This document shows, piece after piece, positions 1 through 64,000 of a stretch of 64,000 nucleotides of DNA. Source of the DNA: Ferruginibacter albus (GTDB taxonomy: Bacteria; Bacteroidota; Bacteroidia; Chitinophagales; Chitinophagaceae); NCBI RefSeq assembly GCF_020042285.1, contig NZ_CP083388.1:434001-498000 (forward strand), in the 5' to 3' direction. The number at the start of each line of letters is the position of its first letter. Position 1 is the stretch's first letter. The position numbers and the translations under genes are program-made. Below the pieces are notes generated by a model, which saw nothing but the letters and a program-made list of their open reading frames with translations, was not told the origin of the DNA and made no database searches.

Positions 1-1902
1 CAGCGTGTATTTTATTTAATGTATGATATCAGCGGATTGGATGTAACGAAATTCGATTCTATTAAAACCGATTGGCAAAATAATATGGTGGGTAAATTAC
101 AATTAACATCATCACCTTATTATGTACATCAAAATGGCAAGCCGGTAGTTTGTTTGTGGGGCTTTGGGTTTACCGATCGTCCGGGGGATGCCTCGCAATG
201 TATAGATGTGATCAATTGGTTCAAGAACAATGGGTGTTTTGTAATTGGTGGTGTGCCTACGCACTGGCGTACGTCTGACAATGATTCAAAAACGGGATTC
301 AATAATGTGTATGCCAGTTATGATATGATCTCTCCTTGGAGCGTTGGAAGATTCAATGATAGTACTTCGGCAGATAATTTTAAAACACAGCAATTAATTC
401 CCGACCTGGCATATTGCAATAATAACAATCTTCTCTATCAACCTGTAGCATTCCCCGGTTTCTCATGGTCGAATTTTAATGGCGGCTCGCAAAACCAGAT
501 ACCGAGAAATAAAGGAGAATTCTTTCAACGCCAGGTTTACAATATAAAACAAAGCGGTATTGGCAATATGTATGTTGCTATGTTTGACGAATACGATGAA
601 GGAACGGCTATTGCGAAAATGGCAGATAGTTATTACTCCATTCCTAACAATCAATATTTTTTAACCGCCAGTGCAGACGGCACTTATATCTCTCCCGATT
701 TTTATTTGCGATTGGTTGGCAAAGCCACTAAAGCCATTAATGGAACCGAAACTGTTACTAAATATGTTTCTATTCCTTATTCTGCTGGACCTATTTGGTT
801 TAGAACAGGTGTTGAACAAAAATATGATGCGCAACTTTCCTGGACAGATTCACCGGAACCAACCATGACACCCACTAACGTTATCGGCTATCTTGGAAAC
901 GGCAACCCGGAGCTGGGTACTGTTGATGAATTAAGTCATATCGGTGGCTATTCACTACGCTATGCCGGAAGAGATAATTCTGCTGTTACTTCTTCTTTTT
1001 ATTTCAGGGCATTTGATGTAAACATTCCTGTTGATGCCAATACTACGTTAAGCTTTTGGACATACCCTCAATCCGATCTTGCCCGTTATGTTTCTGTTGA
1101 CCTCTTATTATCTGATGGAACCCGCATGAGTACTTACGGTACTACCGATATCAATGGCATTGCCATGCGTCCATCTGCAGGAAGAGGAACGGTGAATTCA
1201 TGGGAACGAACTATTTCAAACATCGGTCAAACGATCAGCGGGAAAACGATTGCACGCATATTGATCGGCTATGATCATCCTGCCGAAACAGGCGATTTTA
1301 GAGGCTATATAGATGATATTGCTATTTATGAAAATACAGAAATCACTGTTCCGTTAACACTCTTAAATTTTACCGGGAACATTTATAATGCTGCTGCTGA
1401 TTTACAATGGGCAACTGCTAGTGAAGTGAATGCTTCTTCTACAAGCATTGAAAGAAGTTATGACGGAGTAAACTTTGCATTTATTAATTCCGTTGCAGCA
1501 AAAAATTCAGTGATCTATAACTCCTATACTTACCAGGACGAAACCTTGCAGTTCAATGCTGATAAAGTTTATTATCGTTTAAAGTTTATTGATAAAGATG
1601 GCTCATCAAGATATAGTAAGGTTGTGCAGTTATCTATTCAGCCTGCTGCTATTGCGTTGAAGTTATCGCCTAATCCGGCAAAAAGCTTTGTGCAGTTAAG
1701 TCTTTCATCAGCAACCAACCAAAAAGGAATTATCAGCATAACGGATGCTGCAGGAAAAAATGCCATTACAAAAACAGTTACACTTGTTAAAGGGTACAAT
1801 ACATTGACTGTTTATGAAATCAATAAATTAATACCCGGCATTTATAATGTTCGGTTGAATACGAATGGCAGTATGCTGGTCGCGTCTTTATTAATTGAGT
1901 AA
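1..1902 (+). CDS. Secreted GH71/99-like glycoside hydrolase with T9SS C-terminal domain (5' partial)
   Basis: The frame is open from base 1, so the gene begins outside the window; the Met at 19 is probably internal. The first ~270 visible residues resemble the GH71/GH99-like family of Bacteroidota (VCLWGFGFTDRPG, an FDEYDEG acidic motif near 580-605), whose relatives cleave alpha-linked glycans. A jelly-roll, carbohydrate-binding-like segment follows (about 850-1340, ending YIDDIAIYE). The last ~90 residues form a typical T9SS sorting domain (LSPNPA, then a beta-rich tail), so the protein is probably exported and anchored at the cell surface. The signal peptide lies outside the window. The 3' end overlaps the convergent gene at 1891-2373 by 12 bp. 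Substrate cannot be read from the sequence. The family call is good and the enzyme specificity is unknown. Confidence 0.8.
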   Translation, partial: QRVFYLMYDISGLDVTKFDSIKTDWQNNMVGKLQLTSSPYYVHQNGKPVVCLWGFGFTDRPGDASQCIDVINWFKNNGCFVIGGVPTHWRTSDNDSKTGFNNVYASYDMISPWSVGRFNDSTSADNFKTQQLIPDLAYCNNNNLLYQPVAFPGFSWSNFNGGSQNQIPRNKGEFFQRQVYNIKQSGIGNMYVAMFDEYDEGTAIAKMADSYYSIPNNQYFLTASADGTYISPDFYLRLVGKATKAINGTETVTKYVSIPYSAGPIWFRTGVEQKYDAQLSWTDSPEPTMTPTNVIGYLGNGNPELGTVDELSHIGGYSLRYAGRDNSAVTSSFYFRAFDVNIPVDANTTLSFWTYPQSDLARYVSVDLLLSDGTRMSTYGTTDINGIAMRPSAGRGTVNSWERTISNIGQTISGKTIARILIGYDHPAETGDFRGYIDDIAIYENTEITVPLTLLNFTGNIYNAAADLQWATASEVNASSTSIERSYDGVNFAFINSVAAKNSVIYNSYTYQDETLQFNADKVYYRLKFIDKDGSSRYSKVVQLSIQPAAIALKLSPNPAKSFVQLSLSSATNQKGIISITDAAGKNAITKTVTLVKGYNTLTVYEINKLIPGIYNVRLNTNGSMLVASLLIE

Positions 1903-2373
1903 GCGATTCTTTTTATCGTTATCGTTTAAACAGGCTTCAGTAAATGCAATAGTTTCTTTATCATGTTGTATCATGCCGGTAGGTGCATTGGCATTTGAAA
2001 TAAAAAGCTGCTTGCCGGCTTCATTGATCGTATCGCCTTGCAGCACTTTGGCTTCGTACAACCGTTTGATTATTTCTTTTTCATCCGCTATAGGAAAGCG
2101 CTGTACCTTCTTGACTTTTACTTTACTGGCATCTGAAAGAAATTCGACTTTTAACAGCCTGGTATCTATTCTTGTTGTTCGTACAAGTGGCGTTCCCTGT
2201 AATGAAAGGATAACAAATACCATGTCATCGTCAATAGGATCTTCTACATTGATGCCGTTTATTTTACAATACAAAGTGTCATTTACAAATACGTCGTGTT
2301 TTTTTATTTTAACGTCCTGGGCGTTGGTAACAAAAGGGATTGCTAAAATGATAGAGAATAAAAGCTTTTTCAT
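1891..2373 (-). CDS. Small secreted protein of unknown function
   Basis: A 160-residue protein that starts with a clear signal peptide (MKKLLFSIILAIPFVTNAQ), so it is periplasmic or exported. The mature part is hydrophilic and alternates short beta-like stretches (DVFVNDTLYCKINGI) with a charged C-terminus. I recognise no family. It converges on the glycosidase gene and overlaps its 3' end by 12 bp. An antisense frame over nearly the same bases (1895-2407) is less convincing because it has no plausible start site and its protein looks like a shadow. The divergent neighbour at 2524 leaves about 150 bp for two promoters. Confidence 0.7.
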   Translation of the reverse strand: MKKLLFSIILAIPFVTNAQDVKIKKHDVFVNDTLYCKINGINVEDPIDDDMVFVILSLQGTPLVRTTRIDTRLLKVEFLSDASKVKVKKVQRFPIADEKEIIKRLYEAKVLQGDTINEAGKQLFISNANAPTGMIQHDKETIAFTEACLNDNDKKNRLLN

Positions 2374-2523
2374 TGTTATGATCAGTTTTGATAATTCTAA
2401 AGTATAGTTTTTTTATTGTAATTATAGATATTCACAATTTTTACGGAGGAAAAATCATAGAATATAAAGTATTTCATATTTTAGCCGCTCTTAACCTTAT
2501 TTTTTAAATTGTTATTTATAAAT

Positions 2524-3552
2524 ATGAAAAAAGCAATCACGCTATCTATATTTTTTGCAATAACCCTGTTTGCTAATACCAATGGCTTTTCACAGGCAAA
2601 AACCACCGCATTTCAAAAGTCTAAAAATGGAATGCTATACCAGATAATTTCAAATGGTCAAGGCAGAAAATTGATGTATGGCAATTTCTTTGAAATACAG
2701 GTAGATCAATTTTATAAAGATGCTCAAACGGATACTATCCTGATGAGTTCAAAAGAAAGAGGGGGTCAAATGGGTAAATTAGACTCTACAAATATTCCCG
2801 CTGACTATTTTTTGATCTTTAAAAAAGTTAGAAAGGGAGATAAGGTTATTGTAAAAATGCCTACTGATATTATTATTAAGAATAATCCCCATGTTCCATC
2901 GTTTATAAAAAAAGGACAATTTTTAGTAACTACTTATAAGATCGTAAATATTTATACAACACAACAGCAAGTAGATAGCGCACAAAAAAAGTTGGCGGAA
3001 GCGATGTCCATTAAAGATTCTATTTACAAATCGCTACAAATGATTAAAGATGATAAGATCATTACTGATTATTTAGCCAAGAATAATATAGTTACTGTTA
3101 AAGCGCCCAAGGGTACTTATGTACACATCATTAATCCGGGAGAAGGCAATTTATTGGACACTGGTGTAGTTCCAAAAGTAAAATACAAAGGTTGGTCTAT
3201 GTCAACAGGAAAAGTTTTCGATTCAAATATAGATTCTTCATTTAAACATACAGACGCCTTTTCAGTTGATCTGAAACCTGAAGACAGGCAAGTAATAGAA
3301 GGATGGTTAGATGCTTTGCCTTTATTGAAAAAAGGAGCAAAAGCAACAATATTTATTCCTTCTTCTTTAGCATATGGTAAAAGAGGAGCCGGAGCCGATA
3401 TCAAGCCGAACGAAAACCTGGTTTTTGATGTAGATATCGTAGATGTAATTTCAACTGCTCAACATAGAGTGGAAGCACAAGCAGAAGCCGAAAAAAGAGC
3501 AATGATGCAAAAGCAATACATGGATTCAAGTAAAAGCAATAAAGGAAACTAA
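2524..3552 (+). CDS. FKBP-type peptidyl-prolyl cis-trans isomerase, secreted
   Basis: A 342-residue protein starting at the ATG at 2524 (MKKAITLSIFFAIT...), chosen over the ATG at 2509 because it gives a clean signal peptide ending near GFSQA. The N-terminal half (about residues 30-150) looks like a diverged FKBP-like fold. The C-terminal half is a recognisable FKBP domain: KYKGWSMSTGKVFDSN, then VIEGWLDALPLLKKGAKATIFIPSSLAYGKRGAG and the closing LVFDVDIVDV strand. It would speed prolyl isomerisation of proteins in the periplasm. A charged, Met/Gln-rich tail follows the domain. FKBP-family lipoproteins are common in Bacteroidota, but this one has no lipobox. Family confidence is high; clients are unknown. 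Confidence 0.88.
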   Translation: MKKAITLSIFFAITLFANTNGFSQAKTTAFQKSKNGMLYQIISNGQGRKLMYGNFFEIQVDQFYKDAQTDTILMSSKERGGQMGKLDSTNIPADYFLIFKKVRKGDKVIVKMPTDIIIKNNPHVPSFIKKGQFLVTTYKIVNIYTTQQQVDSAQKKLAEAMSIKDSIYKSLQMIKDDKIITDYLAKNNIVTVKAPKGTYVHIINPGEGNLLDTGVVPKVKYKGWSMSTGKVFDSNIDSSFKHTDAFSVDLKPEDRQVIEGWLDALPLLKKGAKATIFIPSSLAYGKRGAGADIKPNENLVFDVDIVDVISTAQHRVEAQAEAEKRAMMQKQYMDSSKSNKGN

Positions 3553-3604
3553 ATTTCACCGGTCAGGTATATTGCTATTGCACCCTCGTTCTCACAATTA
3601 CAAT

Positions 3605-3612
3605 TATTTTTG
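3605..3612 (+). promoter_or_regulatory. Putative -7 box (TATTTTTG)
   Basis: The sequence fits TAnnTTTG, the Bacteroidota sigma-ABfA -7 consensus, immediately upstream of the GNAT-like start codon. A TTG that could be the -33 element lies at 3578-3580, with 24 bp between, which is slightly long. Confidence 0.45.
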
Positions 3613-3617
3613 CACTC

Positions 3618-4787
3618 ATGCAATTGATTCCTGTAAATGATAAAGTAACTGCAAAAGAATTTTTGCAGGTTGCTGTGGAGCTATACAAGAACGACACCAA
3701 CTGGATACGTCCTTTGGATAAAGACATCAACGAAGTATTTGATACCAAGAAGAACAAAGCATATCGTTTTGGCGAAACTGCCCGCTGGGTATTAAAGGAT
3801 GATAATGGGAGATTGATCGGTCGCATTGCTGCATACGCAAATAAAAAATACCGGAACAAAGGCGATGATGTACCTGTTGGCGGTATTGGTTTTTTTGAAT
3901 GCATCAATAACCAGGATGCCGCTGATCTTTTATTCGACAATGCCAAGCATTGGCTGATCCAACATGGCATGGAAGCAATGGACGGACCTATCAACTTTGG
4001 TGAGCGTGATCGTTGGTGGGGATTGGTTACCAAAGGACATGATGAACCTTTGTATTGCATGAATTATAATCCGCCATATTATGTTGCCTTATTTGAAGAT
4101 TATGGTTTTCAACCTTTTTTTGGACAGGTTTGCTTTGGCATGGATCCCAAAAAGCCTTTTCCAAAAAAGATATATGATCGTCATGCAAAATTTTCTAACG
4201 ATCCCGATTTTTCATCAAAGCATATTGATAAAAGCCAGCTGGAAAAATTTGCACAGGATTTTGTAACCGTTTATAATAAAGCATGGGCAGGGCATGGCGG
4301 CTTAAAACAAATGGCAAAAGAACAGGCTGTTATTTTATTTAAGACCATGAAGCCGGTAATGGATGAAAAAATAATTTGGTATGCATATCATAAAGACGAA
4401 CCTATTGCGATCTTTATAAACTTGCCCGATCTCAATCAATGGTTTAAATATCTGAATGGAAAATTCGATCTGTTGCACAAACTAAAATTTCTCTGGGTGA
4501 AGAAAAACAAGCCCAATAAAAAACTCACCGGTATTGTTTTCGGAGTAGTTCCCGAATGGCAGGGCAAAGGAGTTGACAACTATATTATTGTTGAAGCCTC
4601 TAATAAATATATTATCACCAACCAATCACCTTATAGCGAGTATGAGATGCAATGGATTGGCGATTTTAATCCTAAAATGATAAATGTTGCCGAAAGCCTT
4701 GGAGATGTATTTCGCAATCGCAACCTTACTACGTATCGCTATTTATTTGACAGAATGAAAGAGTTTAAGCGCCATCCAATGGTGTAA
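3618..4787 (+). CDS. GNAT-like N-acetyltransferase family protein (conserved, function unknown)
   Basis: A 389-residue cytosolic protein with no signal peptide. The N-terminal part (LYKNDTNWIRPLDKDINEVFD, then GRLIGRIAAYANKKY) and the middle (GGIGFFECIN, MDGPINFGERDRWWG, MNYNPPYY) match the pattern of a widespread ~380-residue GNAT-like family, usually annotated only as hypothetical or N-acetyltransferase. A second acetyltransferase-like half appears later (FGVVPEWQGKGVDNYIIVEA, where the WQGKGV stretch resembles an acetyl-CoA loop). No substrate is known to me. A TATTTTTG box at 3605-3612 ends six bases before the ATG and fits a Bacteroidota -7 element, which supports this start. No operon partner is evident; the repeat copy A1 follows downstream. 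Confidence 0.75.
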   Translation: MQLIPVNDKVTAKEFLQVAVELYKNDTNWIRPLDKDINEVFDTKKNKAYRFGETARWVLKDDNGRLIGRIAAYANKKYRNKGDDVPVGGIGFFECINNQDAADLLFDNAKHWLIQHGMEAMDGPINFGERDRWWGLVTKGHDEPLYCMNYNPPYYVALFEDYGFQPFFGQVCFGMDPKKPFPKKIYDRHAKFSNDPDFSSKHIDKSQLEKFAQDFVTVYNKAWAGHGGLKQMAKEQAVILFKTMKPVMDEKIIWYAYHKDEPIAIFINLPDLNQWFKYLNGKFDLLHKLKFLWVKKNKPNKKLTGIVFGVVPEWQGKGVDNYIIVEASNKYIITNQSPYSEYEMQWIGDFNPKMINVAESLGDVFRNRNLTTYRYLFDRMKEFKRHPMV

Positions 4788-4837
4788 TATTTCTAATTAG
4801 TGTTTTCTGATTTTATAATTTTCAATAAATGTAATTC

Positions 4838-4976
4838 TCTCTAGATCTAAGAGTAGAATTACCAATGTAGAGTTTACAGTAGTACAAATGCTGAGTATTG
4901 CTGTACCGACAAACGGGCGGTATATCGTTTGTCGGCGGCTTTTTGGGTTACTTTTTTTCCGCAAAAAAAGTAACAG
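4838..4976 (-). repeat. Repeat family A, copy A1 (inverted orientation)
   Basis: This is the reverse complement of the repeat found at 10209-10367 and 14771-14921. It carries a hairpin with 12-bp arms at 4947-4974 (GTTACTTTTTTT, loop CCGC) and a second hairpin with 10-bp arms at 4906-4935 (CCGACAAACG / CGTTTGTCGG), followed by a shared AT-rich tail containing the equivalent of ACTACTGTA. Short frames read through it encode the same LLFLRKKSN-like peptide as copy A3, so they are repeat translations and not genes. It fills the gap between the GNAT-like gene and dnaX. Confidence 0.85.
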
Positions 4977-5027
4977 GAAAAACACTAATAAGAACTCTCA
5001 TTGTTTTTATTAACTTGCAATCATTGT

Positions 5028-6824
5028 ATGGATAAATTCATTGTTTCAGCACGTAAGTATCGTCCGCAAAATTTTTCTACTGTTGTAGGACAAGCGCATA
5101 TTACCACCACTTTAAAGAACGCCATCAAAAATAATCAGCTGGCACACGCCTTTTTGTTTTGCGGTCCACGTGGCGTTGGTAAAACAACCTGTGCAAGAAT
5201 ATTAGCTAAAACGATCAATTGTGAAAACCAGACAAAAGACGGCGAAGCTTGCAACACTTGCAACTCCTGTGTTTCGTTCGATGCAGGCATCTCTTTAAAT
5301 ATACATGAGCTGGATGCGGCAAGCAATAACTCCGTAGATGATATCCGTTCATTGGTAGAACAGGTTCGCTTTGCGCCACAAGCCGGTAAATACAAAGTAT
5401 ATATCGTGGACGAGGTGCACATGTTAAGCGCTTCTGCATTCAATGCCTTTTTAAAAACGTTGGAAGAACCGCCGCCTTATGCCATTTTCATCTTAGCAAC
5501 AACAGAAAAACATAAAATACTTCCAACCATTTTAAGTCGTTGCCAGATATTCGACTTTAAACGTATTACCAACAATGATACGGTTGAGCATCTGCAGGAG
5601 ATCTGTGACAAAGAAGCAGTAACTGCTGAAAAATCTGCATTGCACATCATTGCGCAAAAGAGCGAAGGTTGTATGAGAGATGCGCTCAGCATCATGGATA
5701 AGATCGTAAGCTTTACCGGCGGACAACTCACTTATCAAAACACCTTAGAGCATCTTAATATTTTAGATGAAGATTACTATTTTAAATTATTGGATAGCCT
5801 GCAGCAACAGAATTTAGCAGATGCTATGCTGATGTACGACGAAATAAACCGTAAAGGCTTTGAAGGTGACACCGTATTGGAAGGCTTTGCAGAATTTCTC
5901 CGCAACTTATTGGTAAGTAAAGATGCGAAAGTTGCCATGCTGTTAGAAGTAGCAGAAGACTTTAAACAAAAGTATTTGCAAACAGCACAAAAAATTGCGC
6001 CCTCTTATATCATCAGTGCTTTAAATATTTTAAACGAAGCAGGCATTAATTACAAGCAAGCCCGCAACAAACGGTTGCATGTAGAGCTCACCATCATCAA
6101 GCTTTGCTATTTGCAGCAGGCATTGGAATTGGTAAGCAACGAAGGCGGTGTAAGTAAAAAAAAACTGATTGATTCAACAAAGGCAGTAGCATTTAGAGCG
6201 TTGCCAATAAGAGAGGCAACAAGGCAGGAAGGTAACAAGGCAACAAGTGTTAAGCCTTCTCAAAATGAAGCTAAATTAATTATTGAACAACCAAAGGAAT
6301 CATCAATTCCTGCTCCTAAGTTTGAAACGTCGAAACCCCAAACTGCTGCTACCGAACAACCAGCTACCAGTGCCGGGTTATCTTCTTTAAAAGCCATCCG
6401 CAATAAAGTTGCGCAGCAAAATAAAAGCAACAATACATTAGCCAAACAATTAACCGAAGAAGAGTTGTATGCCTGCTGGGGCATCTTCATTGAAAAATTA
6501 AGAGAAAGAAAAAATCACTCTGCTGTTACCAATTTTAAATTAGCTACGCTGAAAGTAATAGATGAAAATTCCATTAACATCATTACAGAAAGCGAAATAC
6601 ATAAAAGCTTTGTTGAAAATGAACGGGCAGAGCTGATCGTTTACTTACAGGATTACTTCGGCAACCGCTTGCTTACGTATCAAATACAGGTAATAGAAAG
6701 AGAAAAAACAGGCAAAGAAGAACCCCGACCTTTAAATACCAAAGAACAATACCTCCGCATTATTGAAGAATATCCCTTAGTAAAAGAGCTCAAGGATAGA
6801 TTACGATTAGAATTGGATTTTTAA
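5028..6824 (+). CDS. dnaX: DNA polymerase III subunit gamma/tau
   Basis: The clamp-loader ATPase of the replicative polymerase. The ATG at 5028 (MDKFIVSARKYRPQNF) is the conserved DnaX start; an upstream TTG at 5001 is not needed. Visible motifs: Walker A GPRGVGKT at residues 46-53, the zinc-module cysteines at 65, 75, 78 and 81, the Walker B DEVH at 128-131, and the sensor-1/SRC region (ILATTEKHKILPTILSRC) at about 155-172. Domains I-III occupy about the first 370 residues. A low-complexity linker (about 395-460, rich in Thr, Ala, Pro, Gln) leads to a tau-like C-terminal domain that would contact the helicase and polymerase. Length, 598 residues, is normal for the phylum. The linker contains an in-frame stretch of intergenic-type repeat (6214-6247). 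Confidence 0.96.
   Translation: MDKFIVSARKYRPQNFSTVVGQAHITTTLKNAIKNNQLAHAFLFCGPRGVGKTTCARILAKTINCENQTKDGEACNTCNSCVSFDAGISLNIHELDAASNNSVDDIRSLVEQVRFAPQAGKYKVYIVDEVHMLSASAFNAFLKTLEEPPPYAIFILATTEKHKILPTILSRCQIFDFKRITNNDTVEHLQEICDKEAVTAEKSALHIIAQKSEGCMRDALSIMDKIVSFTGGQLTYQNTLEHLNILDEDYYFKLLDSLQQQNLADAMLMYDEINRKGFEGDTVLEGFAEFLRNLLVSKDAKVAMLLEVAEDFKQKYLQTAQKIAPSYIISALNILNEAGINYKQARNKRLHVELTIIKLCYLQQALELVSNEGGVSKKKLIDSTKAVAFRALPIREATRQEGNKATSVKPSQNEAKLIIEQPKESSIPAPKFETSKPQTAATEQPATSAGLSSLKAIRNKVAQQNKSNNTLAKQLTEEELYACWGIFIEKLRERKNHSAVTNFKLATLKVIDENSINIITESEIHKSFVENERAELIVYLQDYFGNRLLTYQIQVIEREKTGKEEPRPLNTKEQYLRIIEEYPLVKELKDRLRLELDF
6214..6247 (+). repeat. GGCAACAA-type short repeat inside the dnaX linker
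   Basis: Three to four imperfect units (AGGCAACA, AGGCAGGA, AGGTAACA, AGGCAACA) lie in frame in the unstructured linker of dnaX and encode about 11 residues (REATRQEGNKA). The same motif, mostly in reverse complement (GTTGCCTT, TTGCTGCCT, CTTGCCTT), recurs just after the gene at 6845-6926. Confidence 0.6.
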
Positions 6825-6844
6825 AAGCAGGCACTAAGCCAACG

Positions 6845-6926
6845 AGGCAACAAGTTTTGCCTTTCCCTGTTGCCTTATTGGCTCTTTAACCTTGCTGCCT
6901 CAATGCCTCCTTAACTCCTTGCCTTC
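6845..6926. repeat. Cluster of GGCAACAA / TTGTTGCC-type units after dnaX
   Basis: The dnaX-pdhC gap (6825-7019) holds one forward unit (AGGCAACAAG at 6845) and several reverse-complement units down to 6926. The facing units can pair into weak hairpins and might end transcription, but no clean T-tract terminator is seen. Confidence 0.5.
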
Positions 6927-7019
6927 TCCCTTCGGAAACGTTACCATTATAACCTTTGGGTTTTCCAACAGATTTGCAGTAATTTCGAACCTCATTTATA
7001 AAAAATATCCCTGAATATT

Positions 7020-8657
7020 ATGGCTGAAGTAATACGAATGCCCCTTATGAGCGATACCATGACAGAAGGTGTGATTTCTGAATGGCATAAAAAAGTTGGC
7101 GACAAGGTAAAACCCGGCGACGTTCTTGCCGATGTAGAAACCGATAAAGCCACCATGGAGCTCGAAAATTATGTAGAGGGCACTTTATTATATATTGGTG
7201 TTGAAAAAGGCAAAGCCGCCAAGGTTGACGGCATCTTAGCTGTTGTAGGTAAAGAAGGCGAAGACTATAAAGGATTATTAGGTGGCGATGCCGCACAGGC
7301 TTCTCCCGCCGCTGCACCTGCAGCCACTCCGGCTCCGGCAGCAGCCCCAACCGCCGCTCCTGCTGCTGCAAAAGTTGCCTTACCCGCCGGCGCAAAAGAA
7401 ATAAGAATGCCGCTGTTAAGCGATACTATGACAGAAGGAAAGATCGTATCGTGGAATAAAAAAGTAGGCGACGCGGTAAAAGCAGACGATGTATTAGCCG
7501 ACGTGGAAACCGATAAAGCTACGATGGAAGTAGTAGGGTACGAAGAAGGCACTTTATTATATGTAGGTGTAGAAGCCGGACAAGCCGCTAAGGTAAACGA
7601 CATCATTGCGATAGTCGGTAAGCCCGGAACTGATGTCAGCGCTTATGTAGCCGCAGAAAAATCAGGAGCCAATAATGCCGCCGCTGCACCTGCAGCCACC
7701 GCAGCTCCCGCCGCACAAACAGCAACACCTGCACCATCCGCACCACAACCCACCGCTGAACCTGCCCCATCTTCTAACGGAAGAATAAAAGCCTCTCCTC
7801 TTGCAAAAAAATTAGCCGCCGATAAAGGAATAGATATTTCTAAAGTTACCGGGAGTGGCGATAATGGGAGAGTTACTAAAAAAGATGTTGATAGCTATAA
7901 GCCTGCAGACGAGAAACGTCAAACGGCAGAAGGTAAACCGGCTGCAGCTGTACAAGCCTTTGCACCGGTTGGACAGGAAGGCTTTACCGATACGCCTGTT
8001 ACGCAAATGCGCAAAACCATTGCCCGCCGCTTAAGCGAAAGCATGTTCACAGCGCCGCATTTCTATCTAACGATGGAAATAAATATGGACAATGCCATTA
8101 CCTCCCGTGCAGCGATAAACGAAGTAAGCCCGGTAAAGGTATCGTTCAACGATATGGTGATCAAAGCCTGCGCTATGGCATTGCGTGTACATCCTGATGT
8201 AAACAGCAGCTGGCTGGGCGATACGGTTCGTCATAACCAGCACATACATATTGGTTCTGCATTAGCATTGCCGGATGGATTGATCGTTCCGGTGATACGT
8301 TTTGCCGACCAGAAATCATTGTCGCAGATCGCTGCCGATGCAAAAGCTTTATATCAAAAAGCAAAAGATAAAAAGATACAGCCTGCTGAATTCAGCGGTG
8401 GCACATTTGCCGTATCTAATTTGGGAATGATGGACATTGAACATTTTACTGCCATCATTAACCCGCCGAACAGCGCTATATTGGCTGTAGGCGCTATTAA
8501 AGAAACCGTAGTGAAAAAAGGCGATGGTTTTGGTGTAAGCAGCTTTATGAAAGTTACCCTTAGCTGCGACCACCGCAGTGTTGATGGCGCCGTTGGTGCA
8601 GCCTTTTTACAAACATTGAAAAAGTATTTGGAAAACCCGGTTACCATGCTGGTATAA
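7020..8657 (+). CDS. pdhC: Pyruvate dehydrogenase complex E2, dihydrolipoamide acetyltransferase
   Basis: The 545-residue core subunit of a 2-oxo acid dehydrogenase complex; it moves the acetyl group to CoA. Two lipoyl domains are visible, with the lipoylated Lys in ETDKATME at residue 43 and again at residue 166. Both are followed by Ala/Pro-rich swinging linkers (about 92-120 and 215-250). A peripheral-subunit-binding domain (ASPLAKKLAADKGIDISKV...) spans about 255-292. The C-terminal catalytic domain ends with the acetyltransferase motif DHRSVDGAVG (His518, Asp522). The two-lipoyl arrangement and the IRMPLMSDTMTEG style point to the pyruvate rather than the 2-oxoglutarate enzyme. E1 and E3 genes are not in the window. 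A strong terminator follows at 8678. Confidence 0.93.
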   Translation: MAEVIRMPLMSDTMTEGVISEWHKKVGDKVKPGDVLADVETDKATMELENYVEGTLLYIGVEKGKAAKVDGILAVVGKEGEDYKGLLGGDAAQASPAAAPAATPAPAAAPTAAPAAAKVALPAGAKEIRMPLLSDTMTEGKIVSWNKKVGDAVKADDVLADVETDKATMEVVGYEEGTLLYVGVEAGQAAKVNDIIAIVGKPGTDVSAYVAAEKSGANNAAAAPAATAAPAAQTATPAPSAPQPTAEPAPSSNGRIKASPLAKKLAADKGIDISKVTGSGDNGRVTKKDVDSYKPADEKRQTAEGKPAAAVQAFAPVGQEGFTDTPVTQMRKTIARRLSESMFTAPHFYLTMEINMDNAITSRAAINEVSPVKVSFNDMVIKACAMALRVHPDVNSSWLGDTVRHNQHIHIGSALALPDGLIVPVIRFADQKSLSQIAADAKALYQKAKDKKIQPAEFSGGTFAVSNLGMMDIEHFTAIINPPNSAILAVGAIKETVVKKGDGFGVSSFMKVTLSCDHRSVDGAVGAAFLQTLKKYLENPVTMLV

Positions 8658-8677
8658 TTTCCACTGCATAGTTATTG

Positions 8678-8708
8678 AAAGCGAAGTTTTAAAAAGCTTC
8701 GCTTTTTT
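8678..8708 (+). terminator. Rho-independent terminator after pdhC
   Basis: Arms AAAGCGAAG and CTTCGCTTT around a 10-nt loop, followed by TTT, 20 bp after the stop codon. Confidence 0.8.
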
Positions 8709-8741
8709 GTTTTTGGGAAGTGGGCATTTGTTCTTTGTGGA

Positions 8742-8765
8742 GCATCGTTGTGTCACTCACTTGTA
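8742..8765 (+). repeat. Dispersed 24-nt motif, copy 1
   Basis: Core TTGTGTCACTCACTTGTA, shared with 18017-18041 (reverse strand) and 62664-62687 with one or two mismatches. It sits between pdhC and the next gene. Function unknown. Confidence 0.6.
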
Positions 8766-8854
8766 GGGAAAAATTCTATTAAGCAATATTATACTCCATA
8801 TTTTTCTTCCTCATCTTATCATATCTTCAATCGTAAAATACAATCCAGACAATC

Positions 8855-9919
8855 ATGAAGCAAGTAGTTTTATTATCAGCTTTATTCTTCTGCTTTACGC
8901 AATCAAAATCACAAACCAATTCTACAAATGAAATAGATAGTTTATTGGAGAAAAAAATAACTATCAATCAATTTTGCTTGTGCAAAACAACTTTAAGCAA
9001 CTTACAGTCATCATATAAAGATTTAAAAGAGACAGCTATAGAGGAAATGGATTTCGGAAAAAGATGTGGGAGTGGCGGAGATTCTCGTTATACAAATGGC
9101 AAAGGTTATTACACAGAACAATATCCCGGCATAATTTTTCAAAAAGACCCAAATGAAGGTTATATAAGTAAATTTAGACTTACTAAACAATTTGTAGGAA
9201 AACTTCCTGATGGTACTCCTATTAATTTGAATAATTTATTACTGAAAGATTTAATTAAGCAGTATCCTGAACCACTTTTTAAATGGTCTTCACGAGGTTG
9301 TTCAGATTATTGGACATATACAAATGATACTATTTCTTTTTTTCTAAAAATCGATGTAAATAAAAAGCCACAATACCCATTAGATGAAGCGTATTATTTA
9401 AATCGCCCTGTAGATGCTATTGACGTGTTTATTTCGTGTTATAGTGTTTTCAATAAAAATAATTCAATACAATTATTTGCTCCTGATGAACCTATGTACT
9501 TCCTGGATGATATACGTACTAACAAAAGTTTTTTAGAAAATTCAGGACTTACGCAAAATGAGATTGCTTTAGTAAGAGTATTTAAAGATTCAAATGCTAT
9601 TAGGCTAGGCGGAAAAGACGCAAAGAATGGCTTAATTTATATTTATACAAAAGAATTTGCAAGAGATGCTTATTGGAATTATTTTAAATTGAAATCGGAA
9701 GACTACAAAAACTCAATCACTTCTTTAGAAATTGAAAAGAAAGTAACATATATATTAAATGATAAAGTTCTTGAAGATAATTATGAAGGAGACCTTTACA
9801 GTATTAATGATGATAATTTTATAGAACTAAAAGTTATTAGTAAAGAGCAATTAAAAAAAGATTATAAGGTTTCAAATAAATCTTTTGGTGTGGTTATTAA
9901 ATCAAAGGATAAAAAATAA
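8855..9919 (+). CDS. Secreted protein with a TonB-plug-like C-terminal motif, function unknown
   Basis: A 354-residue protein with a short signal peptide (MKQVVLLSALFFCFTQSKSQ). The central region has paired cysteines (FCLCK, KRCGSGGD, GCSDYW) that may form disulfides. Around residues 237-270 the string ALVRVFKDSNAIRLG, then KNGLIYIYTKE, resembles the end of a TonB-dependent receptor plug (VLKDxxAxxxYGxxxxNGVIxIxTK), but no beta-barrel follows. I do not recognise the family as a whole. The gene is AT-rich compared with pdhC and sits at the upstream edge of the repeat-rich region. The plug resemblance could be chance or could mark a domain borrowed from a receptor. Confidence 0.65.
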   Translation: MKQVVLLSALFFCFTQSKSQTNSTNEIDSLLEKKITINQFCLCKTTLSNLQSSYKDLKETAIEEMDFGKRCGSGGDSRYTNGKGYYTEQYPGIIFQKDPNEGYISKFRLTKQFVGKLPDGTPINLNNLLLKDLIKQYPEPLFKWSSRGCSDYWTYTNDTISFFLKIDVNKKPQYPLDEAYYLNRPVDAIDVFISCYSVFNKNNSIQLFAPDEPMYFLDDIRTNKSFLENSGLTQNEIALVRVFKDSNAIRLGGKDAKNGLIYIYTKEFARDAYWNYFKLKSEDYKNSITSLEIEKKVTYILNDKVLEDNYEGDLYSINDDNFIELKVISKEQLKKDYKVSNKSFGVVIKSKDKK

Positions 9920-9930
9920 TAATTATTTCC

Positions 9931-10165
9931 TTCGCCTTGGTTCGTGTCCAAGAACCATTCGCCTTGGTTCGTGTCTCACGAACCATTTTAATAAAATACA
10001 TTTTCATTACCTCTTCTTCGCATCTTCACCAGTAACTGCATAAGGCGCCTCTTTTGGTTCGGTATCGCCGAAGGCGGTATTGAAAAAAATGCGCAGCATA
10101 TTTTTTTCAAAGAAGCAAAAGCAGCGCCGTTGAAGTTACGCTGCCCCGCCGGCAGAGGAGGCGAA
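9931..10165 (+). repeat. Repeat family B, copy B1, with a duplicated first hairpin
   Basis: The full copy runs 9958-10165; an extra partial copy of its first ~27 bp precedes it (9931-9957). Hairpins: GGTTCGTG / CACGAACC near 9965-9983; GAAAAAAAT / ATTTTTTTC near 10082-10108; and CTGCC / GGCAG near 10141-10155. In copies B2 and B3 the last hairpin is CAGCC / GGCTG, so both sides changed together. It runs through a short linker into A2, giving a composite of about 435 bp. Confidence 0.85.
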
Positions 10166-10208
10166 AGCTTCAAACTTCAAACATCATCAATAAATTGCAA
10201 TTCTTTTC

Positions 10209-10367
10209 TGTTACTTTTTTTTGCGGAAAAAAAAGTAACCAAAAAAAGCCGCCCGAAAAAGATTACATCCCTTTTTGGGGTTGGTTCCCTGATGTAACTT
10301 TTGTACTACTGTAAACTCAACATCAATAATTCTGCTCTTATAATTTATACAGTATACTATTCTATAT
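10209..10367 (+). repeat. Repeat family A, copy A2
   Basis: Hairpin 1 at 10210-10239 has 13-bp arms (GTTAC plus eight T, loop GCGG, eight A plus GTAAC), one pair longer on each side than in A1 and A3. Hairpin 2 has arms CCCGAAAAAG and CTTTTTGGGG. Compared with A1 and A3, three of its ten pairs are changed on both sides and one is mismatched. The AT-rich tail with ACTACTGTA and TATACAGTATA is shared with A3. Confidence 0.85.
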
Positions 10368-10379
10368 CTTCTTTTAAAT

Positions 10380-10610
10380 ACAAATGCTTCTAATTTCCAC
10401 TTTCACGCAAAAAACTACGTTTTCATCGCACAAATCGTAGAGTTTGATATCAAACCCCACGATTTTATCGCAAAAGTCGTCGACTTTTACTATCACAGTG
10501 GGAATTTGATAGCAAAACTTACCGACTTTGACGATAAAACCACCGACTTTATCGTCAAAGTCCACGACTTGCATGCACAACTCTGCAACTTCATCATAAG
10601 AACCGGCAAC
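10380..10610 (-). repeat. Degenerate 21-bp tandem repeat, about 11 units
   Basis: Read on the minus strand, eleven consecutive 21-bp units end in (A/G)ATNAAA-like triplets and mostly begin GTCG or GTTG; good examples are the units at 10548-10568, 10527-10547 and 10464-10484. A twelfth, weaker unit may extend to 10631. In one minus-strand frame the units encode heptads of the type VxDFxxK, but there is no credible start site and the frame ends with the repeat. The array lies directly after A2 and about 140 bp before the 10752 gene. Confidence 0.75.
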
Positions 10611-10751
10611 TTTACTGTTAAAATGTACATTTCTTAGATAAATGTCAACCTTTTTCGTATCAGCTATCGCAGCGTGTCAGTTGCTTTTACTATCTGTAGT
10701 TTGATCAACTTGATCTTTAGATCCATTCACTAACAATTAAAACTAAATTTC

Positions 10752-11129
10752 ATGGCTACAAAAACAAAAGGCAGGGTAGTGCTTTCTACAAATGCAAGAG
10801 AATCTCTTAAACTGGCTGAAAACGTGTACACCAAACACCAGGCAGATGGTAACGCTTCTATTTTACTTTCTTTAGAAGATGGTTTAGATTGGGCGGTTAC
10901 CGGTCCAAAAATTAACACCTGTCTTGCCAAGCACGAAGAAGCGGAGCAATTGGCTAAGGATGCCGAAAAGGCTTATCGGGATCGAGATGCCATGCTTACT
11001 GAAATTAACGGCATTGTGATAGCAAGTAAAAATCTTTTAAAAGGTAAATACACTAACAATCCCAAAGCGCTTGGTGATTGGGGTTTCGTAGTAGATGATA
11101 CGCCAAAAGCCAAAAAGAACAAAGAATAA
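10752..11129 (+). CDS. Small conserved cytosolic protein of unknown function
   Basis: A 125-residue protein with no signal peptide or membrane segment (MATKTKGRVVLSTNARESLKLAENVYTKH...). It is predicted to be mostly helical; a central region rich in Glu, Ala and Lys (HEEAEQLAKDAEKAYRDRDAML) could form a short coiled coil, and the tail is basic (KAKKNKE). I have the impression of similar ~120-residue proteins in other Bacteroidota but know no function. The start is the ATG after an AT-rich leader (ACTAAATTTC). It stands alone: repeats lie upstream and a terminator follows at 11152, so it is probably a single-gene transcript. Confidence 0.7.
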   Translation: MATKTKGRVVLSTNARESLKLAENVYTKHQADGNASILLSLEDGLDWAVTGPKINTCLAKHEEAEQLAKDAEKAYRDRDAMLTEINGIVIASKNLLKGKYTNNPKALGDWGFVVDDTPKAKKNKE

Positions 11130-11151
11130 GGTTGAGGAATGTTTATAAGGT

Positions 11152-11184
11152 AAAGCCTTCATCGAAAGATGAGGGCTTTTTTTA
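11152..11184 (+). terminator. Terminator after the 10752 gene
   Basis: Arms AAAGCCTTCATC and GATGAGGGCTTT around GAAA, with one G-U pair, followed by a T-run. Confidence 0.85.
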
Positions 11185-11305
11185 TTAATAAAAACTTCAC
11201 ATAATATAATTCAATTTATTTTTAACCCAACCTTTCTTTGAAAAAAGAAATATCTTATAAGGATGTGATAGCACTCTCATTATTATTATACTAAAACAAC
11301 TGATT

Positions 11306-12331
11306 ATGAATTTCAAATGCATCAAAACAATCTCTCCAAAAAACCTTATCGCTGTATTGCTGGCAGCAATTATGTTTACCGGTTGCAGCAAAAATAGTGA
11401 CACCGGCAACCCGCCCGGTTCTGGCGGCACTGTTGAAAGCGGCGTGTATATTGCAGGCACTTCCAATAATGTTGCCACTTATTGGAAAAACGGCACTATC
11501 GACAGTCTTACGCATACAGGCTCTTTTGCACAAGCAAAAGGAATAATTGTTACCAATACAGACATTTATATAGCCGGTGCCGAAGGAGAAATAATTAAGT
11601 ATTGGAAAAACGGAACACCTACCAGGCTTTCTGTCGCCGACCATCAAAGTGGTGATGCAAGATTTGCTTATATATCGGGTAACGATTTTTATGTAGTAGG
11701 ATACGAAGACGGAGGAGGAGCAGATTATGTTGCCAAATACTGGAAAAACGGTGTGGAAACTGTTTTACAAAATGGATTGCAGGCTCGAGCCATACAAGTG
11801 GTAGGTAATGACGTGTATGTAGTTGGCACATCGGTTGATGGTAAACCCGTTTATTGGAAAAACGGCGTACCGGTTTACCTGCCTTTTGTAGATAATTATG
11901 GCAATGCTAATTCAATTTGCGTGGTAGGTAATGATGTATATGTTGTGGGAGACGAGTCTGGTTTAAATCAAACACCGCATTCCATTTATTGGAAAAACGG
12001 AATTGCAACTAACCTTGCAGGAGGAGATGGAGGCTCACCCAAAGCAATATGTGTTGTAAATAATGATGTTTACATTGCCGGCTATACAGGTAGTGCCATT
12101 CCTGCATATTGGAAAAACGGCACTATAAATAACCTGGCAAATCCTAATACGGAACGCGGATATGCTTATTCCATGTGTTTTTCAGGAAATGATATGTATA
12201 TATGTGGTGGCTTTTATCCTGATCAATTAGGAATGAGTAATGAAAGAGCAGCTTACTGGAAAAACGGAGTAAGGACCGATCTTACTGATGGAACAAACAC
12301 TTCTTCTGCATACTCTATCTTTGTAAAATAA
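11306..12331 (+). CDS. Lipoprotein with seven YWKNG repeats, probable beta-propeller
   Basis: A 341-residue lipoprotein: the N-terminus carries a basic start, a hydrophobic stretch and a lipobox (MFTGC), then a Gly/Ser-rich linker. The rest consists of seven repeats of about 45 residues, each with a VY(V/I)(V/A)G strand and a YWKNG turn followed by a strand ending in Leu. Seven regular beta repeats fit a seven-bladed propeller, anchored in the outer or inner membrane. The fold is an inference from repeat number and spacing. The 14-base core TATTGGAAAAACGG is nearly unchanged between repeats, which suggests recent duplication or gene conversion. Ligand unknown. The convergent gene at 12470 shares the perfect terminator at 12357. 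Confidence 0.78.
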   Translation: MNFKCIKTISPKNLIAVLLAAIMFTGCSKNSDTGNPPGSGGTVESGVYIAGTSNNVATYWKNGTIDSLTHTGSFAQAKGIIVTNTDIYIAGAEGEIIKYWKNGTPTRLSVADHQSGDARFAYISGNDFYVVGYEDGGGADYVAKYWKNGVETVLQNGLQARAIQVVGNDVYVVGTSVDGKPVYWKNGVPVYLPFVDNYGNANSICVVGNDVYVVGDESGLNQTPHSIYWKNGIATNLAGGDGGSPKAICVVNNDVYIAGYTGSAIPAYWKNGTINNLANPNTERGYAYSMCFSGNDMYICGGFYPDQLGMSNERAAYWKNGVRTDLTDGTNTSSAYSIFVK

Positions 12332-12352
12332 ATTTTAAATTATTAAAAAATT

Positions 12353-12394
12353 AAAAGGGGGTAAAGCAAGATATCTTGCTTTACCCCCTTTTTT
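12353..12394. terminator. Bidirectional terminator, perfect 32-bp palindrome
   Basis: GGGGGTAAAGCAAG and CTTGCTTTACCCCC flank a self-complementary centre (12357-12388), with A-run before and T-run after. It lies between two convergent genes and should work for both. Confidence 0.9.
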
Positions 12395-12407
12395 ACTGAT
12401 GCTTCCG

Positions 12408-12456
12408 CCGTTGTTGGTCGCCTGAGGTAACTATATACCTGTTAGACCATGTAATT
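12408..12456. repeat. Short repeat C, copy 1
   Basis: The string GTTGTTGGTCGCCT and, about 25 bp later, CCATGTAA resemble 14195-14232 (GTTGTTGATCGCCT ... ACATGTAA). Here the hairpin is AGGTA / TACCT; the other copy has CTGTTGTTG / CAACAACAG. The relation is weak but the order of elements is the same. Confidence 0.4.
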
Positions 12457-12469
12457 CAATTTTTTAATG

Positions 12470-12835
12470 CTATTTGTTTTTAGATTTTACACGATGAACC
12501 ATGGCGGCCATTGCAGGACAATTTGAATAAACTAAGGCAGCAACTTCCTTACTTACACTTTTAAGATCTTCTTCTGTAAGATTAGAGATATCTTTTTTTG
12601 TTTTTTCCTGCGCATATCCTATAAGCATGTCTAAATTATCCGTTACACATTTTGTGAGCATTCGTTCTGCATCATTATTATTATTGACAGAGTTGGTATC
12701 GGTTTTGGAAATGCAATCACAAACTGCATTGATTAACTTTTCTTTAGATTGAGATAATTTTGATGTGTCATTTTGTGCAGAAGCATTCAAAGAAAAGAAT
12801 AAAGTAGTAACAAGTGTAAAGTGTATAAAGGTCAT
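12470..12835 (-). CDS. Small secreted protein with conserved cysteines, function unknown
   Basis: A 121-residue protein with a signal peptide (MTFIHFTLVTTLFFSLNASAQ). The mature part is helical and hydrophilic and holds three cysteines in regular positions (VCDCIS, LTKCVTD) plus one near the end (NCPAMAAM). The pattern of a short secreted helical protein with a CDC motif is common among uncharacterised Bacteroidota proteins; I cannot name the family. It converges on the YWKNG lipoprotein. Just upstream of its start (12858-12880) is a hairpin AAGGCTGC / GCAGCCTT in the presumed leader or promoter region. Confidence 0.68.
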   Translation of the reverse strand: MTFIHFTLVTTLFFSLNASAQNDTSKLSQSKEKLINAVCDCISKTDTNSVNNNNDAERMLTKCVTDNLDMLIGYAQEKTKKDISNLTEEDLKSVSKEVAALVYSNCPAMAAMVHRVKSKNK

Positions 12836-13251
12836 AGATTATAATTTATACAAACCTACTAAAAGGCTGCTAATGCAGCCTTAAAGAAAGTCTCTTTGCC
12901 TTGATTCGTGTCCCACGAACCATTTTAATAAAATATTTCATTACTTCATCCTCCCTTTTTCACCAGTAACTGCATAAGGTGCCTCTTTTGTTTCGGTGCC
13001 ACCACAGGCGGTATTGAAAAAAATGCGCAGCATATTTTTTTCAAAGAAGCAGAAGCAGCGCCGTTGCAGTTACGCAGCCCCGCGGCTGTGGAGGCGAAGG
13101 CTTTTATTGTTGTTTGCAATTCGAATTAAGAGAACTTACATCAAAAAAACCATCCTGTTTAATAGATCAAAAGCACTTGCAGCAAAGCAATTGAAATCTC
13201 ATTCGTTGCTATAAAAATTCATTTTAAAGAATTAGATTTAAGAAAAAAAAC
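12836..13251. other. 416-bp gene-free stretch
   Basis: It holds a hairpin at 12858-12880, repeat B2 (12895-13098) and about 150 bp of AT-rich sequence before the C1q-like gene. The forward frame at 12996-13214 starts inside B2 and is not accepted as a gene. Confidence 0.75.
12895..13098 (+). repeat. Repeat family B, copy B2
   Basis: A 204-bp copy that differs from B3 at only four positions by hand alignment, all transitions. Its first hairpin carries a G-to-A change (GATTCGTG) that breaks one pair. No A repeat or linker adjoins it, so this is a B unit alone. Confidence 0.9.
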
Positions 13252-14091
13252 ATGAAACTGCTTTTTACATTTATCCCCGGTTTCCTTTTTATTTTAACAG
13301 CGCAAGCACAAAACGTTGGTATTGGAACTGCAGCACCTATCAATAAATTTACTGTCAGGGTAAATGGGTTAGGTATTACGCAGGAAAGTGCCGATAGCAC
13401 TACACGAGTGGGTTTTTATGTTGCTTCGCATAATGCGTATGTGCAAACCCATACAAAAGACAATCTTAATTTTGCTACCAATAACGGCTTAGCAGCCATA
13501 ACGCTGGATACGCTTAATAATGTAGGTATTGGCACTACTACTCCTGCAGCAAAACTGGATGTAGAAGGTACCGTAAAGTTGAAAATAGGCACACCTGATT
13601 ATGGAGATGTATTAACCAGCGATGAATTTGGAAATGCTACCTGGCAAGCGCTACCCGCCTATTTCAAGGGATTTAAAGCTTATGCAAACTCTAATCAATC
13701 TATCTTTAGCGGAAGCGCTTATTATACTATTAGCTTCCCTACCTACGATTATAATGATGGGCTTTATTTTAATACCACCACATCTAGTTATGTAGCGCCC
13801 GTTGCCGGTGTTTATCATTTTGATGTTACCTTGGTATGGTCGGTAACTGCTAACGCTACTGCTTATCCTATTATTACTATTATTGGTGCAGGTTCCTTTG
13901 CCACTGCTGTTGGCAGATCGCAAACCATTGTTCCTGCCGGCTTTTCGGGCACATTAACTACACAGGTATCTATGGATGAAAAATTAACTACAGGAGAAGC
14001 CATTATTGTGCAAGCTTCACAATCATCTTCCAGTACGCAAACGGTTACAGGAACATACCTTACCAGCTTTAACGGGCATAGAGTTTATTGA
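13252..14091 (+). CDS. Secreted C1q/TNF-like domain protein
   Basis: A 279-residue protein with a signal peptide (MKLLFTFIPGFLFILTAQAQ). Two copies of the NVGIGTxxP motif (near residues 21 and 95) are the stalk repeats typical of Bacteroidota surface proteins that resemble phage tail fibres. The C-terminal ~140 residues (from about FKGFKAYAN) fit a C1q-like jelly roll: FNTTTSSYVAPVAGVYHFDVTL matches the usual YxAPxxGxYxF motif. Such proteins form trimers that bind ligands at the cell surface; the ligand here is unknown. There is no T9SS tail. The gene is flanked on both sides by B-type repeats (B2 upstream, B' downstream). Confidence 0.8.
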   Translation: MKLLFTFIPGFLFILTAQAQNVGIGTAAPINKFTVRVNGLGITQESADSTTRVGFYVASHNAYVQTHTKDNLNFATNNGLAAITLDTLNNVGIGTTTPAAKLDVEGTVKLKIGTPDYGDVLTSDEFGNATWQALPAYFKGFKAYANSNQSIFSGSAYYTISFPTYDYNDGLYFNTTTSSYVAPVAGVYHFDVTLVWSVTANATAYPIITIIGAGSFATAVGRSQTIVPAGFSGTLTTQVSMDEKLTTGEAIIVQASQSSSSTQTVTGTYLTSFNGHRVY

Positions 14092-14118
14092 TCCTATTTT
14101 TATTTTAAAAGAGGATTC

Positions 14119-14190
14119 GACAAAAATGCGCAGCCCCACCGGCTGTGAGGCGAAAGCTTCAAAGTTTGTACAGCATCAATAAGATCATTT
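14119..14190 (+). repeat. Repeat family B, internally deleted remnant B' with linker
   Basis: The sequence AAAAATGCGCAGCCCC joins the middle of B directly to its end. In full copies these parts are separated by about 50 bp lying between two CGCAG direct repeats, so this is what a deletion between them would leave. The closing hairpin (CAGCC / GGCTG) is kept, and then comes linker sequence (GTACAGCATCAATAAGAT) also found at 14735-14752. Confidence 0.75.
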
Positions 14191-14194
14191 TCGG

Positions 14195-14232
14195 CTGTTG
14201 TTGATCGCCTCACCAACAACAGTAAACATGTA
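14195..14232. repeat. Short repeat C, copy 2, with 9-bp hairpin
   Basis: CTGTTGTTG (14195-14203) and CAACAACAG (14213-14221) can pair perfectly. The segment resembles 12408-12456. It lies just before the NTF2-like gene at 14259. Confidence 0.5.
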
Positions 14233-14258
14233 ACTTCGGCTTTCTAAAATTTATCTCT

Positions 14259-14603
14259 TTGCAATACCAACAACTCCTCCAAAAAGCCTACGCATCTTTC
14301 AATGCCCGTGATATTGATACCGTATTATCCTTACTGCAACCCAATGTACATTGGTCAAACGGTTGGGAGGGCGGTTATGTAACCGGTCATGATGAACTGA
14401 GAGAGTACTGGACAAGGCAATGGAAAGAGGTCGATCCCATTGTAGAGCCTATTAACATTACACAACTCCCCGATGGTCGCGTAGAAGTAGAAGTACAGCA
14501 AACAGTAAAAGATCTGCAAGGCACTATTGTTTTCGATGGAATTGTAAAGCATATCTATACTTTCAACAATGGTTTGATACAACAAATGGATATTGAAAAA
14601 TAA
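14259..14603 (+). CDS. NTF2/SnoaL-like protein
   Basis: A 114-residue protein of the NTF2-like superfamily: helix LLQKAYASFNARDIDTVLSLLQPNVHW, then GYVTGHDELREYWTRQW, then strands ending in the typical VKHIYTFNNGLIQQMDI. Members of the SnoaL-like group act as small enzymes or binding proteins; the function here is unknown. The only in-frame start at the right length is TTG at 14259, because no ATG occurs before the last few residues, so the start is uncertain. There is no signal peptide. The gene lies between the B' remnant and the linker-A3-B3 cluster, i.e. inside the repeat cluster. Confidence 0.72.
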   Translation: MQYQQLLQKAYASFNARDIDTVLSLLQPNVHWSNGWEGGYVTGHDELREYWTRQWKEVDPIVEPINITQLPDGRVEVEVQQTVKDLQGTIVFDGIVKHIYTFNNGLIQQMDIEK

Positions 14604-14770
14604 TAGAAGCGTTTAAATTCTATCAATAATTAATCATCGCCGCTTTTTGCCACGTTTCGCCAGGCTCAACATGACAAAAAGCTACCACTCCAACATTTCG
14701 AAAAGTTGTCAGTCTGAGCTTTAAAGCTTTGTACAGCATCAATAAGATTATTTTACCCGCAATTTTCTTA

Positions 14771-14921
14771 TGTTACTTTTTTTGCGGAAAAAAAGTAACC
14801 AAAAAAGCCGCCGACAAACGATATACGGCCCGTTTGTCGGTACAGCTATATTCAGCTTTTGCACTACTGTAGCTTCAACATTAATAATTCTATTCTTAGT
14901 TTTATACAGTATAATATTCAT
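14771..14921 (+). repeat. Repeat family A, copy A3
   Basis: Hairpin 1 at 14772-14799 (12-bp arms GTTACTTTTTTT, loop GCGG); hairpin 2 at 14811-14840 (CCGACAAACG / CGTTTGTCGG, ten perfect pairs). The tail ACTACTGTA ... TATACAGTATA is shared with A2. B3 follows without a gap, the opposite order to the B1-linker-A2 composite. Confidence 0.9.
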
Positions 14922-15124
14922 TTGCCTTGGTTCGTGTCCCACGAACCATTTTAATAAAATATTTCATTACTTCATCCTCCCTTTTTCACCAGTAACTGCA
15001 TAAGGCGCCTCTTTTGTTTCGGTGCCGCCGCAGGCGGTATTGAAAAAAATGCGCAGCATATTTTTTTCAAAGAAGCAGAAGCAGCGCCGTTGCAGTTACG
15101 CAGCCCCGCGGCTGTGGAGGCGAA
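14921..15124 (+). repeat. Repeat family B, copy B3
   Basis: A 204-bp copy, 200 of 204 positions like B2. Hairpins: GGTTCGTG / CACGAACC, CCGCC / GGCGG, GAAAAAAAT / ATTTTTTTC and CAGCC / GGCTG are all intact. Confidence 0.9.
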
Positions 15125-15314
15125 TGCTTTGAATTAAATGCATTTTAATTTTAGAAAACAAGTTTTATGAAAATCCGTCTTTGACAAACTCAGACTGAAT
15201 TTCTAATACTTCAAAAAATAAAGATCTTACCCAACCCTTTTTCTTTCTTACACAGTTATATAAAATGTAGAAGAAATTATTCATTCAGAATTATTTCATC
15301 CTGCATTATTATAT

Positions 15315-15992
15315 ATGAAAGCAAAAAAATTATTCTTTAGCATTCTTGCATTGGTAACTGTTAATATCGCTATTGCGCAAGACATCGTTATCACATCACC
15401 CGATATTAAATTTCCGGAAGAGGTTACCATTACCGGCTTAGTAAAAAATGAAGCAGGCACTCCGCTTGCAAATGCTACTGTAAAAACTGTATTTGGAGAT
15501 GCTTATTTTACAGATGGTAACGGGCAATTTTCTTTCTCCTTAAAAAAAGAAAAAGTAATACCCCAAAGCATCTTTATAAGCTACGATAGTTTGGTAACGG
15601 AAGTAAGAAGTTATCATCCGGTAATGGCAAACACCGATTATATGATTACACTTTATAAACCCGTGCAATGCTGTTGCCCTCAGCACCATTGTGATGAAAT
15701 AAAGCACGCATCGTTAAAAATGTATTTTGAAGAGAACAGCATTGTGTTATCGGAACAAACCAAAAAGCAGCTGGATAGTATTTCAGGCATGGCAAAAGAA
15801 TGTCCTTCAACGATCATACGGCTTACCGTATATGCAGATTATAAGAAAACGCTTCAACGATTGGCAGATGAAAGACTCGATGCGCTTAAAAAATACCTGA
15901 TCGAACAGGATGGTATCTCTATCGATAGAATTAACCCCGGCAAAACAACCACTACTTCCAATGCCAATAGCGTTGATATCAAGTTGGAGTAA
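15315..15992 (+). CDS. Secreted protein with carboxypeptidase-regulatory-like and OmpA-like domains
   Basis: A 225-residue protein with a signal peptide (MKAKKLFFSILALVTVNIAIAQ). Residues about 37-110 form a CarboxypepD_reg-like beta sandwich (ITGLVKNEAGTPLANATVKTVFGDAYFTDGNGQFSFSL), a domain common in Bacteroidota surface proteins. A Cys-rich bridge (VQCCCPQHHCDE) follows. The C-terminal ~90 residues (MYFEENSIVLSEQTKKQLDSIS ... RLADERLDALKKYLIEQDGI) resemble an OmpA-like peptidoglycan-associated domain. It may therefore tie a periplasmic assembly to the cell wall; no lipobox or barrel is present. The metal-binding look of the CCCPQHHC bridge is notable but unproven. The gene lies just downstream of B3. 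Confidence 0.75.
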   Translation: MKAKKLFFSILALVTVNIAIAQDIVITSPDIKFPEEVTITGLVKNEAGTPLANATVKTVFGDAYFTDGNGQFSFSLKKEKVIPQSIFISYDSLVTEVRSYHPVMANTDYMITLYKPVQCCCPQHHCDEIKHASLKMYFEENSIVLSEQTKKQLDSISGMAKECPSTIIRLTVYADYKKTLQRLADERLDALKKYLIEQDGISIDRINPGKTTTTSNANSVDIKLE

Positions 15993-16099
15993 AGGCGTCA
16001 AAATGCATGCATTATTATGGCTTATCCTCTCTCAAAAAACCATTAGCAATTACTGTTTTATTAGGTTATCTTGTAGGTCAACCATAAAAACTTACAAAC

Positions 16100-16588
16100 A
16101 TGAAAAAGTTAATTGTGATCTTCAGTCTGTTCCTTCTTTTAGGAGCAAATGCCTTTTCACAGGAAATGAAAGAAAATGGAATCATCTACATCACACATCC
16201 CTATATCGACATGGTAAATAATTCTATGAACGCTTATGTAAAACAGGACAATGCGGCTTTCGGTAAAATTTATTCAGACACTGCAAAATTCTGGGCATCG
16301 GGTATGGATAAACCTATTGGCATTGCAGATGCCATAAAAATGTGGAGCACAGATTTTAAGTTTTACGACAGCATTAAAGTATTGACCGTAGGTTATCCTG
16401 ATTATTTACATTATAAAGACCACGATTCCAAGATCGTTCAATCCTGGTGGACATGGGTAGGTAAATCAAAACGAACAGGAGCTACCGTAAAAGTTGATTT
16501 TGTACAATTCGACGGTTTTAACAGCGCAGGTAAAATAGATTTTGAAGGCATGTACGGCGATTTTTCAAAAATGGAAAAAGAAAAATAA
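16100..16588 (+). CDS. Secreted NTF2-like protein
   Basis: A 162-residue protein with a signal peptide (MKKLIVIFSLFLLLGANAFSQ). The mature part follows the NTF2/SnoaL pattern: a helix (MVNNSMNAYVKQDNAAFGKIYSD), the hydrophobic face TAKFWASGMDKPIG, and late strands (SKIVQSWWTWVGKSKRTG, KVDFVQFDGFNSAGKIDFEGMYGDF). Relatives carry a DUF4440 or SnoaL label without a known reaction. It is close to the OmpA-like gene on the same strand (107 bp gap) and has its own terminator at 16611. Confidence 0.75.
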   Translation: MKKLIVIFSLFLLLGANAFSQEMKENGIIYITHPYIDMVNNSMNAYVKQDNAAFGKIYSDTAKFWASGMDKPIGIADAIKMWSTDFKFYDSIKVLTVGYPDYLHYKDHDSKIVQSWWTWVGKSKRTGATVKVDFVQFDGFNSAGKIDFEGMYGDFSKMEKEK

Positions 16589-16610
16589 GCAACCAAAATA
16601 ATATTCATTT

Positions 16611-16638
16611 CAAAGCGGCTTTATGCCGCTTTGTTTTT
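16611..16638 (+). terminator. Terminator after the secreted NTF2-like gene
   Basis: Arms CAAAGCGGC and GCCGCTTTG, loop TTTAT, then a T-rich stretch. Confidence 0.85.
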
Positions 16639-16718
16639 ATGTAGCTTAAAATATAAAGTTCATTCAAAGCAACATTTGGTCAGTATAAATCTTAAATTGG
16701 TATTTCAACTAACAGACC

Positions 16719-17933
16719 ATGCCAAAACCAACCTATACTAAACCATTTTATTTTCTTTTTTTAGTATTACCTACAGGTATCAGCAGCGGTTTTGTGACCG
16801 TTACCTTGCCATACCTGCTCACACACCGTGGTTTTTCTGTTACTGCAGCAACAATAATTGCAGCGGCAGGTGTATCGGCAAATATTTGGCGATTTGTTTG
16901 GGGTCCGCTTGCCGATCTTACGCTTACTCTTCGTAAATGGTATGGTATAGCAGTATTGGCTACCATTATTACGTTGCTGGCGCTTTGCTTTATTCATTTT
17001 AATCCAAAAGATACTATACTGTTAACTGTTTTGGTTTTTGTATCACAGGTGGCGGGAACATTTGTGATGCTGCCTGTTGGAGGTTTTATGGCCAATCGTA
17101 TTGAAGCGCATCATAAAGGAAGAGCTTCGGGATGGTTCCAGGCAGGCAATGTAGGAGGAACCGGATTGGGGGGTGGCGTGGGATTATGGCTCGCTAGTCA
17201 TTATAACATAACGATTGCTGCTATTGGGCTATGTGTGATGTGTATTTTATCAGGTTTGGTTGTATTGCTGATACAGGATGTAGCAAGTGATAAAGAGAAA
17301 AGCTTTGAAGGGGAATTAGGCTTAATGGGGAAGGATTTGCTAGAAATGATAAAAATACCAATAGTGTTATTTGTTATTATATTGATCTTATTACCGATCG
17401 GTTCCGGGGCAGCGAATAACGTTTGGTCGGCTATTGCAGATGATTGGAAAGCCAGTGCAGATAGGGTCGCCCTGGTTACAGGTATAGTAGGTGGAATTGT
17501 TGGTGGTGTCGGCAGTATTGCCGGAGGTTTCATTGCTGATCGTTTTGGCAACTGGGTAGCTTACTTGGGAATAGGTGTGTTGTGTGCGCTGGTTACAGTG
17601 ATAATGGCTTTATTGCCTTACCATCCTGATGTGTACACCGGTGGTGTATTGGCATATAATTTTACTACAGGCATGGCGTATGCTGCATTTTCTTCTATGC
17701 TGTTATATGCCATTGGTAAAAAGAATGCTTCTACTAAATATTCACTGCTTTCATCATTTGGTAATTTGCCGGTAATGTATATGACAGCTTTTGATGGATG
17801 GATACATGATAAGCATAGCAGCAAATATATGCTGGTTGCCGAAGCTGTTGTTGGTATCCTATTCGTATTGATCTCTGCCGTTGTTCTAAAAAGAATGATG
17901 ATGAAAAAGTTAGTGCCGGAAATAGTAGAATAA
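16719..17933 (+). CDS. Major facilitator superfamily permease
   Basis: A 404-residue integral membrane protein with about 12 predicted helices in two halves. The loop between helices 2 and 3 reads RFVWGPLADLTLTLRKW, a variant of the MFS motif A, and the equivalent loop of the second half is GGFIADRFGNW. The overall style (GISSGFVTVTLPYLLTHRGFSV at the start) resembles AmpG-like muropeptide or sugar permeases, so uptake of a peptide, sugar or cell-wall fragment is possible but unproven. It stands alone between a terminator and the isocitrate dehydrogenase gene. No regulator adjoins it. Confidence 0.85.
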   Translation: MPKPTYTKPFYFLFLVLPTGISSGFVTVTLPYLLTHRGFSVTAATIIAAAGVSANIWRFVWGPLADLTLTLRKWYGIAVLATIITLLALCFIHFNPKDTILLTVLVFVSQVAGTFVMLPVGGFMANRIEAHHKGRASGWFQAGNVGGTGLGGGVGLWLASHYNITIAAIGLCVMCILSGLVVLLIQDVASDKEKSFEGELGLMGKDLLEMIKIPIVLFVIILILLPIGSGAANNVWSAIADDWKASADRVALVTGIVGGIVGGVGSIAGGFIADRFGNWVAYLGIGVLCALVTVIMALLPYHPDVYTGGVLAYNFTTGMAYAAFSSMLLYAIGKKNASTKYSLLSSFGNLPVMYMTAFDGWIHDKHSSKYMLVAEAVVGILFVLISAVVLKRMMMKKLVPEIVE

Positions 17934-18016
17934 ACTTCATATCTTAATATAGTTCCTTTCTCTTCAAGCTTCCGCAAACGATTTCGGGAAAAAATTACTC
18001 AATTATTGTTGAAAAA

Positions 18017-18041
18017 GTACAAGGGAGTGACACAACAATGC
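18017..18041 (-). repeat. Dispersed 24-nt motif, copy 2
   Basis: Reverse complement reads GCATTGTTGTGTCACTC then CCTTGTAC, matching copies at 8742 and 62664. It lies just upstream of the icd -7 box, 41 bp before the start codon. Confidence 0.6.
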
Positions 18042-18051
18042 TGATTATCGT

Positions 18052-18059
18052 TACTTTTG
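18052..18059 (+). promoter_or_regulatory. Putative icd -7 box (TACTTTTG)
   Basis: Fits TAnnTTTG and lies 22 bp before the icd ATG. The 24-nt motif copy 2 lies about 11 bp upstream, where a regulator could act. Confidence 0.5.
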
Positions 18060-18081
18060 CTCACTTAAAAAAAAATCTCAA

Positions 18082-19311
18082 ATGGCAAAAATAAAAGTAG
18101 CAAATCCCGTGGTAGAACTGGATGGTGACGAGATGACTCGTATTATCTGGAAATTTATTAAAGACAAACTGATCCTTCCTTACGTGGAAGTTGATATAAA
18201 ATATTTTGACTTAGGCGTTGAACATCGTGATGCTACCAACGACCAGGTTACCATTGATTCTGCTAACGCTATCAAACAATATGGCGTGGGTATCAAATGC
18301 GCAACTATTACACCGGATGAAGCTCGTGTAAAGGAATTCAACTTAAAGCAAATGTGGAAATCGCCAAACGGAACTATCCGTAATATTTTGGATGGCACTG
18401 TTTTTCGTGAGCCAATAGTGATGCAAAACGTACCACGTTTGGTTACTAACTGGACGGCACCGATCATTGTGGGTCGTCATGCATTTGGTGATCAATACCG
18501 TGCAACCGATACCGTTATTAAAGGCAAAGGAAAATTAACTATGACCTTTACTCCTGAAGATGGCGGCGCTGTACAAACGTTTGAAGTATATAATTTTAAA
18601 GGTGATGGCGTTGCAATGAGCATGTACAATACAGATGAAAGTATTATAGGTTTTGCAAGAAGCTGTTTTAATATGGCTTTGAGCAAAAAATGGCCGTTAT
18701 ATCTTTCTACTAAAAATACCATTCTTAAAAAATACGATGGTCGTTTTAAAGATATTTTTGAAGATATCTATCAAAATGAATTCAAAGCAAAGTTTGATGA
18801 AGCAGGCATTGTATATGAACATCGTTTAATTGATGACATGGTGGCATCTGCATTAAAATGGAATGGCAACTTTGTTTGGGCTTGTAAAAATTATGATGGC
18901 GATGTACAAAGCGATACCGTTGCACAAGGCTTTGGCTCTTTAGGCTTGATGACCTCTGTATTGGTTACTCCTGATGGAAAAACATTGGAAGCAGAAGCTG
19001 CACACGGTACTGTAACACGTCACTACCGCGATCATCAAAAAGGCAAACCAACTTCTACTAATCCCATTGCATCCATCTTTGCATGGACAAGAGGTTTAGC
19101 ATTTCGTGGAAAGTTAGATGGCAACCAGGCGTTGATCGATTTCAGCAATGCATTGGAAGCTGTTTGTATTGAAACAGTTGAAAGCGGCAAGATGACAAAA
19201 GACCTGGCTGTTTGTATTCATGGCAATAAAGTAAATCATGGTGAACATTATTTGTACACCGAGGAATTTTTAGATGCTATTGATGAAAATTTAAAAAAGA
19301 AATTGGCGTAA
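18082..19311 (+). CDS. icd: Isocitrate dehydrogenase, NADP-dependent type
   Basis: A 409-residue TCA-cycle enzyme that converts isocitrate to 2-oxoglutarate. It is of the eukaryote-like homodimeric type (start [20 protein letters not shown]) rather than the E. coli type. Visible signature pieces: [20 protein letters not shown] (substrate loop with Ser and Asn contacts), [20 protein letters not shown] (Arg and Tyr contacts), the metal-binding [10 protein letters not shown] region and the nucleotide-binding [12 protein letters not shown] stretch, which usually indicates NADP. Length is normal. A clear terminator follows at 19331. A DUF6263 protein gene follows, probably as a separate unit. Confidence 0.95.
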
Positions 19312-19330
19312 GATATTGATCATATCATGT

Positions 19331-19360
19331 AAAGGCAACAATTCATTGTTGCCTTTATTT
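19331..19360 (+). terminator. Terminator after icd
   Basis: Arms AAAGGCAACAAT and ATTGTTGCCTTT separated by two bases, then a T-rich run. Confidence 0.85.
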
Positions 19361-19377
19361 ATTGTAAACTTTTATTT

Positions 19378-20226
19378 ATGCGTTTAGTAAGAATAAGTAT
19401 TTTATCGTTGTTGTTGAGTGTGTTTTGTTATGCAGGTTTTTCGCAGGCATACACTATAAAAATGCGAATGAATGTAGGAGATACATTCAACTATGCTACA
19501 AAAATGGATCTGGACATGAACATGCCTGCACAGGACATGACTATGACCATCAATGCGGATATACGATGCTTATTCAAAGTGCTTCCAAATGACAGCATGG
19601 GATTTAAGCAATTGCAAATGACCTATAAAAAAATGAAGATGCGGAATAGTTACTTATCTGCACATAATTCAGATAGTGCAATGGATATTATTGAAAACAA
19701 ATTTGTCGGAAGATCCATTGTATTGAAATTATCAAAAGATAACCAGGTAATGGAAGTAGTTGGGTTAACTGAATTGCTGAATAATGAGACAAATGAAACC
19801 TATCGTACAATGGCAAAAAACATGTTTTCAAAAGAGCAGGTGAGTAATCTTTTTGGAATGATGTTTAGCATGTATCCTTCTACACCGGTGAAGATCGGCG
19901 ATAGCTGGAAAAGCAATGCCAATGTAAATATAAATGGTATCAATATGATCGTTGATTTTACGTATTCTTTGTTGGATGTGAAAGATAATTTGGCTTCCAT
20001 CGGTTTAAGTGCAGTGATCAGCAGTTCAGGCAGCATAAGCGTCCAGGGAACGGAATTGCCGCTTAAGATGGATGGAGATGAGAAAGGAACGCTTTCTATA
20101 AATATGATCAATGGGGGGTATATGCACAATGCGAATTATACAATGGGCATTAATGCCGAGATGCAGGTGGCTGATCAGAAATTTGCAATGATATTGAAAG
20201 GAAATTATGCATTGACGGGCAATTAA
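19378..20226 (+). CDS. DUF6263-type secreted protein
   Basis: A 282-residue protein with a signal peptide (MRLVRISILSLLLSVFCYAGFSQA). The mature sequence is all-beta looking and matches the pattern of DUF6263 proteins in Bacteroidota: YTIKMRMNVGDTFNYATKMDLDMN near the start, PVKIGDSWKSNANVNING in the middle and SINMINGGYMHNANYTMG near the end. Such proteins are thought to be periplasmic; no function is known. It starts 18 bp after the icd terminator and ends with its own terminator at 20248, so it is likely a single-gene unit or is read through from icd. Confidence 0.75.
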   Translation: MRLVRISILSLLLSVFCYAGFSQAYTIKMRMNVGDTFNYATKMDLDMNMPAQDMTMTINADIRCLFKVLPNDSMGFKQLQMTYKKMKMRNSYLSAHNSDSAMDIIENKFVGRSIVLKLSKDNQVMEVVGLTELLNNETNETYRTMAKNMFSKEQVSNLFGMMFSMYPSTPVKIGDSWKSNANVNINGINMIVDFTYSLLDVKDNLASIGLSAVISSSGSISVQGTELPLKMDGDEKGTLSINMINGGYMHNANYTMGINAEMQVADQKFAMILKGNYALTGN

Positions 20227-20247
20227 ATAACGTTTCTCTTAGTATAG

Positions 20248-20276
20248 AATGCCCGGCAGGTTCCGGGCATTTTTAT
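20248..20276 (+). terminator. Terminator after the DUF6263 gene
   Basis: Arms AATGCCCGG and CCGGGCATT with a 6-nt loop and T-run. Confidence 0.85.
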
Positions 20277-20395
20277 TTAAAAAGAGTTTGAATGACAAAC
20301 TTCTAAAGGCTATCAATCTTCGTTTGTCGAAGAAGGTCTTTTAAAAATTGGTATTATTTCTCTTTTCGTAAATCATTTTCCTTTTTTTGATAGCC

Positions 20396-20758
20396 ATGTT
20401 GAAAGAAAAAAAGGACGTTTGTACAAATCGATCTCTCATGTGTCAATTTCAGCAATTGTATTTTAGTGATGATGGCTACGTAGTGCGTTGTAAAAAATGC
20501 GATCATTTCCAGGTAGGCTTTGCGAGCACCATGCTTACTGTTAATGAAAAGGATTTTGATATCCTGCTGGCCATTGTAAAGAAAAAATTGAATACAGAAA
20601 TACAAACGAACCAGCTTGTAAAAAGTATTATCATACCCACTCCTTATACCGGCGTAAAAATCTTGCTCACACAACAGGAATTGCAGAAGCTACATGCTAT
20701 GTTGGAAAACGCCGACAGTGAAATAAAAGCATTGGCACTTTTGGATCTATTTGAATGA
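20396..20758 (+). CDS. DUF6686-like small protein with a possible zinc site
   Basis: A 120-residue cytosolic protein. I use the ATG at 20396 (MLKEKKDVCTNRS) rather than an upstream TTG. The N-terminal third holds four cysteines (DVCTNRSLMCQ, then RCKKCDHFQVGF) in a pattern that could bind a metal ion; the rest is helical and hydrophobic. This layout resembles DUF6686 proteins of Bacteroidota. Its stop is 8 bp before the PepSY gene on the same strand, so the two are probably co-transcribed. The pairing with a PepSY-type iron-reduction protein hints at metal homeostasis, but this is inference. Confidence 0.68.
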   Translation: MLKEKKDVCTNRSLMCQFQQLYFSDDGYVVRCKKCDHFQVGFASTMLTVNEKDFDILLAIVKKKLNTEIQTNQLVKSIIIPTPYTGVKILLTQQELQKLHAMLENADSEIKALALLDLFE

Positions 20759-20766
20759 TTGCCTGA

Positions 20767-21918
20767 ATGTCGTTTAAAAAAGCTATAGGAAAAATTCACC
20801 TTTGGCTCGGACTTGCATCCGGGCTCATTGTTTTTATAATTGCTATTACCGGCTGCTTGTTCGTTTTTCAAAAAGAAATATCTGAAGTGGTTTGGAAGAA
20901 AACTTTTTTTATCGAACCAAAGCAAACAACCGTTCTTCCTTTAAGCACATTGCAGGCAAAAGCCCAGGCAGCATTAGGTGATCAACCGGTTAAATATGTT
21001 ACTACCTATAAAGCGCCTGATCGTGCCTGGGAGTTCATGGCTTATAAAACCAATGATACTGCGCTTACTTATTTCGGTGTAGCGGAGTATTATCGATCGG
21101 TTTTTATAGATCCTTATGACGGTCATATAACGGGCATTTTAGACTATAAATACAATTTCTTCAACATTGTAAAATACATTCATTGGAGTTTATTGTTGAA
21201 TACAAAATATGGGCAGCCAATTGTTGGCTATAGTACGTTGGTCTTTGTCCTTCTTTTGATTAGCGGGTTCATCTTATGGTGGCCCAAACGATGGAATAAA
21301 CATACTAAAGAGCAGGCGTTTACAATAAAATGGAAAGCAAGGTTCAAACGATTGAATTATGACCTGCATAATGTATTGGGCTTTTATAGTCTGATCATTT
21401 CATTAGTGATTGCATTAACCGGCATGGTATGGGCTTTGAACTGGTTTCAGACAACCGTGTACGTTATTGCTTCCCGTTCGATAACGCCTCCTGTACACAT
21501 CGAAGTAAAGTCAAATACACCGGTAATACCCACTACACAAAACCCTTATGATATTGCTTACGCCGCTGCTGTGAAACGATTACCCGGCACAAGTGTATGG
21601 AATATTGAACCTGTAAACGGAAAAGATGCAACGATTGATATTACCGGTTATGCTGATGCTGATGTGTATTATAAATACGATGAATTGAAATTTGATCAAT
21701 ACACCGGTAAATTCTTGCATAAAAAAAATTATAAAGAAGCCAATGCCGGTGAGCGGTTGATCTATATGAATTATGATATTCATGTAGGCGCAATTGGTGG
21801 TATTCCCGGAAAGATCATTGCATTCCTGGCTGCGTTGATTGCAGCGTCTTTACCTGTTACAGGTTTTATTATTTGGCTAGGCAAGCGAAGGAAAAAGCCG
21901 GCCACCACTATCCATTAA
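20767..21918 (+). CDS. PepSY-associated transmembrane protein
   Basis: A 383-residue membrane protein of the PepSY_TM family. Four hydrophobic segments are evident: about residues 15-35 (LGLASGLIVFIIAITGCLFVF), 157-180, 200-225 and 355-380. Conserved His residues border the helices (KIHLWLGL, IHWSLLLN, YDLHNVLGF, YDIHVGAIGG). Relatives often accompany siderophore receptors and are thought to reduce or release iron in the periplasm. Here no TonB receptor adjoins it; the upstream DUF6686-like gene is 8 bp away. The last cytoplasmic tail is basic (KRRKKPATT). Confidence 0.85.
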   Translation: MSFKKAIGKIHLWLGLASGLIVFIIAITGCLFVFQKEISEVVWKKTFFIEPKQTTVLPLSTLQAKAQAALGDQPVKYVTTYKAPDRAWEFMAYKTNDTALTYFGVAEYYRSVFIDPYDGHITGILDYKYNFFNIVKYIHWSLLLNTKYGQPIVGYSTLVFVLLLISGFILWWPKRWNKHTKEQAFTIKWKARFKRLNYDLHNVLGFYSLIISLVIALTGMVWALNWFQTTVYVIASRSITPPVHIEVKSNTPVIPTTQNPYDIAYAAAVKRLPGTSVWNIEPVNGKDATIDITGYADADVYYKYDELKFDQYTGKFLHKKNYKEANAGERLIYMNYDIHVGAIGGIPGKIIAFLAALIAASLPVTGFIIWLGKRRKKPATTIH

Positions 21919-21959
21919 AAAGCCTCCTATGTCTTGCACCTGCAAAAATTTTATTTCCC

Positions 21960-21967
21960 TAAATTTG
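21960..21967 (+). promoter_or_regulatory. Putative yebC -7 box (TAAATTTG)
   Basis: Fits TAnnTTTG, 30 bp before the ATG of the YebC gene. Confidence 0.45.
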
Positions 21968-21997
21968 CAGCCGCTTATTGTAGTCAATTAAAATTTT

Positions 21998-22708
21998 ATG
22001 GGAAGAATTTTTGAAGTTAGAAAAAGCACCATGTTTGCCCGCTGGGATAAAATGGCCAAACAGTTTACCCGTATCGGTAAAGAGATAGCCATTGCTGTTA
22101 AAGCCGGTGGTCCGGATCCTGATAATAACCCTGCTTTGCGCCGTTGCTACCTTAATGCCAAGGCGGTAAATATGCCGAAAGATCGTGTGGAAGCGGCTAT
22201 TAAAAGAGCGATGGGGAAAGACAAAACGGATTATGAAGAGATCGTGTATGAAGGGTATGGTCCACATGGTGTAGCAGTAATGGTAGAAACAGCCACGGAT
22301 AATTCAACAAGAACAGTTGCGAATGTGCGCATGCACTTTACCAAAGGACACGGAGCTTTAGGAACGAGTGGAAGTGTTGCCTTTACGTTTAATCGTATGG
22401 GTGAGTTTAAGTTAAAAAATAAGGGGCAAAACATTGATGAGCTTGAATTAGACCTTATTGATTTTGGATTGGAAGAAATCGGGGAAGACAGCGAAGGCAA
22501 TATCATTGTTCGTACTGCTTACAATGAATTTGGCAATATGAGCAAGGCATTGGAAGAAAAGGGCATTGAAGTGGTAAGCGCTGAATTAACGCGTATTCCT
22601 GCCAATACGGTAGAGTTGAACGAAGAACAATCGAACGAAGTACTGAAAATGATCGATATGCTGGAACAGGATGACGACGTTCAAAAAGTATATCACAATC
22701 TGAAATAG
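21998..22708 (+). CDS. yebC: YebC/PmpR family regulatory protein
   Basis: A 236-residue cytosolic protein of the YebC family, which includes DNA-binding regulators and ribosome-associated factors that help translate proline stretches. The start [30 protein letters not shown] matches the Bacteroidota version of the N-terminal helical domain. The conserved [26 protein letters not shown] and [19 protein letters not shown] motifs are present. All three domains seem complete. The gene has its own terminator at 22731. Which role applies here cannot be read from sequence. Confidence 0.92.
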
Positions 22709-22730
22709 AACGTAGTATCTTGAATTTTTT

Positions 22731-22757
22731 AAAGCCGGTTTGTTGCCGGCTTTTTTA
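22731..22757 (+). terminator. Terminator after yebC
   Basis: Arms AAAGCCGG and CCGGCTTT, loop TTTGTTG, then T-run. Confidence 0.85.
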
Positions 22758-22843
22758 GTACGGTTATCTGCTAAAGAAAAGTTATTTGCACAGGCTTGGT
22801 GCAGGTTTTATACAAAAAATTCGGTTGCTAAACCTTCTCCGTT

Positions 22844-22851
22844 TATCTTTG
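22844..22851 (+). promoter_or_regulatory. Putative lysC -7 box (TATCTTTG)
   Basis: Perfect TAnnTTTG box 15 bp before the lysC ATG; a TTG at 22825-22827, 16 bp upstream, may be the -33 element. Confidence 0.6.
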
Positions 22852-22866
22852 CGCTCCAAATAAAAA

Positions 22867-24198
22867 ATGATTGTAATGAAAGTAATGAAGTTCGGTGGCA
22901 CCAGCGTTGGAAAGCCTGAAAGAATGCATGAAGTTTCTAAATTGATCACAAAAGATGAAGAATCAAAAATTGTAGTGCTATCTGCTTTAAGTGGCACTAC
23001 CAATTCTTTGGTTGCTATCAGCGATGCGTTATCAAAAAATGATAAAAAAGCAGCTAAAGAAAAGATAGACACATTAGAGGGGCATTATCACAACTTCATT
23101 AAAGAACTGGTTACAGGCGATGCCGCTTATGCTAAAGCAAAAACCATTGTTGCAGAACATTTCGAGTTTTTAAATATCACGTTAAAAATATCTCATAACG
23201 AAGCTTTATATAAAGACATTTTAGCGCAAGGCGAATTGCTTAGCACTAAGCTCTTTTGTCTTTTCTTAGAAGAAGCAGGTATCGATCATCAATATTTAGC
23301 TGCGCTGGATTTTATGCGTATTGACGAACACGATGAACCGGCTTTGGATACTATTAAAACATTGTTGGAACAAACGCTGAAGCAATATCCCGATAAAAAA
23401 ATATTCATTACACAAGGTTATATCTGTCGCAATGCAAAAAGTGAAGTAGATAACCTGAAAAGGGGAGGAAGCGATTACAGCGCTTCATTAATTGCTGCCG
23501 CTACCAATTCTACCGTTTGCGAAATATGGACTGATATTGACGGCATGCATAATAATGATCCCCGTATTGTAAACAAAACAAGACCTATTGAACAATTAAG
23601 TTTTGATGAAGCTGCTGAGTTAGCTTATTTCGGTGCAAAGATCCTGCATCCTACCTGCATTTGGCCGGCACAGCTGGCAAAGGTTCCTGTTAAGTTACTA
23701 AATACGATGCAGCCGGAAGCAGCAGGTACCACTATCCAGGAAGAAGCAAGCTCTGACGGCGTAAAAGCAGTAGCAGCAAAAGATGGTATCATTGCTATCA
23801 AAATAAAAAGCAGTCGAATGTTGCTGGCATATGGTTTTTTAAGAAAGATATTTGAAGTGTTTGAAAAATACCGCACTTCTATTGATATGGTAACTACTTC
23901 TGAAGTGGCTGTTTCTTTAACCATAGATAATGATGCTTATTTATCACAGATCGTTGAAGAATTAAAAACATTCGGAACGGTTGAAATAGACAATGACCAA
24001 ACAATTGTTTCTATTGTAGGAAACGAAATAACAGAAACAGAAGATCTATTGGAGAATCTTTTTGAAACATTGAAAGGCATTCCTGTTCGCATGGTTAACT
24101 ATGGTGGCAGTCGTCATAATATCTCTATCTTAATTCCAAAGGCGTTTAAAGAACAAACATTGCAACAGCTTAATAAAGGGTTGTTTGGATTGGAATAA
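22867..24198 (+). CDS. lysC: Aspartate kinase
   Basis: A 443-residue monofunctional aspartokinase, first step of the lysine, threonine and methionine pathway. The start motif KFGGTSVGKPERM, the nucleotide and substrate motif CRNAKSEVDNLKRGGSDYSAS and EIWTDIDGMHNNDPR are present. Two ACT domains follow (about 305-375 and 380-443), the usual site of feedback control by lysine or threonine. The ATG at 22867 is used; the ATG at 22876 (MKVMKFGG) is an equally plausible start. No homoserine dehydrogenase domain is fused. The leader shows no riboswitch-like fold that I recognise. A strong terminator ends the unit. Confidence 0.95.
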   Translation: MIVMKVMKFGGTSVGKPERMHEVSKLITKDEESKIVVLSALSGTTNSLVAISDALSKNDKKAAKEKIDTLEGHYHNFIKELVTGDAAYAKAKTIVAEHFEFLNITLKISHNEALYKDILAQGELLSTKLFCLFLEEAGIDHQYLAALDFMRIDEHDEPALDTIKTLLEQTLKQYPDKKIFITQGYICRNAKSEVDNLKRGGSDYSASLIAAATNSTVCEIWTDIDGMHNNDPRIVNKTRPIEQLSFDEAAELAYFGAKILHPTCIWPAQLAKVPVKLLNTMQPEAAGTTIQEEASSDGVKAVAAKDGIIAIKIKSSRMLLAYGFLRKIFEVFEKYRTSIDMVTTSEVAVSLTIDNDAYLSQIVEELKTFGTVEIDNDQTIVSIVGNEITETEDLLENLFETLKGIPVRMVNYGGSRHNISILIPKAFKEQTLQQLNKGLFGLE

Positions 24199-24217
24199 TT
24201 TAATCTTTTCATAAACT

Positions 24218-24254
24218 AAAAAGAAGTCGGTCTGAAAAGATCGACTTCTTTATT
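24218..24254 (+). terminator. Terminator after lysC
   Basis: About 12 pairs (AAGAAGTCGGTC with GATCGACTTCTT, one G-U) around TGAAAA, followed by T-rich sequence. Confidence 0.85.
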
Positions 24255-24294
24255 TGTAAACCAAAACCAATATCATTTGTTTTAACTTGCAAGC

Positions 24295-24693
24295 ATGCAT
24301 GAAAAGCGGATCATATTATTTGATGGAGTTTGCAATCTTTGCAACCGTTCCGTGCAAACAGTGATAAAGAATGATCCACAAGCCAAATTTGTGTTTGCAT
24401 CCTTACAAAGTGAAGAAGGCAAGCAATTATTAAAACAATTCGATCTGCCGGTAAGTAAGCTGGACTCTTTTGTATTACTGCAGGATGATAAAGCTTATAC
24501 GCAATCAACAGCCGCATTAAAAGTAGCGGCTCAAATAAAAGGAGCCTGGAAGTTGCTGGCTGTATTTTTGATAGTTCCTAAGTTTATACGGGATGGGGTA
24601 TATGATTGGATTGCCCGTAACCGGTATAAATGGTTTGGTAAGCAAAATGAATGTATGATCCCAACTCCGGAATTAAAAGCAAGATTTTTATAA
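24295..24693 (+). CDS. DCC family thiol-disulfide oxidoreductase-like protein (DUF393)
   Basis: A 132-residue protein with the family's hallmark near the N-terminus: FDGVCNLCN, i.e. the D-x-V-C-x-x-C redox motif. Family members are thioredoxin-like and sometimes fused to membrane proteins; the reaction is not established. A hydrophobic stretch (AWKLLAVFLIVPKFI) lies near residues 84-98 and is normal for the family. The stop is 2 bp before the CoA-binding protein gene, so the two form an operon. No signal peptide is present. Confidence 0.88.
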   Translation: MHEKRIILFDGVCNLCNRSVQTVIKNDPQAKFVFASLQSEEGKQLLKQFDLPVSKLDSFVLLQDDKAYTQSTAALKVAAQIKGAWKLLAVFLIVPKFIRDGVYDWIARNRYKWFGKQNECMIPTPELKARFL

Positions 24694-24695
24694 GT

Positions 24696-25061
24696 ATGGA
24701 AAAAAAGAAAACATTGGTAATTGGAGCGTCTGAAAATCCTGCACGTTATAGTTTTTTGGCTGTAAATAAGCTGGCAGTCAATCAGCACCCGGTAGTTGCC
24801 ATTGGCAAAAAGAAGGGCAGAATAGGAAGTGTTGAAATTGAAACGGAAAAGCAACCTTTTGATAATATAGATACGGTTACATTATACCTGAACCCCGATC
24901 ATCAAAAACAATATTACGATTATATCTTATCGCTTCATCCCAAACGGATCATTTTTAATCCCGGAGCAGAAAACATTGAATTATATGAACTTGCGCAAAA
25001 AAATAATATACAGCCGCAGGAGGCGTGTACGCTTGTTTTGTTAAGTACAGGTCAATATTAG
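24696..25061 (+). CDS. CoA-binding (Rossmann) protein, YccU-like
   Basis: A 121-residue protein. The start is taken at 24696 (MEKKKTLVIGASENPARYS), 2 bp after the DCC gene; an upstream in-frame start at 24651 would overlap it and adds residues foreign to the family. The N-terminal VIGASENPARYS is the CoA/nucleotide-binding loop of the YccU group. The sequence PKRIIFNPGAENIELYELAQKNNI is the equivalent of the conserved NPG motif. Function is unknown in most bacteria. It is half the length of succinyl-CoA synthetase subunits and holds only the binding domain. Confidence 0.85.
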   Translation: MEKKKTLVIGASENPARYSFLAVNKLAVNQHPVVAIGKKKGRIGSVEIETEKQPFDNIDTVTLYLNPDHQKQYYDYILSLHPKRIIFNPGAENIELYELAQKNNIQPQEACTLVLLSTGQY

Positions 25062-25170
25062 ACTTTTAATCCCCCTCTTATACAATATTTCCCTAAAAGC
25101 CCCGTTATATTATAGTTTCGGATGCTTCGGCATCAAATCCAAATATCTGTAAAACAAAAAACAAATCTGT

Positions 25171-25629
25171 ATGAAACACCTTGCCAATTCTACATTGGTA
25201 GTGATACTGTCCCTTTTCACAGTTGTCACGTTTGCTCAGCAAAAGTTGAGCGCCAAGCCAGCACTTTTTAAAAGTTTCCCGAACACCATTTTATGTAAAG
25301 AAGCCGAATTAAATGAGCCATTTACCGCCGTTAAAGGAAAAAATGTAACGCTCAAATTTTCAGGCACTTCTTATTTTTCGGGAGAAGTGATCAATAACGT
25401 AACTAAAAGCAAATCACTGCAATATTTATCAGTTCGTTTAGCCAACCTGGATAATGCTGTATTAGCATTAACCAAAAGGGTAGATGAAAAGAATAATGTT
25501 TTTTATGTTGGTCATATCATCAATCCAAAAAATTCAGATGCATTTGAATTAAGAAAAATGAAAGATGGTTCCTACCAATTTGTAAAAATTGATTTAGACA
25601 AATTATTGCCGGCGTGTTCACCGGAATAA
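25171..25629 (+). CDS. Small secreted protein of unknown function
   Basis: A 152-residue protein with a signal peptide (MKHLANSTLVVILSLFTVVTFAQ). The mature region is mainly beta-strand in character (KNVTLKFSGTSYFSGEVINNV, LQYLSVRLANLDNAVLALTK) and has two cysteines (TILCKEAE, LLPACSPE). I do not recognise a family. It precedes the T9SS metalloprotease gene by about 90 bp on the same strand, so the two may share a transcript; a role as partner or inhibitor of the protease is only a guess from position. Confidence 0.65.
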   Translation: MKHLANSTLVVILSLFTVVTFAQQKLSAKPALFKSFPNTILCKEAELNEPFTAVKGKNVTLKFSGTSYFSGEVINNVTKSKSLQYLSVRLANLDNAVLALTKRVDEKNNVFYVGHIINPKNSDAFELRKMKDGSYQFVKIDLDKLLPACSPE

Positions 25630-25720
25630 CACAAAAGATATTTACGACCCGTACCCATGAAAACTGAAAATCCAAACACAACATTCCATGTAAAAAGTGG
25701 AACATCCAAAATCCAGACAA

Positions 25721-27307
25721 ATGAAAAATCTTTTAAATCACGTATCGCTGTTGCTTTTGACAGCTTTATTAATGTCGTTCAGCGGCTTTTGCACCCCTAA
25801 GCTAAATAGCTATCCGGCTGCTCAACCTACTATCTATCTTGATTTTGATGGATATTATGTAAACAGTCCTGTATGGAACGGTGGCGTTCCGTTTCAGGCC
25901 GATGCAGCAGGAATGACAGACGCACAGATTACCGAAGTATTTAATCGTGTTGCTGAAGATTATCGTCCTTTCAATATTAATATAACTACAGATGAAGCTG
26001 TATTTAATGCAGCGCCGGCTACTCAAAAAATAAGAGTAGTGGTTACTCCTACCAGCGCATGGTATCCCGGTGTAGGTGGTGTTACTTATGTAGGTTCATT
26101 TACATGGGGTGATGAAACACCTTCTTTTGTATTTTGTAATCTTTTAGGACCCAATAACCCTAAAATGGTGGCAGAGTGTTGCTCACATGAAAGCGGGCAC
26201 AGTCTTGGTTTATACCATCAATCAAAATGGGATGACAACTGTAATTTAGAAGCAGTATATAATGAAGGTGATGGTGCAGGTGTAGAATCCTGGGCACCTA
26301 TTATGGGTAACAGTTACTACCGTAATATGACAGGCTGGTACAATGGTTTAACACCGTACGCCTGTTATCTTTCACAGGATAACCTTTCTGTTATCACTTC
26401 ACAGAATGGCTTTACTTATCGCAATGATGATTATACAGACGATATCAATGCTACCCCAACTACTATAAATATGGCCGGCGATAATATCAATGGGGTCATC
26501 ACTACACCAACAGATAAAGATGTTTTTAAATTTACAATGACAAAAACATCGAGTGTTCACTTAAGCATTAGTCCGTACAGTGTTGGCGCTAACGCTGATG
26601 GTGCGGATCTAAACGTGAAAGCAGATCTATATGATGGGTCTAAAAATTTGATCGCATCTTATAATCCTTCTGCTAAAATGGAAGTAACCATTGATACTTC
26701 ATTACAGGCTGGTCCTTATTATATAGCTGTGTCAGGTTCGGGTAATGATAATACTACTAATTATGGAAGCTTAGGTTCATACACCTTGTCCAGCATGTCG
26801 ACAGTATTACCTATCCAGGGAATAACATTAAAAGGAGATATCCAAAACAATCAACACGATCTGCAATGGAACATCATCACAACATCAGCTATTAAATCAG
26901 TAGCCGTAGAATATTCTACAGATGGAAAAAGCTTTAGTGGCTTAAGTGTTATTGCGCCATCTGACAATGCATATTCATATGCTCCTTTTCAAAAGCAGGA
27001 TCTGTATTATAGGGTAAAAGCTGTTTCTGTTGAAGGACAGGTTATGTACTCTAATATCATCTCGTTAAAACAAGCAGGAGGCAGTAGTTTATTTACTGTT
27101 TCAACACTGGTTCGCAACAGTGTTTTGGTAAACGCATCCGAAAATTTTGTTTACGAATTGCATAATATTAATGGCACTTTGATCGTTAAAGGAAGTGGAA
27201 TTCAGGGTTCAAATAAATTGAACATTGAAAATCAGCCAAGCGGCGTGTATGTGTTACAGTTGGTTGGCAGCAAAACAAAACAAATAGAACGCATTATAAA
27301 ACAGTAA
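25721..27307 (+). CDS. Secreted zinc metalloprotease with T9SS C-terminal domain
   Basis: A 528-residue exported protease. The start at 25721 gives a good signal peptide; a GTG at 25697 is less likely. The catalytic motif HESGHSLGLYH begins at residue 156 and matches the metzincin pattern HExxHxxGxxH; a downstream IMGNSYY may be the Met-turn. Before it, TIYLDFDGYYV opens the domain. After it come a pre-peptidase-like beta domain (about 255-360, KDVFKFTM ... GPYYIAVSGSG) and a fibronectin-like domain (VAVEYSTDGKSF ... LYYRVKAV). The last ~75 residues are a T9SS sorting tail (GVYVLQLVGSK). It should be exported through the type IX system, whose PorT is encoded about 2 kb downstream. Confidence 0.87.
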   Translation: MKNLLNHVSLLLLTALLMSFSGFCTPKLNSYPAAQPTIYLDFDGYYVNSPVWNGGVPFQADAAGMTDAQITEVFNRVAEDYRPFNINITTDEAVFNAAPATQKIRVVVTPTSAWYPGVGGVTYVGSFTWGDETPSFVFCNLLGPNNPKMVAECCSHESGHSLGLYHQSKWDDNCNLEAVYNEGDGAGVESWAPIMGNSYYRNMTGWYNGLTPYACYLSQDNLSVITSQNGFTYRNDDYTDDINATPTTINMAGDNINGVITTPTDKDVFKFTMTKTSSVHLSISPYSVGANADGADLNVKADLYDGSKNLIASYNPSAKMEVTIDTSLQAGPYYIAVSGSGNDNTTNYGSLGSYTLSSMSTVLPIQGITLKGDIQNNQHDLQWNIITTSAIKSVAVEYSTDGKSFSGLSVIAPSDNAYSYAPFQKQDLYYRVKAVSVEGQVMYSNIISLKQAGGSSLFTVSTLVRNSVLVNASENFVYELHNINGTLIVKGSGIQGSNKLNIENQPSGVYVLQLVGSKTKQIERIIKQ

Positions 27308-27328
27308 GGTAGATTCATGTGTAAGTTT

Positions 27329-27360
27329 AAGGGTCAGCGTAAGGGGCTGGCCCTTTTTTA
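27329..27360 (+). terminator. Terminator after the metalloprotease gene
   Basis: Arms AAGGGTCAGC and GCTGGCCCTT (one G-U), then a long T-run. Confidence 0.85.
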
Positions 27361-27509
27361 TTTTATCGCACATAACGAAGTAATTCCCACGATCTAATGT
27401 CTTAGCGCTTTTCCTACTCTTTGACTCTGGCGTGAAAAAATTGTTACGCATACACGAAAAATGTTGCAACATTCAATTTTTCCGTAACTTTAGAAAACCC
27501 CTCTTTAAT

Positions 27510-27983
27510 ATGTTATGGAGAAAATTTAATGGAGACCCCATCCAACTTCCCATAAAAGAAGCCGTTGAACAGGCTATCAAAAGGGAAACAGCAGCAGGAA
27601 ATCATTTAAAAGTTTGTATCGGCACCGACAGCCAGGTAAAAGGTAAAGAAACCGAATTTGCTACGGTGATCGTTTTTTTACGTGAAGGACATGGAGGTTT
27701 CATGTTCATTCACAACGAAAAAACATTACACAAGTACAGCATTAAGGAACGTATGTTGGTAGAGGTCGCAAAAAGCATTGAAATTGCGTATGAACTTTGT
27801 AATCTTTTTACGGATTACAATGTTGATATGGAAGTACATGCCGACATCAACACCAACCCAAGCTTTAAGAGCAATGAAGCATTGCGTGAAGCGATGGGTT
27901 ACATTCTCGGTATGGGCTTTGCCTTCAAAGCCAAGCCTGAAGCCTTTGCCAGCAGCAGTTGTGCTAACAAAGTGGTGAACTGA
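27510..27983 (+). CDS. YkuK-like RNase H-fold protein (DUF458)
   Basis: A 157-residue protein. The ATG at 27510 (MLWRKFNGDPI) fits the family; the longer start at 27432 adds residues that look non-coding. It matches DUF458/YkuK: VCIGTDSQVKGKETEFATVIV carries the first acidic residue of an RNase H-like site, EVHADINTN the next, and KPEAFASSSCANKV the conserved end. The actual reaction is not known. Just upstream, CCGTAACTTTAG resembles a degenerate -7 box. It is followed by the convergent engB gene 70 bp away. Confidence 0.85.
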   Translation: MLWRKFNGDPIQLPIKEAVEQAIKRETAAGNHLKVCIGTDSQVKGKETEFATVIVFLREGHGGFMFIHNEKTLHKYSIKERMLVEVAKSIEIAYELCNLFTDYNVDMEVHADINTNPSFKSNEALREAMGYILGMGFAFKAKPEAFASSSCANKVVN

Positions 27984-28053
27984 TCTCCTTCTCTTATTTA
28001 ACTGTAAAGTCTGTATAAACATACCGATAGTAGAATTGTCTCCTCTTTATTTA

Positions 28054-28650
28054 TTACTCTTGGGTATTCTTTTCTTCGATCAAATTAAGAATATGATCTC
28101 TTCCCATTTTTTTTGCAGCGCTGGTAACAAAGTGTTGCGGTAAGAATTGCCATGTTTTTTTAAGCGTTTCTAAAAACGTCTTTACATTTTTTGCTACTAT
28201 GGCTTGTGTTTCTTTGTCAGCTTTGGTAAATACCAATGCAAATGGCACCTGCCATTTATCTAATTGATTGATAAATTCGATGTCTATTTTTTGAGGAGAA
28301 TGCCTGGCATCGATCAATACAAAAACCAATACTAAATTTTCACGCTTGCGTAAATAATTTTCGATCATCTGCTCCCATCTTCTGCGGCTGCGTTGGCTTA
28401 CTTTGGCAAAACCATATCCCGGCAGATCAACCAAAAACCATTCATTGTTTACAATAAAATGATTGATCATTTGTGTTTTGCCCGGTGCAGAAGAGGTTTT
28501 AGCCAACTTTTCATTATTGCACAACATATTTATCAGCGACGATTTGCCAACATTACTTCTGCCGATAAATGCATATTCGGGTTTATCGGGTTTGGGGCAA
28601 TCTTTTACATCAGGACTACTAATAAGATATTTAGCTGATTTAATAACCAT
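28054..28650 (-). CDS. engB: Ribosome-biogenesis GTPase EngB (YsxC/YihA)
   Basis: A 198-residue TRAFAC GTPase needed for large-subunit ribosome assembly. The start MVIKSAKYLIS at 28650 is preferred to one 33 bp further out. The G motifs are complete: G1 GRSNVGKSS, G2 Thr in APGKTQMIN, G3 DLPGYG, G4 FTKADK and G5 TSAAKK. Length is normal for the family. It is transcribed divergently from ubiE; the 152 bp between them hold a long inverted repeat (28665-28684 and 28755-28774). Note that the neighbourhood engB / ubiE / porT gathers housekeeping genes. Confidence 0.95.
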   Translation of the reverse strand: MVIKSAKYLISSPDVKDCPKPDKPEYAFIGRSNVGKSSLINMLCNNEKLAKTSSAPGKTQMINHFIVNNEWFLVDLPGYGFAKVSQRSRRRWEQMIENYLRKRENLVLVFVLIDARHSPQKIDIEFINQLDKWQVPFALVFTKADKETQAIVAKNVKTFLETLKKTWQFLPQHFVTSAAKKMGRDHILNLIEEKNTQE

Positions 28651-28664
28651 GAACAAATATAGTT

Positions 28665-28774
28665 GTGAATAGTGAATGGTCAATGATGAAAATAGGTTGT
28701 TTGTTTTCTCAAATTGCTATATCCGCAGCAAATTATTGTAACAAAGATTTCACTATTGACCATTCACCATTCAC
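28665..28774. repeat. Inverted repeat between engB and ubiE
   Basis: GTGAATAGTGAATGGTCAAT (28665-28684) and ATTGACCATTCACCATTCAC (28755-28774) pair at 19 of 20 positions across a 70-bp spacer. Each arm is itself built from GTGAATRGT-type units. It occupies the shared promoter region of two divergent genes. Confidence 0.75.
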
Positions 28775-28788
28775 TTGATTACATCCCG

Positions 28789-28796
28789 TATCTTTG
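28789..28796 (+). promoter_or_regulatory. Putative ubiE -7 box (TATCTTTG)
   Basis: Perfect TAnnTTTG, 6 bp before the ATG, so any transcript would have a very short leader. The right arm of the inverted repeat ends 14 bp upstream. Confidence 0.55.
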
Positions 28797-28802
28797 CCCC
28801 GC

Positions 28803-29546
28803 ATGACAGAGTTTGCTCACGATACAGTAGTTCCTTATAAAGAATCAGAGCTCAGCAAAAAGCAACAGGTGGCCAATATGTTCGATGATATTGCGTTCCG
28901 GTATGATTTTTTAAACCGCTTCTTAAGTGCAGGTATTGATGTGCGTTGGCGCAAAAAAGCATTAAAGCAATTGATAGCTGCAAAGCCTAAATTATTGTTA
29001 GATGTTGCCACCGGTACAGCAGATATGGCGATCATGGCATCCAATATGCTTGATCCTGAAAAGATCACCGGGATCGATATAAGCGAAGGGATGCTGGAAA
29101 TTGGCCGACAGAAGATCGCAAAGCTTAACCTGCAAAACGCTATAGAGCTGTTAAAGGGAGATAGTGAAACAATAAGCTTTCCTGATAATACGTTTGATGC
29201 TGTAACTGTGGCATTTGGTGTTCGTAATTTCGAGAACCTGGAAAAAGGGTTATCGGAGATCAAACGGGTGTTAAAACCTACCGGTAAACTAATAGTATTA
29301 GAGTTTAGTAAGCCAACCACGCCTGTTATAAGCCAGTTATACAATGTGTACATGGAATGGATGGCGCCTTATATCTGCAAGCTTTTTTCGAGTAATCGTA
29401 AAGCCTACAGTTATCTGAATAAATCGATCCAAAAATTTCCCGAAGGGAAAAACTTTATAACCATTTTAAACAACCTGGGTTACATTAACACAAAATGTAA
29501 ACCCCTGAGCTTAGGAATATGCAGCATCTATTGCGCAGAAAAATAA
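28803..29546 (+). CDS. ubiE: Demethylmenaquinone/2-polyprenyl-benzoquinol C-methyltransferase
   Basis: A 247-residue SAM-dependent methyltransferase of the UbiE/MenG family. Because this group makes menaquinone, the likely job is the last methylation of menaquinone synthesis. The ATG at 28803 is used; a TTG at 28794 overlaps the -7 box. SAM motif I appears as LLLDVATGTADMAIMA and the family signatures as FDDIAFRYDFLNRFLS and VTVAFGVRNFENLEKGL. The C-terminal KPLSLGICSIYCAEK is the usual end. The last 28 bp overlap the porT start, so the two genes are translationally coupled or at least co-transcribed. Confidence 0.95.
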   Translation: MTEFAHDTVVPYKESELSKKQQVANMFDDIAFRYDFLNRFLSAGIDVRWRKKALKQLIAAKPKLLLDVATGTADMAIMASNMLDPEKITGIDISEGMLEIGRQKIAKLNLQNAIELLKGDSETISFPDNTFDAVTVAFGVRNFENLEKGLSEIKRVLKPTGKLIVLEFSKPTTPVISQLYNVYMEWMAPYICKLFSSNRKAYSYLNKSIQKFPEGKNFITILNNLGYINTKCKPLSLGICSIYCAEK

Positions 29547-30250
29547 TTTATATCGCTTTATTATTGGCATGTCCTGTAATGGGGTTCTCTCAATTGTTTC
29601 AAGAATTGAACCAGCAGGAGTTTGACCAAAAGATACTGCATTTCGGTATCAATGTCGGCTTTAATCAATCACATTTCAATTTTACACACCACGATCAGTT
29701 TTTGACACAGGATAGTGTAATGGACATTGAAAGCATCAACAGCACCGGTATTAACCTGGCCTGGTTGGTAAATTATAAAATAAGCGACCATTTTGATTTT
29801 CGCACGTATCCATTGGACCTTACTTTTTCTGAAAGAGCTTTTCAATATGCATTAAAATACCCGGATGCTATTAATGATGAAACTCCCATTACCACCAAAA
29901 AAGTACAATCTATTGCACTAAGCTTGCCGGTTACCATTAAATTCACCAGTGATAGAATTGGTAATTTAAAGGTATACACTATTGCCGGAGCTCGGTTGGA
30001 TTATGATCTTGCAGCAAGCGCTTCCAGCGACAGAAATGTAGATGCCATCATCAAACTCAATAAGTTCGGTTATGGGTTGGAAGGTGGTATCGGCTTCCAT
30101 TTATACTTCCCTTATTTTGTACTATCACCGGAATTGAAATTTGATTGGGGGCTTGCTAATCTACATAATCGTAATGCCAATAATAAGTACTCCAACAATA
30201 TCGATAAGATATATGCCCGAATGGTTTCTTTCTCTTTAACGATCGAGTAA
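29519..30250 (+). CDS. porT: PorT-family outer-membrane protein of the type IX secretion/gliding system
   Basis: A 243-residue protein with a signal peptide (MQHLLRRKIIYIALLLACPVMGFSQ) and an eight-strand beta-barrel look (alternating aromatic and polar residues, e.g. YKISDHFDFRTYPLDLTFSE and YFVLSPELKFDWGLANLH). The sequence and its place right after ubiE match PorT of Bacteroidota, an inner-face barrel required for T9SS assembly. The start overlaps ubiE by 28 bp. The window also encodes T9SS cargo (1-1902, 25721-27307), but the other known Por/Gld genes are outside. Convergent with the RemB-like gene, with a terminator between. Confidence 0.86.
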   Translation: MQHLLRRKIIYIALLLACPVMGFSQLFQELNQQEFDQKILHFGINVGFNQSHFNFTHHDQFLTQDSVMDIESINSTGINLAWLVNYKISDHFDFRTYPLDLTFSERAFQYALKYPDAINDETPITTKKVQSIALSLPVTIKFTSDRIGNLKVYTIAGARLDYDLAASASSDRNVDAIIKLNKFGYGLEGGIGFHLYFPYFVLSPELKFDWGLANLHNRNANNKYSNNIDKIYARMVSFSLTIE

Positions 30251-30283
30251 AAGTTAGTTCAATAAATAAGGATTCTATCTCAT

Positions 30284-30309
30284 AAAAAAAGCGAAGCTTT
30301 CACTTCGCT
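30284..30309 (-). terminator. Terminator for the RemB-like gene
   Basis: On the minus strand, arms AGCGAAG and CTTCGCT around TGAAAG are followed by a run of seven T. Confidence 0.75.
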
Positions 30310-30336
30310 AATTATCAATTCTAAAAATACTTATAA

Positions 30337-32058
30337 TTAATAGTCATACATCCGCTGTGTTGCATTCCAGCGAATACCTAAAGAAAACAGAGTGGAGTTA
30401 TTATTCAAAACCGGTTCTGCATCTACCTTATAAGTTCTTGTTTGAAATACAGCATCAATAAAAAGGTTCTCTTTTATTTCATACGATGCAGATAAATTCA
30501 AGTTCACACATTTAGCCAACACACCTGAACCTACACTAAAACCATAATCTCTTGGGCGTGTGGTGTAATCTAAGAATATATTGCTTCCAAAATTTTCTCC
30601 TGCAGAATCCAATCCCTGGCGGTACGCAATCACCTTAGCTTCTAAGTATAATTTATTAAGCGGACGATAACGGGCAATTCCAATTACTTCATCAAAATTA
30701 GCACCCAGCGGGTGTGCCATAGGTTGATTATAATTAGAATAGTTAGAAACAGAATCATTGTGTGTGTAAGTGAATGGACGAACAATGTTTCCTTCTAATT
30801 GCAGATCGAGATTTTTAATTTTAAATGCATCAATATATTTCACGCCTAATTGCACGCCTTGTTTGTTAGCCCACCAGCCTCTTGAATAATGCGTTATCTC
30901 ATTTAATACAAATTCATTGAAAAGCAATTGTCCGTATACCTGCGCCTTATGCGCAACATTGGCTTTAAAATCCAATCCCACTGTAGTTTTATCGGGGCTT
31001 CCGTTCTGCTGTTGTGCAGCGATCAGGAAAATAACCGGGTTCAAATAAGAAAAATCATAATGGTCTGCACGGCTGAACATAACATTCTCAAATAAGCCCA
31101 CATTTAACCACGGCGTAGCATTTAAGCTTAAATGATGCACCACGCCATATTTTTTGGGAAATTGATAATCGCCGCTGATATCAAGATTAGATCGTTGATT
31201 GATCAATTCCATGTAAATGGTTTGATAATTTAATTTCCAGATGCGCATGTTGAATTTTAAAAACAGGTAAGGAGCCGAATTGGTGCTCAGGAATAAACTA
31301 CGATAGCCGTCTCCAATAAAATTCTTATCATATCCAAATTGAAAATCGAAATACTTGGCAACATTAAAATAGAAGGACCCCCTGTTTTCAAAATAATCAT
31401 AGGCGGTAATATCGTTCTTAAAGTTTTTAAAATAACCTACTCCCGGTACATAAGGATATCCATTATTAGTATTTCGTTGTAGCGCATAAGAAGGCATTCT
31501 TTCCTGGTTGTCGGTTAAATAAAAAGAGAAGCCTACTTTTTTCGCTATCAATCCTCTTAATGTCAATCCTTTTGAATTTAAATATACCCGCTTGTCGTTA
31601 CCACTTTCTTTTGCCTGTATTTGCTGAATTACAGGGTTAACTGCCAAATAAAAATCCTTGGTATCTACTTCATAAAAATTGGCTTTGGTTTTATAAAAAG
31701 TATTCAGGAAAGGCTTTTTGCTTAATGCAAAGTCTTTATTACTATCTATCCATTCCAGGTTATTGATCAATACTTCGTTGAGGTCATATTTATCGATCGC
31801 AGAAAGCGCATATTCCTTGCTGTTAGGATTCAACTTATTTAACGAATCTGCATTTTGTGCCTGTTGTGTAATTAATTTCCTGGTTAACGGACGGCTATTA
31901 TAAAGTATCAAAGAAGGGTTGCGTTGTTGTTTGATGTCCAGTCGTTCAAAGAAATGTTCGCTTTTATCACCCTCCATCAGTGTAGTGGATTGGGCAAAAG
32001 AAAAAATCGGGCAAACAAAAACAATTAGCAGTTTGAATAAGCTTTTAATAATTTGCAT
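30337..32058 (-). CDS. Wzi-like / RemB-like outer-membrane beta-barrel protein
   Basis: A 573-residue protein with a signal peptide (MQIIKSLFKLLIVFVCPIFSFAQ) followed by ~120 polar residues and a long barrel with many short amphipathic strands (e.g. YFDFQFGYDKNFIGDGYRSLFLS, LYLEAKVIAYRQG, NLFIDAVFQTRTYKVDAEP). The pattern matches the capsule-assembly Wzi family and its Bacteroidota member RemB, a mobile surface adhesin of gliding flavobacteria. A role in capsule attachment or gliding is inferred from family. It lacks a T9SS tail. The 5' end faces pyrC across 36 bp. Confidence 0.75.
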   Translation of the reverse strand: MQIIKSLFKLLIVFVCPIFSFAQSTTLMEGDKSEHFFERLDIKQQRNPSLILYNSRPLTRKLITQQAQNADSLNKLNPNSKEYALSAIDKYDLNEVLINNLEWIDSNKDFALSKKPFLNTFYKTKANFYEVDTKDFYLAVNPVIQQIQAKESGNDKRVYLNSKGLTLRGLIAKKVGFSFYLTDNQERMPSYALQRNTNNGYPYVPGVGYFKNFKNDITAYDYFENRGSFYFNVAKYFDFQFGYDKNFIGDGYRSLFLSTNSAPYLFLKFNMRIWKLNYQTIYMELINQRSNLDISGDYQFPKKYGVVHHLSLNATPWLNVGLFENVMFSRADHYDFSYLNPVIFLIAAQQQNGSPDKTTVGLDFKANVAHKAQVYGQLLFNEFVLNEITHYSRGWWANKQGVQLGVKYIDAFKIKNLDLQLEGNIVRPFTYTHNDSVSNYSNYNQPMAHPLGANFDEVIGIARYRPLNKLYLEAKVIAYRQGLDSAGENFGSNIFLDYTTRPRDYGFSVGSGVLAKCVNLNLSASYEIKENLFIDAVFQTRTYKVDAEPVLNNNSTLFSLGIRWNATQRMYDY

Positions 32059-32094
32059 CGTATTTGGTAATTTAACTTATAAGTTTTTCAAGAT

Positions 32095-33435
32095 ATGCAA
32101 AAATACCTTTTTAAGAATATACAAGTTGTAAATGAAGGAAAAACAACACCGTTAGACGTATTGACAAACGGTGAGCGCATTGAAAAGATAGCACCACAAA
32201 TAAGCAACGCACGCAATGCGGTTGAAATTAATGGAGAAGGAAAATTTTTGCTGCCGGGAGCTATTGACGACCAGGTGCATTTTAGAGAACCCGGCTTAAC
32301 CCACAAGGCAACTATTTATACCGAAAGTAAAGCTGCTGTGGCAGGAGGTGTTACCTCTTTTATGGAAATGCCCAATACAGTACCTAACGCATTGACGATC
32401 GAATTACTGGAAGATAAGTATAAGATCGCTTCTCAAACATCGCTGGCTAATTATTCCTTTTTTATGGGAACAAGCAATAGTAATGCTGATGAAGTGTTGA
32501 AAGTAAATCAATATAAGAACGATATCTGTGGTGTAAAGATCTTTATGGGTTCCAGCACAGGTAATATGTTGGTAGATAATTATCTCACGTTAGATAAAAT
32601 TTTCAGGGAAAGCGAAATGCTTATTGCCACGCATTGCGAAGATGAAAAGATCATTCGACAGAATTATGAAAGAATAAAGGCTGCTAAGGGGAAATTATCT
32701 GCTGCCGATCATCCGCTGATACGCAATGAAGAAGCTTGTTTTGAATCTTCTTTTTCTGCCGTTCAATTGGCAAAAAAACATAACAGTCGCTTGCATATAC
32801 TTCACATCAGCACCCAAAAAGAATTGCAGCTATTTGGCAACCTGCTTCCTTTAAAACAAAAATGGATCACTTCTGAAGTTTGTGTACATCATTTACATTT
32901 TACTGCAGATGATTATGCTCAATTAGGTTACCGGATAAAATGCAATCCTGCTATTAAAGCGGCTAATAATAAGGCCGGTTTGTGGGAAGCCTTGCTGGAT
33001 GACCGTTTGGACGTTATTGCTACCGATCATGCACCACATACATGGGAAGAAAAGCAAGGTGATTACGAGCATGCACATGCAGGATTACCTTTGGTTCAGC
33101 ACTCAGTGTTGCTAATGTTGAATTATTACAAGCAAGGAAAGATCTCTTTGGAAAAGATTGTTCAGAAAATGAGTCATGCAGTAGCCGATTGTTTTCAGAT
33201 AAAAGACAGAGGATATATACGGGAAGGTTATTTTGCAGACCTGGCAGTGGTAGATATGAATAAAGAAACGACAGTTGCCAAAGAAAATATTTTGTATAAA
33301 TGCGGATGGAGCCCCCTGGAAGGTGTACGTTTTCCGGCTGCTGTTACGGATACTTTTGTAAGCGGTGCACATGTTTATGGAAATGGTGTGTTCAATGAAT
33401 CACAGAAAGGGCAACGATTACAGTTTAACAGGTAA
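32095..33435 (+). CDS. pyrC: Dihydroorotase
   Basis: A 446-residue amidohydrolase of the type I dihydroorotase group, which makes dihydroorotate in pyrimidine synthesis. Recognisable motifs are GAIDDQVHFREPGLTHK, the Lys of GVKIFMGSSTGN (a candidate carbamate ligand), THCEDE, LHILHIST and the catalytic ATDHAPH. The usual metal pair HxH near the start reads QVH, so the first His is replaced by Gln; I believe this also occurs in other members from the phylum, but I cannot check. The window also encodes pyrD (53792), the next enzyme. The MutS-like gene starts 8 bp downstream, so the two are probably co-transcribed. Confidence 0.88.
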   Translation: MQKYLFKNIQVVNEGKTTPLDVLTNGERIEKIAPQISNARNAVEINGEGKFLLPGAIDDQVHFREPGLTHKATIYTESKAAVAGGVTSFMEMPNTVPNALTIELLEDKYKIASQTSLANYSFFMGTSNSNADEVLKVNQYKNDICGVKIFMGSSTGNMLVDNYLTLDKIFRESEMLIATHCEDEKIIRQNYERIKAAKGKLSAADHPLIRNEEACFESSFSAVQLAKKHNSRLHILHISTQKELQLFGNLLPLKQKWITSEVCVHHLHFTADDYAQLGYRIKCNPAIKAANNKAGLWEALLDDRLDVIATDHAPHTWEEKQGDYEHAHAGLPLVQHSVLLMLNYYKQGKISLEKIVQKMSHAVADCFQIKDRGYIREGYFADLAVVDMNKETTVAKENILYKCGWSPLEGVRFPAAVTDTFVSGAHVYGNGVFNESQKGQRLQFNR

Positions 33436-33443
33436 CAGATAAT

Positions 33444-34760
33444 ATGGAAATAGATAAAACAACTTTAAACGATCTTACAATATTTAGTTCCGAAGAAGAG
33501 TATTCTATTTTCAGCAAGTTTGATTTTTGTAAAACAATTAATGGCAAATACAAACTAAAAGAGAATTTTTCCGCTCCGTTATCTACTATCAATGAGATTA
33601 AAAATGTTCAGCTTACATTAAAGCAGATCATTGCCAAAATTGATAATTGGCCGCTGCATATTACCAATGGTACCATAATGGTGGTTGAAAGGTTTTATCA
33701 ATCCACGCTTGATGAAATACCGTCTAACCCATCTTCGTTTACAGCGTACAGCTATAAAGTTTTTCATGCACCTGATTATTCGCTGGTAAAATATTCTACT
33801 ATTCACGTATTTGATTTTATAAAAGGAATGCAGGAGTTGATAAAGCTTTTATTGAATGAAAACACTTCTTATCCTTTAAAAAAATTATTAGAGCGTGCAC
33901 AACAGATACTTAATAAGAAGCAATTTGAAATAGTTACCAATAATGCTAAAGCTACCGATACAACTCCTGTGCAATGGTTAAAGTTGGCCAATTTTGTGCG
34001 CTATCATTACAAGCATAATATGGAAGATCTGCTGGAAATTCATGCGCAATTAGATGCCTGGTATAGTATGGCGACAGCAGTAAAACAGTATAAGCTTAAT
34101 TTTCCAGAATTAACCGAGTCAGAACATCCTTTAATTGCGGCAAAACAATTGTACCATGTTTTATTGGAAACACCTGTGGCTTACGATATCGTGTTAAACC
34201 AGGAAAGTAATTTTTTGTTTCTTACGGGCGCTAACATGGCAGGTAAAAGCACTTTTATAAAGTCGGTTGGATCGGCTGTTTTTTTAGCGCATATTGGTAT
34301 GGGAGTGCCGGCCGAAGAAATGCAACTGAGCAGATTTGATGGCTTGTTGAGTAACATTAATATGGCTGACAATATTATGAAAGGAGAAAGTTATTTTTAT
34401 AACGAAGTGCAGCGAATAAAAGCTACCATTAATAAGGTTAACAATAAAAAGCATTGGTTGATATTGATCGATGAGCTATTCAAGGGTACTAATATACAGG
34501 ATGCCATGAAGTGTTCATTTACAGTAATAGAAGGATTTTTAAAAATTAAAAATTCCTTATTCATCCTTTCCACTCATCTATACGAGATAGGCGAATCATT
34601 AAAAACCTATTCCAACATCAGCTTTAATTATTTTGAGACCACTATTACAGACGATCAGTTACATTTTAATTACCGGCTCAAAGAAGGTATTAGCAACGAC
34701 CGGCTAGGCTATCTTATTTTAAAGAAAGAAGGGGTAGTAGATATGTTGCAGAACTTATGA
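33444..34760 (+). CDS. MutS-like DNA-binding ATPase (N-terminally short)
   Basis: A 438-residue protein with a MutS-family core and ATPase: helical lever/core region (about 1-235), then Walker A TGANMAGKSTFIK, Walker B LILIDELFKGTN and the closing ILSTHLYEIGE. The mismatch-recognition domain (with its Phe-x-Glu) found in true MutS is missing, as in a widespread Bacteroidota family of MutS-like proteins. A DNA-repair role is possible but unproven. It lies 8 bp after pyrC, which gives no clue to function. The 3' side leads to a separate secreted-protein pair. Confidence 0.87.
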   Translation: MEIDKTTLNDLTIFSSEEEYSIFSKFDFCKTINGKYKLKENFSAPLSTINEIKNVQLTLKQIIAKIDNWPLHITNGTIMVVERFYQSTLDEIPSNPSSFTAYSYKVFHAPDYSLVKYSTIHVFDFIKGMQELIKLLLNENTSYPLKKLLERAQQILNKKQFEIVTNNAKATDTTPVQWLKLANFVRYHYKHNMEDLLEIHAQLDAWYSMATAVKQYKLNFPELTESEHPLIAAKQLYHVLLETPVAYDIVLNQESNFLFLTGANMAGKSTFIKSVGSAVFLAHIGMGVPAEEMQLSRFDGLLSNINMADNIMKGESYFYNEVQRIKATINKVNNKKHWLILIDELFKGTNIQDAMKCSFTVIEGFLKIKNSLFILSTHLYEIGESLKTYSNISFNYFETTITDDQLHFNYRLKEGISNDRLGYLILKKEGVVDMLQNL

Positions 34761-34821
34761 TGAATAGGATCGAAATTTATTCATCATATCAAAGTAATAT
34801 GTATCTTGAGCATATACTCTT

Positions 34822-35508
34822 ATGTCAACAATACGAAGCATACCTTTTTTCATTTTTTTTTTATTGCCATTAACTATTTTGGCACAAAATGATCTTACAA
34901 GTTTTGCAAAAAAGAAACAAAAGCCGAGATCAATAACAACAATAGCAACAGGTATTGGGATAGATATAAATTCGGATAATCAGAACTATACATTTACTTA
35001 TATTCCTATAACTGTAACCTGGGTAAAAGCCTCGTATGAAAACATAGCTTTCATTGCCAAAGCTGAGCTTGGTATTCCTTTTGGAGCTTCAGGAAGTGAT
35101 AGCGCTTATACGCTAAATCCATCTTTGCCATCATCTATTTCATTAAAGAAAAAAATAGCACCTTATTTATTTTCACTTGGAATAGGTTTAAGAATAAATG
35201 TACTTGAAAATAAAAAGAAACAACATTTATTGGTTGATTTCCTGCCGCTTGAAATTTTTAGTCAGAATTTTAATGTATCATATTCGAATTATGATAAAAG
35301 CAATTACGATATTATAAACCCTGATGTTGATCTTAACAGAACTTCACTTGCAATTGGTTTGGATATTGCATGGCAGACAACAGTATTTAAAAAAAATGTT
35401 TTTGTGACACTTGGAGTACAGACGCCGGTTTTTACAGGAACCGGTGACTACGAGCTGTCATATAAACTTATAACTCCTTTACAGTTAACTTTTGGCTATG
35501 GTTTTTAA
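34822..35508 (+). CDS. Outer-membrane beta-barrel-like protein, function unknown
   Basis: A 228-residue protein with a signal peptide (MSTIRSIPFFIFFLLPLTILAQ). The mature part has alternating hydrophobic/polar strands (IAFIAKAELGIPFG, YLFSLGIGLRINVLE, VFVTLGVQTPVFTG) and ends with an aromatic residue (LTFGYGF), the usual end of an outer-membrane barrel. I cannot name the family. It is followed at 17 bp by a lipoprotein gene, and the two probably form an outer-membrane pair. The coding sequence is more AT-rich than the neighbouring metabolic genes, which may be a sign of transfer. Confidence 0.68.
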   Translation: MSTIRSIPFFIFFLLPLTILAQNDLTSFAKKKQKPRSITTIATGIGIDINSDNQNYTFTYIPITVTWVKASYENIAFIAKAELGIPFGASGSDSAYTLNPSLPSSISLKKKIAPYLFSLGIGLRINVLENKKKQHLLVDFLPLEIFSQNFNVSYSNYDKSNYDIINPDVDLNRTSLAIGLDIAWQTTVFKKNVFVTLGVQTPVFTGTGDYELSYKLITPLQLTFGYGF

Positions 35509-35525
35509 CTTTAAAATGATAACTA

Positions 35526-36095
35526 ATGAGTAGAAACTTATTCTATATAATGGTTGTAAGTTTATTCTGTTGTATAAGTAGTTGTAAGAAATATTATTTT
35601 TATCCGGATGAAAATAATCCCGGACTTAGTCGATTTACTTCCAGGGATTATAATGTTGCCTCTGCGTATATTAATAACATCGCTTATGTTAATCCATTTT
35701 ATAGTACTTTGTTTTCGCCCGATTCTGGTCCCACTCCTCAGGATATTTACATAAACAAAATAAATGCGGTCACCGGAGATACATTAAATCTTACATGGCA
35801 TTTGGAAAATGGTGATTATCGAAGTTATTCTTTAAACATGTTACTGCCAGTTGATAATTCATTTGCTGTAGCTGATTTTATCAGGTGGAATGGCAAAATA
35901 TTTCGCAATGTTAGTATAAGGCTCGATCAATTTTATGGAATAGGAAATCTTTACATCACTAAGCTCACCCCTGCGGAAGATGGTTCTAATGTATTGACAT
36001 TTTCAGGATTATTTGACGGTGTTGTTAACGATACTATAATTATAACCAAAGGCCGGTTTGATTTTCCTGTAGCTGTCAATAGGCTTAATTTTTAA
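35526..36095 (+). CDS. Lipoprotein of unknown function
   Basis: A 189-residue protein with a hydrophobic N-terminus and a possible lipobox near residues 16-20 (CISSC), so it is probably membrane-anchored. Repeated aromatic/Gly strand pattern (YFYPDENNPG, IYINKINAVTGDTLNLTWHL, VLTFSGLFDGVVNDTIIITKG) suggests an all-beta fold. No known family was recognised. It sits 17 bp after the barrel gene on the same strand. A separate -7-like box (TAAATTTG at 36121) follows its end and likely starts the ABC exporter unit. Confidence 0.63.
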   Translation: MSRNLFYIMVVSLFCCISSCKKYYFYPDENNPGLSRFTSRDYNVASAYINNIAYVNPFYSTLFSPDSGPTPQDIYINKINAVTGDTLNLTWHLENGDYRSYSLNMLLPVDNSFAVADFIRWNGKIFRNVSIRLDQFYGIGNLYITKLTPAEDGSNVLTFSGLFDGVVNDTIIITKGRFDFPVAVNRLNF

Positions 36096-36120
36096 ATATT
36101 CAACAAACCTACATTCAACG

Positions 36121-36128
36121 TAAATTTG
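36121..36128 (+). promoter_or_regulatory. Putative -7 box for the ABC exporter (TAAATTTG)
   Basis: Fits TAnnTTTG 28 bp before the exporter ATG; no clear -33 element is seen. Confidence 0.4.
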
Positions 36129-36156
36129 CATCTTGCCCTAACCGGCATAGATACAA

Positions 36157-37950
36157 ATGAAGAATTTTTTTAGAATAATCAGCTATATTCATATACCTAA
36201 GAACAAGCTGGCTTTATACATTTTTTATACATTATTAGGTACCTTCTTTTCAGTTTTTTCCATTGCGATGTTTGCTCCTTTTTTAAGTATTATATTCAAT
36301 ACTTCAGGTAGCAATGTAATAAACTCAAATGCGGTAGGAAGTCTTAAATATTATTTAAATGATATTGCCATGCGCAACAGGCTTTTGGCATTGGGAATTG
36401 TCTGCCTGTTTATTATTGCAGCTACCTTATTTAAAAACCTGTTCTTTTATCTTTCATATAGAATATCCAACCCGGTTAAGAATATGATCTCTTACGACTT
36501 CCGGTTACGGTTATACCAAAAAATATTAATGCTCCCCGTTGGTTTTTTTACAGATCAAAAAAAAGGCGATTTGATGAGCAGGATGATTGGAGATGTTAAC
36601 GAAGTGAATGGAGCGGTTATCGGTTCGCTGGAATCGCTAATTAAAGATTCTTTGACCACGATCGCTTTTTTGGCATATATGGTGTACCTAAGTCCCCGAC
36701 TTTCATTGTTCTTATTGATCGCACTGCCTATAACGGCTTTTGTAATTGGCCGCATTAACCGGAAGTTGAAACATTTCTCCAGTAATTATTCTGTGGTTTC
36801 CGGCGAAAGTTTATCGCATGTAGAAGAGACATTAACAGGGATCAAGATCGTAAAAGCATTTAATGCTGAGAAAAAGATGTTGCAGAAATTTAAATCGGGC
36901 AATTTAGAATTATTAAGGATATTAAACAGCATTTCAATCCGTAGAGATTTATCAAGCCCGCTTACAGAGTTAATGGGGGTAACAGTACTTTGCATGATCT
37001 TATTTGTTGGTGGCTTAACGGTGCTTTCTTCTCATTCTTTATCAGCCAGCGATCTGTTGAATTTTGTTTTTGGTTTCGCCATGATCATTAATCCTGCAAA
37101 AAATTTATCCGGCAGTATTTCTAATGTTCAAAAAGGAATGGCAGCTGTAGAGCGACTGGAAGAGATCATACAAGCGCCTATTGGTATAGAAGAAAAGCCT
37201 AATGCAATTCCTTTAACAGCGTTTAATAGATCTATTGAGTTGAGAAATGTAAGTTTTTCTTATGGCGAAAAGGACGTTTTAAAAAATATCAATTTAATTA
37301 TTGAAAAAGGGAAAACAGTTGCATTGGTAGGTTCATCCGGTGCAGGTAAATCAACATTGGTAGATCTGATCCCACGTTTTCATGATGTTACTTCTGGTGA
37401 AATATTAATTGATGGAATAAACATTAAAGAATATACCATACCATCGCTGAGAAGCCAGATGAGTATCGTAACTCAAGAGCCAATTTTATTTAATGATACC
37501 ATAGCGAGTAATATCGCTCTTGGAAAAGAAACATATACAGAGAATGAAGTAATGGAAGCTGCTAAAATAGCGAACGCTCATAATTTTATTATTTATAAAG
37601 AAGATAAATACAATACAAATATTGGTGATAGAGGAATGAAATTAAGCGGTGGTGAACGGCAGCGTGTAACGATTGCCCGTGCGGTACTGCAAAATCCTCC
37701 GATTTTAATTTTAGATGAAGCCACTTCTTCCTTAGATACAGAAAGTGAACGCTTGGTACAGGATGCGATTATTCATTTAATGCAGGACAGAACTTCTATT
37801 GTAATTGCTCACCGTTTATCTACGGTTCGTAATGCAGATGAAATAATAGTGCTGCAAAAAGGAGAAATTATAGAACGCGGCACACACGAATCGTTGATCG
37901 CATTGAACGGCTTTTACAGCAAGCTGGTAAATATGCAGGAAGTAAAATGA
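36157..37950 (+). CDS. ABC exporter, MsbA-like (fused membrane and ATPase domains)
   Basis: A 597-residue half-transporter. The first ~325 residues hold six transmembrane helices with the conserved coupling-loop look (DQKKGDLMSRMIGDVNEVNG). The ATPase domain follows: Walker A VGSSGAGKSTLVDLI, Q-loop VTQEPILFNDTI, signature LSGGERQRV, Walker B ILILDEATSSLD and the H-loop VIAHRLSTV. The whole resembles MsbA-type lipid or drug exporters that act as homodimers in the inner membrane. Substrate is unknown. It is the last gene before the oppositely oriented GlxA regulator; their stop codons abut within the palindrome TGATCA. Confidence 0.92.
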   Translation: MKNFFRIISYIHIPKNKLALYIFYTLLGTFFSVFSIAMFAPFLSIIFNTSGSNVINSNAVGSLKYYLNDIAMRNRLLALGIVCLFIIAATLFKNLFFYLSYRISNPVKNMISYDFRLRLYQKILMLPVGFFTDQKKGDLMSRMIGDVNEVNGAVIGSLESLIKDSLTTIAFLAYMVYLSPRLSLFLLIALPITAFVIGRINRKLKHFSSNYSVVSGESLSHVEETLTGIKIVKAFNAEKKMLQKFKSGNLELLRILNSISIRRDLSSPLTELMGVTVLCMILFVGGLTVLSSHSLSASDLLNFVFGFAMIINPAKNLSGSISNVQKGMAAVERLEEIIQAPIGIEEKPNAIPLTAFNRSIELRNVSFSYGEKDVLKNINLIIEKGKTVALVGSSGAGKSTLVDLIPRFHDVTSGEILIDGINIKEYTIPSLRSQMSIVTQEPILFNDTIASNIALGKETYTENEVMEAAKIANAHNFIIYKEDKYNTNIGDRGMKLSGGERQRVTIARAVLQNPPILILDEATSSLDTESERLVQDAIIHLMQDRTSIVIAHRLSTVRNADEIIVLQKGEIIERGTHESLIALNGFYSKLVNMQEVK

Positions 37951-38958
37951 TCAACCGATCGCCTGGAAACGGTTTCTGTATTCCACCGGTGATAAGCCTG
38001 TGATCTTTTTGAACGTATTACGGAAAGCTTTGTTGTCATTATATCCTACTGCGTACATCACTTCATTTACCTGGTATCTTGAAGTTTCCAATTGGCGCCG
38101 GGCAGCTTCAATTTTTAAATACTGTATATATTCTGCCGGAGAATATTGCGTTGCCTTGCGAAATCTTCTTTCAAAGTTTCTTCGGCTGAGAGAACAATGT
38201 TGTGCCAATTCATCTACATTGATCTTCTCAATATAGTTCTCCTCAATAAAATCTTGTGCTTTTTGTATTGCTTCATCTTCATGCATTTTAAATCCACTGA
38301 AAATAGAAAATGAGCATTGGCTATCGCGGTTAATTTCTACTTCAAAAACTTTTGAACAATAAATAGCTGTCTCCCTGTCAACATATTTTTCTACTAAATA
38401 AAGCAATAGGTTTAAAAAAGAATAGGCACCACCGTTAGTATAGATGCCTTGTTCTTCGTGCACTACCGCTTTTATTAATTCAACATCGGGGTACATCATT
38501 CTAAAGGCATCAAAAGCAATCCAATGTGTGGCGCATTTTTTTCCTTTCATTAAACCGGTGGCAGCCAATAAAAATGCGCCTGTACAAAGACTTGCAATTT
38601 CAGCTCCTTTTTTATAATGCGTAGCGATCCATTCTACAGCCTTTTCATTATGTTTTACTTCTTCAGGAATGTTACCGGCTAATGCAGGAAGAATGATCAG
38701 ATCTGTATGTGTTACTTTATCAATCGTTGTGTGTGGCTTTATGCTAAAAGCGCCATCATACAATTTTGTTTCTTCTGTTATTCCTACCAGTTGAATCGTA
38801 AAGGGTAACGGTAATTCTTTTCTTTTAGCAACGGCATTTACTTCATTAAATACTTTAAAGCTTCCTATCACACTGCTTAATACGCAATCACCGGCAGGCA
38901 CAAAAATTGAAATATGTTTATTGCCCGGTTTCACTACGTTTATCTTTTTGGTCGGCAT
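37951..38958 (-). CDS. GlxA-type transcriptional regulator (DJ-1/PfpI plus AraC domain)
   Basis: A 335-residue regulator. Residues about 10-190 form a DJ-1/PfpI amidase-like domain (HISIFVPAGDCVLSSVIGS, LIILPALAG, ASLCTGAFLLAATGLMKGKKCATHW); the Cys of SLCTGAF marks the usual nucleophile position. The C-terminal ~100 residues are an AraC-type double helix-turn-helix (LAQHCSLSRRNFERRFRKATQYSPAEYIQ ... VMYAVGYNDNKAFRNTFKKITGLSPVEYR). It converges tail-to-tail with the ABC exporter without any gap. Target genes are unknown; the divergent DinB-VOC pair is a possible target. Confidence 0.9.
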   Translation of the reverse strand: MPTKKINVVKPGNKHISIFVPAGDCVLSSVIGSFKVFNEVNAVAKRKELPLPFTIQLVGITEETKLYDGAFSIKPHTTIDKVTHTDLIILPALAGNIPEEVKHNEKAVEWIATHYKKGAEIASLCTGAFLLAATGLMKGKKCATHWIAFDAFRMMYPDVELIKAVVHEEQGIYTNGGAYSFLNLLLYLVEKYVDRETAIYCSKVFEVEINRDSQCSFSIFSGFKMHEDEAIQKAQDFIEENYIEKINVDELAQHCSLSRRNFERRFRKATQYSPAEYIQYLKIEAARRQLETSRYQVNEVMYAVGYNDNKAFRNTFKKITGLSPVEYRNRFQAIG

Positions 38959-39087
38959 AAAATTGATTTAATGTTACCTCAAAGTTATTTTCTTATTCTG
39001 TCGCAAACAACCCCTTAACTTGGCGTATTGGCACACCTTATTAACCATTGCTTCGCAATAGCTTTGAATTCACTAAAACATACAACT

Positions 39088-39591
39088 ATGTCGTCTATTC
39101 AAACAATAGCAAAACAATTTGCGTTGCACAACAAACTTTTTAATAATGTACTGGAAGGAATTGAGGATGCACAAGGCGGAGAACGTCTTTCTCAGGAAGT
39201 AAATCATCTTCAATGGATTGCGGGCCATTTGGTAAATGCCCATTACGGAATGGCACCTATGTTGGGATTACAGAACTATAAGTTTCCCTACTGGGAGCTG
39301 TACACGGATAAAACCCAGCCACCGCCAAGCAACAGGGCTTTAGACACATCTTTAAAATACCCGCCGCTTTCAGAATTAAAAAAATACTGGAATGAGCTGG
39401 AGCCAAAATTCATTGAAGGGTTAGGGAAGTTATCTAATGAGCAATTAACTTCAGAAATGCCTTTTCCTGTACCTACAGGTAAAACAATGCTGGACTTTTT
39501 TACTTTTATCGCAAGTCATGATTCTTATCATATCGGTCAAATGAGTATTATTCGTAAATATTTAGGTAAGGGCGCTATGTCATATAATTGA
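39088..39591 (+). CDS. DinB-family protein
   Basis: A 167-residue four-helix protein of the DinB/YfiT-like superfamily. The start at 39088 (MSSIQTIAKQFALHNKLF) replaces a TTG 60 bp upstream. Three His residues in the family positions are visible (LQWIAGHLVNAHY, then SHDSYHIGQMSII), which would bind a metal ion. Family members include thiol-dependent metalloenzymes and proteins of unknown role. The VOC gene follows 20 bp later, so the two probably form an operon. Confidence 0.85.
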   Translation: MSSIQTIAKQFALHNKLFNNVLEGIEDAQGGERLSQEVNHLQWIAGHLVNAHYGMAPMLGLQNYKFPYWELYTDKTQPPPSNRALDTSLKYPPLSELKKYWNELEPKFIEGLGKLSNEQLTSEMPFPVPTGKTMLDFFTFIASHDSYHIGQMSIIRKYLGKGAMSYN

Positions 39592-39611
39592 TCAACTAAA
39601 AAAATAAACAA

Positions 39612-39989
39612 ATGAAAAATGTAATTAACTGGTTTGAAATTTATACTTCAGACTTCCAAAGAGCAAAGAAATTTTACACAGATGTTTTTAAAATTCAATT
39701 AACCGATTTGCCATCATCTCCAAATATGGATATGGAGTATGCAACGTTTCCGGGTGATATGAGCACACCGGGCGCTTCAGGGGCATTAGCAAAAATGGAT
39801 ATGATGAAACCGGGTGTAGGCGGCACTATGGTATATTTTCACAGTGAAGATATTTTAACTGAACAAAACAGGGTAGAAGCAGCAGGCGGAAAAGTAATTA
39901 AGGCCAAACAAGCCATCGGCGAATATGGTTTTATTGCCATCATAGAGGATACAGAAGGTAATATGATCGGAATACATTCGATGAAATAG
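39612..39989 (+). CDS. VOC-family (glyoxalase/bleomycin-resistance fold) protein
   Basis: A 125-residue protein with the two beta-alpha-beta-beta-beta modules of the vicinal oxygen chelate fold: VINWFEIYTSDFQRAKKFYTDVFKI at the start and VYFHSEDI ... GYGFIAIIEDTEGNMIGIHSMK style second half. Such proteins bind metal and act on small molecules; the substrate is not predictable. It follows the DinB gene at 20 bp and ends in a clear terminator. Confidence 0.85.
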   Translation: MKNVINWFEIYTSDFQRAKKFYTDVFKIQLTDLPSSPNMDMEYATFPGDMSTPGASGALAKMDMMKPGVGGTMVYFHSEDILTEQNRVEAAGGKVIKAKQAIGEYGFIAIIEDTEGNMIGIHSMK

Positions 39990-40004
39990 ATCATCAATTG
40001 TTTT

Positions 40005-40038
40005 AAAAGACAGATGCATGTGAGCATCTGTCTTTTTT
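40005..40038 (+). terminator. Terminator after the DinB-VOC pair
   Basis: Arms GACAGATGC and GCATCTGTC around ATGTGA, with A-run before and T-run after. Confidence 0.9.
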
Positions 40039-40179
40039 ATAGAGTTTACGCTTACTCTATAGATAGTATTATTTAGTTATTAATTGCGCATTTATACGTT
40101 TTTATTTGAGTTATATCAACTAAGTATAGTTAAAACTAACATTTATATTTGTTTACCTTTTTTACTTGTAATAAATATA

Positions 40180-41727
40180 ATGTTAGTTAAAACTTTTGGT
40201 AGCGCAGTATATGGTGTTGAAGCAATTACTATTACTGTTGAAGTGAATGTAAACAACCAGGGAAAATCCGAAGCAGTAATTGTTGGCCTGCCCGATAGCG
40301 CTGTGAAAGAAAGTTTGCAGCGTGTAGAAAGCGCTATTAAAGATAATGGCTTTTACATGCCAAGAACCAAGCTGGTGGTAAATCTTGCACCGGCAGACAT
40401 CCGCAAAAGCGGCTCTGCGTTTGATCTTCCTATTGCGATGGGCACATTGGCTGCAAGTGAGCAGTTAGATAACCCTGAAAAGTTAGCAGAATATGTTATC
40501 ATGGGCGAACTTAGTTTAGACGGTACCGTTAGGCCCATTAAAGGAGCATTACCTATTGCCATACAAGCCCGAAAAGAGAATTTTACAGGTTTGATCGTAC
40601 CTCAGCAAAATGCCCGTGAAGCGGCAATGGTGAATAATTTAAAAGTGTATGGTGTATCGCACATCAATGAAGTAATTGATTTTTTTAAAGATGAAAATGC
40701 ATTACAGCCTGTAATTGTAAATACAAGAGATGAATTTGCGTATGCACAAAATAATTTTGATATTGATTTTGCAGATGTAAAAGGACAGGAAAACATAAAA
40801 CGAGCGTTGGAAATTGCTGCTGCAGGTGGGCATAATGCAATATTGATCGGACCACCCGGTGCCGGCAAAACAATGCTGGCAAAAAGGCTACCAACAATAC
40901 TGCCACCGCTTTCTTTAGTAGAAGCGTTAGAAACAACAAAGATCCATAGCGTTGCAGGTAAGTTGCCCGAAAATGCTTCTTTAATTTCTAAACGTCCATT
41001 TCGTTCCCCACATCATACTATAAGTGATGTAGCTTTGGTCGGTGGTGGCGGTAATCCTCAGCCCGGTGAAATCTCATTGGCACATAATGGCGTTTTATTT
41101 TTAGACGAATTGCCTGAATTCAAAAGAACCGTTTTGGAAGTGATGCGCCAACCGATGGAAGAAAGAAAAGTAACGATATCAAGAGCAAAAGTAGCATTGG
41201 ATTTTCCTGCCAGTTTTATGTTGATCGCTTCTATGAATCCGTGTCCATGCGGGTTCTTCAATCATCCTGAAAAAGAATGTACTTGTCCGCCCGGCGCTGT
41301 GCAAAAATATCTGAACAAAATATCCGGTCCATTGTTAGATAGGATCGATTTACACGTGGAGGTTACTCCTGTTGCTTTCAGTGAATTATCTTCCTCCAAA
41401 CAATATGAAAAAAGTGAAGCTATCCGTGATCGTGTGATGAAAGCCAGGGACATACAGGCAGAACGTTATAAAGAAGAAAAAGGGATATATGCGAATGCGC
41501 AGATGAGCAGTAAAATGCTGAAAGAAATTTGTGTTATCAATACCGTTAGCCAAAACTTATTAAAAGTGGCAATGGAAAAATTAAATCTTTCAGCACGTGC
41601 TTATGACAGAATTTTAAAGGTGAGCCGCACCATTGCCGACCTTGCTTCCAGCGAAGATATCAAAGCAGAGCATATAGCGGAGGCTATTCAATATCGAAAT
41701 CTCGACAGAGAAGGTTGGGCAGGATAA
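40180..41727 (+). CDS. yifB: YifB/ComM-family AAA ATPase
   Basis: A 515-residue Mg-chelatase-like AAA+ protein. The start MLVKTFGSAVYGVEAI at 40180 is the family start; a longer frame from 40084 is not needed. The N-terminal domain (about 1-180) has the Lon-protease-like fold typical of ChlI/YifB (SAFDLPIAMGTLAAS). The ATPase follows: Walker A GPPGAGKTMLAKRLP, Walker B GVLFLDELPEF and the arginine-finger region SMNPCPCGF ... CTCPPG, with cysteines that may bind zinc. ComM in Vibrio helps branch migration during transformation, so a role in handling incoming DNA is possible. Confidence 0.93.
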   Translation: MLVKTFGSAVYGVEAITITVEVNVNNQGKSEAVIVGLPDSAVKESLQRVESAIKDNGFYMPRTKLVVNLAPADIRKSGSAFDLPIAMGTLAASEQLDNPEKLAEYVIMGELSLDGTVRPIKGALPIAIQARKENFTGLIVPQQNAREAAMVNNLKVYGVSHINEVIDFFKDENALQPVIVNTRDEFAYAQNNFDIDFADVKGQENIKRALEIAAAGGHNAILIGPPGAGKTMLAKRLPTILPPLSLVEALETTKIHSVAGKLPENASLISKRPFRSPHHTISDVALVGGGGNPQPGEISLAHNGVLFLDELPEFKRTVLEVMRQPMEERKVTISRAKVALDFPASFMLIASMNPCPCGFFNHPEKECTCPPGAVQKYLNKISGPLLDRIDLHVEVTPVAFSELSSSKQYEKSEAIRDRVMKARDIQAERYKEEKGIYANAQMSSKMLKEICVINTVSQNLLKVAMEKLNLSARAYDRILKVSRTIADLASSEDIKAEHIAEAIQYRNLDREGWAG

Positions 41728-41796
41728 AATAACTAATTTTGAAAAATTAAAGGTTAAACATTATTTAGTGGCTTAACCTGAAAGAAAATAATCTGA

Positions 41797-43635
41797 ATGA
41801 AACTATTATTAAAATATTTAAAGCCATACAAATGGCTGGTAGTGCTTACGCTTGTTTTAGCTGCTATTAATATTGGCTTCTCATTGGTTGATCCTATTGT
41901 ATTGGGTAAGTTGATCAACCTTGCCAGCACTCAGCAAAGTCCGGACGCACCTCATGTAAAATATGGTTGGCACGACTATATGTTTTTGAAATCGCATTTC
42001 ATCAATAAAAATAAGAAAGCAGATAGTTTGTATGGGGTAGTATGGTTGTTATTAGCTTCCATTACGGTTGCCATGATAAGTCGTATTGCAAAAAATTTCC
42101 AGGATTATTTTTTGAATGTTGTCACACAAAAATTTGGAGCCAAAGTATTTACAGATGGGTTGCAACATGCAATGAAATTGCCTTATGCTGATTTTGAAGA
42201 TCAACGCAGCGGAGAAACGCTTTCTATTCTCACTAAGGTAAGAACAGACGTTGAAAAATTCATGAACAACTTTATCAACATACTATTTGTTGTGCTTGTT
42301 GGGGTGGTGTTTGTTTTTATTTATGCAGCTCTTTTTATTCATTGGAGCGTACCTTTTGCCTACGTTTGTGGCATAGTAGTATTAACAGTTGTAACAAATC
42401 TTCTTAGCAAAAAAATAAAGGTCATTCAAAAAACAATTGTATCACAAACCAATGCATTAGCTGGTTCTACAACAGAATCCTTGCGCAATATTGAACTCGT
42501 GAAAAGTCTTGGACTTACAGAACAGGAAGTTGGGCGACTTAATAAAAACACGTATAAAATATTAGGGCTTGAATTAACAAAAGTAAAAAGGATACGCAGC
42601 ATTAGTTTTATACAGGGCACAATGGTGAATACATTGCGTCAAATAATCCTATTTGTTTTAATGTGGTTGATCTTTGGAAGAGAGATGGATGCCGGACAGT
42701 TAGTAACCATGCAGGTGTTCTCCTTTTTTATATTTGGTCCATTACAGGAAATTGGAAACATCCTTCTTTCTTATAGAGAAGCAGAAGCGTCTTTGAATAA
42801 TTTTCACGAATTAATGAGGAAGCCGCCGGAAAAAGAACCTGCAAGTCCAAAAACATTAGGCGATGTTAAAGAGCTTTCTTTTCAAAATGTTTCTTTTCAA
42901 CATAAATCTGCTACTCATAAAGCAATTAATAATATAAGCTTTGATGTTAAGAATGGTGAAACCATTGCATTTGTTGGACCAAGCGGCAGCGGTAAATCTA
43001 CCTTAATGAAATTGTTGGTAGGATTGTACAGACCTGAGGAAGGAGCCATTTATTATAATGGATTGGATGAAACTGCCATTCGTTTTGATGATCTGCGTAA
43101 ACAAATTGGTTTTGTTACGCAAGACACAAATTTATTTAGCGGAACTATTAAAGAGAACCTGATGTTTGTAAATCCAGCTGCAACAGAAGAAGATCTAAGA
43201 GAAGTTTTACAAAAAGCATCTTGTACCAATTTGTTAGCAAGGGCAGAAAAAGGCTTGGAAACAATGATCGGAGAAGGCGGTTTAAAATTATCCGGCGGCG
43301 AAAAGCAACGTTTGTCCATAGCCAGGGCTTTATTACGAAAACCGCATTTATTAATCTTTGATGAAGCTACTTCTGCATTAGATTCTTTAACAGAAGAAGA
43401 AATAACAGATACGATAAAAGACATATCTTCTCAGCAAAACAGGATAACGATCTTGATTGCACATCGCTTAAGCACTATCATGCACGCCGATAGGATTTAT
43501 GTTTTGGAAAAAGGCGATGTAGTGGAAACAGGTAATCATGATAGTTTATTAGTAGAAAAAGGATTATACTATGCCATGTGGCGCCAGCAGATCGGCGAAA
43601 GGAAAAAGATGCAGGCTCAACAAACCACCGCATAA
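41797..43635 (+). CDS. ABC exporter (fused membrane and ATPase domains)
   Basis: A 612-residue half-transporter, second in the window. The membrane domain occupies about 1-340. The ATPase domain has Walker A VGPSGSGKSTLMKLL, Q-loop VTQDTNLFSGTI, signature LSGGEKQRL, Walker B LLIFDEATSALD and H-loop LIAHRLSTI. An insertion after the first helix (STQQSPDAPHVKYG ... FINKNKKAD, about 45-75) is longer than in MsbA. Substrate unknown; multidrug or lipid export is typical of the group. The DUF983 gene starts 31 bp downstream and may share the transcript, though it has its own -7-like box. Confidence 0.92.
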   Translation: MKLLLKYLKPYKWLVVLTLVLAAINIGFSLVDPIVLGKLINLASTQQSPDAPHVKYGWHDYMFLKSHFINKNKKADSLYGVVWLLLASITVAMISRIAKNFQDYFLNVVTQKFGAKVFTDGLQHAMKLPYADFEDQRSGETLSILTKVRTDVEKFMNNFINILFVVLVGVVFVFIYAALFIHWSVPFAYVCGIVVLTVVTNLLSKKIKVIQKTIVSQTNALAGSTTESLRNIELVKSLGLTEQEVGRLNKNTYKILGLELTKVKRIRSISFIQGTMVNTLRQIILFVLMWLIFGREMDAGQLVTMQVFSFFIFGPLQEIGNILLSYREAEASLNNFHELMRKPPEKEPASPKTLGDVKELSFQNVSFQHKSATHKAINNISFDVKNGETIAFVGPSGSGKSTLMKLLVGLYRPEEGAIYYNGLDETAIRFDDLRKQIGFVTQDTNLFSGTIKENLMFVNPAATEEDLREVLQKASCTNLLARAEKGLETMIGEGGLKLSGGEKQRLSIARALLRKPHLLIFDEATSALDSLTEEEITDTIKDISSQQNRITILIAHRLSTIMHADRIYVLEKGDVVETGNHDSLLVEKGLYYAMWRQQIGERKKMQAQQTTA

Positions 43636-43651
43636 TTGCAGTTTGATTTAG

Positions 43652-43659
43652 TAACTTTG
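43652..43659 (+). promoter_or_regulatory. Putative -7 box (TAACTTTG)
   Basis: Fits TAnnTTTG 7 bp before the DUF983 ATG. Confidence 0.45.
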
Positions 43660-43666
43660 CAGTTCC

Positions 43667-44107
43667 ATGACTGAAATTGAAAAATCTAGACCAAATTACC
43701 TTTGGAGTATTCTCACCATGAAATGCCCACGATGCAGGCGTGGCAAGATGTTTAAAGATTCGAACGCGTATAAAAAAATCTCACTGAAACATATTTTTGA
43801 TATGCCGGAGAACTGCCCGGTTTGTCACCAAAAATATGAAATGGAAACAGGTTTTTGGTATGGAACAGGATATGTGAGTTATGCGTTGGCGGTAGCCGTA
43901 TCTGTGGCTACTTTTATTGCCTGGTATGTACTTATTGGTATTTCGGTAGATGATAACAGGATCTTTTATTGGTTAGGTTTTAACTGCTTCTTTCTAATAG
44001 CGATTCAACCTTGGCTAATGCGTTTAAGCCGCGTTATTTATTTATATTTTTTTGTGAGATATGAAGATGATTATGAAAGTACCAAGCCAAAAGAGTTTGA
44101 TGCGTAA
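43667..44107 (+). CDS. DUF983 membrane protein
   Basis: A 146-residue protein with the DUF983 zinc-ribbon start (MKCPRCRRGKMF ... CPVCHQKYEMETGFWYGTGY) followed by two hydrophobic segments (YALAVAVSVATFIAWYVLIG and FYWLGFNCFFLIAIQPW). The four Cys would hold a zinc ion on the cytosolic side. Function is not known. It lies 31 bp after the ABC exporter. The next gene (44173) is convergent. Confidence 0.85.
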   Translation: MTEIEKSRPNYLWSILTMKCPRCRRGKMFKDSNAYKKISLKHIFDMPENCPVCHQKYEMETGFWYGTGYVSYALAVAVSVATFIAWYVLIGISVDDNRIFYWLGFNCFFLIAIQPWLMRLSRVIYLYFFVRYEDDYESTKPKEFDA

Positions 44108-44172
44108 TTCAAATTTTGAAATTATAAGGCATAGACAATTGGCCAATCCCAATTAGTAATTCTAAAATGATC

Positions 44173-44616
44173 TTATTCATCTTCTCTTCTGAAAATATCT
44201 TTAAACAAATTAGATTCCGAAAGCTCCTCAATATCACTTAGCTCTAACTCCAGTGCCTTTGTACTTTTATTGATCTCGATTAAAGAAAGCAGCAATGAAG
44301 AGAATAAAGTTACAAGGCTAACCCCGAAAATATAATGCGCCCAATGCAGCCAACCTTTGTAAATAGCATAGATACAGAATATGCATAACAAAAAGCTGAT
44401 CACACTAAACATCTGCATATAACGTATCAGGTTAATACGGGAACGCAAATTTTTTATCTGCCCGATAATATGTTTTTCTTTTGCACCACCTAAATATTCA
44501 TCGTGTAAAGCTCTTATACGTGCAGAAAGTGCTAAAAATCGATTGGTATATGCCAGCATTATTAATGTAATAGCAGGGAAAAGTAATGCCGGTGTGTTAA
44601 TTGTGATCTCCATCAT
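44173..44616 (-). CDS. DUF2721 membrane protein
   Basis: A 147-residue protein with three predicted transmembrane helices (ALLFPAITLIMLAYTNRFLAL, MFSVISFLLCIFCIYAI, YIFGVSLVTLFSSLLLSLI) and a conserved RIRALHDEY segment. This matches DUF2721, for which no function is known. It lies 12 bp after the stop codon of the TonB receptor gene on the same strand, so it is likely read from the same transcript. Its acidic tail (LFKDIFRREDE) is typical. Confidence 0.82.
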   Translation of the reverse strand: MMEITINTPALLFPAITLIMLAYTNRFLALSARIRALHDEYLGGAKEKHIIGQIKNLRSRINLIRYMQMFSVISFLLCIFCIYAIYKGWLHWAHYIFGVSLVTLFSSLLLSLIEINKSTKALELELSDIEELSESNLFKDIFRREDE

Positions 44617-44628
44617 ACTGCCAAAATA

Positions 44629-47064
44629 CTAATTTTTAAAACTTAACGGAAAATTCAGTTTAATACCAATGTTTCGCCCCATGTTATAAATGCCCATGTA
44701 TTTTAAGCGGCTTAAATGATCCTGGTATACAACATCAAAAATATTATTGGCAAAAATGGAAAGATTAAAAATTGTTTTTCCTTGCTTATTGTTGAAGCCT
44801 GCACCAATGCCGGCATTTATCAAGGTATAGCCTGGGGTAGGTGTTTCTGTATTGTCAGTAAGGTACACCCGGTCTTGCGCAGCATACCAGGCCGCCTGCA
44901 CTTTTACAAAAGCATTTGTAATGTTTGATCGTTTGCATTCAAAATCATAACGTAGCTCCGATGTTCCATGTAAAGGAGGAATAAAGGGAAGATATTTATT
45001 GCTGTCTGACTGTAACCTCGGATCTATATCTTTTGTTAATCCGTATACAGCAGAAATGCTGTTCTCAAAATGTAATGACTTTAATGGATGTATATCAATG
45101 CTTAACTCTCCTCCATACAACTGCGCTTTTCCTTGTTGAAATTGATAGGTTTGATTGCCTGCAACTATAACAGAATCGTTACCCGTATAGCTTAATAAAC
45201 GTTGATTAAAAATATAATTAGATATAACGTTATTGAATACACTAAAATTGATGACCAACTTTTGAGAACTATAAGTCAGCCCTATATCCTCCTGCAAACT
45301 AAACTCAGGTTTAAAATCAGCATTACCTATTTGATAAATATTGGTTCCCGGGTGAACACCATTGGAAGATATCTCCGAAATGTTGGGCGCCCGGTAGCCT
45401 CGGGAAATATTTGCTTTAACAGCAAATTGGTCGGAGAAATTATAGGTTGCGCCAATGCTTCCTGAAAAACCTGAAAATGTATGATGGTATTTATAAAAAG
45501 GATTAGATGCTCCCACTGTATCTATGCCATATACGGGTTTATCAAAGCTACTAATGGCATCGGGTTTTGTGTACAGGGCATCATTATTAAAAGTACGAAC
45601 ATCATAGCGAATGCCACCTGCAATATCCAATTTGTCAAATGTTTTCTTCAGCATGGCAAAAGGCCCGATATCAAATTGATTGTAGGAGGGGATGATGAAC
45701 TCTGTTCCATTAGTAACGATATTGTCCTGGTACATTCCATTAGCCCCTACCGTTAGGTTCCATCCGTTGAATTCAGGAGCAAAGTATTTTACATCGTAAG
45801 AGTAAGTATTTAATTGTAAAAATAACCCGGGTACGGTTTGATAGGGAACTTCGGGATGACTATATTCTCTGCGAATACTTCTTTGAAAGCCTCCGTTTAT
45901 GGTAAGCTTTCCCTTACCCAATGAAAAGCGGTTAGTTGAATAGATTCGGTAATGTTGTACGTGCTGATGCAAAGGTGTTATTGTATAGGAACTTAATTCA
46001 TCATCCGGAACTATTCTTCGCACTGCGTCATCTTCTGTAATTTGTTGAGTAAACTTTCCGGTAGCTGAATCCCTGCTGCCATCGGGAATTTCCTGCAGAT
46101 CATCATACAGCGAAAGGCTTAAATGCGAATAACCCCAACTGCCATGCAATCCTAAATATAAATTGGCATCGGTTTCGTTAAACGCTGTATTGTAAACTCT
46201 GCCATCCATTTTGTTTTGATAATTTGTTGCCTGCTTATGTGATGCACGAGCGATCCACTCAAATCCATTTATACCTGTAGCACCTAACATAGCAGAACCA
46301 CCAAACATTCCGTTATTCGTTTGATATTGAGCGCTAATATTTCCCATCATTTTTCCTGCAGGAGCAGGTTGCGTGGGAATTAAATTAACCACGCCTGCTA
46401 ATGCATCTGAACCATAGGTTAAGCTTGCCGGACCTTTAATTACTTCAATTCTCTCAATAGCATCATCATCTACCTCAATGCCATGTTCATCCCCCCATTG
46501 CTGTCCTTCCTGCCGAACACCATCAAACAAGGTTAGTATGCGGTTATAGCCCAGCCCGCGAATAAAGGGTTTAGAAACATTTGGACCCGTAGTCAATGCG
46601 TTTACTCCCGGTACTTTTGCAATTGCATCAATTATATTGGTGCTCAAATTTTGTTGCAGGTATTGTTTATTTACCGTTATTATCGGCACCGGGCTTCGCA
46701 GTACTGACGTGGCTTTTGATGTACCAGTAACCACCACTTCACTTTCTTCCACAATAGATGTATGCATTTCAATATCAATTATCGTATTCCCATTGACAGT
46801 TATTGATCTCAATTGCCTTTTGTAACTAATGCTTTCAATAACTAATAAGTAATTTCCCTGGGGCAGGTTATTAAACCGGTAATGCCCACCGGTATCTGTG
46901 ATAGCAATAACTTTTAGATCGGGTATACTGACTGTGGCGCCTGCAATTGGTAAATGCGTGCTGCTGTCGCTAACGGTGCCGGTTAGGGTATCTTTCACCG
47001 CAGCGAAAGAAGTTTGCAAATAAAGTAAGCCAACAAATAACAACAGTAGTTTTAAAATTCTCAT
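44629..47064 (-). CDS. TonB-dependent outer-membrane receptor
   Basis: An 811-residue receptor. I place the start at 47064 (MRILKLLLLFVGLLYLQTSFA), which gives a signal peptide; an upstream start adds 19 unlikely residues. A CarboxypepD_reg-like domain (TLTGTVSDSSTHLPIAGATVSIPD) is followed by the plug (VVVTGTSKATSVLRSPVPI ... PFIRGLGYNRILTLFDGVRQ ... IEVIKGPASLTYGSDALAGVV) and a 22-strand-like barrel. The plug sequence with WGDEHGIEVDDDAIERIE resembles receptors for metal complexes such as zinc or haem, but substrate is uncertain. It has no SusD partner, so it is not a glycan SusC. The DUF2721 gene follows in the same direction. Confidence 0.9.
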   Translation of the reverse strand: MRILKLLLLFVGLLYLQTSFAAVKDTLTGTVSDSSTHLPIAGATVSIPDLKVIAITDTGGHYRFNNLPQGNYLLVIESISYKRQLRSITVNGNTIIDIEMHTSIVEESEVVVTGTSKATSVLRSPVPIITVNKQYLQQNLSTNIIDAIAKVPGVNALTTGPNVSKPFIRGLGYNRILTLFDGVRQEGQQWGDEHGIEVDDDAIERIEVIKGPASLTYGSDALAGVVNLIPTQPAPAGKMMGNISAQYQTNNGMFGGSAMLGATGINGFEWIARASHKQATNYQNKMDGRVYNTAFNETDANLYLGLHGSWGYSHLSLSLYDDLQEIPDGSRDSATGKFTQQITEDDAVRRIVPDDELSSYTITPLHQHVQHYRIYSTNRFSLGKGKLTINGGFQRSIRREYSHPEVPYQTVPGLFLQLNTYSYDVKYFAPEFNGWNLTVGANGMYQDNIVTNGTEFIIPSYNQFDIGPFAMLKKTFDKLDIAGGIRYDVRTFNNDALYTKPDAISSFDKPVYGIDTVGASNPFYKYHHTFSGFSGSIGATYNFSDQFAVKANISRGYRAPNISEISSNGVHPGTNIYQIGNADFKPEFSLQEDIGLTYSSQKLVINFSVFNNVISNYIFNQRLLSYTGNDSVIVAGNQTYQFQQGKAQLYGGELSIDIHPLKSLHFENSISAVYGLTKDIDPRLQSDSNKYLPFIPPLHGTSELRYDFECKRSNITNAFVKVQAAWYAAQDRVYLTDNTETPTPGYTLINAGIGAGFNNKQGKTIFNLSIFANNIFDVVYQDHLSRLKYMGIYNMGRNIGIKLNFPLSFKN

Positions 47065-47271
47065 GACGTAGTTTAAAAAAATGCAACAATATTGCAAATA
47101 TATAAATAAAAAATGCAACAATGTTTAAATTTTGTTAAGCCAAGGTTATTCTAACGGTATATTATATGCTATATACTATCGGCATAATTAATTAGCTTTA
47201 ACAAAAAATTACACGCTTCATTTTTATTTACTATAAATGAATTGGCGTTATTTGGTAATAAACTTTTAAAT

Positions 47272-47967
47272 ATGGAAACCGCAAAACCCAGAGTATTATT
47301 ATGCGAAGATGACACAAACCTTGGCATGGTATTAAAAAACTATCTTGAATTAAACGATTATGATGTAACGTTAGAAAGAGACGGAAGGCTGGGCCTTGCT
47401 GCATTTCAACGTGAAAAATTTGATATATGCCTGCTGGATGTAATGATGCCGAATGTGGATGGATTTACATTGGCAGAAGAGATAAGAGATATTAATCCCG
47501 ATGTGCCGCTTTTCTTTTTAAGCGCTAAAACAATGAAGGATGATATTATCCAGGGCTATAAACTGGGTGCAGATGATTACATCACTAAACCTTTTGACAG
47601 TGAGGTTTTATTATTGAAAATAAAAGCTATTCTGAAACGTAACGAAGAGTTACATAAGGAAGAAGTAAATGCAGAATATGATCTCGGAAAATATCATTTC
47701 AATCCACGTTTGCGTGAATTGATTTTTGAAGGAAAGGTGCAAACGCTTTCTCCAAAAGAAAACGAATTATTGAAGATGTTGAGTGAATATAAAAATGATC
47801 TGTTACCAAGAGAAACAGCATTGAAAAAGATCTGGGGAAGCGATACTTACTTTAATGGACGTAGCATGGATGTGTACATTGCCAAGCTGCGTAAATATTT
47901 AAAAGAAGATACTTCTATTGAGATTGTGAATATTCATGGCAACGGTTTTAGATTGGTAGTATCATAA
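47272..47967 (+). CDS. OmpR/PhoB-type response regulator
   Basis: A 231-residue regulator: receiver domain (about 5-120) with phosphoacceptor Asp56 in LLDVMMPN, the acidic pair in LLCEDDTN and Lys in DDYITKPFDSEV; then a winged-helix DNA-binding domain (about 135-231, LSPKENELLKMLSEYKNDL ... GRSMDVYIAKLRKYLK). The start at 47272 (METAKPRVLL) is preferred to one 30 bp upstream. No histidine kinase gene adjoins it, so the partner kinase is elsewhere. It is divergent from the TonB receptor (207 bp gap), which it might control. A bidirectional terminator separates it from ruvB. Confidence 0.93.
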   Translation: METAKPRVLLCEDDTNLGMVLKNYLELNDYDVTLERDGRLGLAAFQREKFDICLLDVMMPNVDGFTLAEEIRDINPDVPLFFLSAKTMKDDIIQGYKLGADDYITKPFDSEVLLLKIKAILKRNEELHKEEVNAEYDLGKYHFNPRLRELIFEGKVQTLSPKENELLKMLSEYKNDLLPRETALKKIWGSDTYFNGRSMDVYIAKLRKYLKEDTSIEIVNIHGNGFRLVVS

Positions 47968-47990
47968 GAGAATATCAAACATTTAGTATA

Positions 47991-48022
47991 AAAAAACTGC
48001 GACAGAAATGTCGCAGTTTTTT
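47991..48022. terminator. Bidirectional terminator between the response regulator and ruvB
   Basis: AAAAAACTGCGAC and GTCGCAGTTTTTT around AGAAAT; A- and T-runs on both sides allow use in both directions. Confidence 0.88.
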
Positions 48023-48072
48023 ATTGATCTTACATTAAGCTTTTTTGCATCTCTTCTTGCTATCAAAAAATA

Positions 48073-49107
48073 TTATTTAAACAATGTATTTGCATTACCA
48101 CCTCTGTGCGGCATTTTTCCTAAATGCTTATATGCTTTTTCAGTAGCTTCTCTGCCTCTTGGTGTGCGCATAATAAAACCTTCTTGTATAAGAAAGGGTT
48201 CATACACTTCTTCCAGTGTGCCTGTTTCTTCACCAACAGCAGTAGCAATAGTAGTTATACCAACAGGACCACCTTTGAATTTTTCTATTATGGTGCTAAG
48301 AATGCGGTTATCCATTTCATCCAGTCCATGCTCGTCCACATTCAATGCTTTTAAAGCATGTTGCGTAATTCCTAGATCAATGTTGCCGTCATTCAGTACT
48401 TGTGCAAAATCTCTTACACGACGCAAGAGCCCGTTGGCGATTCTCGGTGTTCCCCTGCTTCTTCCTGCAATTTCTGCAGCAGCATTTTCTTTTATAGAGG
48501 TATTTAAAATTTTTGCAGAGCGCAGAATTATTTTCTGTAAGGTTTCTGCATTATAATATTCTAATCTTGATTTAATACCAAATCTTGAGAGTAAAGGAGC
48601 CGTTAATAAACCACTTCTTGTTGTTGCTCCTATTAAAGTAAAAGGATTAAGGTTTATCTGTACGCTTCTGGCGTTAGGGCCGCTGTCTATCATTATATCG
48701 ATCCTGAAATCTTCCATGGCGGCATATAAATATTCTTCCACTACAGTACTTAAACGATGTATTTCATCAATGAACAATACATCATTGGCTTCGAGATTCG
48801 TGAGTAATCCTGCCAGGTCTCCTGGTTTTTCAATAACAGGTCCGCTTGTTTCTTTAATATTTACACCCAATTCATTGGCAACAATTCTGCTTAATGTTGT
48901 TTTTCCCAAGCCGGGAGGGCCGTGAAATAACACATGATCCAATGCCTCACCTCTTATTTTAGCTGCCTTTATAAATACACGAAGGTTTTCTATAGTTTGC
49001 GGTTGCCCGGAAAACTCTGCAATATCTTTCGGACGAATATTGTTTTCAAACTCCTTATCGGCAGCAGTTAAGTATTCTTTATCTGTATTCAAATTAGGAT
49101 TTGCCAT
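48073..49107 (-). CDS. ruvB: Holliday junction helicase subunit RuvB
   Basis: A 344-residue AAA+ motor that drives branch migration with RuvA. The start [21 protein letters not shown] at 49107 is chosen over one 21 bp upstream. Key motifs: Walker [11 protein letters not shown], Walker B DEIHRLS, sensor GATTRSGLL and the C-terminal winged helix ([19 protein letters not shown]). Length is standard. ruvA and ruvC are not in the window. It is divergent from the LytS gene (145 bp gap) and convergent with the OmpR-type regulator. Confidence 0.96.
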
Positions 49108-49236
49108 TGGTATTGTAAAACTAATCAAATTGTATGAACAACGATTTCAAATCATAGCTCGTCATTGGTAAATCGTGGTTTAAACTTTCATTTAACCATT
49201 AATCAAAACAAACCGTAAATTAGTAAGGCTTATTAA

Positions 49237-49244
49237 TAGCTTTG
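49237..49244 (+). promoter_or_regulatory. Putative lytS -7 box (TAGCTTTG)
   Basis: Fits TAnnTTTG 8 bp before the preferred ATG at 49253. It overlaps the alternative GTG start at 49244, which argues for the later start. Confidence 0.5.
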
Positions 49245-49252
49245 TGAACTAT

Positions 49253-50293
49253 ATGTCGCGGGAAAATTTTAAATATTGGATTTGTCAAATTGTTGGGTGG
49301 GGTGCTTATGCTGGTATCTCCATATTTTTTTATCTCACCTTATCTACCCGTAAAATTGATAATTTCTTTTTGCTGGTGGCAATAGATATTTTGATCGGCT
49401 TGGGAGTTTCGCATTTAATGCGAATGGTTATCAAAGAATATAAGTTTCTACAAAATTATATACAAAAGCAGATCGTTTTATTCGGAATCACCATCATTGT
49501 TTTTTCAGTGGTATATGCGTGTGCTGACGTGGGTATAGAAAAACTCTTAGGGGTAAAAGATACAATGGGAGAAAATATTTCGGTATGGAATGAAATAGCC
49601 CGCAACAGTATCAATAACTTTTTTATTCTTTTTATCTGGAACCTTATTTACTACACTTATCATTATATTGAATTTAACCGTTTACAGGAGTTAAATACCT
49701 TAAAGTTGAAAGCATCTGTAAAAGAGCTTGAATTAAAAACGATCAAATCACACATCAATCCTCATTTTATATTTAATGCGCTGAATAGCATAAGAGCTTT
49801 GGTAGATGAGAATCCGGTGCGGGCAAGAACTGCTATTACCGAACTAAGTAATATCCTGCGCAGCAGCATGCAAACAGAAAAACTGGAAACGGTTCCTTTA
49901 GAGAGAGAGCTTAATATCGTAAAGGATTACCTGGCATTGGAACAAATGCGTTTTGAAGAAAGACTGAAAGTGGAATTAAAGATCGATGAAGACACATTGG
50001 AACAACCTGTGCCGCCAATGATGTTGCAAACACTTGTTGAAAATGCTATTAAGCATGGCATCAGTAAAAAAATGAATGGAGGTGTCATTCGTATCATATC
50101 CAGTTTTAAAAACGATCATCACGAATTGATCGTGCAAAATACGGGACAACTAAGCGGGCATTTTAACGAAGATGGATTTGGTATTCGCAGTACACAAGAC
50201 AGGTTGAATCTTTTATATCACGGTAATGCTGTTTTTTCATTGACTAATTTAAATGATGAAATGGTGCAAACGAAAATTGTAATTCCTGTTTAA
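49253..50293 (+). CDS. LytS-type sensor histidine kinase
   Basis: A 346-residue membrane kinase. Four hydrophobic segments in the first ~135 residues form a sensor unit without a large outside domain. A short coiled linker (LQELNTLKLKASVKELELK) leads to the His-kinase domain: H-box SHINPHFIFNALNSI with the probable phosphorylated His171, then the N-box LVENAIKHG and a glycine motif (FGIRSTQDRL). The start at 49253 is preferred to a GTG 9 bp upstream. The LytR regulator starts 18 bp after the stop, giving a complete two-component pair. The signal sensed is unknown. Confidence 0.92.
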   Translation: MSRENFKYWICQIVGWGAYAGISIFFYLTLSTRKIDNFFLLVAIDILIGLGVSHLMRMVIKEYKFLQNYIQKQIVLFGITIIVFSVVYACADVGIEKLLGVKDTMGENISVWNEIARNSINNFFILFIWNLIYYTYHYIEFNRLQELNTLKLKASVKELELKTIKSHINPHFIFNALNSIRALVDENPVRARTAITELSNILRSSMQTEKLETVPLERELNIVKDYLALEQMRFEERLKVELKIDEDTLEQPVPPMMLQTLVENAIKHGISKKMNGGVIRIISSFKNDHHELIVQNTGQLSGHFNEDGFGIRSTQDRLNLLYHGNAVFSLTNLNDEMVQTKIVIPV

Positions 50294-50311
50294 TAATTAA
50301 AAATCAATTAT

Positions 50312-51031
50312 ATGCATAAAGCGATTATTATAGATGATGAACGGCTTGCAAGAAATGAATTGAAGAAATTATTATTGGATTTTCCGGAGGTGGAAGTGAT
50401 TGACGAGGCTACCAATGCAACAGAAGGGTTTGAAAAAATAGAAAAGCATAATCCCAATTTGATTTTTTTGGATATACAAATGCCCGGCAAAACAGGTTTT
50501 GATATGTTGATGGAATTAGAAAGAGCTCCACACGTAATTTTTACTACTGCTTATGATGAATATGCATTAAAGGCGTTTGAGGTGAATGCATTGGATTATT
50601 TAATGAAGCCAATTGAGCCCCGTCGCCTAGCGGATGCGTTACAAAAACTGCAACAGGTAGAAGAAAAAGAGAACGGTGTTTTCAATAGAGGGATTTTAAA
50701 TGAAAATGACCAGGTGTTTGTTAAGGATGGAGAACGTTGCTGGTTTGTAAAACTGGCAGAAGTGCGTATGTTTGAAAGTGTAGGTAATTATGCAAAAGTT
50801 TTTTTTGCAGGGAATAAGCCTTTGATTTTAAAATCGTTGAATGCGCTGGAAGAAAGATTGGATGAAAAAATATTTTTCCGTGCTAATAGAAAGCATATTG
50901 TAAACCTGCGTATGATTGAAAAGATAGAGCCTTATTTTAACGGTGGGCTGCTCCTGGATCTGCAGGGTGGTGAAAAAGTAGAGGTGAGCAGAAGGCAGGC
51001 AGTTAAATTTAAAGAGATGATGAGTCTTTGA
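50312..51031 (+). CDS. LytTR-type response regulator
   Basis: A 239-residue regulator. The receiver has the acidic pair IIDDERLAR, phosphoacceptor Asp54 in FLDIQMPGK and Lys in DYLMKPIEPR. The C-terminal LytTR DNA-binding domain (about 140-239) is marked by FESVGNYAKVFF, FFRANRKHIVNLRMIEKIEPYFNGG and EVSRRQAVKFKEMM. It is encoded 18 bp after its kinase. Such pairs control cell envelope or surface genes; the targets cannot be read here. The gene ends shortly before the dnaB upstream region. Confidence 0.94.
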   Translation: MHKAIIIDDERLARNELKKLLLDFPEVEVIDEATNATEGFEKIEKHNPNLIFLDIQMPGKTGFDMLMELERAPHVIFTTAYDEYALKAFEVNALDYLMKPIEPRRLADALQKLQQVEEKENGVFNRGILNENDQVFVKDGERCWFVKLAEVRMFESVGNYAKVFFAGNKPLILKSLNALEERLDEKIFFRANRKHIVNLRMIEKIEPYFNGGLLLDLQGGEKVEVSRRQAVKFKEMMSL

Positions 51032-51469
51032 TCATTTTCTATGAGATGTAATAATACTAATTGCCATAGAACAAATACGTATATAGGTTTGCTCTTCCTT
51101 TATTTTACTGCATCTATTTAATTATTTCTGCCAAAGCACAACTTTCATAATAAAAAATCTCAAAATTTTCTGCATTATTTTTCCATTAATAAATTGTTCA
51201 CAGTGCAGAAAAAAAATCGGAGCAAAAAAAATCTGTTGAAAAAAAATCACAATAGCAGGCTTGATGAGATTTTTACTTGTGCACAATCCTGTTAATAAGC
51301 TGTGGATTAAGTAATTTTGGAGTAGAATATGTAGTGGATAACGATTGTAAAACGTTGATATGTACACGCATGTTGATAAATCTGGAGTTTTTGATTTTAT
51401 CTTAGTCGCCCTGCTTAAAAAAAGCAGCAGCCCAAACGAGATTTACTAACAACATTAAATTGAGACTGA
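51032..51469. other. 438-bp gene-free region before dnaB
   Basis: An A/T-rich block (51121-51260, with several A6-A8 runs) is followed by a cluster of TGTGGATAA-like nonamers (51290-51379), then about 90 bp to the dnaB ATG. The minus-strand frame at 51122-51367 is judged a chance frame. No clear terminator for the lytR gene is visible at its left end. Confidence 0.7.
51290..51379 (-). promoter_or_regulatory. Cluster of DnaA-box-like nonamers upstream of dnaB
   Basis: Five same-direction matches to the reverse of TTATCCACA: TGTTAATAA (51290), TGTGGATTA (51301), AGTGGATAA (51333), CGTTGATAT (51353) and TGTTGATAA (51371). Three differ from TGTGGATAA at one base, one at two, one at three. Start spacings are 11, 32, 20 and 18 bp, close to whole helical turns for the first three. 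An AT-rich block adjoins. Confidence 0.4.
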
Positions 51470-53032
51470 ATGGACCTTACTAACCTTAATACTGGCATTA
51501 AAAACAGGCGCAAACCTTCTTTGGATTTTGGCAATATGGTTTTTGGCAAAGTGCCCCCTCAATCCAAAGAGCTGGAAGAAGCTGTTTTAGGTGCCATTAT
51601 GCTTGAAAAAAGCGCTTTTGATACCGTTATTGAAATTTTAAAAACCGAATGTTTTTATGTTGAGGCAAATCAACGCATTTTCAAGGCAATGCAAAGTCTT
51701 GCGCAAAAAAGTTTGCCAATAGATTTGTTGACGGTAGTAGAAGAATTGAAATTAAAGAACGAGCTGGATATTGTTGGCGGACCTTATTATGTTTCCAAAC
51801 TTACCAATGCAGTTGTTTCTTCGGCAAATATTGAAGCGCATTCCCGTATCATTCTTCAAAAATTTATTCAACGTGAATTGATCCGCATCAGTGGTGAGAT
51901 CATCGGCGATGCTTATGAAGATAGCACGGATGTATTTGATCTGCTGGACGATGCCGAAAGTAAATTATTCCAGATAACAAATAATCATCTTCGTAAAAAC
52001 TTTGATGATATTAATACGGTATTGGTTAAAACCATTCAGCGAATTGAGGATATGCGTAACCGTGATGAAGATATTACGGGCGTGCCCAGTGGTTTTCCTT
52101 CATTGGATAAAGTCACTTACGGATGGCAGCAAACGGACCTGATCATCTTGGCTGCCCGTCCTGCTGTGGGTAAAACGGCATTTGCATTAAACCTGGCCCG
52201 TAGTGCGGCATTACATCCTACTAAGCCAACGGGGGTAGCTTTTTTTAGTTTGGAAATGAGTGCCGGACAATTGGTTCAAAGAATTTTGAGTGCAGAAAGT
52301 GAAATATGGTTAGAGAAAATTTCCCGTGGTAAATTAGAAGAGCATGAAATGAAACAACTTTATAAAAAAGGGATCGAACGTTTAAGCAATGCTCCCATTT
52401 TTATAGATGATACTGCTGCGCTGAATATTTTTGAATTGCGTGCTAAATGTCGCCGTTTAAAAAATAAGCACAATGTTGGTTTGATATTGATAGATTATTT
52501 GCAATTGATGAGCGGCGCCGGTGAGAACCGCAACGCCAATCGGGAACAGGAGATCAGCCGTATTTCAAGAGATCTGAAAGGATTGGCAAAAGAACTGCAA
52601 GTACCTATTATTGCATTATCGCAATTAAGTCGTGAGGTGGAAAAAAGAAAAGAAGGTAATAAAATGCCTCAGTTAAGTGATCTGCGTGAATCGGGTGCGA
52701 TTGAACAGGATGCTGATATGGTAATGTTCTTATATCGCCCGGAATATTATGATATTACTGCCAACGAGTTTGGCGAAAGCAACAAAGGAGAAACGCACGT
52801 TCGTATTGCCAAGCATCGTAACGGTAGTTTGGAAACAGTGAAATTGCGGGCGCTCCTACACATTCAAAAATTTGTTGAAGATGAAGCTGACAATGGTTTT
52901 GCTGGGGAATTACCCGGTGGGGGCGGAAACTGGAAACCTGTAAAAACAGATGATGATAATGGTGCTAAACTATACATTCAAAAAGGAAGCAAAATGAATG
53001 ACGGTGAATTTGATGATGAAACGCCGTTTTAA
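51470..53032 (+). CDS. dnaB: Replicative DNA helicase DnaB
   Basis: A 520-residue ring helicase. The N-terminal helical domain (about 30-140) contains VPPQSKELEEAVLGAIMLEK, the usual DnaB start region. The C-terminal RecA-like domain has Walker A ARPAVGKTAFALN, Walker B LILIDYLQLM, the DnaB motif IIALSQLSREVEKR and DLRESGAIEQDADMV. A Gly- and Asp-rich tail (ELPGGGGNWKPVKTDDD) follows. No intein is present. The upstream region holds a cluster of DnaA-box-like sites, so expression may depend on DnaA or on the nearness of an origin. Confidence 0.96.
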   Translation: MDLTNLNTGIKNRRKPSLDFGNMVFGKVPPQSKELEEAVLGAIMLEKSAFDTVIEILKTECFYVEANQRIFKAMQSLAQKSLPIDLLTVVEELKLKNELDIVGGPYYVSKLTNAVVSSANIEAHSRIILQKFIQRELIRISGEIIGDAYEDSTDVFDLLDDAESKLFQITNNHLRKNFDDINTVLVKTIQRIEDMRNRDEDITGVPSGFPSLDKVTYGWQQTDLIILAARPAVGKTAFALNLARSAALHPTKPTGVAFFSLEMSAGQLVQRILSAESEIWLEKISRGKLEEHEMKQLYKKGIERLSNAPIFIDDTAALNIFELRAKCRRLKNKHNVGLILIDYLQLMSGAGENRNANREQEISRISRDLKGLAKELQVPIIALSQLSREVEKRKEGNKMPQLSDLRESGAIEQDADMVMFLYRPEYYDITANEFGESNKGETHVRIAKHRNGSLETVKLRALLHIQKFVEDEADNGFAGELPGGGGNWKPVKTDDDNGAKLYIQKGSKMNDGEFDDETPF

Positions 53033-53086
53033 TAATTAGCACTTAAAAATTTTTAGTAATCATTATTTGTTTTTATTGAATAATTA

Positions 53087-53797
53087 ATGACTTCTCCTTT
53101 TTTTTACATAGATAATATTGATCCTAATGTTGTTGATGTTACTTTGAATGAAGAAACATCAAAGCATATCGTTCAGGTTTTGCGCATGCAAAACGACGAG
53201 CAGTTAAATCTTACTGATGGAAAAGGGCATCTATTTGAAGCAGTTATTACAAACAATAATAAAAAGCGCTGCGAAGTAAAGATCAATTCCAAAATTCAAC
53301 ATTCGCCGGCACAAAATCATTTTACAATTGCAATTTCTATTTTAAAAAATGCAACTCGTTTTGAATGGTTTTTAGAAAAGGCAACAGAGATTGGCGTGAG
53401 CGAAATTATTCCACTTGTCTGTAAAAGAACCGAACGCACACATTTCCGTTATGATAGAATGAATGGCATCTTGATCAGTGCTATGTTGCAATCGCAACAA
53501 ACATGGCTACCTAAATTGCATCAGCCTGCTGAGTTTGATAAATTGCTGCAAAATAAATTCGATAACTACACAAAGCTGATCGCTCATTGCGAAGAGGAAA
53601 CTAAACAATCCATCACCGATAAATTGATAAACCAATCAAATAATAAACTGATTCTGATCGGCCCAGAAGGTGATTTTACAAAAGAAGAGATTGAATTGGC
53701 TTTGCAGAACAACTTTGTTCCTGTTTCGTTAGGTAATACACGTTTACGTTCAGAAACGGCAGGGGTTGTAGCAGCTACGCTACTTTCATTATTATAA
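53087..53797 (+). CDS. rsmE: 16S rRNA m3U1498 methyltransferase
   Basis: A 236-residue SPOUT methyltransferase. The PUA-like N-terminal domain (KHIVQVLRMQNDEQLNLTDGKGHLF) binds rRNA. The C-terminal domain carries the cofactor knot: EKATEIGVSEIIPLVCKRTER, LIGPEGDFTKEEI and LGNTRLRSETAGVVA. It modifies uridine 1498 of 16S rRNA. It lies 54 bp after dnaB on the same strand. The final 6 bp overlap the end of the convergent pyrD gene within ATTATAAT. Confidence 0.94.
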   Translation: MTSPFFYIDNIDPNVVDVTLNEETSKHIVQVLRMQNDEQLNLTDGKGHLFEAVITNNNKKRCEVKINSKIQHSPAQNHFTIAISILKNATRFEWFLEKATEIGVSEIIPLVCKRTERTHFRYDRMNGILISAMLQSQQTWLPKLHQPAEFDKLLQNKFDNYTKLIAHCEEETKQSITDKLINQSNNKLILIGPEGDFTKEEIELALQNNFVPVSLGNTRLRSETAGVVAATLLSLL

Positions 53798-54853
53798 TTC
53801 TTTTACGATGTTTTTTACAATGGCAGGTCCTTCATAGATAAAGCCTGTCCATACTTGTACCAATGATGCACCTGCATCCAGTTTTTCTTTGGCATCAGCA
53901 GCAGTAAAAATTCCACCGCTCGCAATAATGGGAATCTGCCTGTTCGTTTTTTTAGAAATGTATTGCACCATTTCAGTCGCCCGTTCTTTCACAGGAAGCC
54001 CACTTAGTCCGCCGGCACCGATCTTTTCGCTTTCTATTTTTGATTGCTGACTTAATTTGCTTCTATCGATCGTTGTGTTTGCAGCAACGAGTCCATCTAG
54101 TTTGATTTCTATAGCCAGATCAATAACATCATCAATTTGCTCCCAGCTCAGGTCAGGTGCTATTTTTAAGAGAATCGGCTTTTGAGTTTCAAATTTCAAA
54201 TTTTGAATTTGCAAATTGACAAGTATCTTTTTTAATGAATCTTTTTCCTGTAACTCACGCAAGCCGGGTGTATTAGGACTACTCACATTCACCACAAAAT
54301 AATCTACATAATCATGCAGTTTATTAAAACAAATTTCATAATCCTTCCATGCATCTTCGTTGGGTGTTACTTTGTTTTTACCAATATTACCACCAATGAT
54401 CAAACGTGAAGTGTGAGGCGTAAGAACCGGCGATTGACGTTTCACATTTGTCGTCCATTTCTGAAGTCTTTCCACAATCACATCCGCTCCATCATTATTA
54501 AATCCCATTCGGTTTATAAGTGCTTTATCTGCCGGTAGGCGAAACAATCTTGGCTTATCATTGCCTGCTTGAGGTTTAGGAGTAACTGTTCCTATTTCAA
54601 CAAATCCAAAACCCAATGCTTCCAGTTCATTTAAATAACGGGCATTTTTATCAAAACCTGCGCCCAATCCAACAGAATTTTTAAATGCAATATTGAATAA
54701 GGAATGTTGCGTATTTACTGTTGGCGTAAAACTTTTAGCAATGGTCTTTTTGGCAAGAGGAATTTTGCAGATAAATTTCAAAGAGTTCATAGAGAAATAA
54801 TGAACTTTTTCTGGATCAAAGCAAAACAGAATAGAGCGTAGCAATTTGTACAT
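53792..54853 (-). CDS. pyrD: Quinone-dependent dihydroorotate dehydrogenase (class 2)
   Basis: A 353-residue enzyme of pyrimidine synthesis that passes electrons to menaquinone. The N-terminal membrane-binding helix (FDPEKVHYFSMNSLKFICKI) marks class 2. Core motifs: GLGAGFDKNARYLNEL, GTVTPKPQAGNDKPRLFRLP, NRMGFNNDGAD, the catalytic Ser region VNVSSPNTPGLR, LLKIAPDL, AANTTI and IIASGGIFTAADAKEKL. Two loops look like in-frame copies of intergenic short repeats: VKRQSPVLTPHTSRL (about 54405-54455) and LQIQNLKFETQK (about 54181-54220). Apart from these inserts the length and motifs are standard, so the enzyme is probably active. Confidence 0.94.
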   Translation of the reverse strand: MYKLLRSILFCFDPEKVHYFSMNSLKFICKIPLAKKTIAKSFTPTVNTQHSLFNIAFKNSVGLGAGFDKNARYLNELEALGFGFVEIGTVTPKPQAGNDKPRLFRLPADKALINRMGFNNDGADVIVERLQKWTTNVKRQSPVLTPHTSRLIIGGNIGKNKVTPNEDAWKDYEICFNKLHDYVDYFVVNVSSPNTPGLRELQEKDSLKKILVNLQIQNLKFETQKPILLKIAPDLSWEQIDDVIDLAIEIKLDGLVAANTTIDRSKLSQQSKIESEKIGAGGLSGLPVKERATEMVQYISKKTNRQIPIIASGGIFTAADAKEKLDAGASLVQVWTGFIYEGPAIVKNIVKEL

Positions 54854-54976
54854 AATGCCGCGAAATTAGCATACTGTTTTGGTTTTTGTTTTCAAACTTT
54901 AATTCTAACTTTGAATACAAGGTTGCATAAACAACTTTCGGTTTGGTTTGATTGTTATATGATAAAATAATTTTTT

Positions 54977-56155
54977 ATGCAAGAAGCATATATTGTCGCA
55001 GGCTTTAGAACAGCCGTAGGTAAAAGTAAAAAAGGGGGATTTCGGTTTACCCGCCCGGATGACTTGGCTATTGAGGTTATAAGGGGATTATTAGCAAGCG
55101 TTCCTCAATTGGACGTAAAAAGAATTGATGATGTTATTGTGGGTAATGCAGTACCTGAAGCGGAACAAGGCTTACAGGTAGGTAGAATGATCTCTGCAAG
55201 GGCTGTCGGAATTCATGCAGCGGGGATTACTATTAACCGTTATTGTGCAAGCGGATTGGAAAGTATTGCGATGGCAACGGCAAAGATCCGTAGCGGCATG
55301 GCAGAATGTATCATTGCCGGCGGAACGGAAAGCATGAGCCTGGTACCAACAGCAGGCTGGAAACCTGTTCCGGCTTATTCTATTGCCAAAGAAGAGCCGG
55401 ATTATTATTTGAGCATGGGATTAACAGCAGAAGCGGTGGCAAAAGAATATAATGTGAATCGGGAGGATCAGGATGAGTTTAGTTTTAAGAGCCATCAGAA
55501 AGCAGCGAATGCTATACAAAACGGTTATTTTAAAAGCGGTATTTTACCAATAACAGTAGAAGACGTTTTTGTAGATACTAACGGTAAACGACAAACGAAA
55601 AAATATATAGTAGATACAGATGAGGGAGTACGTACAGATACATCTGTGGAAGCGTTAGGAAAATTAAAGCCTGTATTTGCAGCAGGAGGAAGTGTAACGG
55701 CAGGTAATTCTTCACAAACGAGTGATGGCGCTGCATTTGTAATAGTTATGAGCGAACGGATGATCAATGAATTGGGATTGAAACCGATAGCAAGATTGGT
55801 GAGTTGCGCCAGTGCCGGTGTACATCCACGTATCATGGGGATTGGTCCTGTTGAAGCGGTGCCTAAAGTTTTAAAACAGGCAGGAATGAATTTATCGCAG
55901 ATCGACCTGATCGAATTAAATGAAGCATTTGCTTCACAATCATTGGCAGTGATCCGAAAACTTGAATTAGATCCTTCTATTGTAAATATTAACGGAGGGG
56001 CTATCGCCTTAGGTCACCCATTAGGTTGTACAGGTTGCAAGCTTACTATTCAAATTATTAATGATATGAAACGTTTGAATAAAAAATATGGAATTGTAAC
56101 AGCCTGTGTAGGTGGTGGACAGGGAATTGCAGGGATCATTGAAAATATAGATTAG
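54977..56155 (+). CDS. Acetyl-CoA C-acyltransferase (thiolase)
   Basis: A 392-residue thiolase. The catalytic residues are all visible: Cys90 in NRYCASGLESI, His347 in LGHPLGCTG and Cys377 in ACVGGGQGI. The sequence resembles the FadA/PaaJ-type degradative enzymes that release acetyl-CoA from 3-ketoacyl-CoA. The usual partner (a 3-hydroxyacyl-CoA dehydrogenase/enoyl-CoA hydratase gene) does not lie next to it, so chain-length preference is unclear. It is a single gene flanked by ~120-160 bp gaps. Confidence 0.9.
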   Translation: MQEAYIVAGFRTAVGKSKKGGFRFTRPDDLAIEVIRGLLASVPQLDVKRIDDVIVGNAVPEAEQGLQVGRMISARAVGIHAAGITINRYCASGLESIAMATAKIRSGMAECIIAGGTESMSLVPTAGWKPVPAYSIAKEEPDYYLSMGLTAEAVAKEYNVNREDQDEFSFKSHQKAANAIQNGYFKSGILPITVEDVFVDTNGKRQTKKYIVDTDEGVRTDTSVEALGKLKPVFAAGGSVTAGNSSQTSDGAAFVIVMSERMINELGLKPIARLVSCASAGVHPRIMGIGPVEAVPKVLKQAGMNLSQIDLIELNEAFASQSLAVIRKLELDPSIVNINGGAIALGHPLGCTGCKLTIQIINDMKRLNKKYGIVTACVGGGQGIAGIIENID

Positions 56156-56315
56156 CAGGTCTATTATAAATTTTAATGGCAAAGGCTTCTTTCTTTTTGC
56201 AGTAAACTTTTATTATTCCAAATTCCGTACTTTTATAAGGTTATTAATATCCATCGATTGTTTGTCATGAAAAGAATGTAGGAACGAATCCCCACATCTG
56301 AATAATTTGTGTATC

Positions 56316-58976
56316 ATGGCAGCAGAACTTCAACGCTTATCAGTAAATAAAAAGAAACCTATTCCTCTTGAACAGTGGGGACCTTATCTTAGTGAACGTC
56401 AATGGGGAACTGTAAGAGAAGATTACAGTGCACATGGTGATGCCTGGGGTTACCTTCCGTTTAATCAATCACATTATCGGGCATATCATTGGGGCGAAGA
56501 TGGATTAGGCGGCATTTCTGATTACTTTCAGAATCTTTGCTTTGCAATTGCATTATGGAATGGTAAAGATCATATTTTAAAAGAGCGTCTTTTTGGCTTA
56601 GGTAATTATGAAGGTAATCATGGCGAAGATGTAAAGGAGCTATATTATTACCTGGATAATATTCCTACCCATTATTACATGGAATACTTGTATAAGTATC
56701 CGCAGAACGAATTTCCTTATGAAGATCTAATTAATAAGAATCGACATCGCAGCAAAGAGGAACCTGAATATGAAATTTTAGATACAGGTGTTTTTGACAA
56801 GAATGAGTATTTTGATATAAAAATTACTTATGCCAAGCAAGGACCGCAAGACATCTATATTAAAATAGATATTACCAATCGAAATAATAAACCGGCTCGC
56901 ATAACGGTACTGCCTACACTATGGTTCCGTAATCGCTGGATGGAACGATCGGTAGATGAAAAACCTTCCATATCATTAAAAGATAAAACCACTGTAAAGG
57001 CACAGCATGAACGGTTAGGAACGTATTATTTTTATTTTCAGCACCCCGAATTCACACTCTTTACCGAAAATGAAACAAATTTTCAAAAGGTAACAGGAGG
57101 ACGCAATGCAACTCCTTTTGTAAAAGATGCTTTTCATGATGCGATTGTACAGGGATTGAACCTTGATTATCTCCGGAATAAAAAATCAGGTACCAAATGC
57201 GCACCTGTCTATAAACTTCAGATTGATGGAGAGGCAACAGAAACGATTTATTGCCGGTTAACTACCAGCAACGAAGACCGTCCGTTTGCAGGTAATTTTG
57301 AAAAGATCTTTACCAAAAGAAAAGAAGAAGCAGATGATTTTTACCGATTGATATTGCCAACGGGCATATCTGATGATCTGAGAAATATTCAACGAAGGGC
57401 TTTATCCGGGTTATTATGGAGCAAGCAATATTACCACTTTGATGTGGAGCGTTGGTTGTCTGCAAGCGATGGCATCAGTCCGAAAAACAATGGCAAGCAA
57501 TATGGAAGAAATAAGGACTGGACACACTTAAAAAACCAGGATGTTATTTCAATGCCCGATAAATGGGAATATCCATGGTATGCTGCATGGGATCTTGCTT
57601 TTCACTGCATTTCATTGGCAATGGTAGATACTGTTTTTGCAAAACACCAATTATTGTTGATCATGCGGGAGTGGTATATGAAACCCGATGGACAATTGCC
57701 TGCGTATGAATGGAATTTCAGCGATGTAAATCCGCCGGTACAGGCATGGGCGGCAATGGAAGTATATAGAATTGAAAAAGAAATTACAGGGCATGGTGAT
57801 ATCATCTTTCTTAAAAAGATATTTCAAAAGCTATTGATAAATTTTACCTGGTGGATAAACCGTAAAGACAGCAAAGGCAATAATATTTTTGAAGGAGGAT
57901 TTTTGGGGTTGGATAATATTGGTGTGTTTGACCGAAGCTTTCGGTTGCCGGGACAAATGCGTTTGCAACAGGCAGATGGTACCAGTTGGATGGGAATGTA
58001 CGCATTGAACATGATGGACATGGCATTGGAAATATCCAAAGAAGACATAAGCTTTGAAGATACTGCTACCAAATTTTTTGAACACTTTGTATTAATTGCC
58101 GAAGCATTGAACGGCATTAACATGTGGAGCGAAACGGATAAATTTTACTACGATTCGCTGAATGTTGAGAACGGGGAAACATTACGATTGCGTATTCAAT
58201 CAATAGTAGGATTAACAAGTTTGTTTGCGGTTTCTATAATGAGTAAAGAAACTTTTGCTAAGCTTCCTGATTTCAGCAAGCGTATCAATTGGTATGAGCA
58301 ATACCGCAAGCGAAATAAATTATTCTGGCCAAATGAAGAGGGGAGCACGGGCGAAGGGTTACTGGTTTCCTTAGTACAAAAGGAAAGATTGGTGCATTTA
58401 TTAAAACGGCTGTTGAATGAAGATGAATTTCTTTCCGATGGTGGCATAAGAGCTTTATCTAAATACCATAAAAAAAATCCTTATTCAGTAAACATTGCCG
58501 GAGTACATTATACTATTCAATATGATCCGGGAGATTCCACCTCCAATTTATTTGGCGGCAATTCCAACTGGCGCGGACCTGTATGGATGCCGATCAATTA
58601 TTTGATTATTCGTTCCATTAAAAAATACGGAGAGTTTTACGGCGACACATTAAAAGTAGAGTATCCTGTTGGTTCCGGTGTGGAGTTAAACCTGGAAGAA
58701 GTAGCACAGGAATTAACCAATCGTATTATTAGCTTAATGGCAAAGGATGAAAATGGCAACCGGAAAATATTCGGTGATTATAATTGGTTTTACAGCCGTC
58801 CGGGTAATGAGGATCTGCTGATGTACTATGAATATTTTCATGGCGATAATGGAAGAGGGTTGGGTGCCAGTCATCAAACAGGTTGGACTGCATTGATAGC
58901 AGACCTTATCGGCTGGCGTCAAGTAAATGAAGAAGATTGGAAGAAGGAATGGTTTAAGAAACATGCTGTTTCATAA
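56316..58976 (+). CDS. Large GH63-like (MGH1-type) glucosidase
   Basis: An 886-residue protein with no signal peptide, so it probably acts in the cytosol. I use the ATG at 56316 (MAAELQRLSVNKKKPIPLEQWG). The N-terminal beta domain (about 1-340) includes LWFRNRWMERSVDEKP. The C-terminal (alpha/alpha)6 barrel holds aromatic and acidic motifs of the GH63/MGH1 group (DKWEYPWYAAWDLAFHCISL, LPAYEWNFSDVNPPVQAWAAM, GSTGEGLLVSL, NSNWRGPVWMPINYL and the late FGDYNWFY). Relatives cleave alpha-glucosides or mannosylglycerate and glucosylglycerate. The exact substrate cannot be read; trehalose-like or osmolyte breakdown is one possibility. It is unusually long for the group but appears intact. Confidence 0.83.
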   Translation: MAAELQRLSVNKKKPIPLEQWGPYLSERQWGTVREDYSAHGDAWGYLPFNQSHYRAYHWGEDGLGGISDYFQNLCFAIALWNGKDHILKERLFGLGNYEGNHGEDVKELYYYLDNIPTHYYMEYLYKYPQNEFPYEDLINKNRHRSKEEPEYEILDTGVFDKNEYFDIKITYAKQGPQDIYIKIDITNRNNKPARITVLPTLWFRNRWMERSVDEKPSISLKDKTTVKAQHERLGTYYFYFQHPEFTLFTENETNFQKVTGGRNATPFVKDAFHDAIVQGLNLDYLRNKKSGTKCAPVYKLQIDGEATETIYCRLTTSNEDRPFAGNFEKIFTKRKEEADDFYRLILPTGISDDLRNIQRRALSGLLWSKQYYHFDVERWLSASDGISPKNNGKQYGRNKDWTHLKNQDVISMPDKWEYPWYAAWDLAFHCISLAMVDTVFAKHQLLLIMREWYMKPDGQLPAYEWNFSDVNPPVQAWAAMEVYRIEKEITGHGDIIFLKKIFQKLLINFTWWINRKDSKGNNIFEGGFLGLDNIGVFDRSFRLPGQMRLQQADGTSWMGMYALNMMDMALEISKEDISFEDTATKFFEHFVLIAEALNGINMWSETDKFYYDSLNVENGETLRLRIQSIVGLTSLFAVSIMSKETFAKLPDFSKRINWYEQYRKRNKLFWPNEEGSTGEGLLVSLVQKERLVHLLKRLLNEDEFLSDGGIRALSKYHKKNPYSVNIAGVHYTIQYDPGDSTSNLFGGNSNWRGPVWMPINYLIIRSIKKYGEFYGDTLKVEYPVGSGVELNLEEVAQELTNRIISLMAKDENGNRKIFGDYNWFYSRPGNEDLLMYYEYFHGDNGRGLGASHQTGWTALIADLIGWRQVNEEDWKKEWFKKHAVS

Positions 58977-59042
58977 ACTCAATGCTTACTTAATTCTTAG
59001 TGTTTTTATTGTCTTTGCTTCTTTACGTGAAATTCCTGCTAC

Positions 59043-60545
59043 TTACCGTTTGAAAAATTTTCCAACAAAAGGTAAACGCTGAAAATCTTTTCTTTCAACG
59101 GTTCCTAAAAACCATACGTATAAGAACAACAGGAATGTAGCGAATGCTAAACTGAATATACGGTTATGCCATACATGTATCAATGCCTGGTGCAGGAAGA
59201 ACAGCAATACAACAATTACCATATACACCGTTAGTTTTTTCCACGCATAAGGAATGTAATATTCTTTCTGTCCCCAGATAAAAGAAATTACCATCATGCT
59301 GCCATAGCACGCAAAAGTAGCCCAGGCACAAGCTAAATAACTGAAGTGCGGAATGAAGAAATAATTTATAAAAAGTGTAACACCCGCTCCGATCAGTGTA
59401 ATATAAGCGCCGGCAACTGTTTTGTGTGTAAGCTTATACCAGATAGTTAAATTATAATAAATGCCTAAGAACATATTTGCCAACAGCAATATGGGTACTA
59501 CTTTTAATCCAACCCACATTGTTTTATTGCGGATAAAATATTTCCATATGTCTAAATATAGTGCTACCACCAAAAACATGACCGTGATGGTTATTACAAA
59601 AAACTTCATTACACGGGCATAGGTTCGTTGTGGATTTTCACCTTCTGCAGTTTTGAAAAAGAAAGGTTCTGCTCCCATTCGGAATGCCTGGATGAATAAT
59701 GTAATTAATAGCGAAAGCTTATAACAGGCGCTGTAGATACCCACCTGTGCTTCTGCATCCAATGTTGGTGTAGGTTTTGTCCACCACAAAAGCATGATCC
59801 TGTCAAAGGTCTCATTGATCATTCCTGCAAAACCTACTATTATCAGGGGAAGGGCATATACCATCATTCGCTTCCATAATACGCCGTTAAATCGAAAGCG
59901 GAACCCAAAAAATTCTTTCCATAATATGAGCAAAGTTGCCAGGGATGCAATTAAGTTGGCAATAATGATATAACCCACCGAGTAATCTTTAATATAAATG
60001 CTGCTTAAAAAGCTGCCCGGATTTTTTTCTACTATTATAGGCAACTTACTCACAAAAAAATAAGTCAATGCAATGGTAAGTAGGATATTGAAGATCCGGA
60101 CAATGGCGAATTTAACAGGTCTTCCGTCTTGTCTGAGCTTGGCAAAAGGCAGCGTTGTTAAAGTATCTAAGGCAATTATTAAAATGCTGTAGGTAATAAA
60201 TTCAGGGTGGGCTTGCAATTTTAAGAGGCTTGTAAGTCCGCTTTTGCAAAGTAATAATAAGCCGGTGAGAAATACAGTGCTGCCTATTATTGACAACATA
60301 GAAGTACTATAAATGTCGTTTTTATGAGTATCCTTTTGTATAAAACGGAAATACGTGGTTTCCATTCCATAAGTAAAAACAACATTGAGAAAAGGAATGG
60401 CGGCATATACCGTGCTCATTTGTCCGTATTCGCCTGTTAGAAGGCGAAGGGTTAAATAAGGTGTAAGCAAATAATTAAGAAACCGTGCGGCGATAGAACT
60501 AATGCCATACCACATTGTTTGACTGGCTAACTTTTTTATACTCAA
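59043..60545 (-). CDS. Polysaccharide flippase-like membrane protein (Wzx/MATE type)
   Basis: A 500-residue integral membrane protein with about 12-14 helices and a short basic start (MSIKKLASQTMWYGISSIAAR). The style matches the MOP superfamily, subgroup of lipid-linked polysaccharide flippases (YGQMSTVYAAIPFLNVVFTYGMETTYFRF and LPLIIVGFAGMINETFDRIMLLWW). No glycosyltransferase or polymerase gene adjoins it, so the polymer it handles is unknown; cell-wall or O-antigen precursors are possible. It ends 66 bp before the 3' end of the GH63-like gene, convergent. Confidence 0.86.
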   Translation of the reverse strand: MSIKKLASQTMWYGISSIAARFLNYLLTPYLTLRLLTGEYGQMSTVYAAIPFLNVVFTYGMETTYFRFIQKDTHKNDIYSTSMLSIIGSTVFLTGLLLLCKSGLTSLLKLQAHPEFITYSILIIALDTLTTLPFAKLRQDGRPVKFAIVRIFNILLTIALTYFFVSKLPIIVEKNPGSFLSSIYIKDYSVGYIIIANLIASLATLLILWKEFFGFRFRFNGVLWKRMMVYALPLIIVGFAGMINETFDRIMLLWWTKPTPTLDAEAQVGIYSACYKLSLLITLFIQAFRMGAEPFFFKTAEGENPQRTYARVMKFFVITITVMFLVVALYLDIWKYFIRNKTMWVGLKVVPILLLANMFLGIYYNLTIWYKLTHKTVAGAYITLIGAGVTLFINYFFIPHFSYLACAWATFACYGSMMVISFIWGQKEYYIPYAWKKLTVYMVIVVLLFFLHQALIHVWHNRIFSLAFATFLLFLYVWFLGTVERKDFQRLPFVGKFFKR

Positions 60546-60635
60546 ATTGAATGGGTTTGAAGCAAATTTACCTTTTAATTTTAATTCTTAATTTCGACAA
60601 TAAATTATCCTTTATTTTCAACCAAAACTTTTAAT

Positions 60636-61274
60636 ATGCGTAAACTGACCTTGATCTTCGGAGCATTATTTCTTTTTAACACCCATTCTAAAGCACAAGC
60701 TTATACCGGGCAATCAGACTTTAATAAAACAATGCAAAGTGCGGCAATTGTAGAATTGCCTTTTGAGAACGGAACCACTTCTGATGCTATCAATAATAAA
60801 TTCAAATCGCTGGGGTACAGTAGTAAAAGCAGCGGCGATTATAAATTGTACAAAGGAATAAAATTGGCTGAGTTGGGCGACGGTACCTATGATATCTATC
60901 TTAAAGTAGATAAAAAGAGCAAAAAGGAAAAAGACAGATCCGTTGTGTATATGCTCATCAGCAGCGGCTATGAAAAATTTATTCCGGAAGCTGCCAATGC
61001 AGACCTTTTTAATAATGCAAAAACATTTTTAAATAATTTGATGCCATCTGTGGTGGCAGTTGACCTGGAAAATCAAATTACAGCACAGGAAGATGCCGTT
61101 AAGAAAGCAAATAAAAAATTAAGCAATTTGAATGAGGACGGTGAAGATCTTGCTAAGAAACAAAAAAAATTAGAACAGGATATTGCTGATAATAAAAGCA
61201 GCATTGCCAATCAACAAAAAGAAGTAGCAGCACAACAACAAATACTGGAAACACTGAAATCAAAAAGAAAATAA
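60636..61274 (+). CDS. Secreted protein with C-terminal coiled coil
   Basis: A 212-residue protein with a signal peptide (MRKLTLIFGALFLFNTHSKAQ). The N-terminal half is a compact alpha/beta segment (SAAIVELPFENGTTSDAINNKFKSLGYSSKSSG, then GIKLAELGDGTYDIYLKVDKKSK). The C-terminal ~70 residues (about 140-212) form a Glu/Lys/Gln-rich coiled coil (KANKKLSNLNEDGEDLAKKQ...) that may mediate dimer formation. No family was recognised. It is divergent from the flippase gene (about 90 bp) and ends with a strong terminator. Confidence 0.7.
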   Translation: MRKLTLIFGALFLFNTHSKAQAYTGQSDFNKTMQSAAIVELPFENGTTSDAINNKFKSLGYSSKSSGDYKLYKGIKLAELGDGTYDIYLKVDKKSKKEKDRSVVYMLISSGYEKFIPEAANADLFNNAKTFLNNLMPSVVAVDLENQITAQEDAVKKANKKLSNLNEDGEDLAKKQKKLEQDIADNKSSIANQQKEVAAQQQILETLKSKRK

Positions 61275-61295
61275 TTTATAACAGGCTTATTTATA

Positions 61296-61330
61296 AAAGC
61301 GCCATTGTTTTGCAATGGCGCTTTGTTTTA
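61296..61330. terminator. Terminator between the coiled-coil gene and arfB
   Basis: Arms AAAGCGCCATTG and CAATGGCGCTTT around TTTTG; T-rich to the right and A-rich to the left, so it may act for both convergent genes. Confidence 0.88.
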
Positions 61331-61358
61331 TATTGATTTTAAAAAGAATAGTTTCGAC

Positions 61359-61751
61359 CTAGAATTTGATCTTACCACGTTCTTGCTTTAATTCGCTATT
61401 TCGTTTTTTATTATTCAACCGCTTTTCTTTTGCAGCTTTGCCGGGTTTGGTAGGCTTTCTTTTTTTAGGAACGATGAGTGCTTTGGTAACCAGCTCGTTC
61501 ATTTTTTCAATAACGGTTTGTTTATTTCCTAGCTGGCTTCTTTCTGTTTGGCTCTTAACTAATAACAAACCCTCTGAAGTGATTCGGTTGACCAGTTTTT
61601 CTCTAATAAGATTTTTTTGCGTTTCATCAACTAATAAAGACGCAGCAATATCCCAATAGCCTTCCACCATTGTCTCCACTTTATTTACATTTTGACCGCC
61701 TTTTCCGCCGCTTCTGGCTGTTTTAAACCGTATTTCTGCTGAAATATCCAT
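61359..61751 (-). CDS. arfB: Ribosome-rescue peptidyl-tRNA hydrolase ArfB (YaeJ)
   Basis: A 130-residue release-factor-like protein. The GGQ motif at residues 18-20 (SGGKGGQNVNKV) hydrolyses peptidyl-tRNA on stalled ribosomes; the rest of the RF-1 domain matches (VKSQTERSQLGNKQTVIEKM). The basic tail (KKRKPTKPGKAAKEKRLNNKKR) is needed to enter the empty mRNA channel. Length is close to E. coli YaeJ (140). The codon-recognition domains of true release factors are absent, as expected. Confidence 0.93.
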   Translation of the reverse strand: MDISAEIRFKTARSGGKGGQNVNKVETMVEGYWDIAASLLVDETQKNLIREKLVNRITSEGLLLVKSQTERSQLGNKQTVIEKMNELVTKALIVPKKRKPTKPGKAAKEKRLNNKKRNSELKQERGKIKF

Positions 61752-61866
61752 ATTCGAATTTACCTTATCTTGCTGTAAACGCCTGCAACGAAACCATTCA
61801 AAATGGAATCTTTATTTCAGTAAGCAGATTTTTTTTTACATTTTTGCAATAACGAATAAGCAATTA

Positions 61867-62625
61867 ATGGCATCAACCATACTCCATTCACTCACCGAAC
61901 GCAAGAAACAAGGCAAAAAATCATTTGCTGTTCTAATTGATCCTGATAAGGTGAACAACAGCAGCATGGAACAATTGATCGACTTGTCGGTAGCTGCCAA
62001 AGTAGATTATTTCTTTGTAGGGGGCAGCCTGGTAATTTCCAATTATGTAGATGATTGTATAAAGCTTATTAAAGCCAACTGCAATATCCCGGTGGTACTT
62101 TTCCCCGGAAGTCCTTCGCAGGTAAGTAAATTCGCCGATGCTTTATTGTATTTATCATTGATCAGCGGTCGCAATGCAGAGTTATTGATCGGGCAGCATG
62201 TAATGTCTGCGCCTGTTATTAAGCAGAGCGGCTTGGAGATCATGCCCACCGGTTATATGGTGATCGACGGTGGCGCTCCAACCACTGTTTCTTATATCTC
62301 CAATGCAAGCCCTATACCTTCCGACAAAAATGAAATAGCTATGTGCACGGCTATGGCAGGCGAAATGCTGGGCATGCAATTGATCTATATGGATGCCGGA
62401 AGCGGTGCTAAAAAAGCTATTCCTGAGGGTATGATACAAAGAGTAGCACAATCTATCGAAGTGCCGTTAATTATTGGAGGCGGCATCATTCATCCTGAAA
62501 AAGCGTACGTAAACTGCAAAGCCGGCGCCGATGTAATTGTAGTAGGTAATGCCATTGAAAAGGATGCTTCACTTATTAAGGAAATGGCAGCTGCTGTGCA
62601 TAGCATTCCTGTAAAAGCAATTTAA
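61867..62625 (+). CDS. pcrB: Geranylgeranylglyceryl/heptaprenylglyceryl phosphate synthase
   Basis: A 252-residue TIM-barrel prenyltransferase of the GGGPS/PcrB family (group II, seen in Bacteroidota). It joins a long prenyl chain to sn-glycerol-1-phosphate, an archaea-like ether-lipid reaction. Motifs: FAVLIDPDKVN (substrate Asp), VLFPGSPSQVSKFADALLYLSLISGRN, the TGYMVIDGG loop, YMDAGSGAKKAIP and IIGGGIIHPEKA with VVGNAIE. Its lipid product in Bacteroidota is poorly understood. The enzyme that makes glycerol-1-phosphate is not in the window. A 206-bp gap separates it from pheT and carries the third copy of the 24-nt motif. Confidence 0.9.
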   Translation: MASTILHSLTERKKQGKKSFAVLIDPDKVNNSSMEQLIDLSVAAKVDYFFVGGSLVISNYVDDCIKLIKANCNIPVVLFPGSPSQVSKFADALLYLSLISGRNAELLIGQHVMSAPVIKQSGLEIMPTGYMVIDGGAPTTVSYISNASPIPSDKNEIAMCTAMAGEMLGMQLIYMDAGSGAKKAIPEGMIQRVAQSIEVPLIIGGGIIHPEKAYVNCKAGADVIVVGNAIEKDASLIKEMAAAVHSIPVKAI

Positions 62626-62663
62626 TTTTCTATTTTTTGTAACCAACATTGAATATTACGCAA

Positions 62664-62687
62664 CATCCTTGTGTCACTCCCTTGTAC
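62664..62687 (+). repeat. Dispersed 24-nt motif, copy 3
   Basis: Core CTTGTGTCACTCCCTTGTAC, shared with 8742-8765 and, in reverse, 18017-18041. It lies between pcrB and the pheT -7 box. Confidence 0.6.
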
Positions 62688-62796
62688 CGCATACTTTTAT
62701 TGAACTTTCATCAAACGAATGCATTCCCCGCCCCGTTGATTTACGCTGATCTGCGAAACTAATCTGTCTTTATCTGCGGAAAACAGCACATCTGCA

Positions 62797-62804
62797 TATC
62801 TTTG
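62797..62804 (+). promoter_or_regulatory. Putative pheT -7 box (TATCTTTG)
   Basis: Perfect TAnnTTTG, 27 bp before the pheT ATG. Confidence 0.55.
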
Positions 62805-62831
62805 CAGCCAAATAAAAAATACCCGTAATAA

Positions 62832-64000
62832 ATGACCATTAGTTATAACTGGCTGTCGGAATATTTACCTGAAAAAGTAGAGCCCGAAAAGCTGAGTAAA
62901 ATATTAACCTCTATCGGACTGGAAGTAGAAAGCCTGGAAGCATTTGAAGAAATTAAAGGCGGCTTGCAAGGTATTGTGATTGGGGAAGTATTGGAATGTG
63001 CAAAGCATCCGGATGCAGATAAACTAAGCATTACCAAAGTAAACATAGGAACAGAAGAACCATTGCAAATAGTTTGCGGCGCTCCGAATGTTGCAGCCGG
63101 ACAAAAAGTAGTAGTGGCAACCGTTGGTGCAACTTTATATCCTTCAGAAGGCGAGCCCTTTGCCATTAAAAAAGCAAAGATCCGTGGTACGGAAAGTTTC
63201 GGAATGATCTGTGCCGAAGATGAGATTGGTTTAGGTAAAAGCCACGCCGGTATTATGGTATTGCCTGCCGATACAAAAGTGGGCATTCCTGCTGCGGAGT
63301 ATTTTCAACCGTACAATGATTTTATTTACGAGATCGGCTTAACACCCAATCGTATGGATGCGATGAGCCATTTGGGTGCGGCAAAAGATGTATGCGCTTA
63401 CTTATCTCATCATAACAAAAAAGATGTATCGGTAAAATCTCCTTTTAAAAATAATTTTAAAGCAGATAATACCGATCTAAAGATCGATGTAAGCATCGAA
63501 AATAAAGAAGCTTGCCAGCGGTATGCAGGTGTAAGCATTACAGGGGTAACGGTTGCCGATAGTCCGAAGTGGTTACAGCAAAAATTAAAGAGCATTGGCT
63601 TACGTCCAATCAATAATATTGTAGACATCACCAATTTTATTTTACATGAAACCGGTCAGCCTTTACATGCATTTGATGCAGCAGCAATAAGCGGTAACAA
63701 GGTTATTGTAAAAACTTTACCGGAAGGAACACCGTTTGTAACCTTAGATGAAAAAGAAAGAAAATTATCAGCAGAAGACCTGATGATCTGCAGTGCTACT
63801 GAACCCATGTGTATCGGTGGTGTATTCGGTGGATTGAAAAGCGGCGTAAAGAATTCAACCACTGCCATCTTTTTAGAGAGTGCCTGGTTCAATCCCATCA
63901 GCATTCGCAAAACCTCTGTGCGTCATGGCTTGCGTACGGATGCTGCTACCCGTTTTGAAAAAGGGGTGGACATCAGTAATACGGTAAATGTATTAAAGCG
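62832..64000 (+). CDS. pheT: Phenylalanyl-tRNA synthetase beta subunit (3' partial)
   Basis: The frame from ATG 62832 (MTISYNWLSEYLPEKV) stays open to the end of the window, giving 389 residues of about 800. The visible part has the N-terminal tRNA-binding OB fold (GIVIGEVLECAKHPDADKLSITKVNIG, VCGAPNVAAGQKV and KAKIRGTESFGMICAEDEIG) and the B3/B4 editing domain (PNRMDAMSHLG ... RPINNIVDITNFILHETGQPLHAFDA), then the start of B5 (SVRHGLRTDAATRFEKGVD). The enzyme charges tRNA-Phe with PheS, whose gene is not visible. Start codon choice is secure. Confidence 0.95.
   Translation, partial: MTISYNWLSEYLPEKVEPEKLSKILTSIGLEVESLEAFEEIKGGLQGIVIGEVLECAKHPDADKLSITKVNIGTEEPLQIVCGAPNVAAGQKVVVATVGATLYPSEGEPFAIKKAKIRGTESFGMICAEDEIGLGKSHAGIMVLPADTKVGIPAAEYFQPYNDFIYEIGLTPNRMDAMSHLGAAKDVCAYLSHHNKKDVSVKSPFKNNFKADNTDLKIDVSIENKEACQRYAGVSITGVTVADSPKWLQQKLKSIGLRPINNIVDITNFILHETGQPLHAFDAAAISGNKVIVKTLPEGTPFVTLDEKERKLSAEDLMICSATEPMCIGGVFGGLKSGVKNSTTAIFLESAWFNPISIRKTSVRHGLRTDAATRFEKGVDISNTVNVLK

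Follow-up and report, generated by a model that had tools for sequence, protein, structure and literature searches.

The window analyzed here, a 64,000-nt stretch of the genome of Ferruginibacter albus (one contig, 3.76 Mb), contains three copies (A1, A2, and A3) of a folded repeat that we refer to as family A. The two hairpins that the initial annotation described as shared by these copies are present in the sequence (Table 1). The T-run and A-run of hairpin 1 do lengthen together, being seven bases each in A1 and A3 and eight each in A2, and the hairpin 2 stem of A2 differs from that of A1 and A3 by changes on both sides at pairs 3, 5, and 9, with a G-G mismatch at pair 4. A perfect CCCGAAAAAG stem was found among the copies from the genus. 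The 5' arm of A2 is thus no local one-off, and A2 is a member of another stem subfamily.

Table 1. Positions of the family A copies and their parts in the window
Feature	Position	Strand	Description
Copy A1	4838..4976 (about)	-	R1 match 4862-4975, 75.4 bits
A1 neighbors	3618-4787; 5001-6824		Stop of ORF 3618-4787 on one side, dnaX (ORF 5001-6824) on the other
A1 hairpin 1	4947..4974	-	T7/A7; loop GCGG (element plus strand)
A1 hairpin 2	4906..4935	-	CCGACAAACG/CGTTTGTCGG; terminator-like on window plus strand (stem, CGGC, T5)
Copy A2	10209..10367	+	R1 match 10208-10326, 108.6 bits
A2 hairpin 1	10210..10239	+	GTTAC-T8 / A8-GTAAC; loop GCGG at 10223-10226
A2 linker	10240..10252	+	C-A7, then GCCGC
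A2 third helix (pseudoknot)	10249-10252	+	CCGC, complement of hairpin 1 loop GCGG; last base overlaps hairpin 2
A2 hairpin 2	10252..10280	+	CCCGAAAAAG / CTTTTTGGGG; loop ATTACATCC; single G-G mismatch at pair 4
A2 conserved tail	10281..10345	+	GTTCCCTGAT...CTTTTGTACTACTGTAAACTC...; outside the modeled helices; based on invariant columns of a 16-copy alignment
Copy A3	14771..14921	+	R1 match 14771-14884, 81.9 bits
A3 hairpin 1	14772..14799	+	T7/A7; loop GCGG 14784-14787, complement of CCGC 14808-14811
A3 hairpin 2	14811..14840	+	CCGACAAACG/CGTTTGTCGG; 10-nt loop; terminator-like on minus strand

Other repeats lie close to these copies. A second family of about 210 nt (9961-10170, 12895-13104, and 14921-15130; 71 to 98% identity to a reference copy) adjoins A2 and A3, and similar sequence occurs beside other copies in the genome. 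A short GTCAGTCTGAGCTTGTCGAAGACGG-like repeat often follows the copy tail in the window genome (flanks of loci L006, L007, L002, and L028). Downstream of A2, an 18-pair palindrome (GACTTTGACGATAAA...; 10524-10562) sits amid repeated TTTATCGTCAAAGTC-like motifs, and the ORF at 11306-12331, for which no Pfam match was obtained, carries repeated TATTGGAAAAACGG units (YWKNG-like).

The repeat is intergenic, multicopy, and patchily distributed across a single family of bacteria from soil and water. A covariance model (R1) derived from an alignment of 16 copies gave 16 matches in the window genome (E <= 0.001), and BLAST gave 15, two of which were short minus-strand matches to the palindrome of hairpin 1, at positions that other matches had accounted for. 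Copies were present in 14 of 39 genomes in the initial DNA search, the window genome included. With R1, matches were obtained in 44 of 93 Ferruginibacter genomes, again including its own (E <= 0.001), in 72 of 294 genomes of Chitinophagaceae, the family to which NCBI assigns Ferruginibacter, representing 34 of 101 genera (E 1e-5), and in 2 of 395 genomes sampled from the phylum, namely, the window's own and one other of the same family. A 21-nt pattern derived from the tail matched 67 stretches in named genomes, the hosts being Ferruginibacter, Foetidibacter, Segetibacter, Agriterribacter, Terrimonas, and Bacteroidota metagenome-assembled genomes, plus one Clostridium stretch for which the R1 score was negligible (20.2 bits, E 0.047). 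Three viral contigs with the tail pattern gave unconvincing full R1 matches (16.8 to 24.1 bits).

The core of the element measures about 115 nt (two hairpins and the loop-linker helix) and comprises, in order, hairpin 1, a C-A6 linker, a short stretch complementary to the loop of hairpin 1, then hairpin 2 and the tail. Hairpin 1 consists of about 10 to 13 A/T-rich pairs with the T-run and A-run, closed by a loop mostly of 4 to 10 nt. Hairpin 2 has 10 pairs and a conserved 9-nt loop (ATTACATCC, ATTACAGCC, GATACGCCG, ATGACGGCC). The tail 3' of hairpin 2 (GTACTACTGT), which the initial annotation had missed, is conserved and unpaired. Several copies in G018 have a 14-nt insertion in the linker, and some other copies contain additional small palindromes within loops. 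Like a miniature inverted-repeat transposable element (MITE), the element is short (214 to 307 nt in 16 copies) and contains no protein gene; over 84 nt, one frame on the minus strand was open in 43 of 55 copies, and one on the plus strand in 36 of 55. A minus-strand coding sequence in the tail was rejected, given the presence of stops and a shift of frame between subtypes. Integron attC sites carry the boxes RYYYAAC and GTTRRRY; these boxes were absent, by reading, from the arms of the window copies, and an attC identity was also rejected.

From the paired changes among the three window copies, selected base pairing had been claimed, and larger alignments support maintained pairing more strongly than that comparison did. 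Among 123 distinct copies, 98.3% of 2,370 cells were paired, versus 78.6% in shuffles, and both sides had changed at 16 of 20 pairs, versus 11.3. Double changes were found in 394 cells, compared with 95.3 in shuffles (0 of 500 shuffles as high) and at most 68 in controls with slid partners. The 16 copies from which the model was built belong to the same family and are mostly inside this set. In a second set of 70 distinct copies (5 of its 72 rows from the same-genus genome G085 and the remainder from other genera), both-side changes were seen at all 20 pairs, and 97.8% of cells were paired; both alignments were fitted to the structure, and their sequences are related. When hairpin 2 was placed by its loop and stems with fewer than 7 of the 10 pairs were excluded, a position could be assigned in 116 of 145 copies (29 were skipped), and 28 of 55 distinct stems were perfect.

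A third helix, overlooked in the initial annotation, is formed between the hairpin 1 loop and the linker and also covaries. Its pairing is absent from the model and therefore provides an independent check. Counting unique loop-linker combinations after removal of long or cut loops and short linkers, the mean longest complement was 3.66, compared with 2.91 in shuffles (62 combinations; 0 of 2,000 shuffles), and 3.69 compared with 2.89 in the second set (36 combinations; 0 of 2,000). Examples of loop and linker partners are GCGG/CCGC, CTCC/GGAG, TCGCC/GGCGA, TGTCC/GGACA, CTTGAT/ATCAAG, TTGAA/TTCAA, and TTGAC/GTCAA. Replication template switching at hairpins, which copies one arm onto the other, could maintain pairing through mutation with no function needed. 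Covariation in hairpin 2 is of the Watson-Crick type, wobbles of both kinds being scarce, and this, together with its 28 perfect stems among 55, would fit such a process, but the hairpin 2 loop and the tail are conserved in sequence, and the loop-linker helix covaries though it is not a simple hairpin. We consider this explanation improbable.

Signs of mobility were found in relatives and at the A1 site. In at least four relatives (G021, G013, G084, and G039), the core is embedded in a longer element bounded by inverted terminal repeats. The ends seen in G021 have similar counterparts in G013 and G084 and, weakly, in G008 and G022. The inverted ends in G039 are of a different sequence, and the flanking duplications there are imperfect (by reading). 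For 16 two-ended copies, all from relatives (10 from G021, 3 from G084, 2 from G013, and 1 from G022), the mean score for target-site duplications was 4.36, compared with 0.35 in shuffles (0 of 5,000); duplications were clear (score >= 4.8) in 9 of the 16 copies, and the score was below 3 in 6. The clearest duplications are 8 bp long (TAACTTTA, TATATCCA, and TAAAAGTA). A search for ends that presupposed no particular sequence picked out 12 of 140 copies at a score reached by 1.6 in shuffles; for the 13 tested copies of the window genome, it detected no ends above chance. The copies in the window resemble older insertions or copies consisting of the core alone.

At the A1 site, the gap between the two genes is 244 nt in the window, A1 included. 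Loci with dnaX were inspected in 30 of the 93 genomes that had a match to this gene, and 27 genomes other than the window's keep the gene pair with a gap of about 48 to 175 nt and no R1 match. The A1 site, occupied in the window and empty in these relatives, shows an insertion polymorphism. A copy at dnaX in G039 (L276) was rejected as the A1 insertion, being of another subtype and located beside a remnant, and lacking the same upstream gene. In G013, a copy lies upstream of dnaX in the opposite orientation. Copies can also be arrayed in tandem: in G178 (L347, 1809-2855), four cores recur with a spacing of about 250 nt from one to the next and are followed by an inverted copy.

The genes around the copies were compared for 145 copies, 29 of which had no called neighbor, using ORF-based gene calls and many short flanks. 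The remaining 116 copies showed four arrangements: co-directional genes with the element read on its minus strand (45 copies) or on its plus strand (26 copies), divergent genes (25 copies), and convergent genes (20 copies). The orientation bias (45 versus 26, p = 0.03) is weak and varies by genome. It had been 18 versus 4 in the first 43 copies, and a cis-regulatory element of fixed orientation, a candidate at that count, was demoted to a rival with 145 copies. Seven neighbor clusters recurred in at least 3 genomes; by reading, these were either frames that overlap the element itself or widespread families, among them a response regulator.

In this rival explanation, the fold would work in RNA as a mobile terminator, attenuator, or transcript stabilizer between co-directional genes. 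The minus strand would present the tail, hairpin 2, a U-tract, and an H-type pseudoknot, in which a U-rich loop could line the A-U stem. The placement of copies is consistent with this proposal in that, within 300 bp, gene starts lie on the side of hairpin 1 in 65 cases versus 39, and gene stops lie on the side of the tail in 55 versus 28. Additionally, hairpin 2 of A1 and A3 scores as terminator-like on the minus strand, although the U-tract stands four bases off the stem in both copies. The orientation bias that the proposal would explain fell as copies were added, is reversed in G039, G083, G046, and G021 (small numbers), and is accompanied by no neighbor gene in common. Nor does the repeat have an Rfam family: no gathering match was obtained for window positions 1 to 20000, and E-value scans of window positions 10150 to 10420 and of three loci (L171, L014, and L005) yielded no hit above threshold within the element and one tRNA elsewhere in L014. 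The statement in the initial annotation that no named family matches is supported by these scans.

A helix selected in RNA is expected to favor G-U pairs on the transcribed strand. The 55 loop-anchored hairpin 2 stems (550 cells) contained 515 Watson-Crick pairs, 9 G-T, 11 A-C (2 of them contributed by one visibly misplaced stem), and 15 other combinations; the same count on the second set, with 40 of 72 rows skipped, gave 203 Watson-Crick pairs, 5 G-T, and 4 A-C in 220 cells. In this loop-anchored count, on which we rely most, hairpin 2 shows no G-U preference on either strand, which favors a DNA fold and speaks against the RNA explanation. Wobble counts made in other ways were mixed. The fitted alignment, in which fitting favors G-T, contained 25 G-T versus 16 A-C in 2,370 cells; a strand-symmetric scan, in which wrong registers were permitted, contained 19 G-T versus 38 A-C in 2,504 cells, the excess corresponding to G-U on the minus strand and hence agreeing with an RNA fold; and an early count on 68 of the first 69 copies was 8 versus 14. 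The RNA control for wobble frequency consisted of 7 tRNAs, too few for a sound comparison. The end pair of the loop-linker helix also leans toward the minus strand. Counted for 8-nt loops ending in C, with combinations distinct within each alignment, the base opposite the C was A in 30 combinations, G in 25, and T in a single one (56 in total), so that 55 of the 56 would be G-C or G-U on that strand. Judging from these base-pair counts, mixed as the wobble counts are, a fold in DNA is favored over a fold in RNA, and we regard the RNA explanation as rather unlikely.

Searches for a mobilizing enzyme covered the surroundings of the copies, terminal-repeat matches, and Y1_Tnp genes. No recurrent transposase gene was found near the copies, for many of which the flanking sequence spanned no more than about 500 bp. 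Four genomes were searched for terminal repeats and 15 loci were inspected, and no autonomous partner was identified; no transposase was found among the 30 ORFs scanned, of 44 of at least 150 codons, at terminal-repeat loci, and 5 of these 30 had no Pfam family match. Y1_Tnp matches were found in 21 of 24 genomes of the genus (59 matches), two of them about 0.4 to 1 kb from copies. A 33-nt inverted palindrome lies on both sides of the sole Y1_Tnp (RAYT-like) gene detected in the window genome (L027, 1189-1221 and 1797-1829); it differs from the repeat and is probably the REP of that gene. Sequence similar to this palindrome occurs near window positions 12406 and 14192.

The Y1_Tnp genes bear on whether family A could be of the REP/RAYT type, with a Y1 protein acting on the core. 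Its palindromic, intergenic, and multicopy character and the two nearby Y1_Tnp matches would suit such a relationship, and the excess of tail-to-tail over head-to-head inverted doublets (7 versus 1 at loci not chosen for inverted pairs; 18 versus 3 over all loci, some of which were picked for known inverted pairs and one of which was counted twice) recalls REPINs. However, 30 of the 59 Y1_Tnp loci, a set that excludes the two near copies, contained no R1 copy at E <= 0.01 and a single weak match (E 0.076), and the window genome's own Y1_Tnp gene has the other palindrome. Target-site duplications are not expected of REP/RAYT elements, yet they occur in the relatives. The hairpin foot in the listed copies is, by reading, GTTAC or other bases instead of GT[AG]G, a feature also lacking in REP subclass 2.6 as described in one report (PMC6006769), which leaves room for a REP/RAYT assignment. 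On the whole, we hold that assignment to be highly improbable.

The analysis shows family A to be a mobile repeat, multicopy and spread across the bacterial family, whose three helices covary. The initial annotation had proposed a structured RNA or DNA element; the structure and its maintained pairing stand. That wording did not decide the main question, and here a mobile DNA repeat is the reading to which the evidence points. This evidence consists of the target-site duplications, the A1 polymorphism, the four gene arrangements, the lack of an explanatory neighbor gene, and the lack of a G-U preference in hairpin 2. We judge it on balance probable that the sequences of family A form the folded core of a nonautonomous MITE-like mobile repeat and that their fold acts in DNA. 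The fold would form when the DNA is single stranded at replication or, alternatively, as a cruciform, and may be the target that a trans-acting transposase or nuclease recognizes or processes. The loop, tail, and pairing would be kept for recognition by this enzyme, while the letters of the stems and the terminal repeats could drift between subfamilies. Several observations count against this explanation. The orientation bias is unexpected for a neutral DNA element, and the minus-strand lean of the loop-linker end pair and the mixed wobble counts weigh against a fold in DNA. The two Y1_Tnp matches near copies, the failure of the searches to find an autonomous partner or ends for the window copies, and the duplication scores below 3 in 6 of 16 copies weigh against a MITE-like nature, and DDE-type MITEs are not known to need an internal fold.

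It is possible, if somewhat doubtful, that the identity of the element resides in the folded DNA core of about 115 nt and not in its ends, with the core kept across at least 34 genera and the terminal repeats replaced. If so, the core would be a portable, structure-recognized DNA module for a putative single-strand-acting enzyme. Covariation of such strength is normally read as the mark of a functional RNA. Its occurrence in a mobile repeat for which the cleanest count is strand neutral offers a test case for telling, through comparative genomics, whether a fold belongs to DNA or to RNA, and the family-wide copies, with their natural compensatory changes, are a resource for finding the mobilizing enzyme.

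No published description of the repeat was found in the literature searched, most subscription papers being outside the search. The initial annotation had named, as grounds against a new element, any match to a described repeat or to the end of a known transposon; none was obtained in the searches made, though the element is transposon-like. It appears to be a small passenger mobile element of a kind absent from the databases and literature searched.

As characterized in a review (PMC10969869), prokaryotic MITEs resemble the repeat in being short (here, 214 to 307 nt), intergenic, and gene free, in having other small repeats inserted, and in carrying inverted ends and short target duplications, which for family A are found in relatives; a MITE exemplified there has direct repeats of 7 to 9 bp, terminal inverted repeats of 23 to 29 bp, and a core of 113 to 145 bp. 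Unlike MITEs, family A has no parent insertion sequence that we could find, and its window copies are without detectable ends; its internal fold, with three covarying helices, is conserved across genera, whereas its terminal repeats differ by genome. With REP/REPIN elements (TnpA_REP, RAYT) it shares folded intergenic palindromes and, in some genomes, tail-to-tail doublets. It differs from them in its core of about 115 nt with two hairpins and a loop-linker helix, in the target-site duplications of relatives, in copies that do not flank the 30 tested Y1_Tnp genes, and in the absence of a GT[AG]G foot. The BOX, RUP, and SPRITE repeats of Streptococcus pneumoniae, treated in the same review (PMC10969869), are also small and mobile, in some cases terminator-like, and clustered with other repeats; however, they belong to another phylum, and the conserved feature of family A is a covarying fold. 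Although a proven member of neither group, the repeat is best filed with small mobile repeats of the MITE and REP kind.
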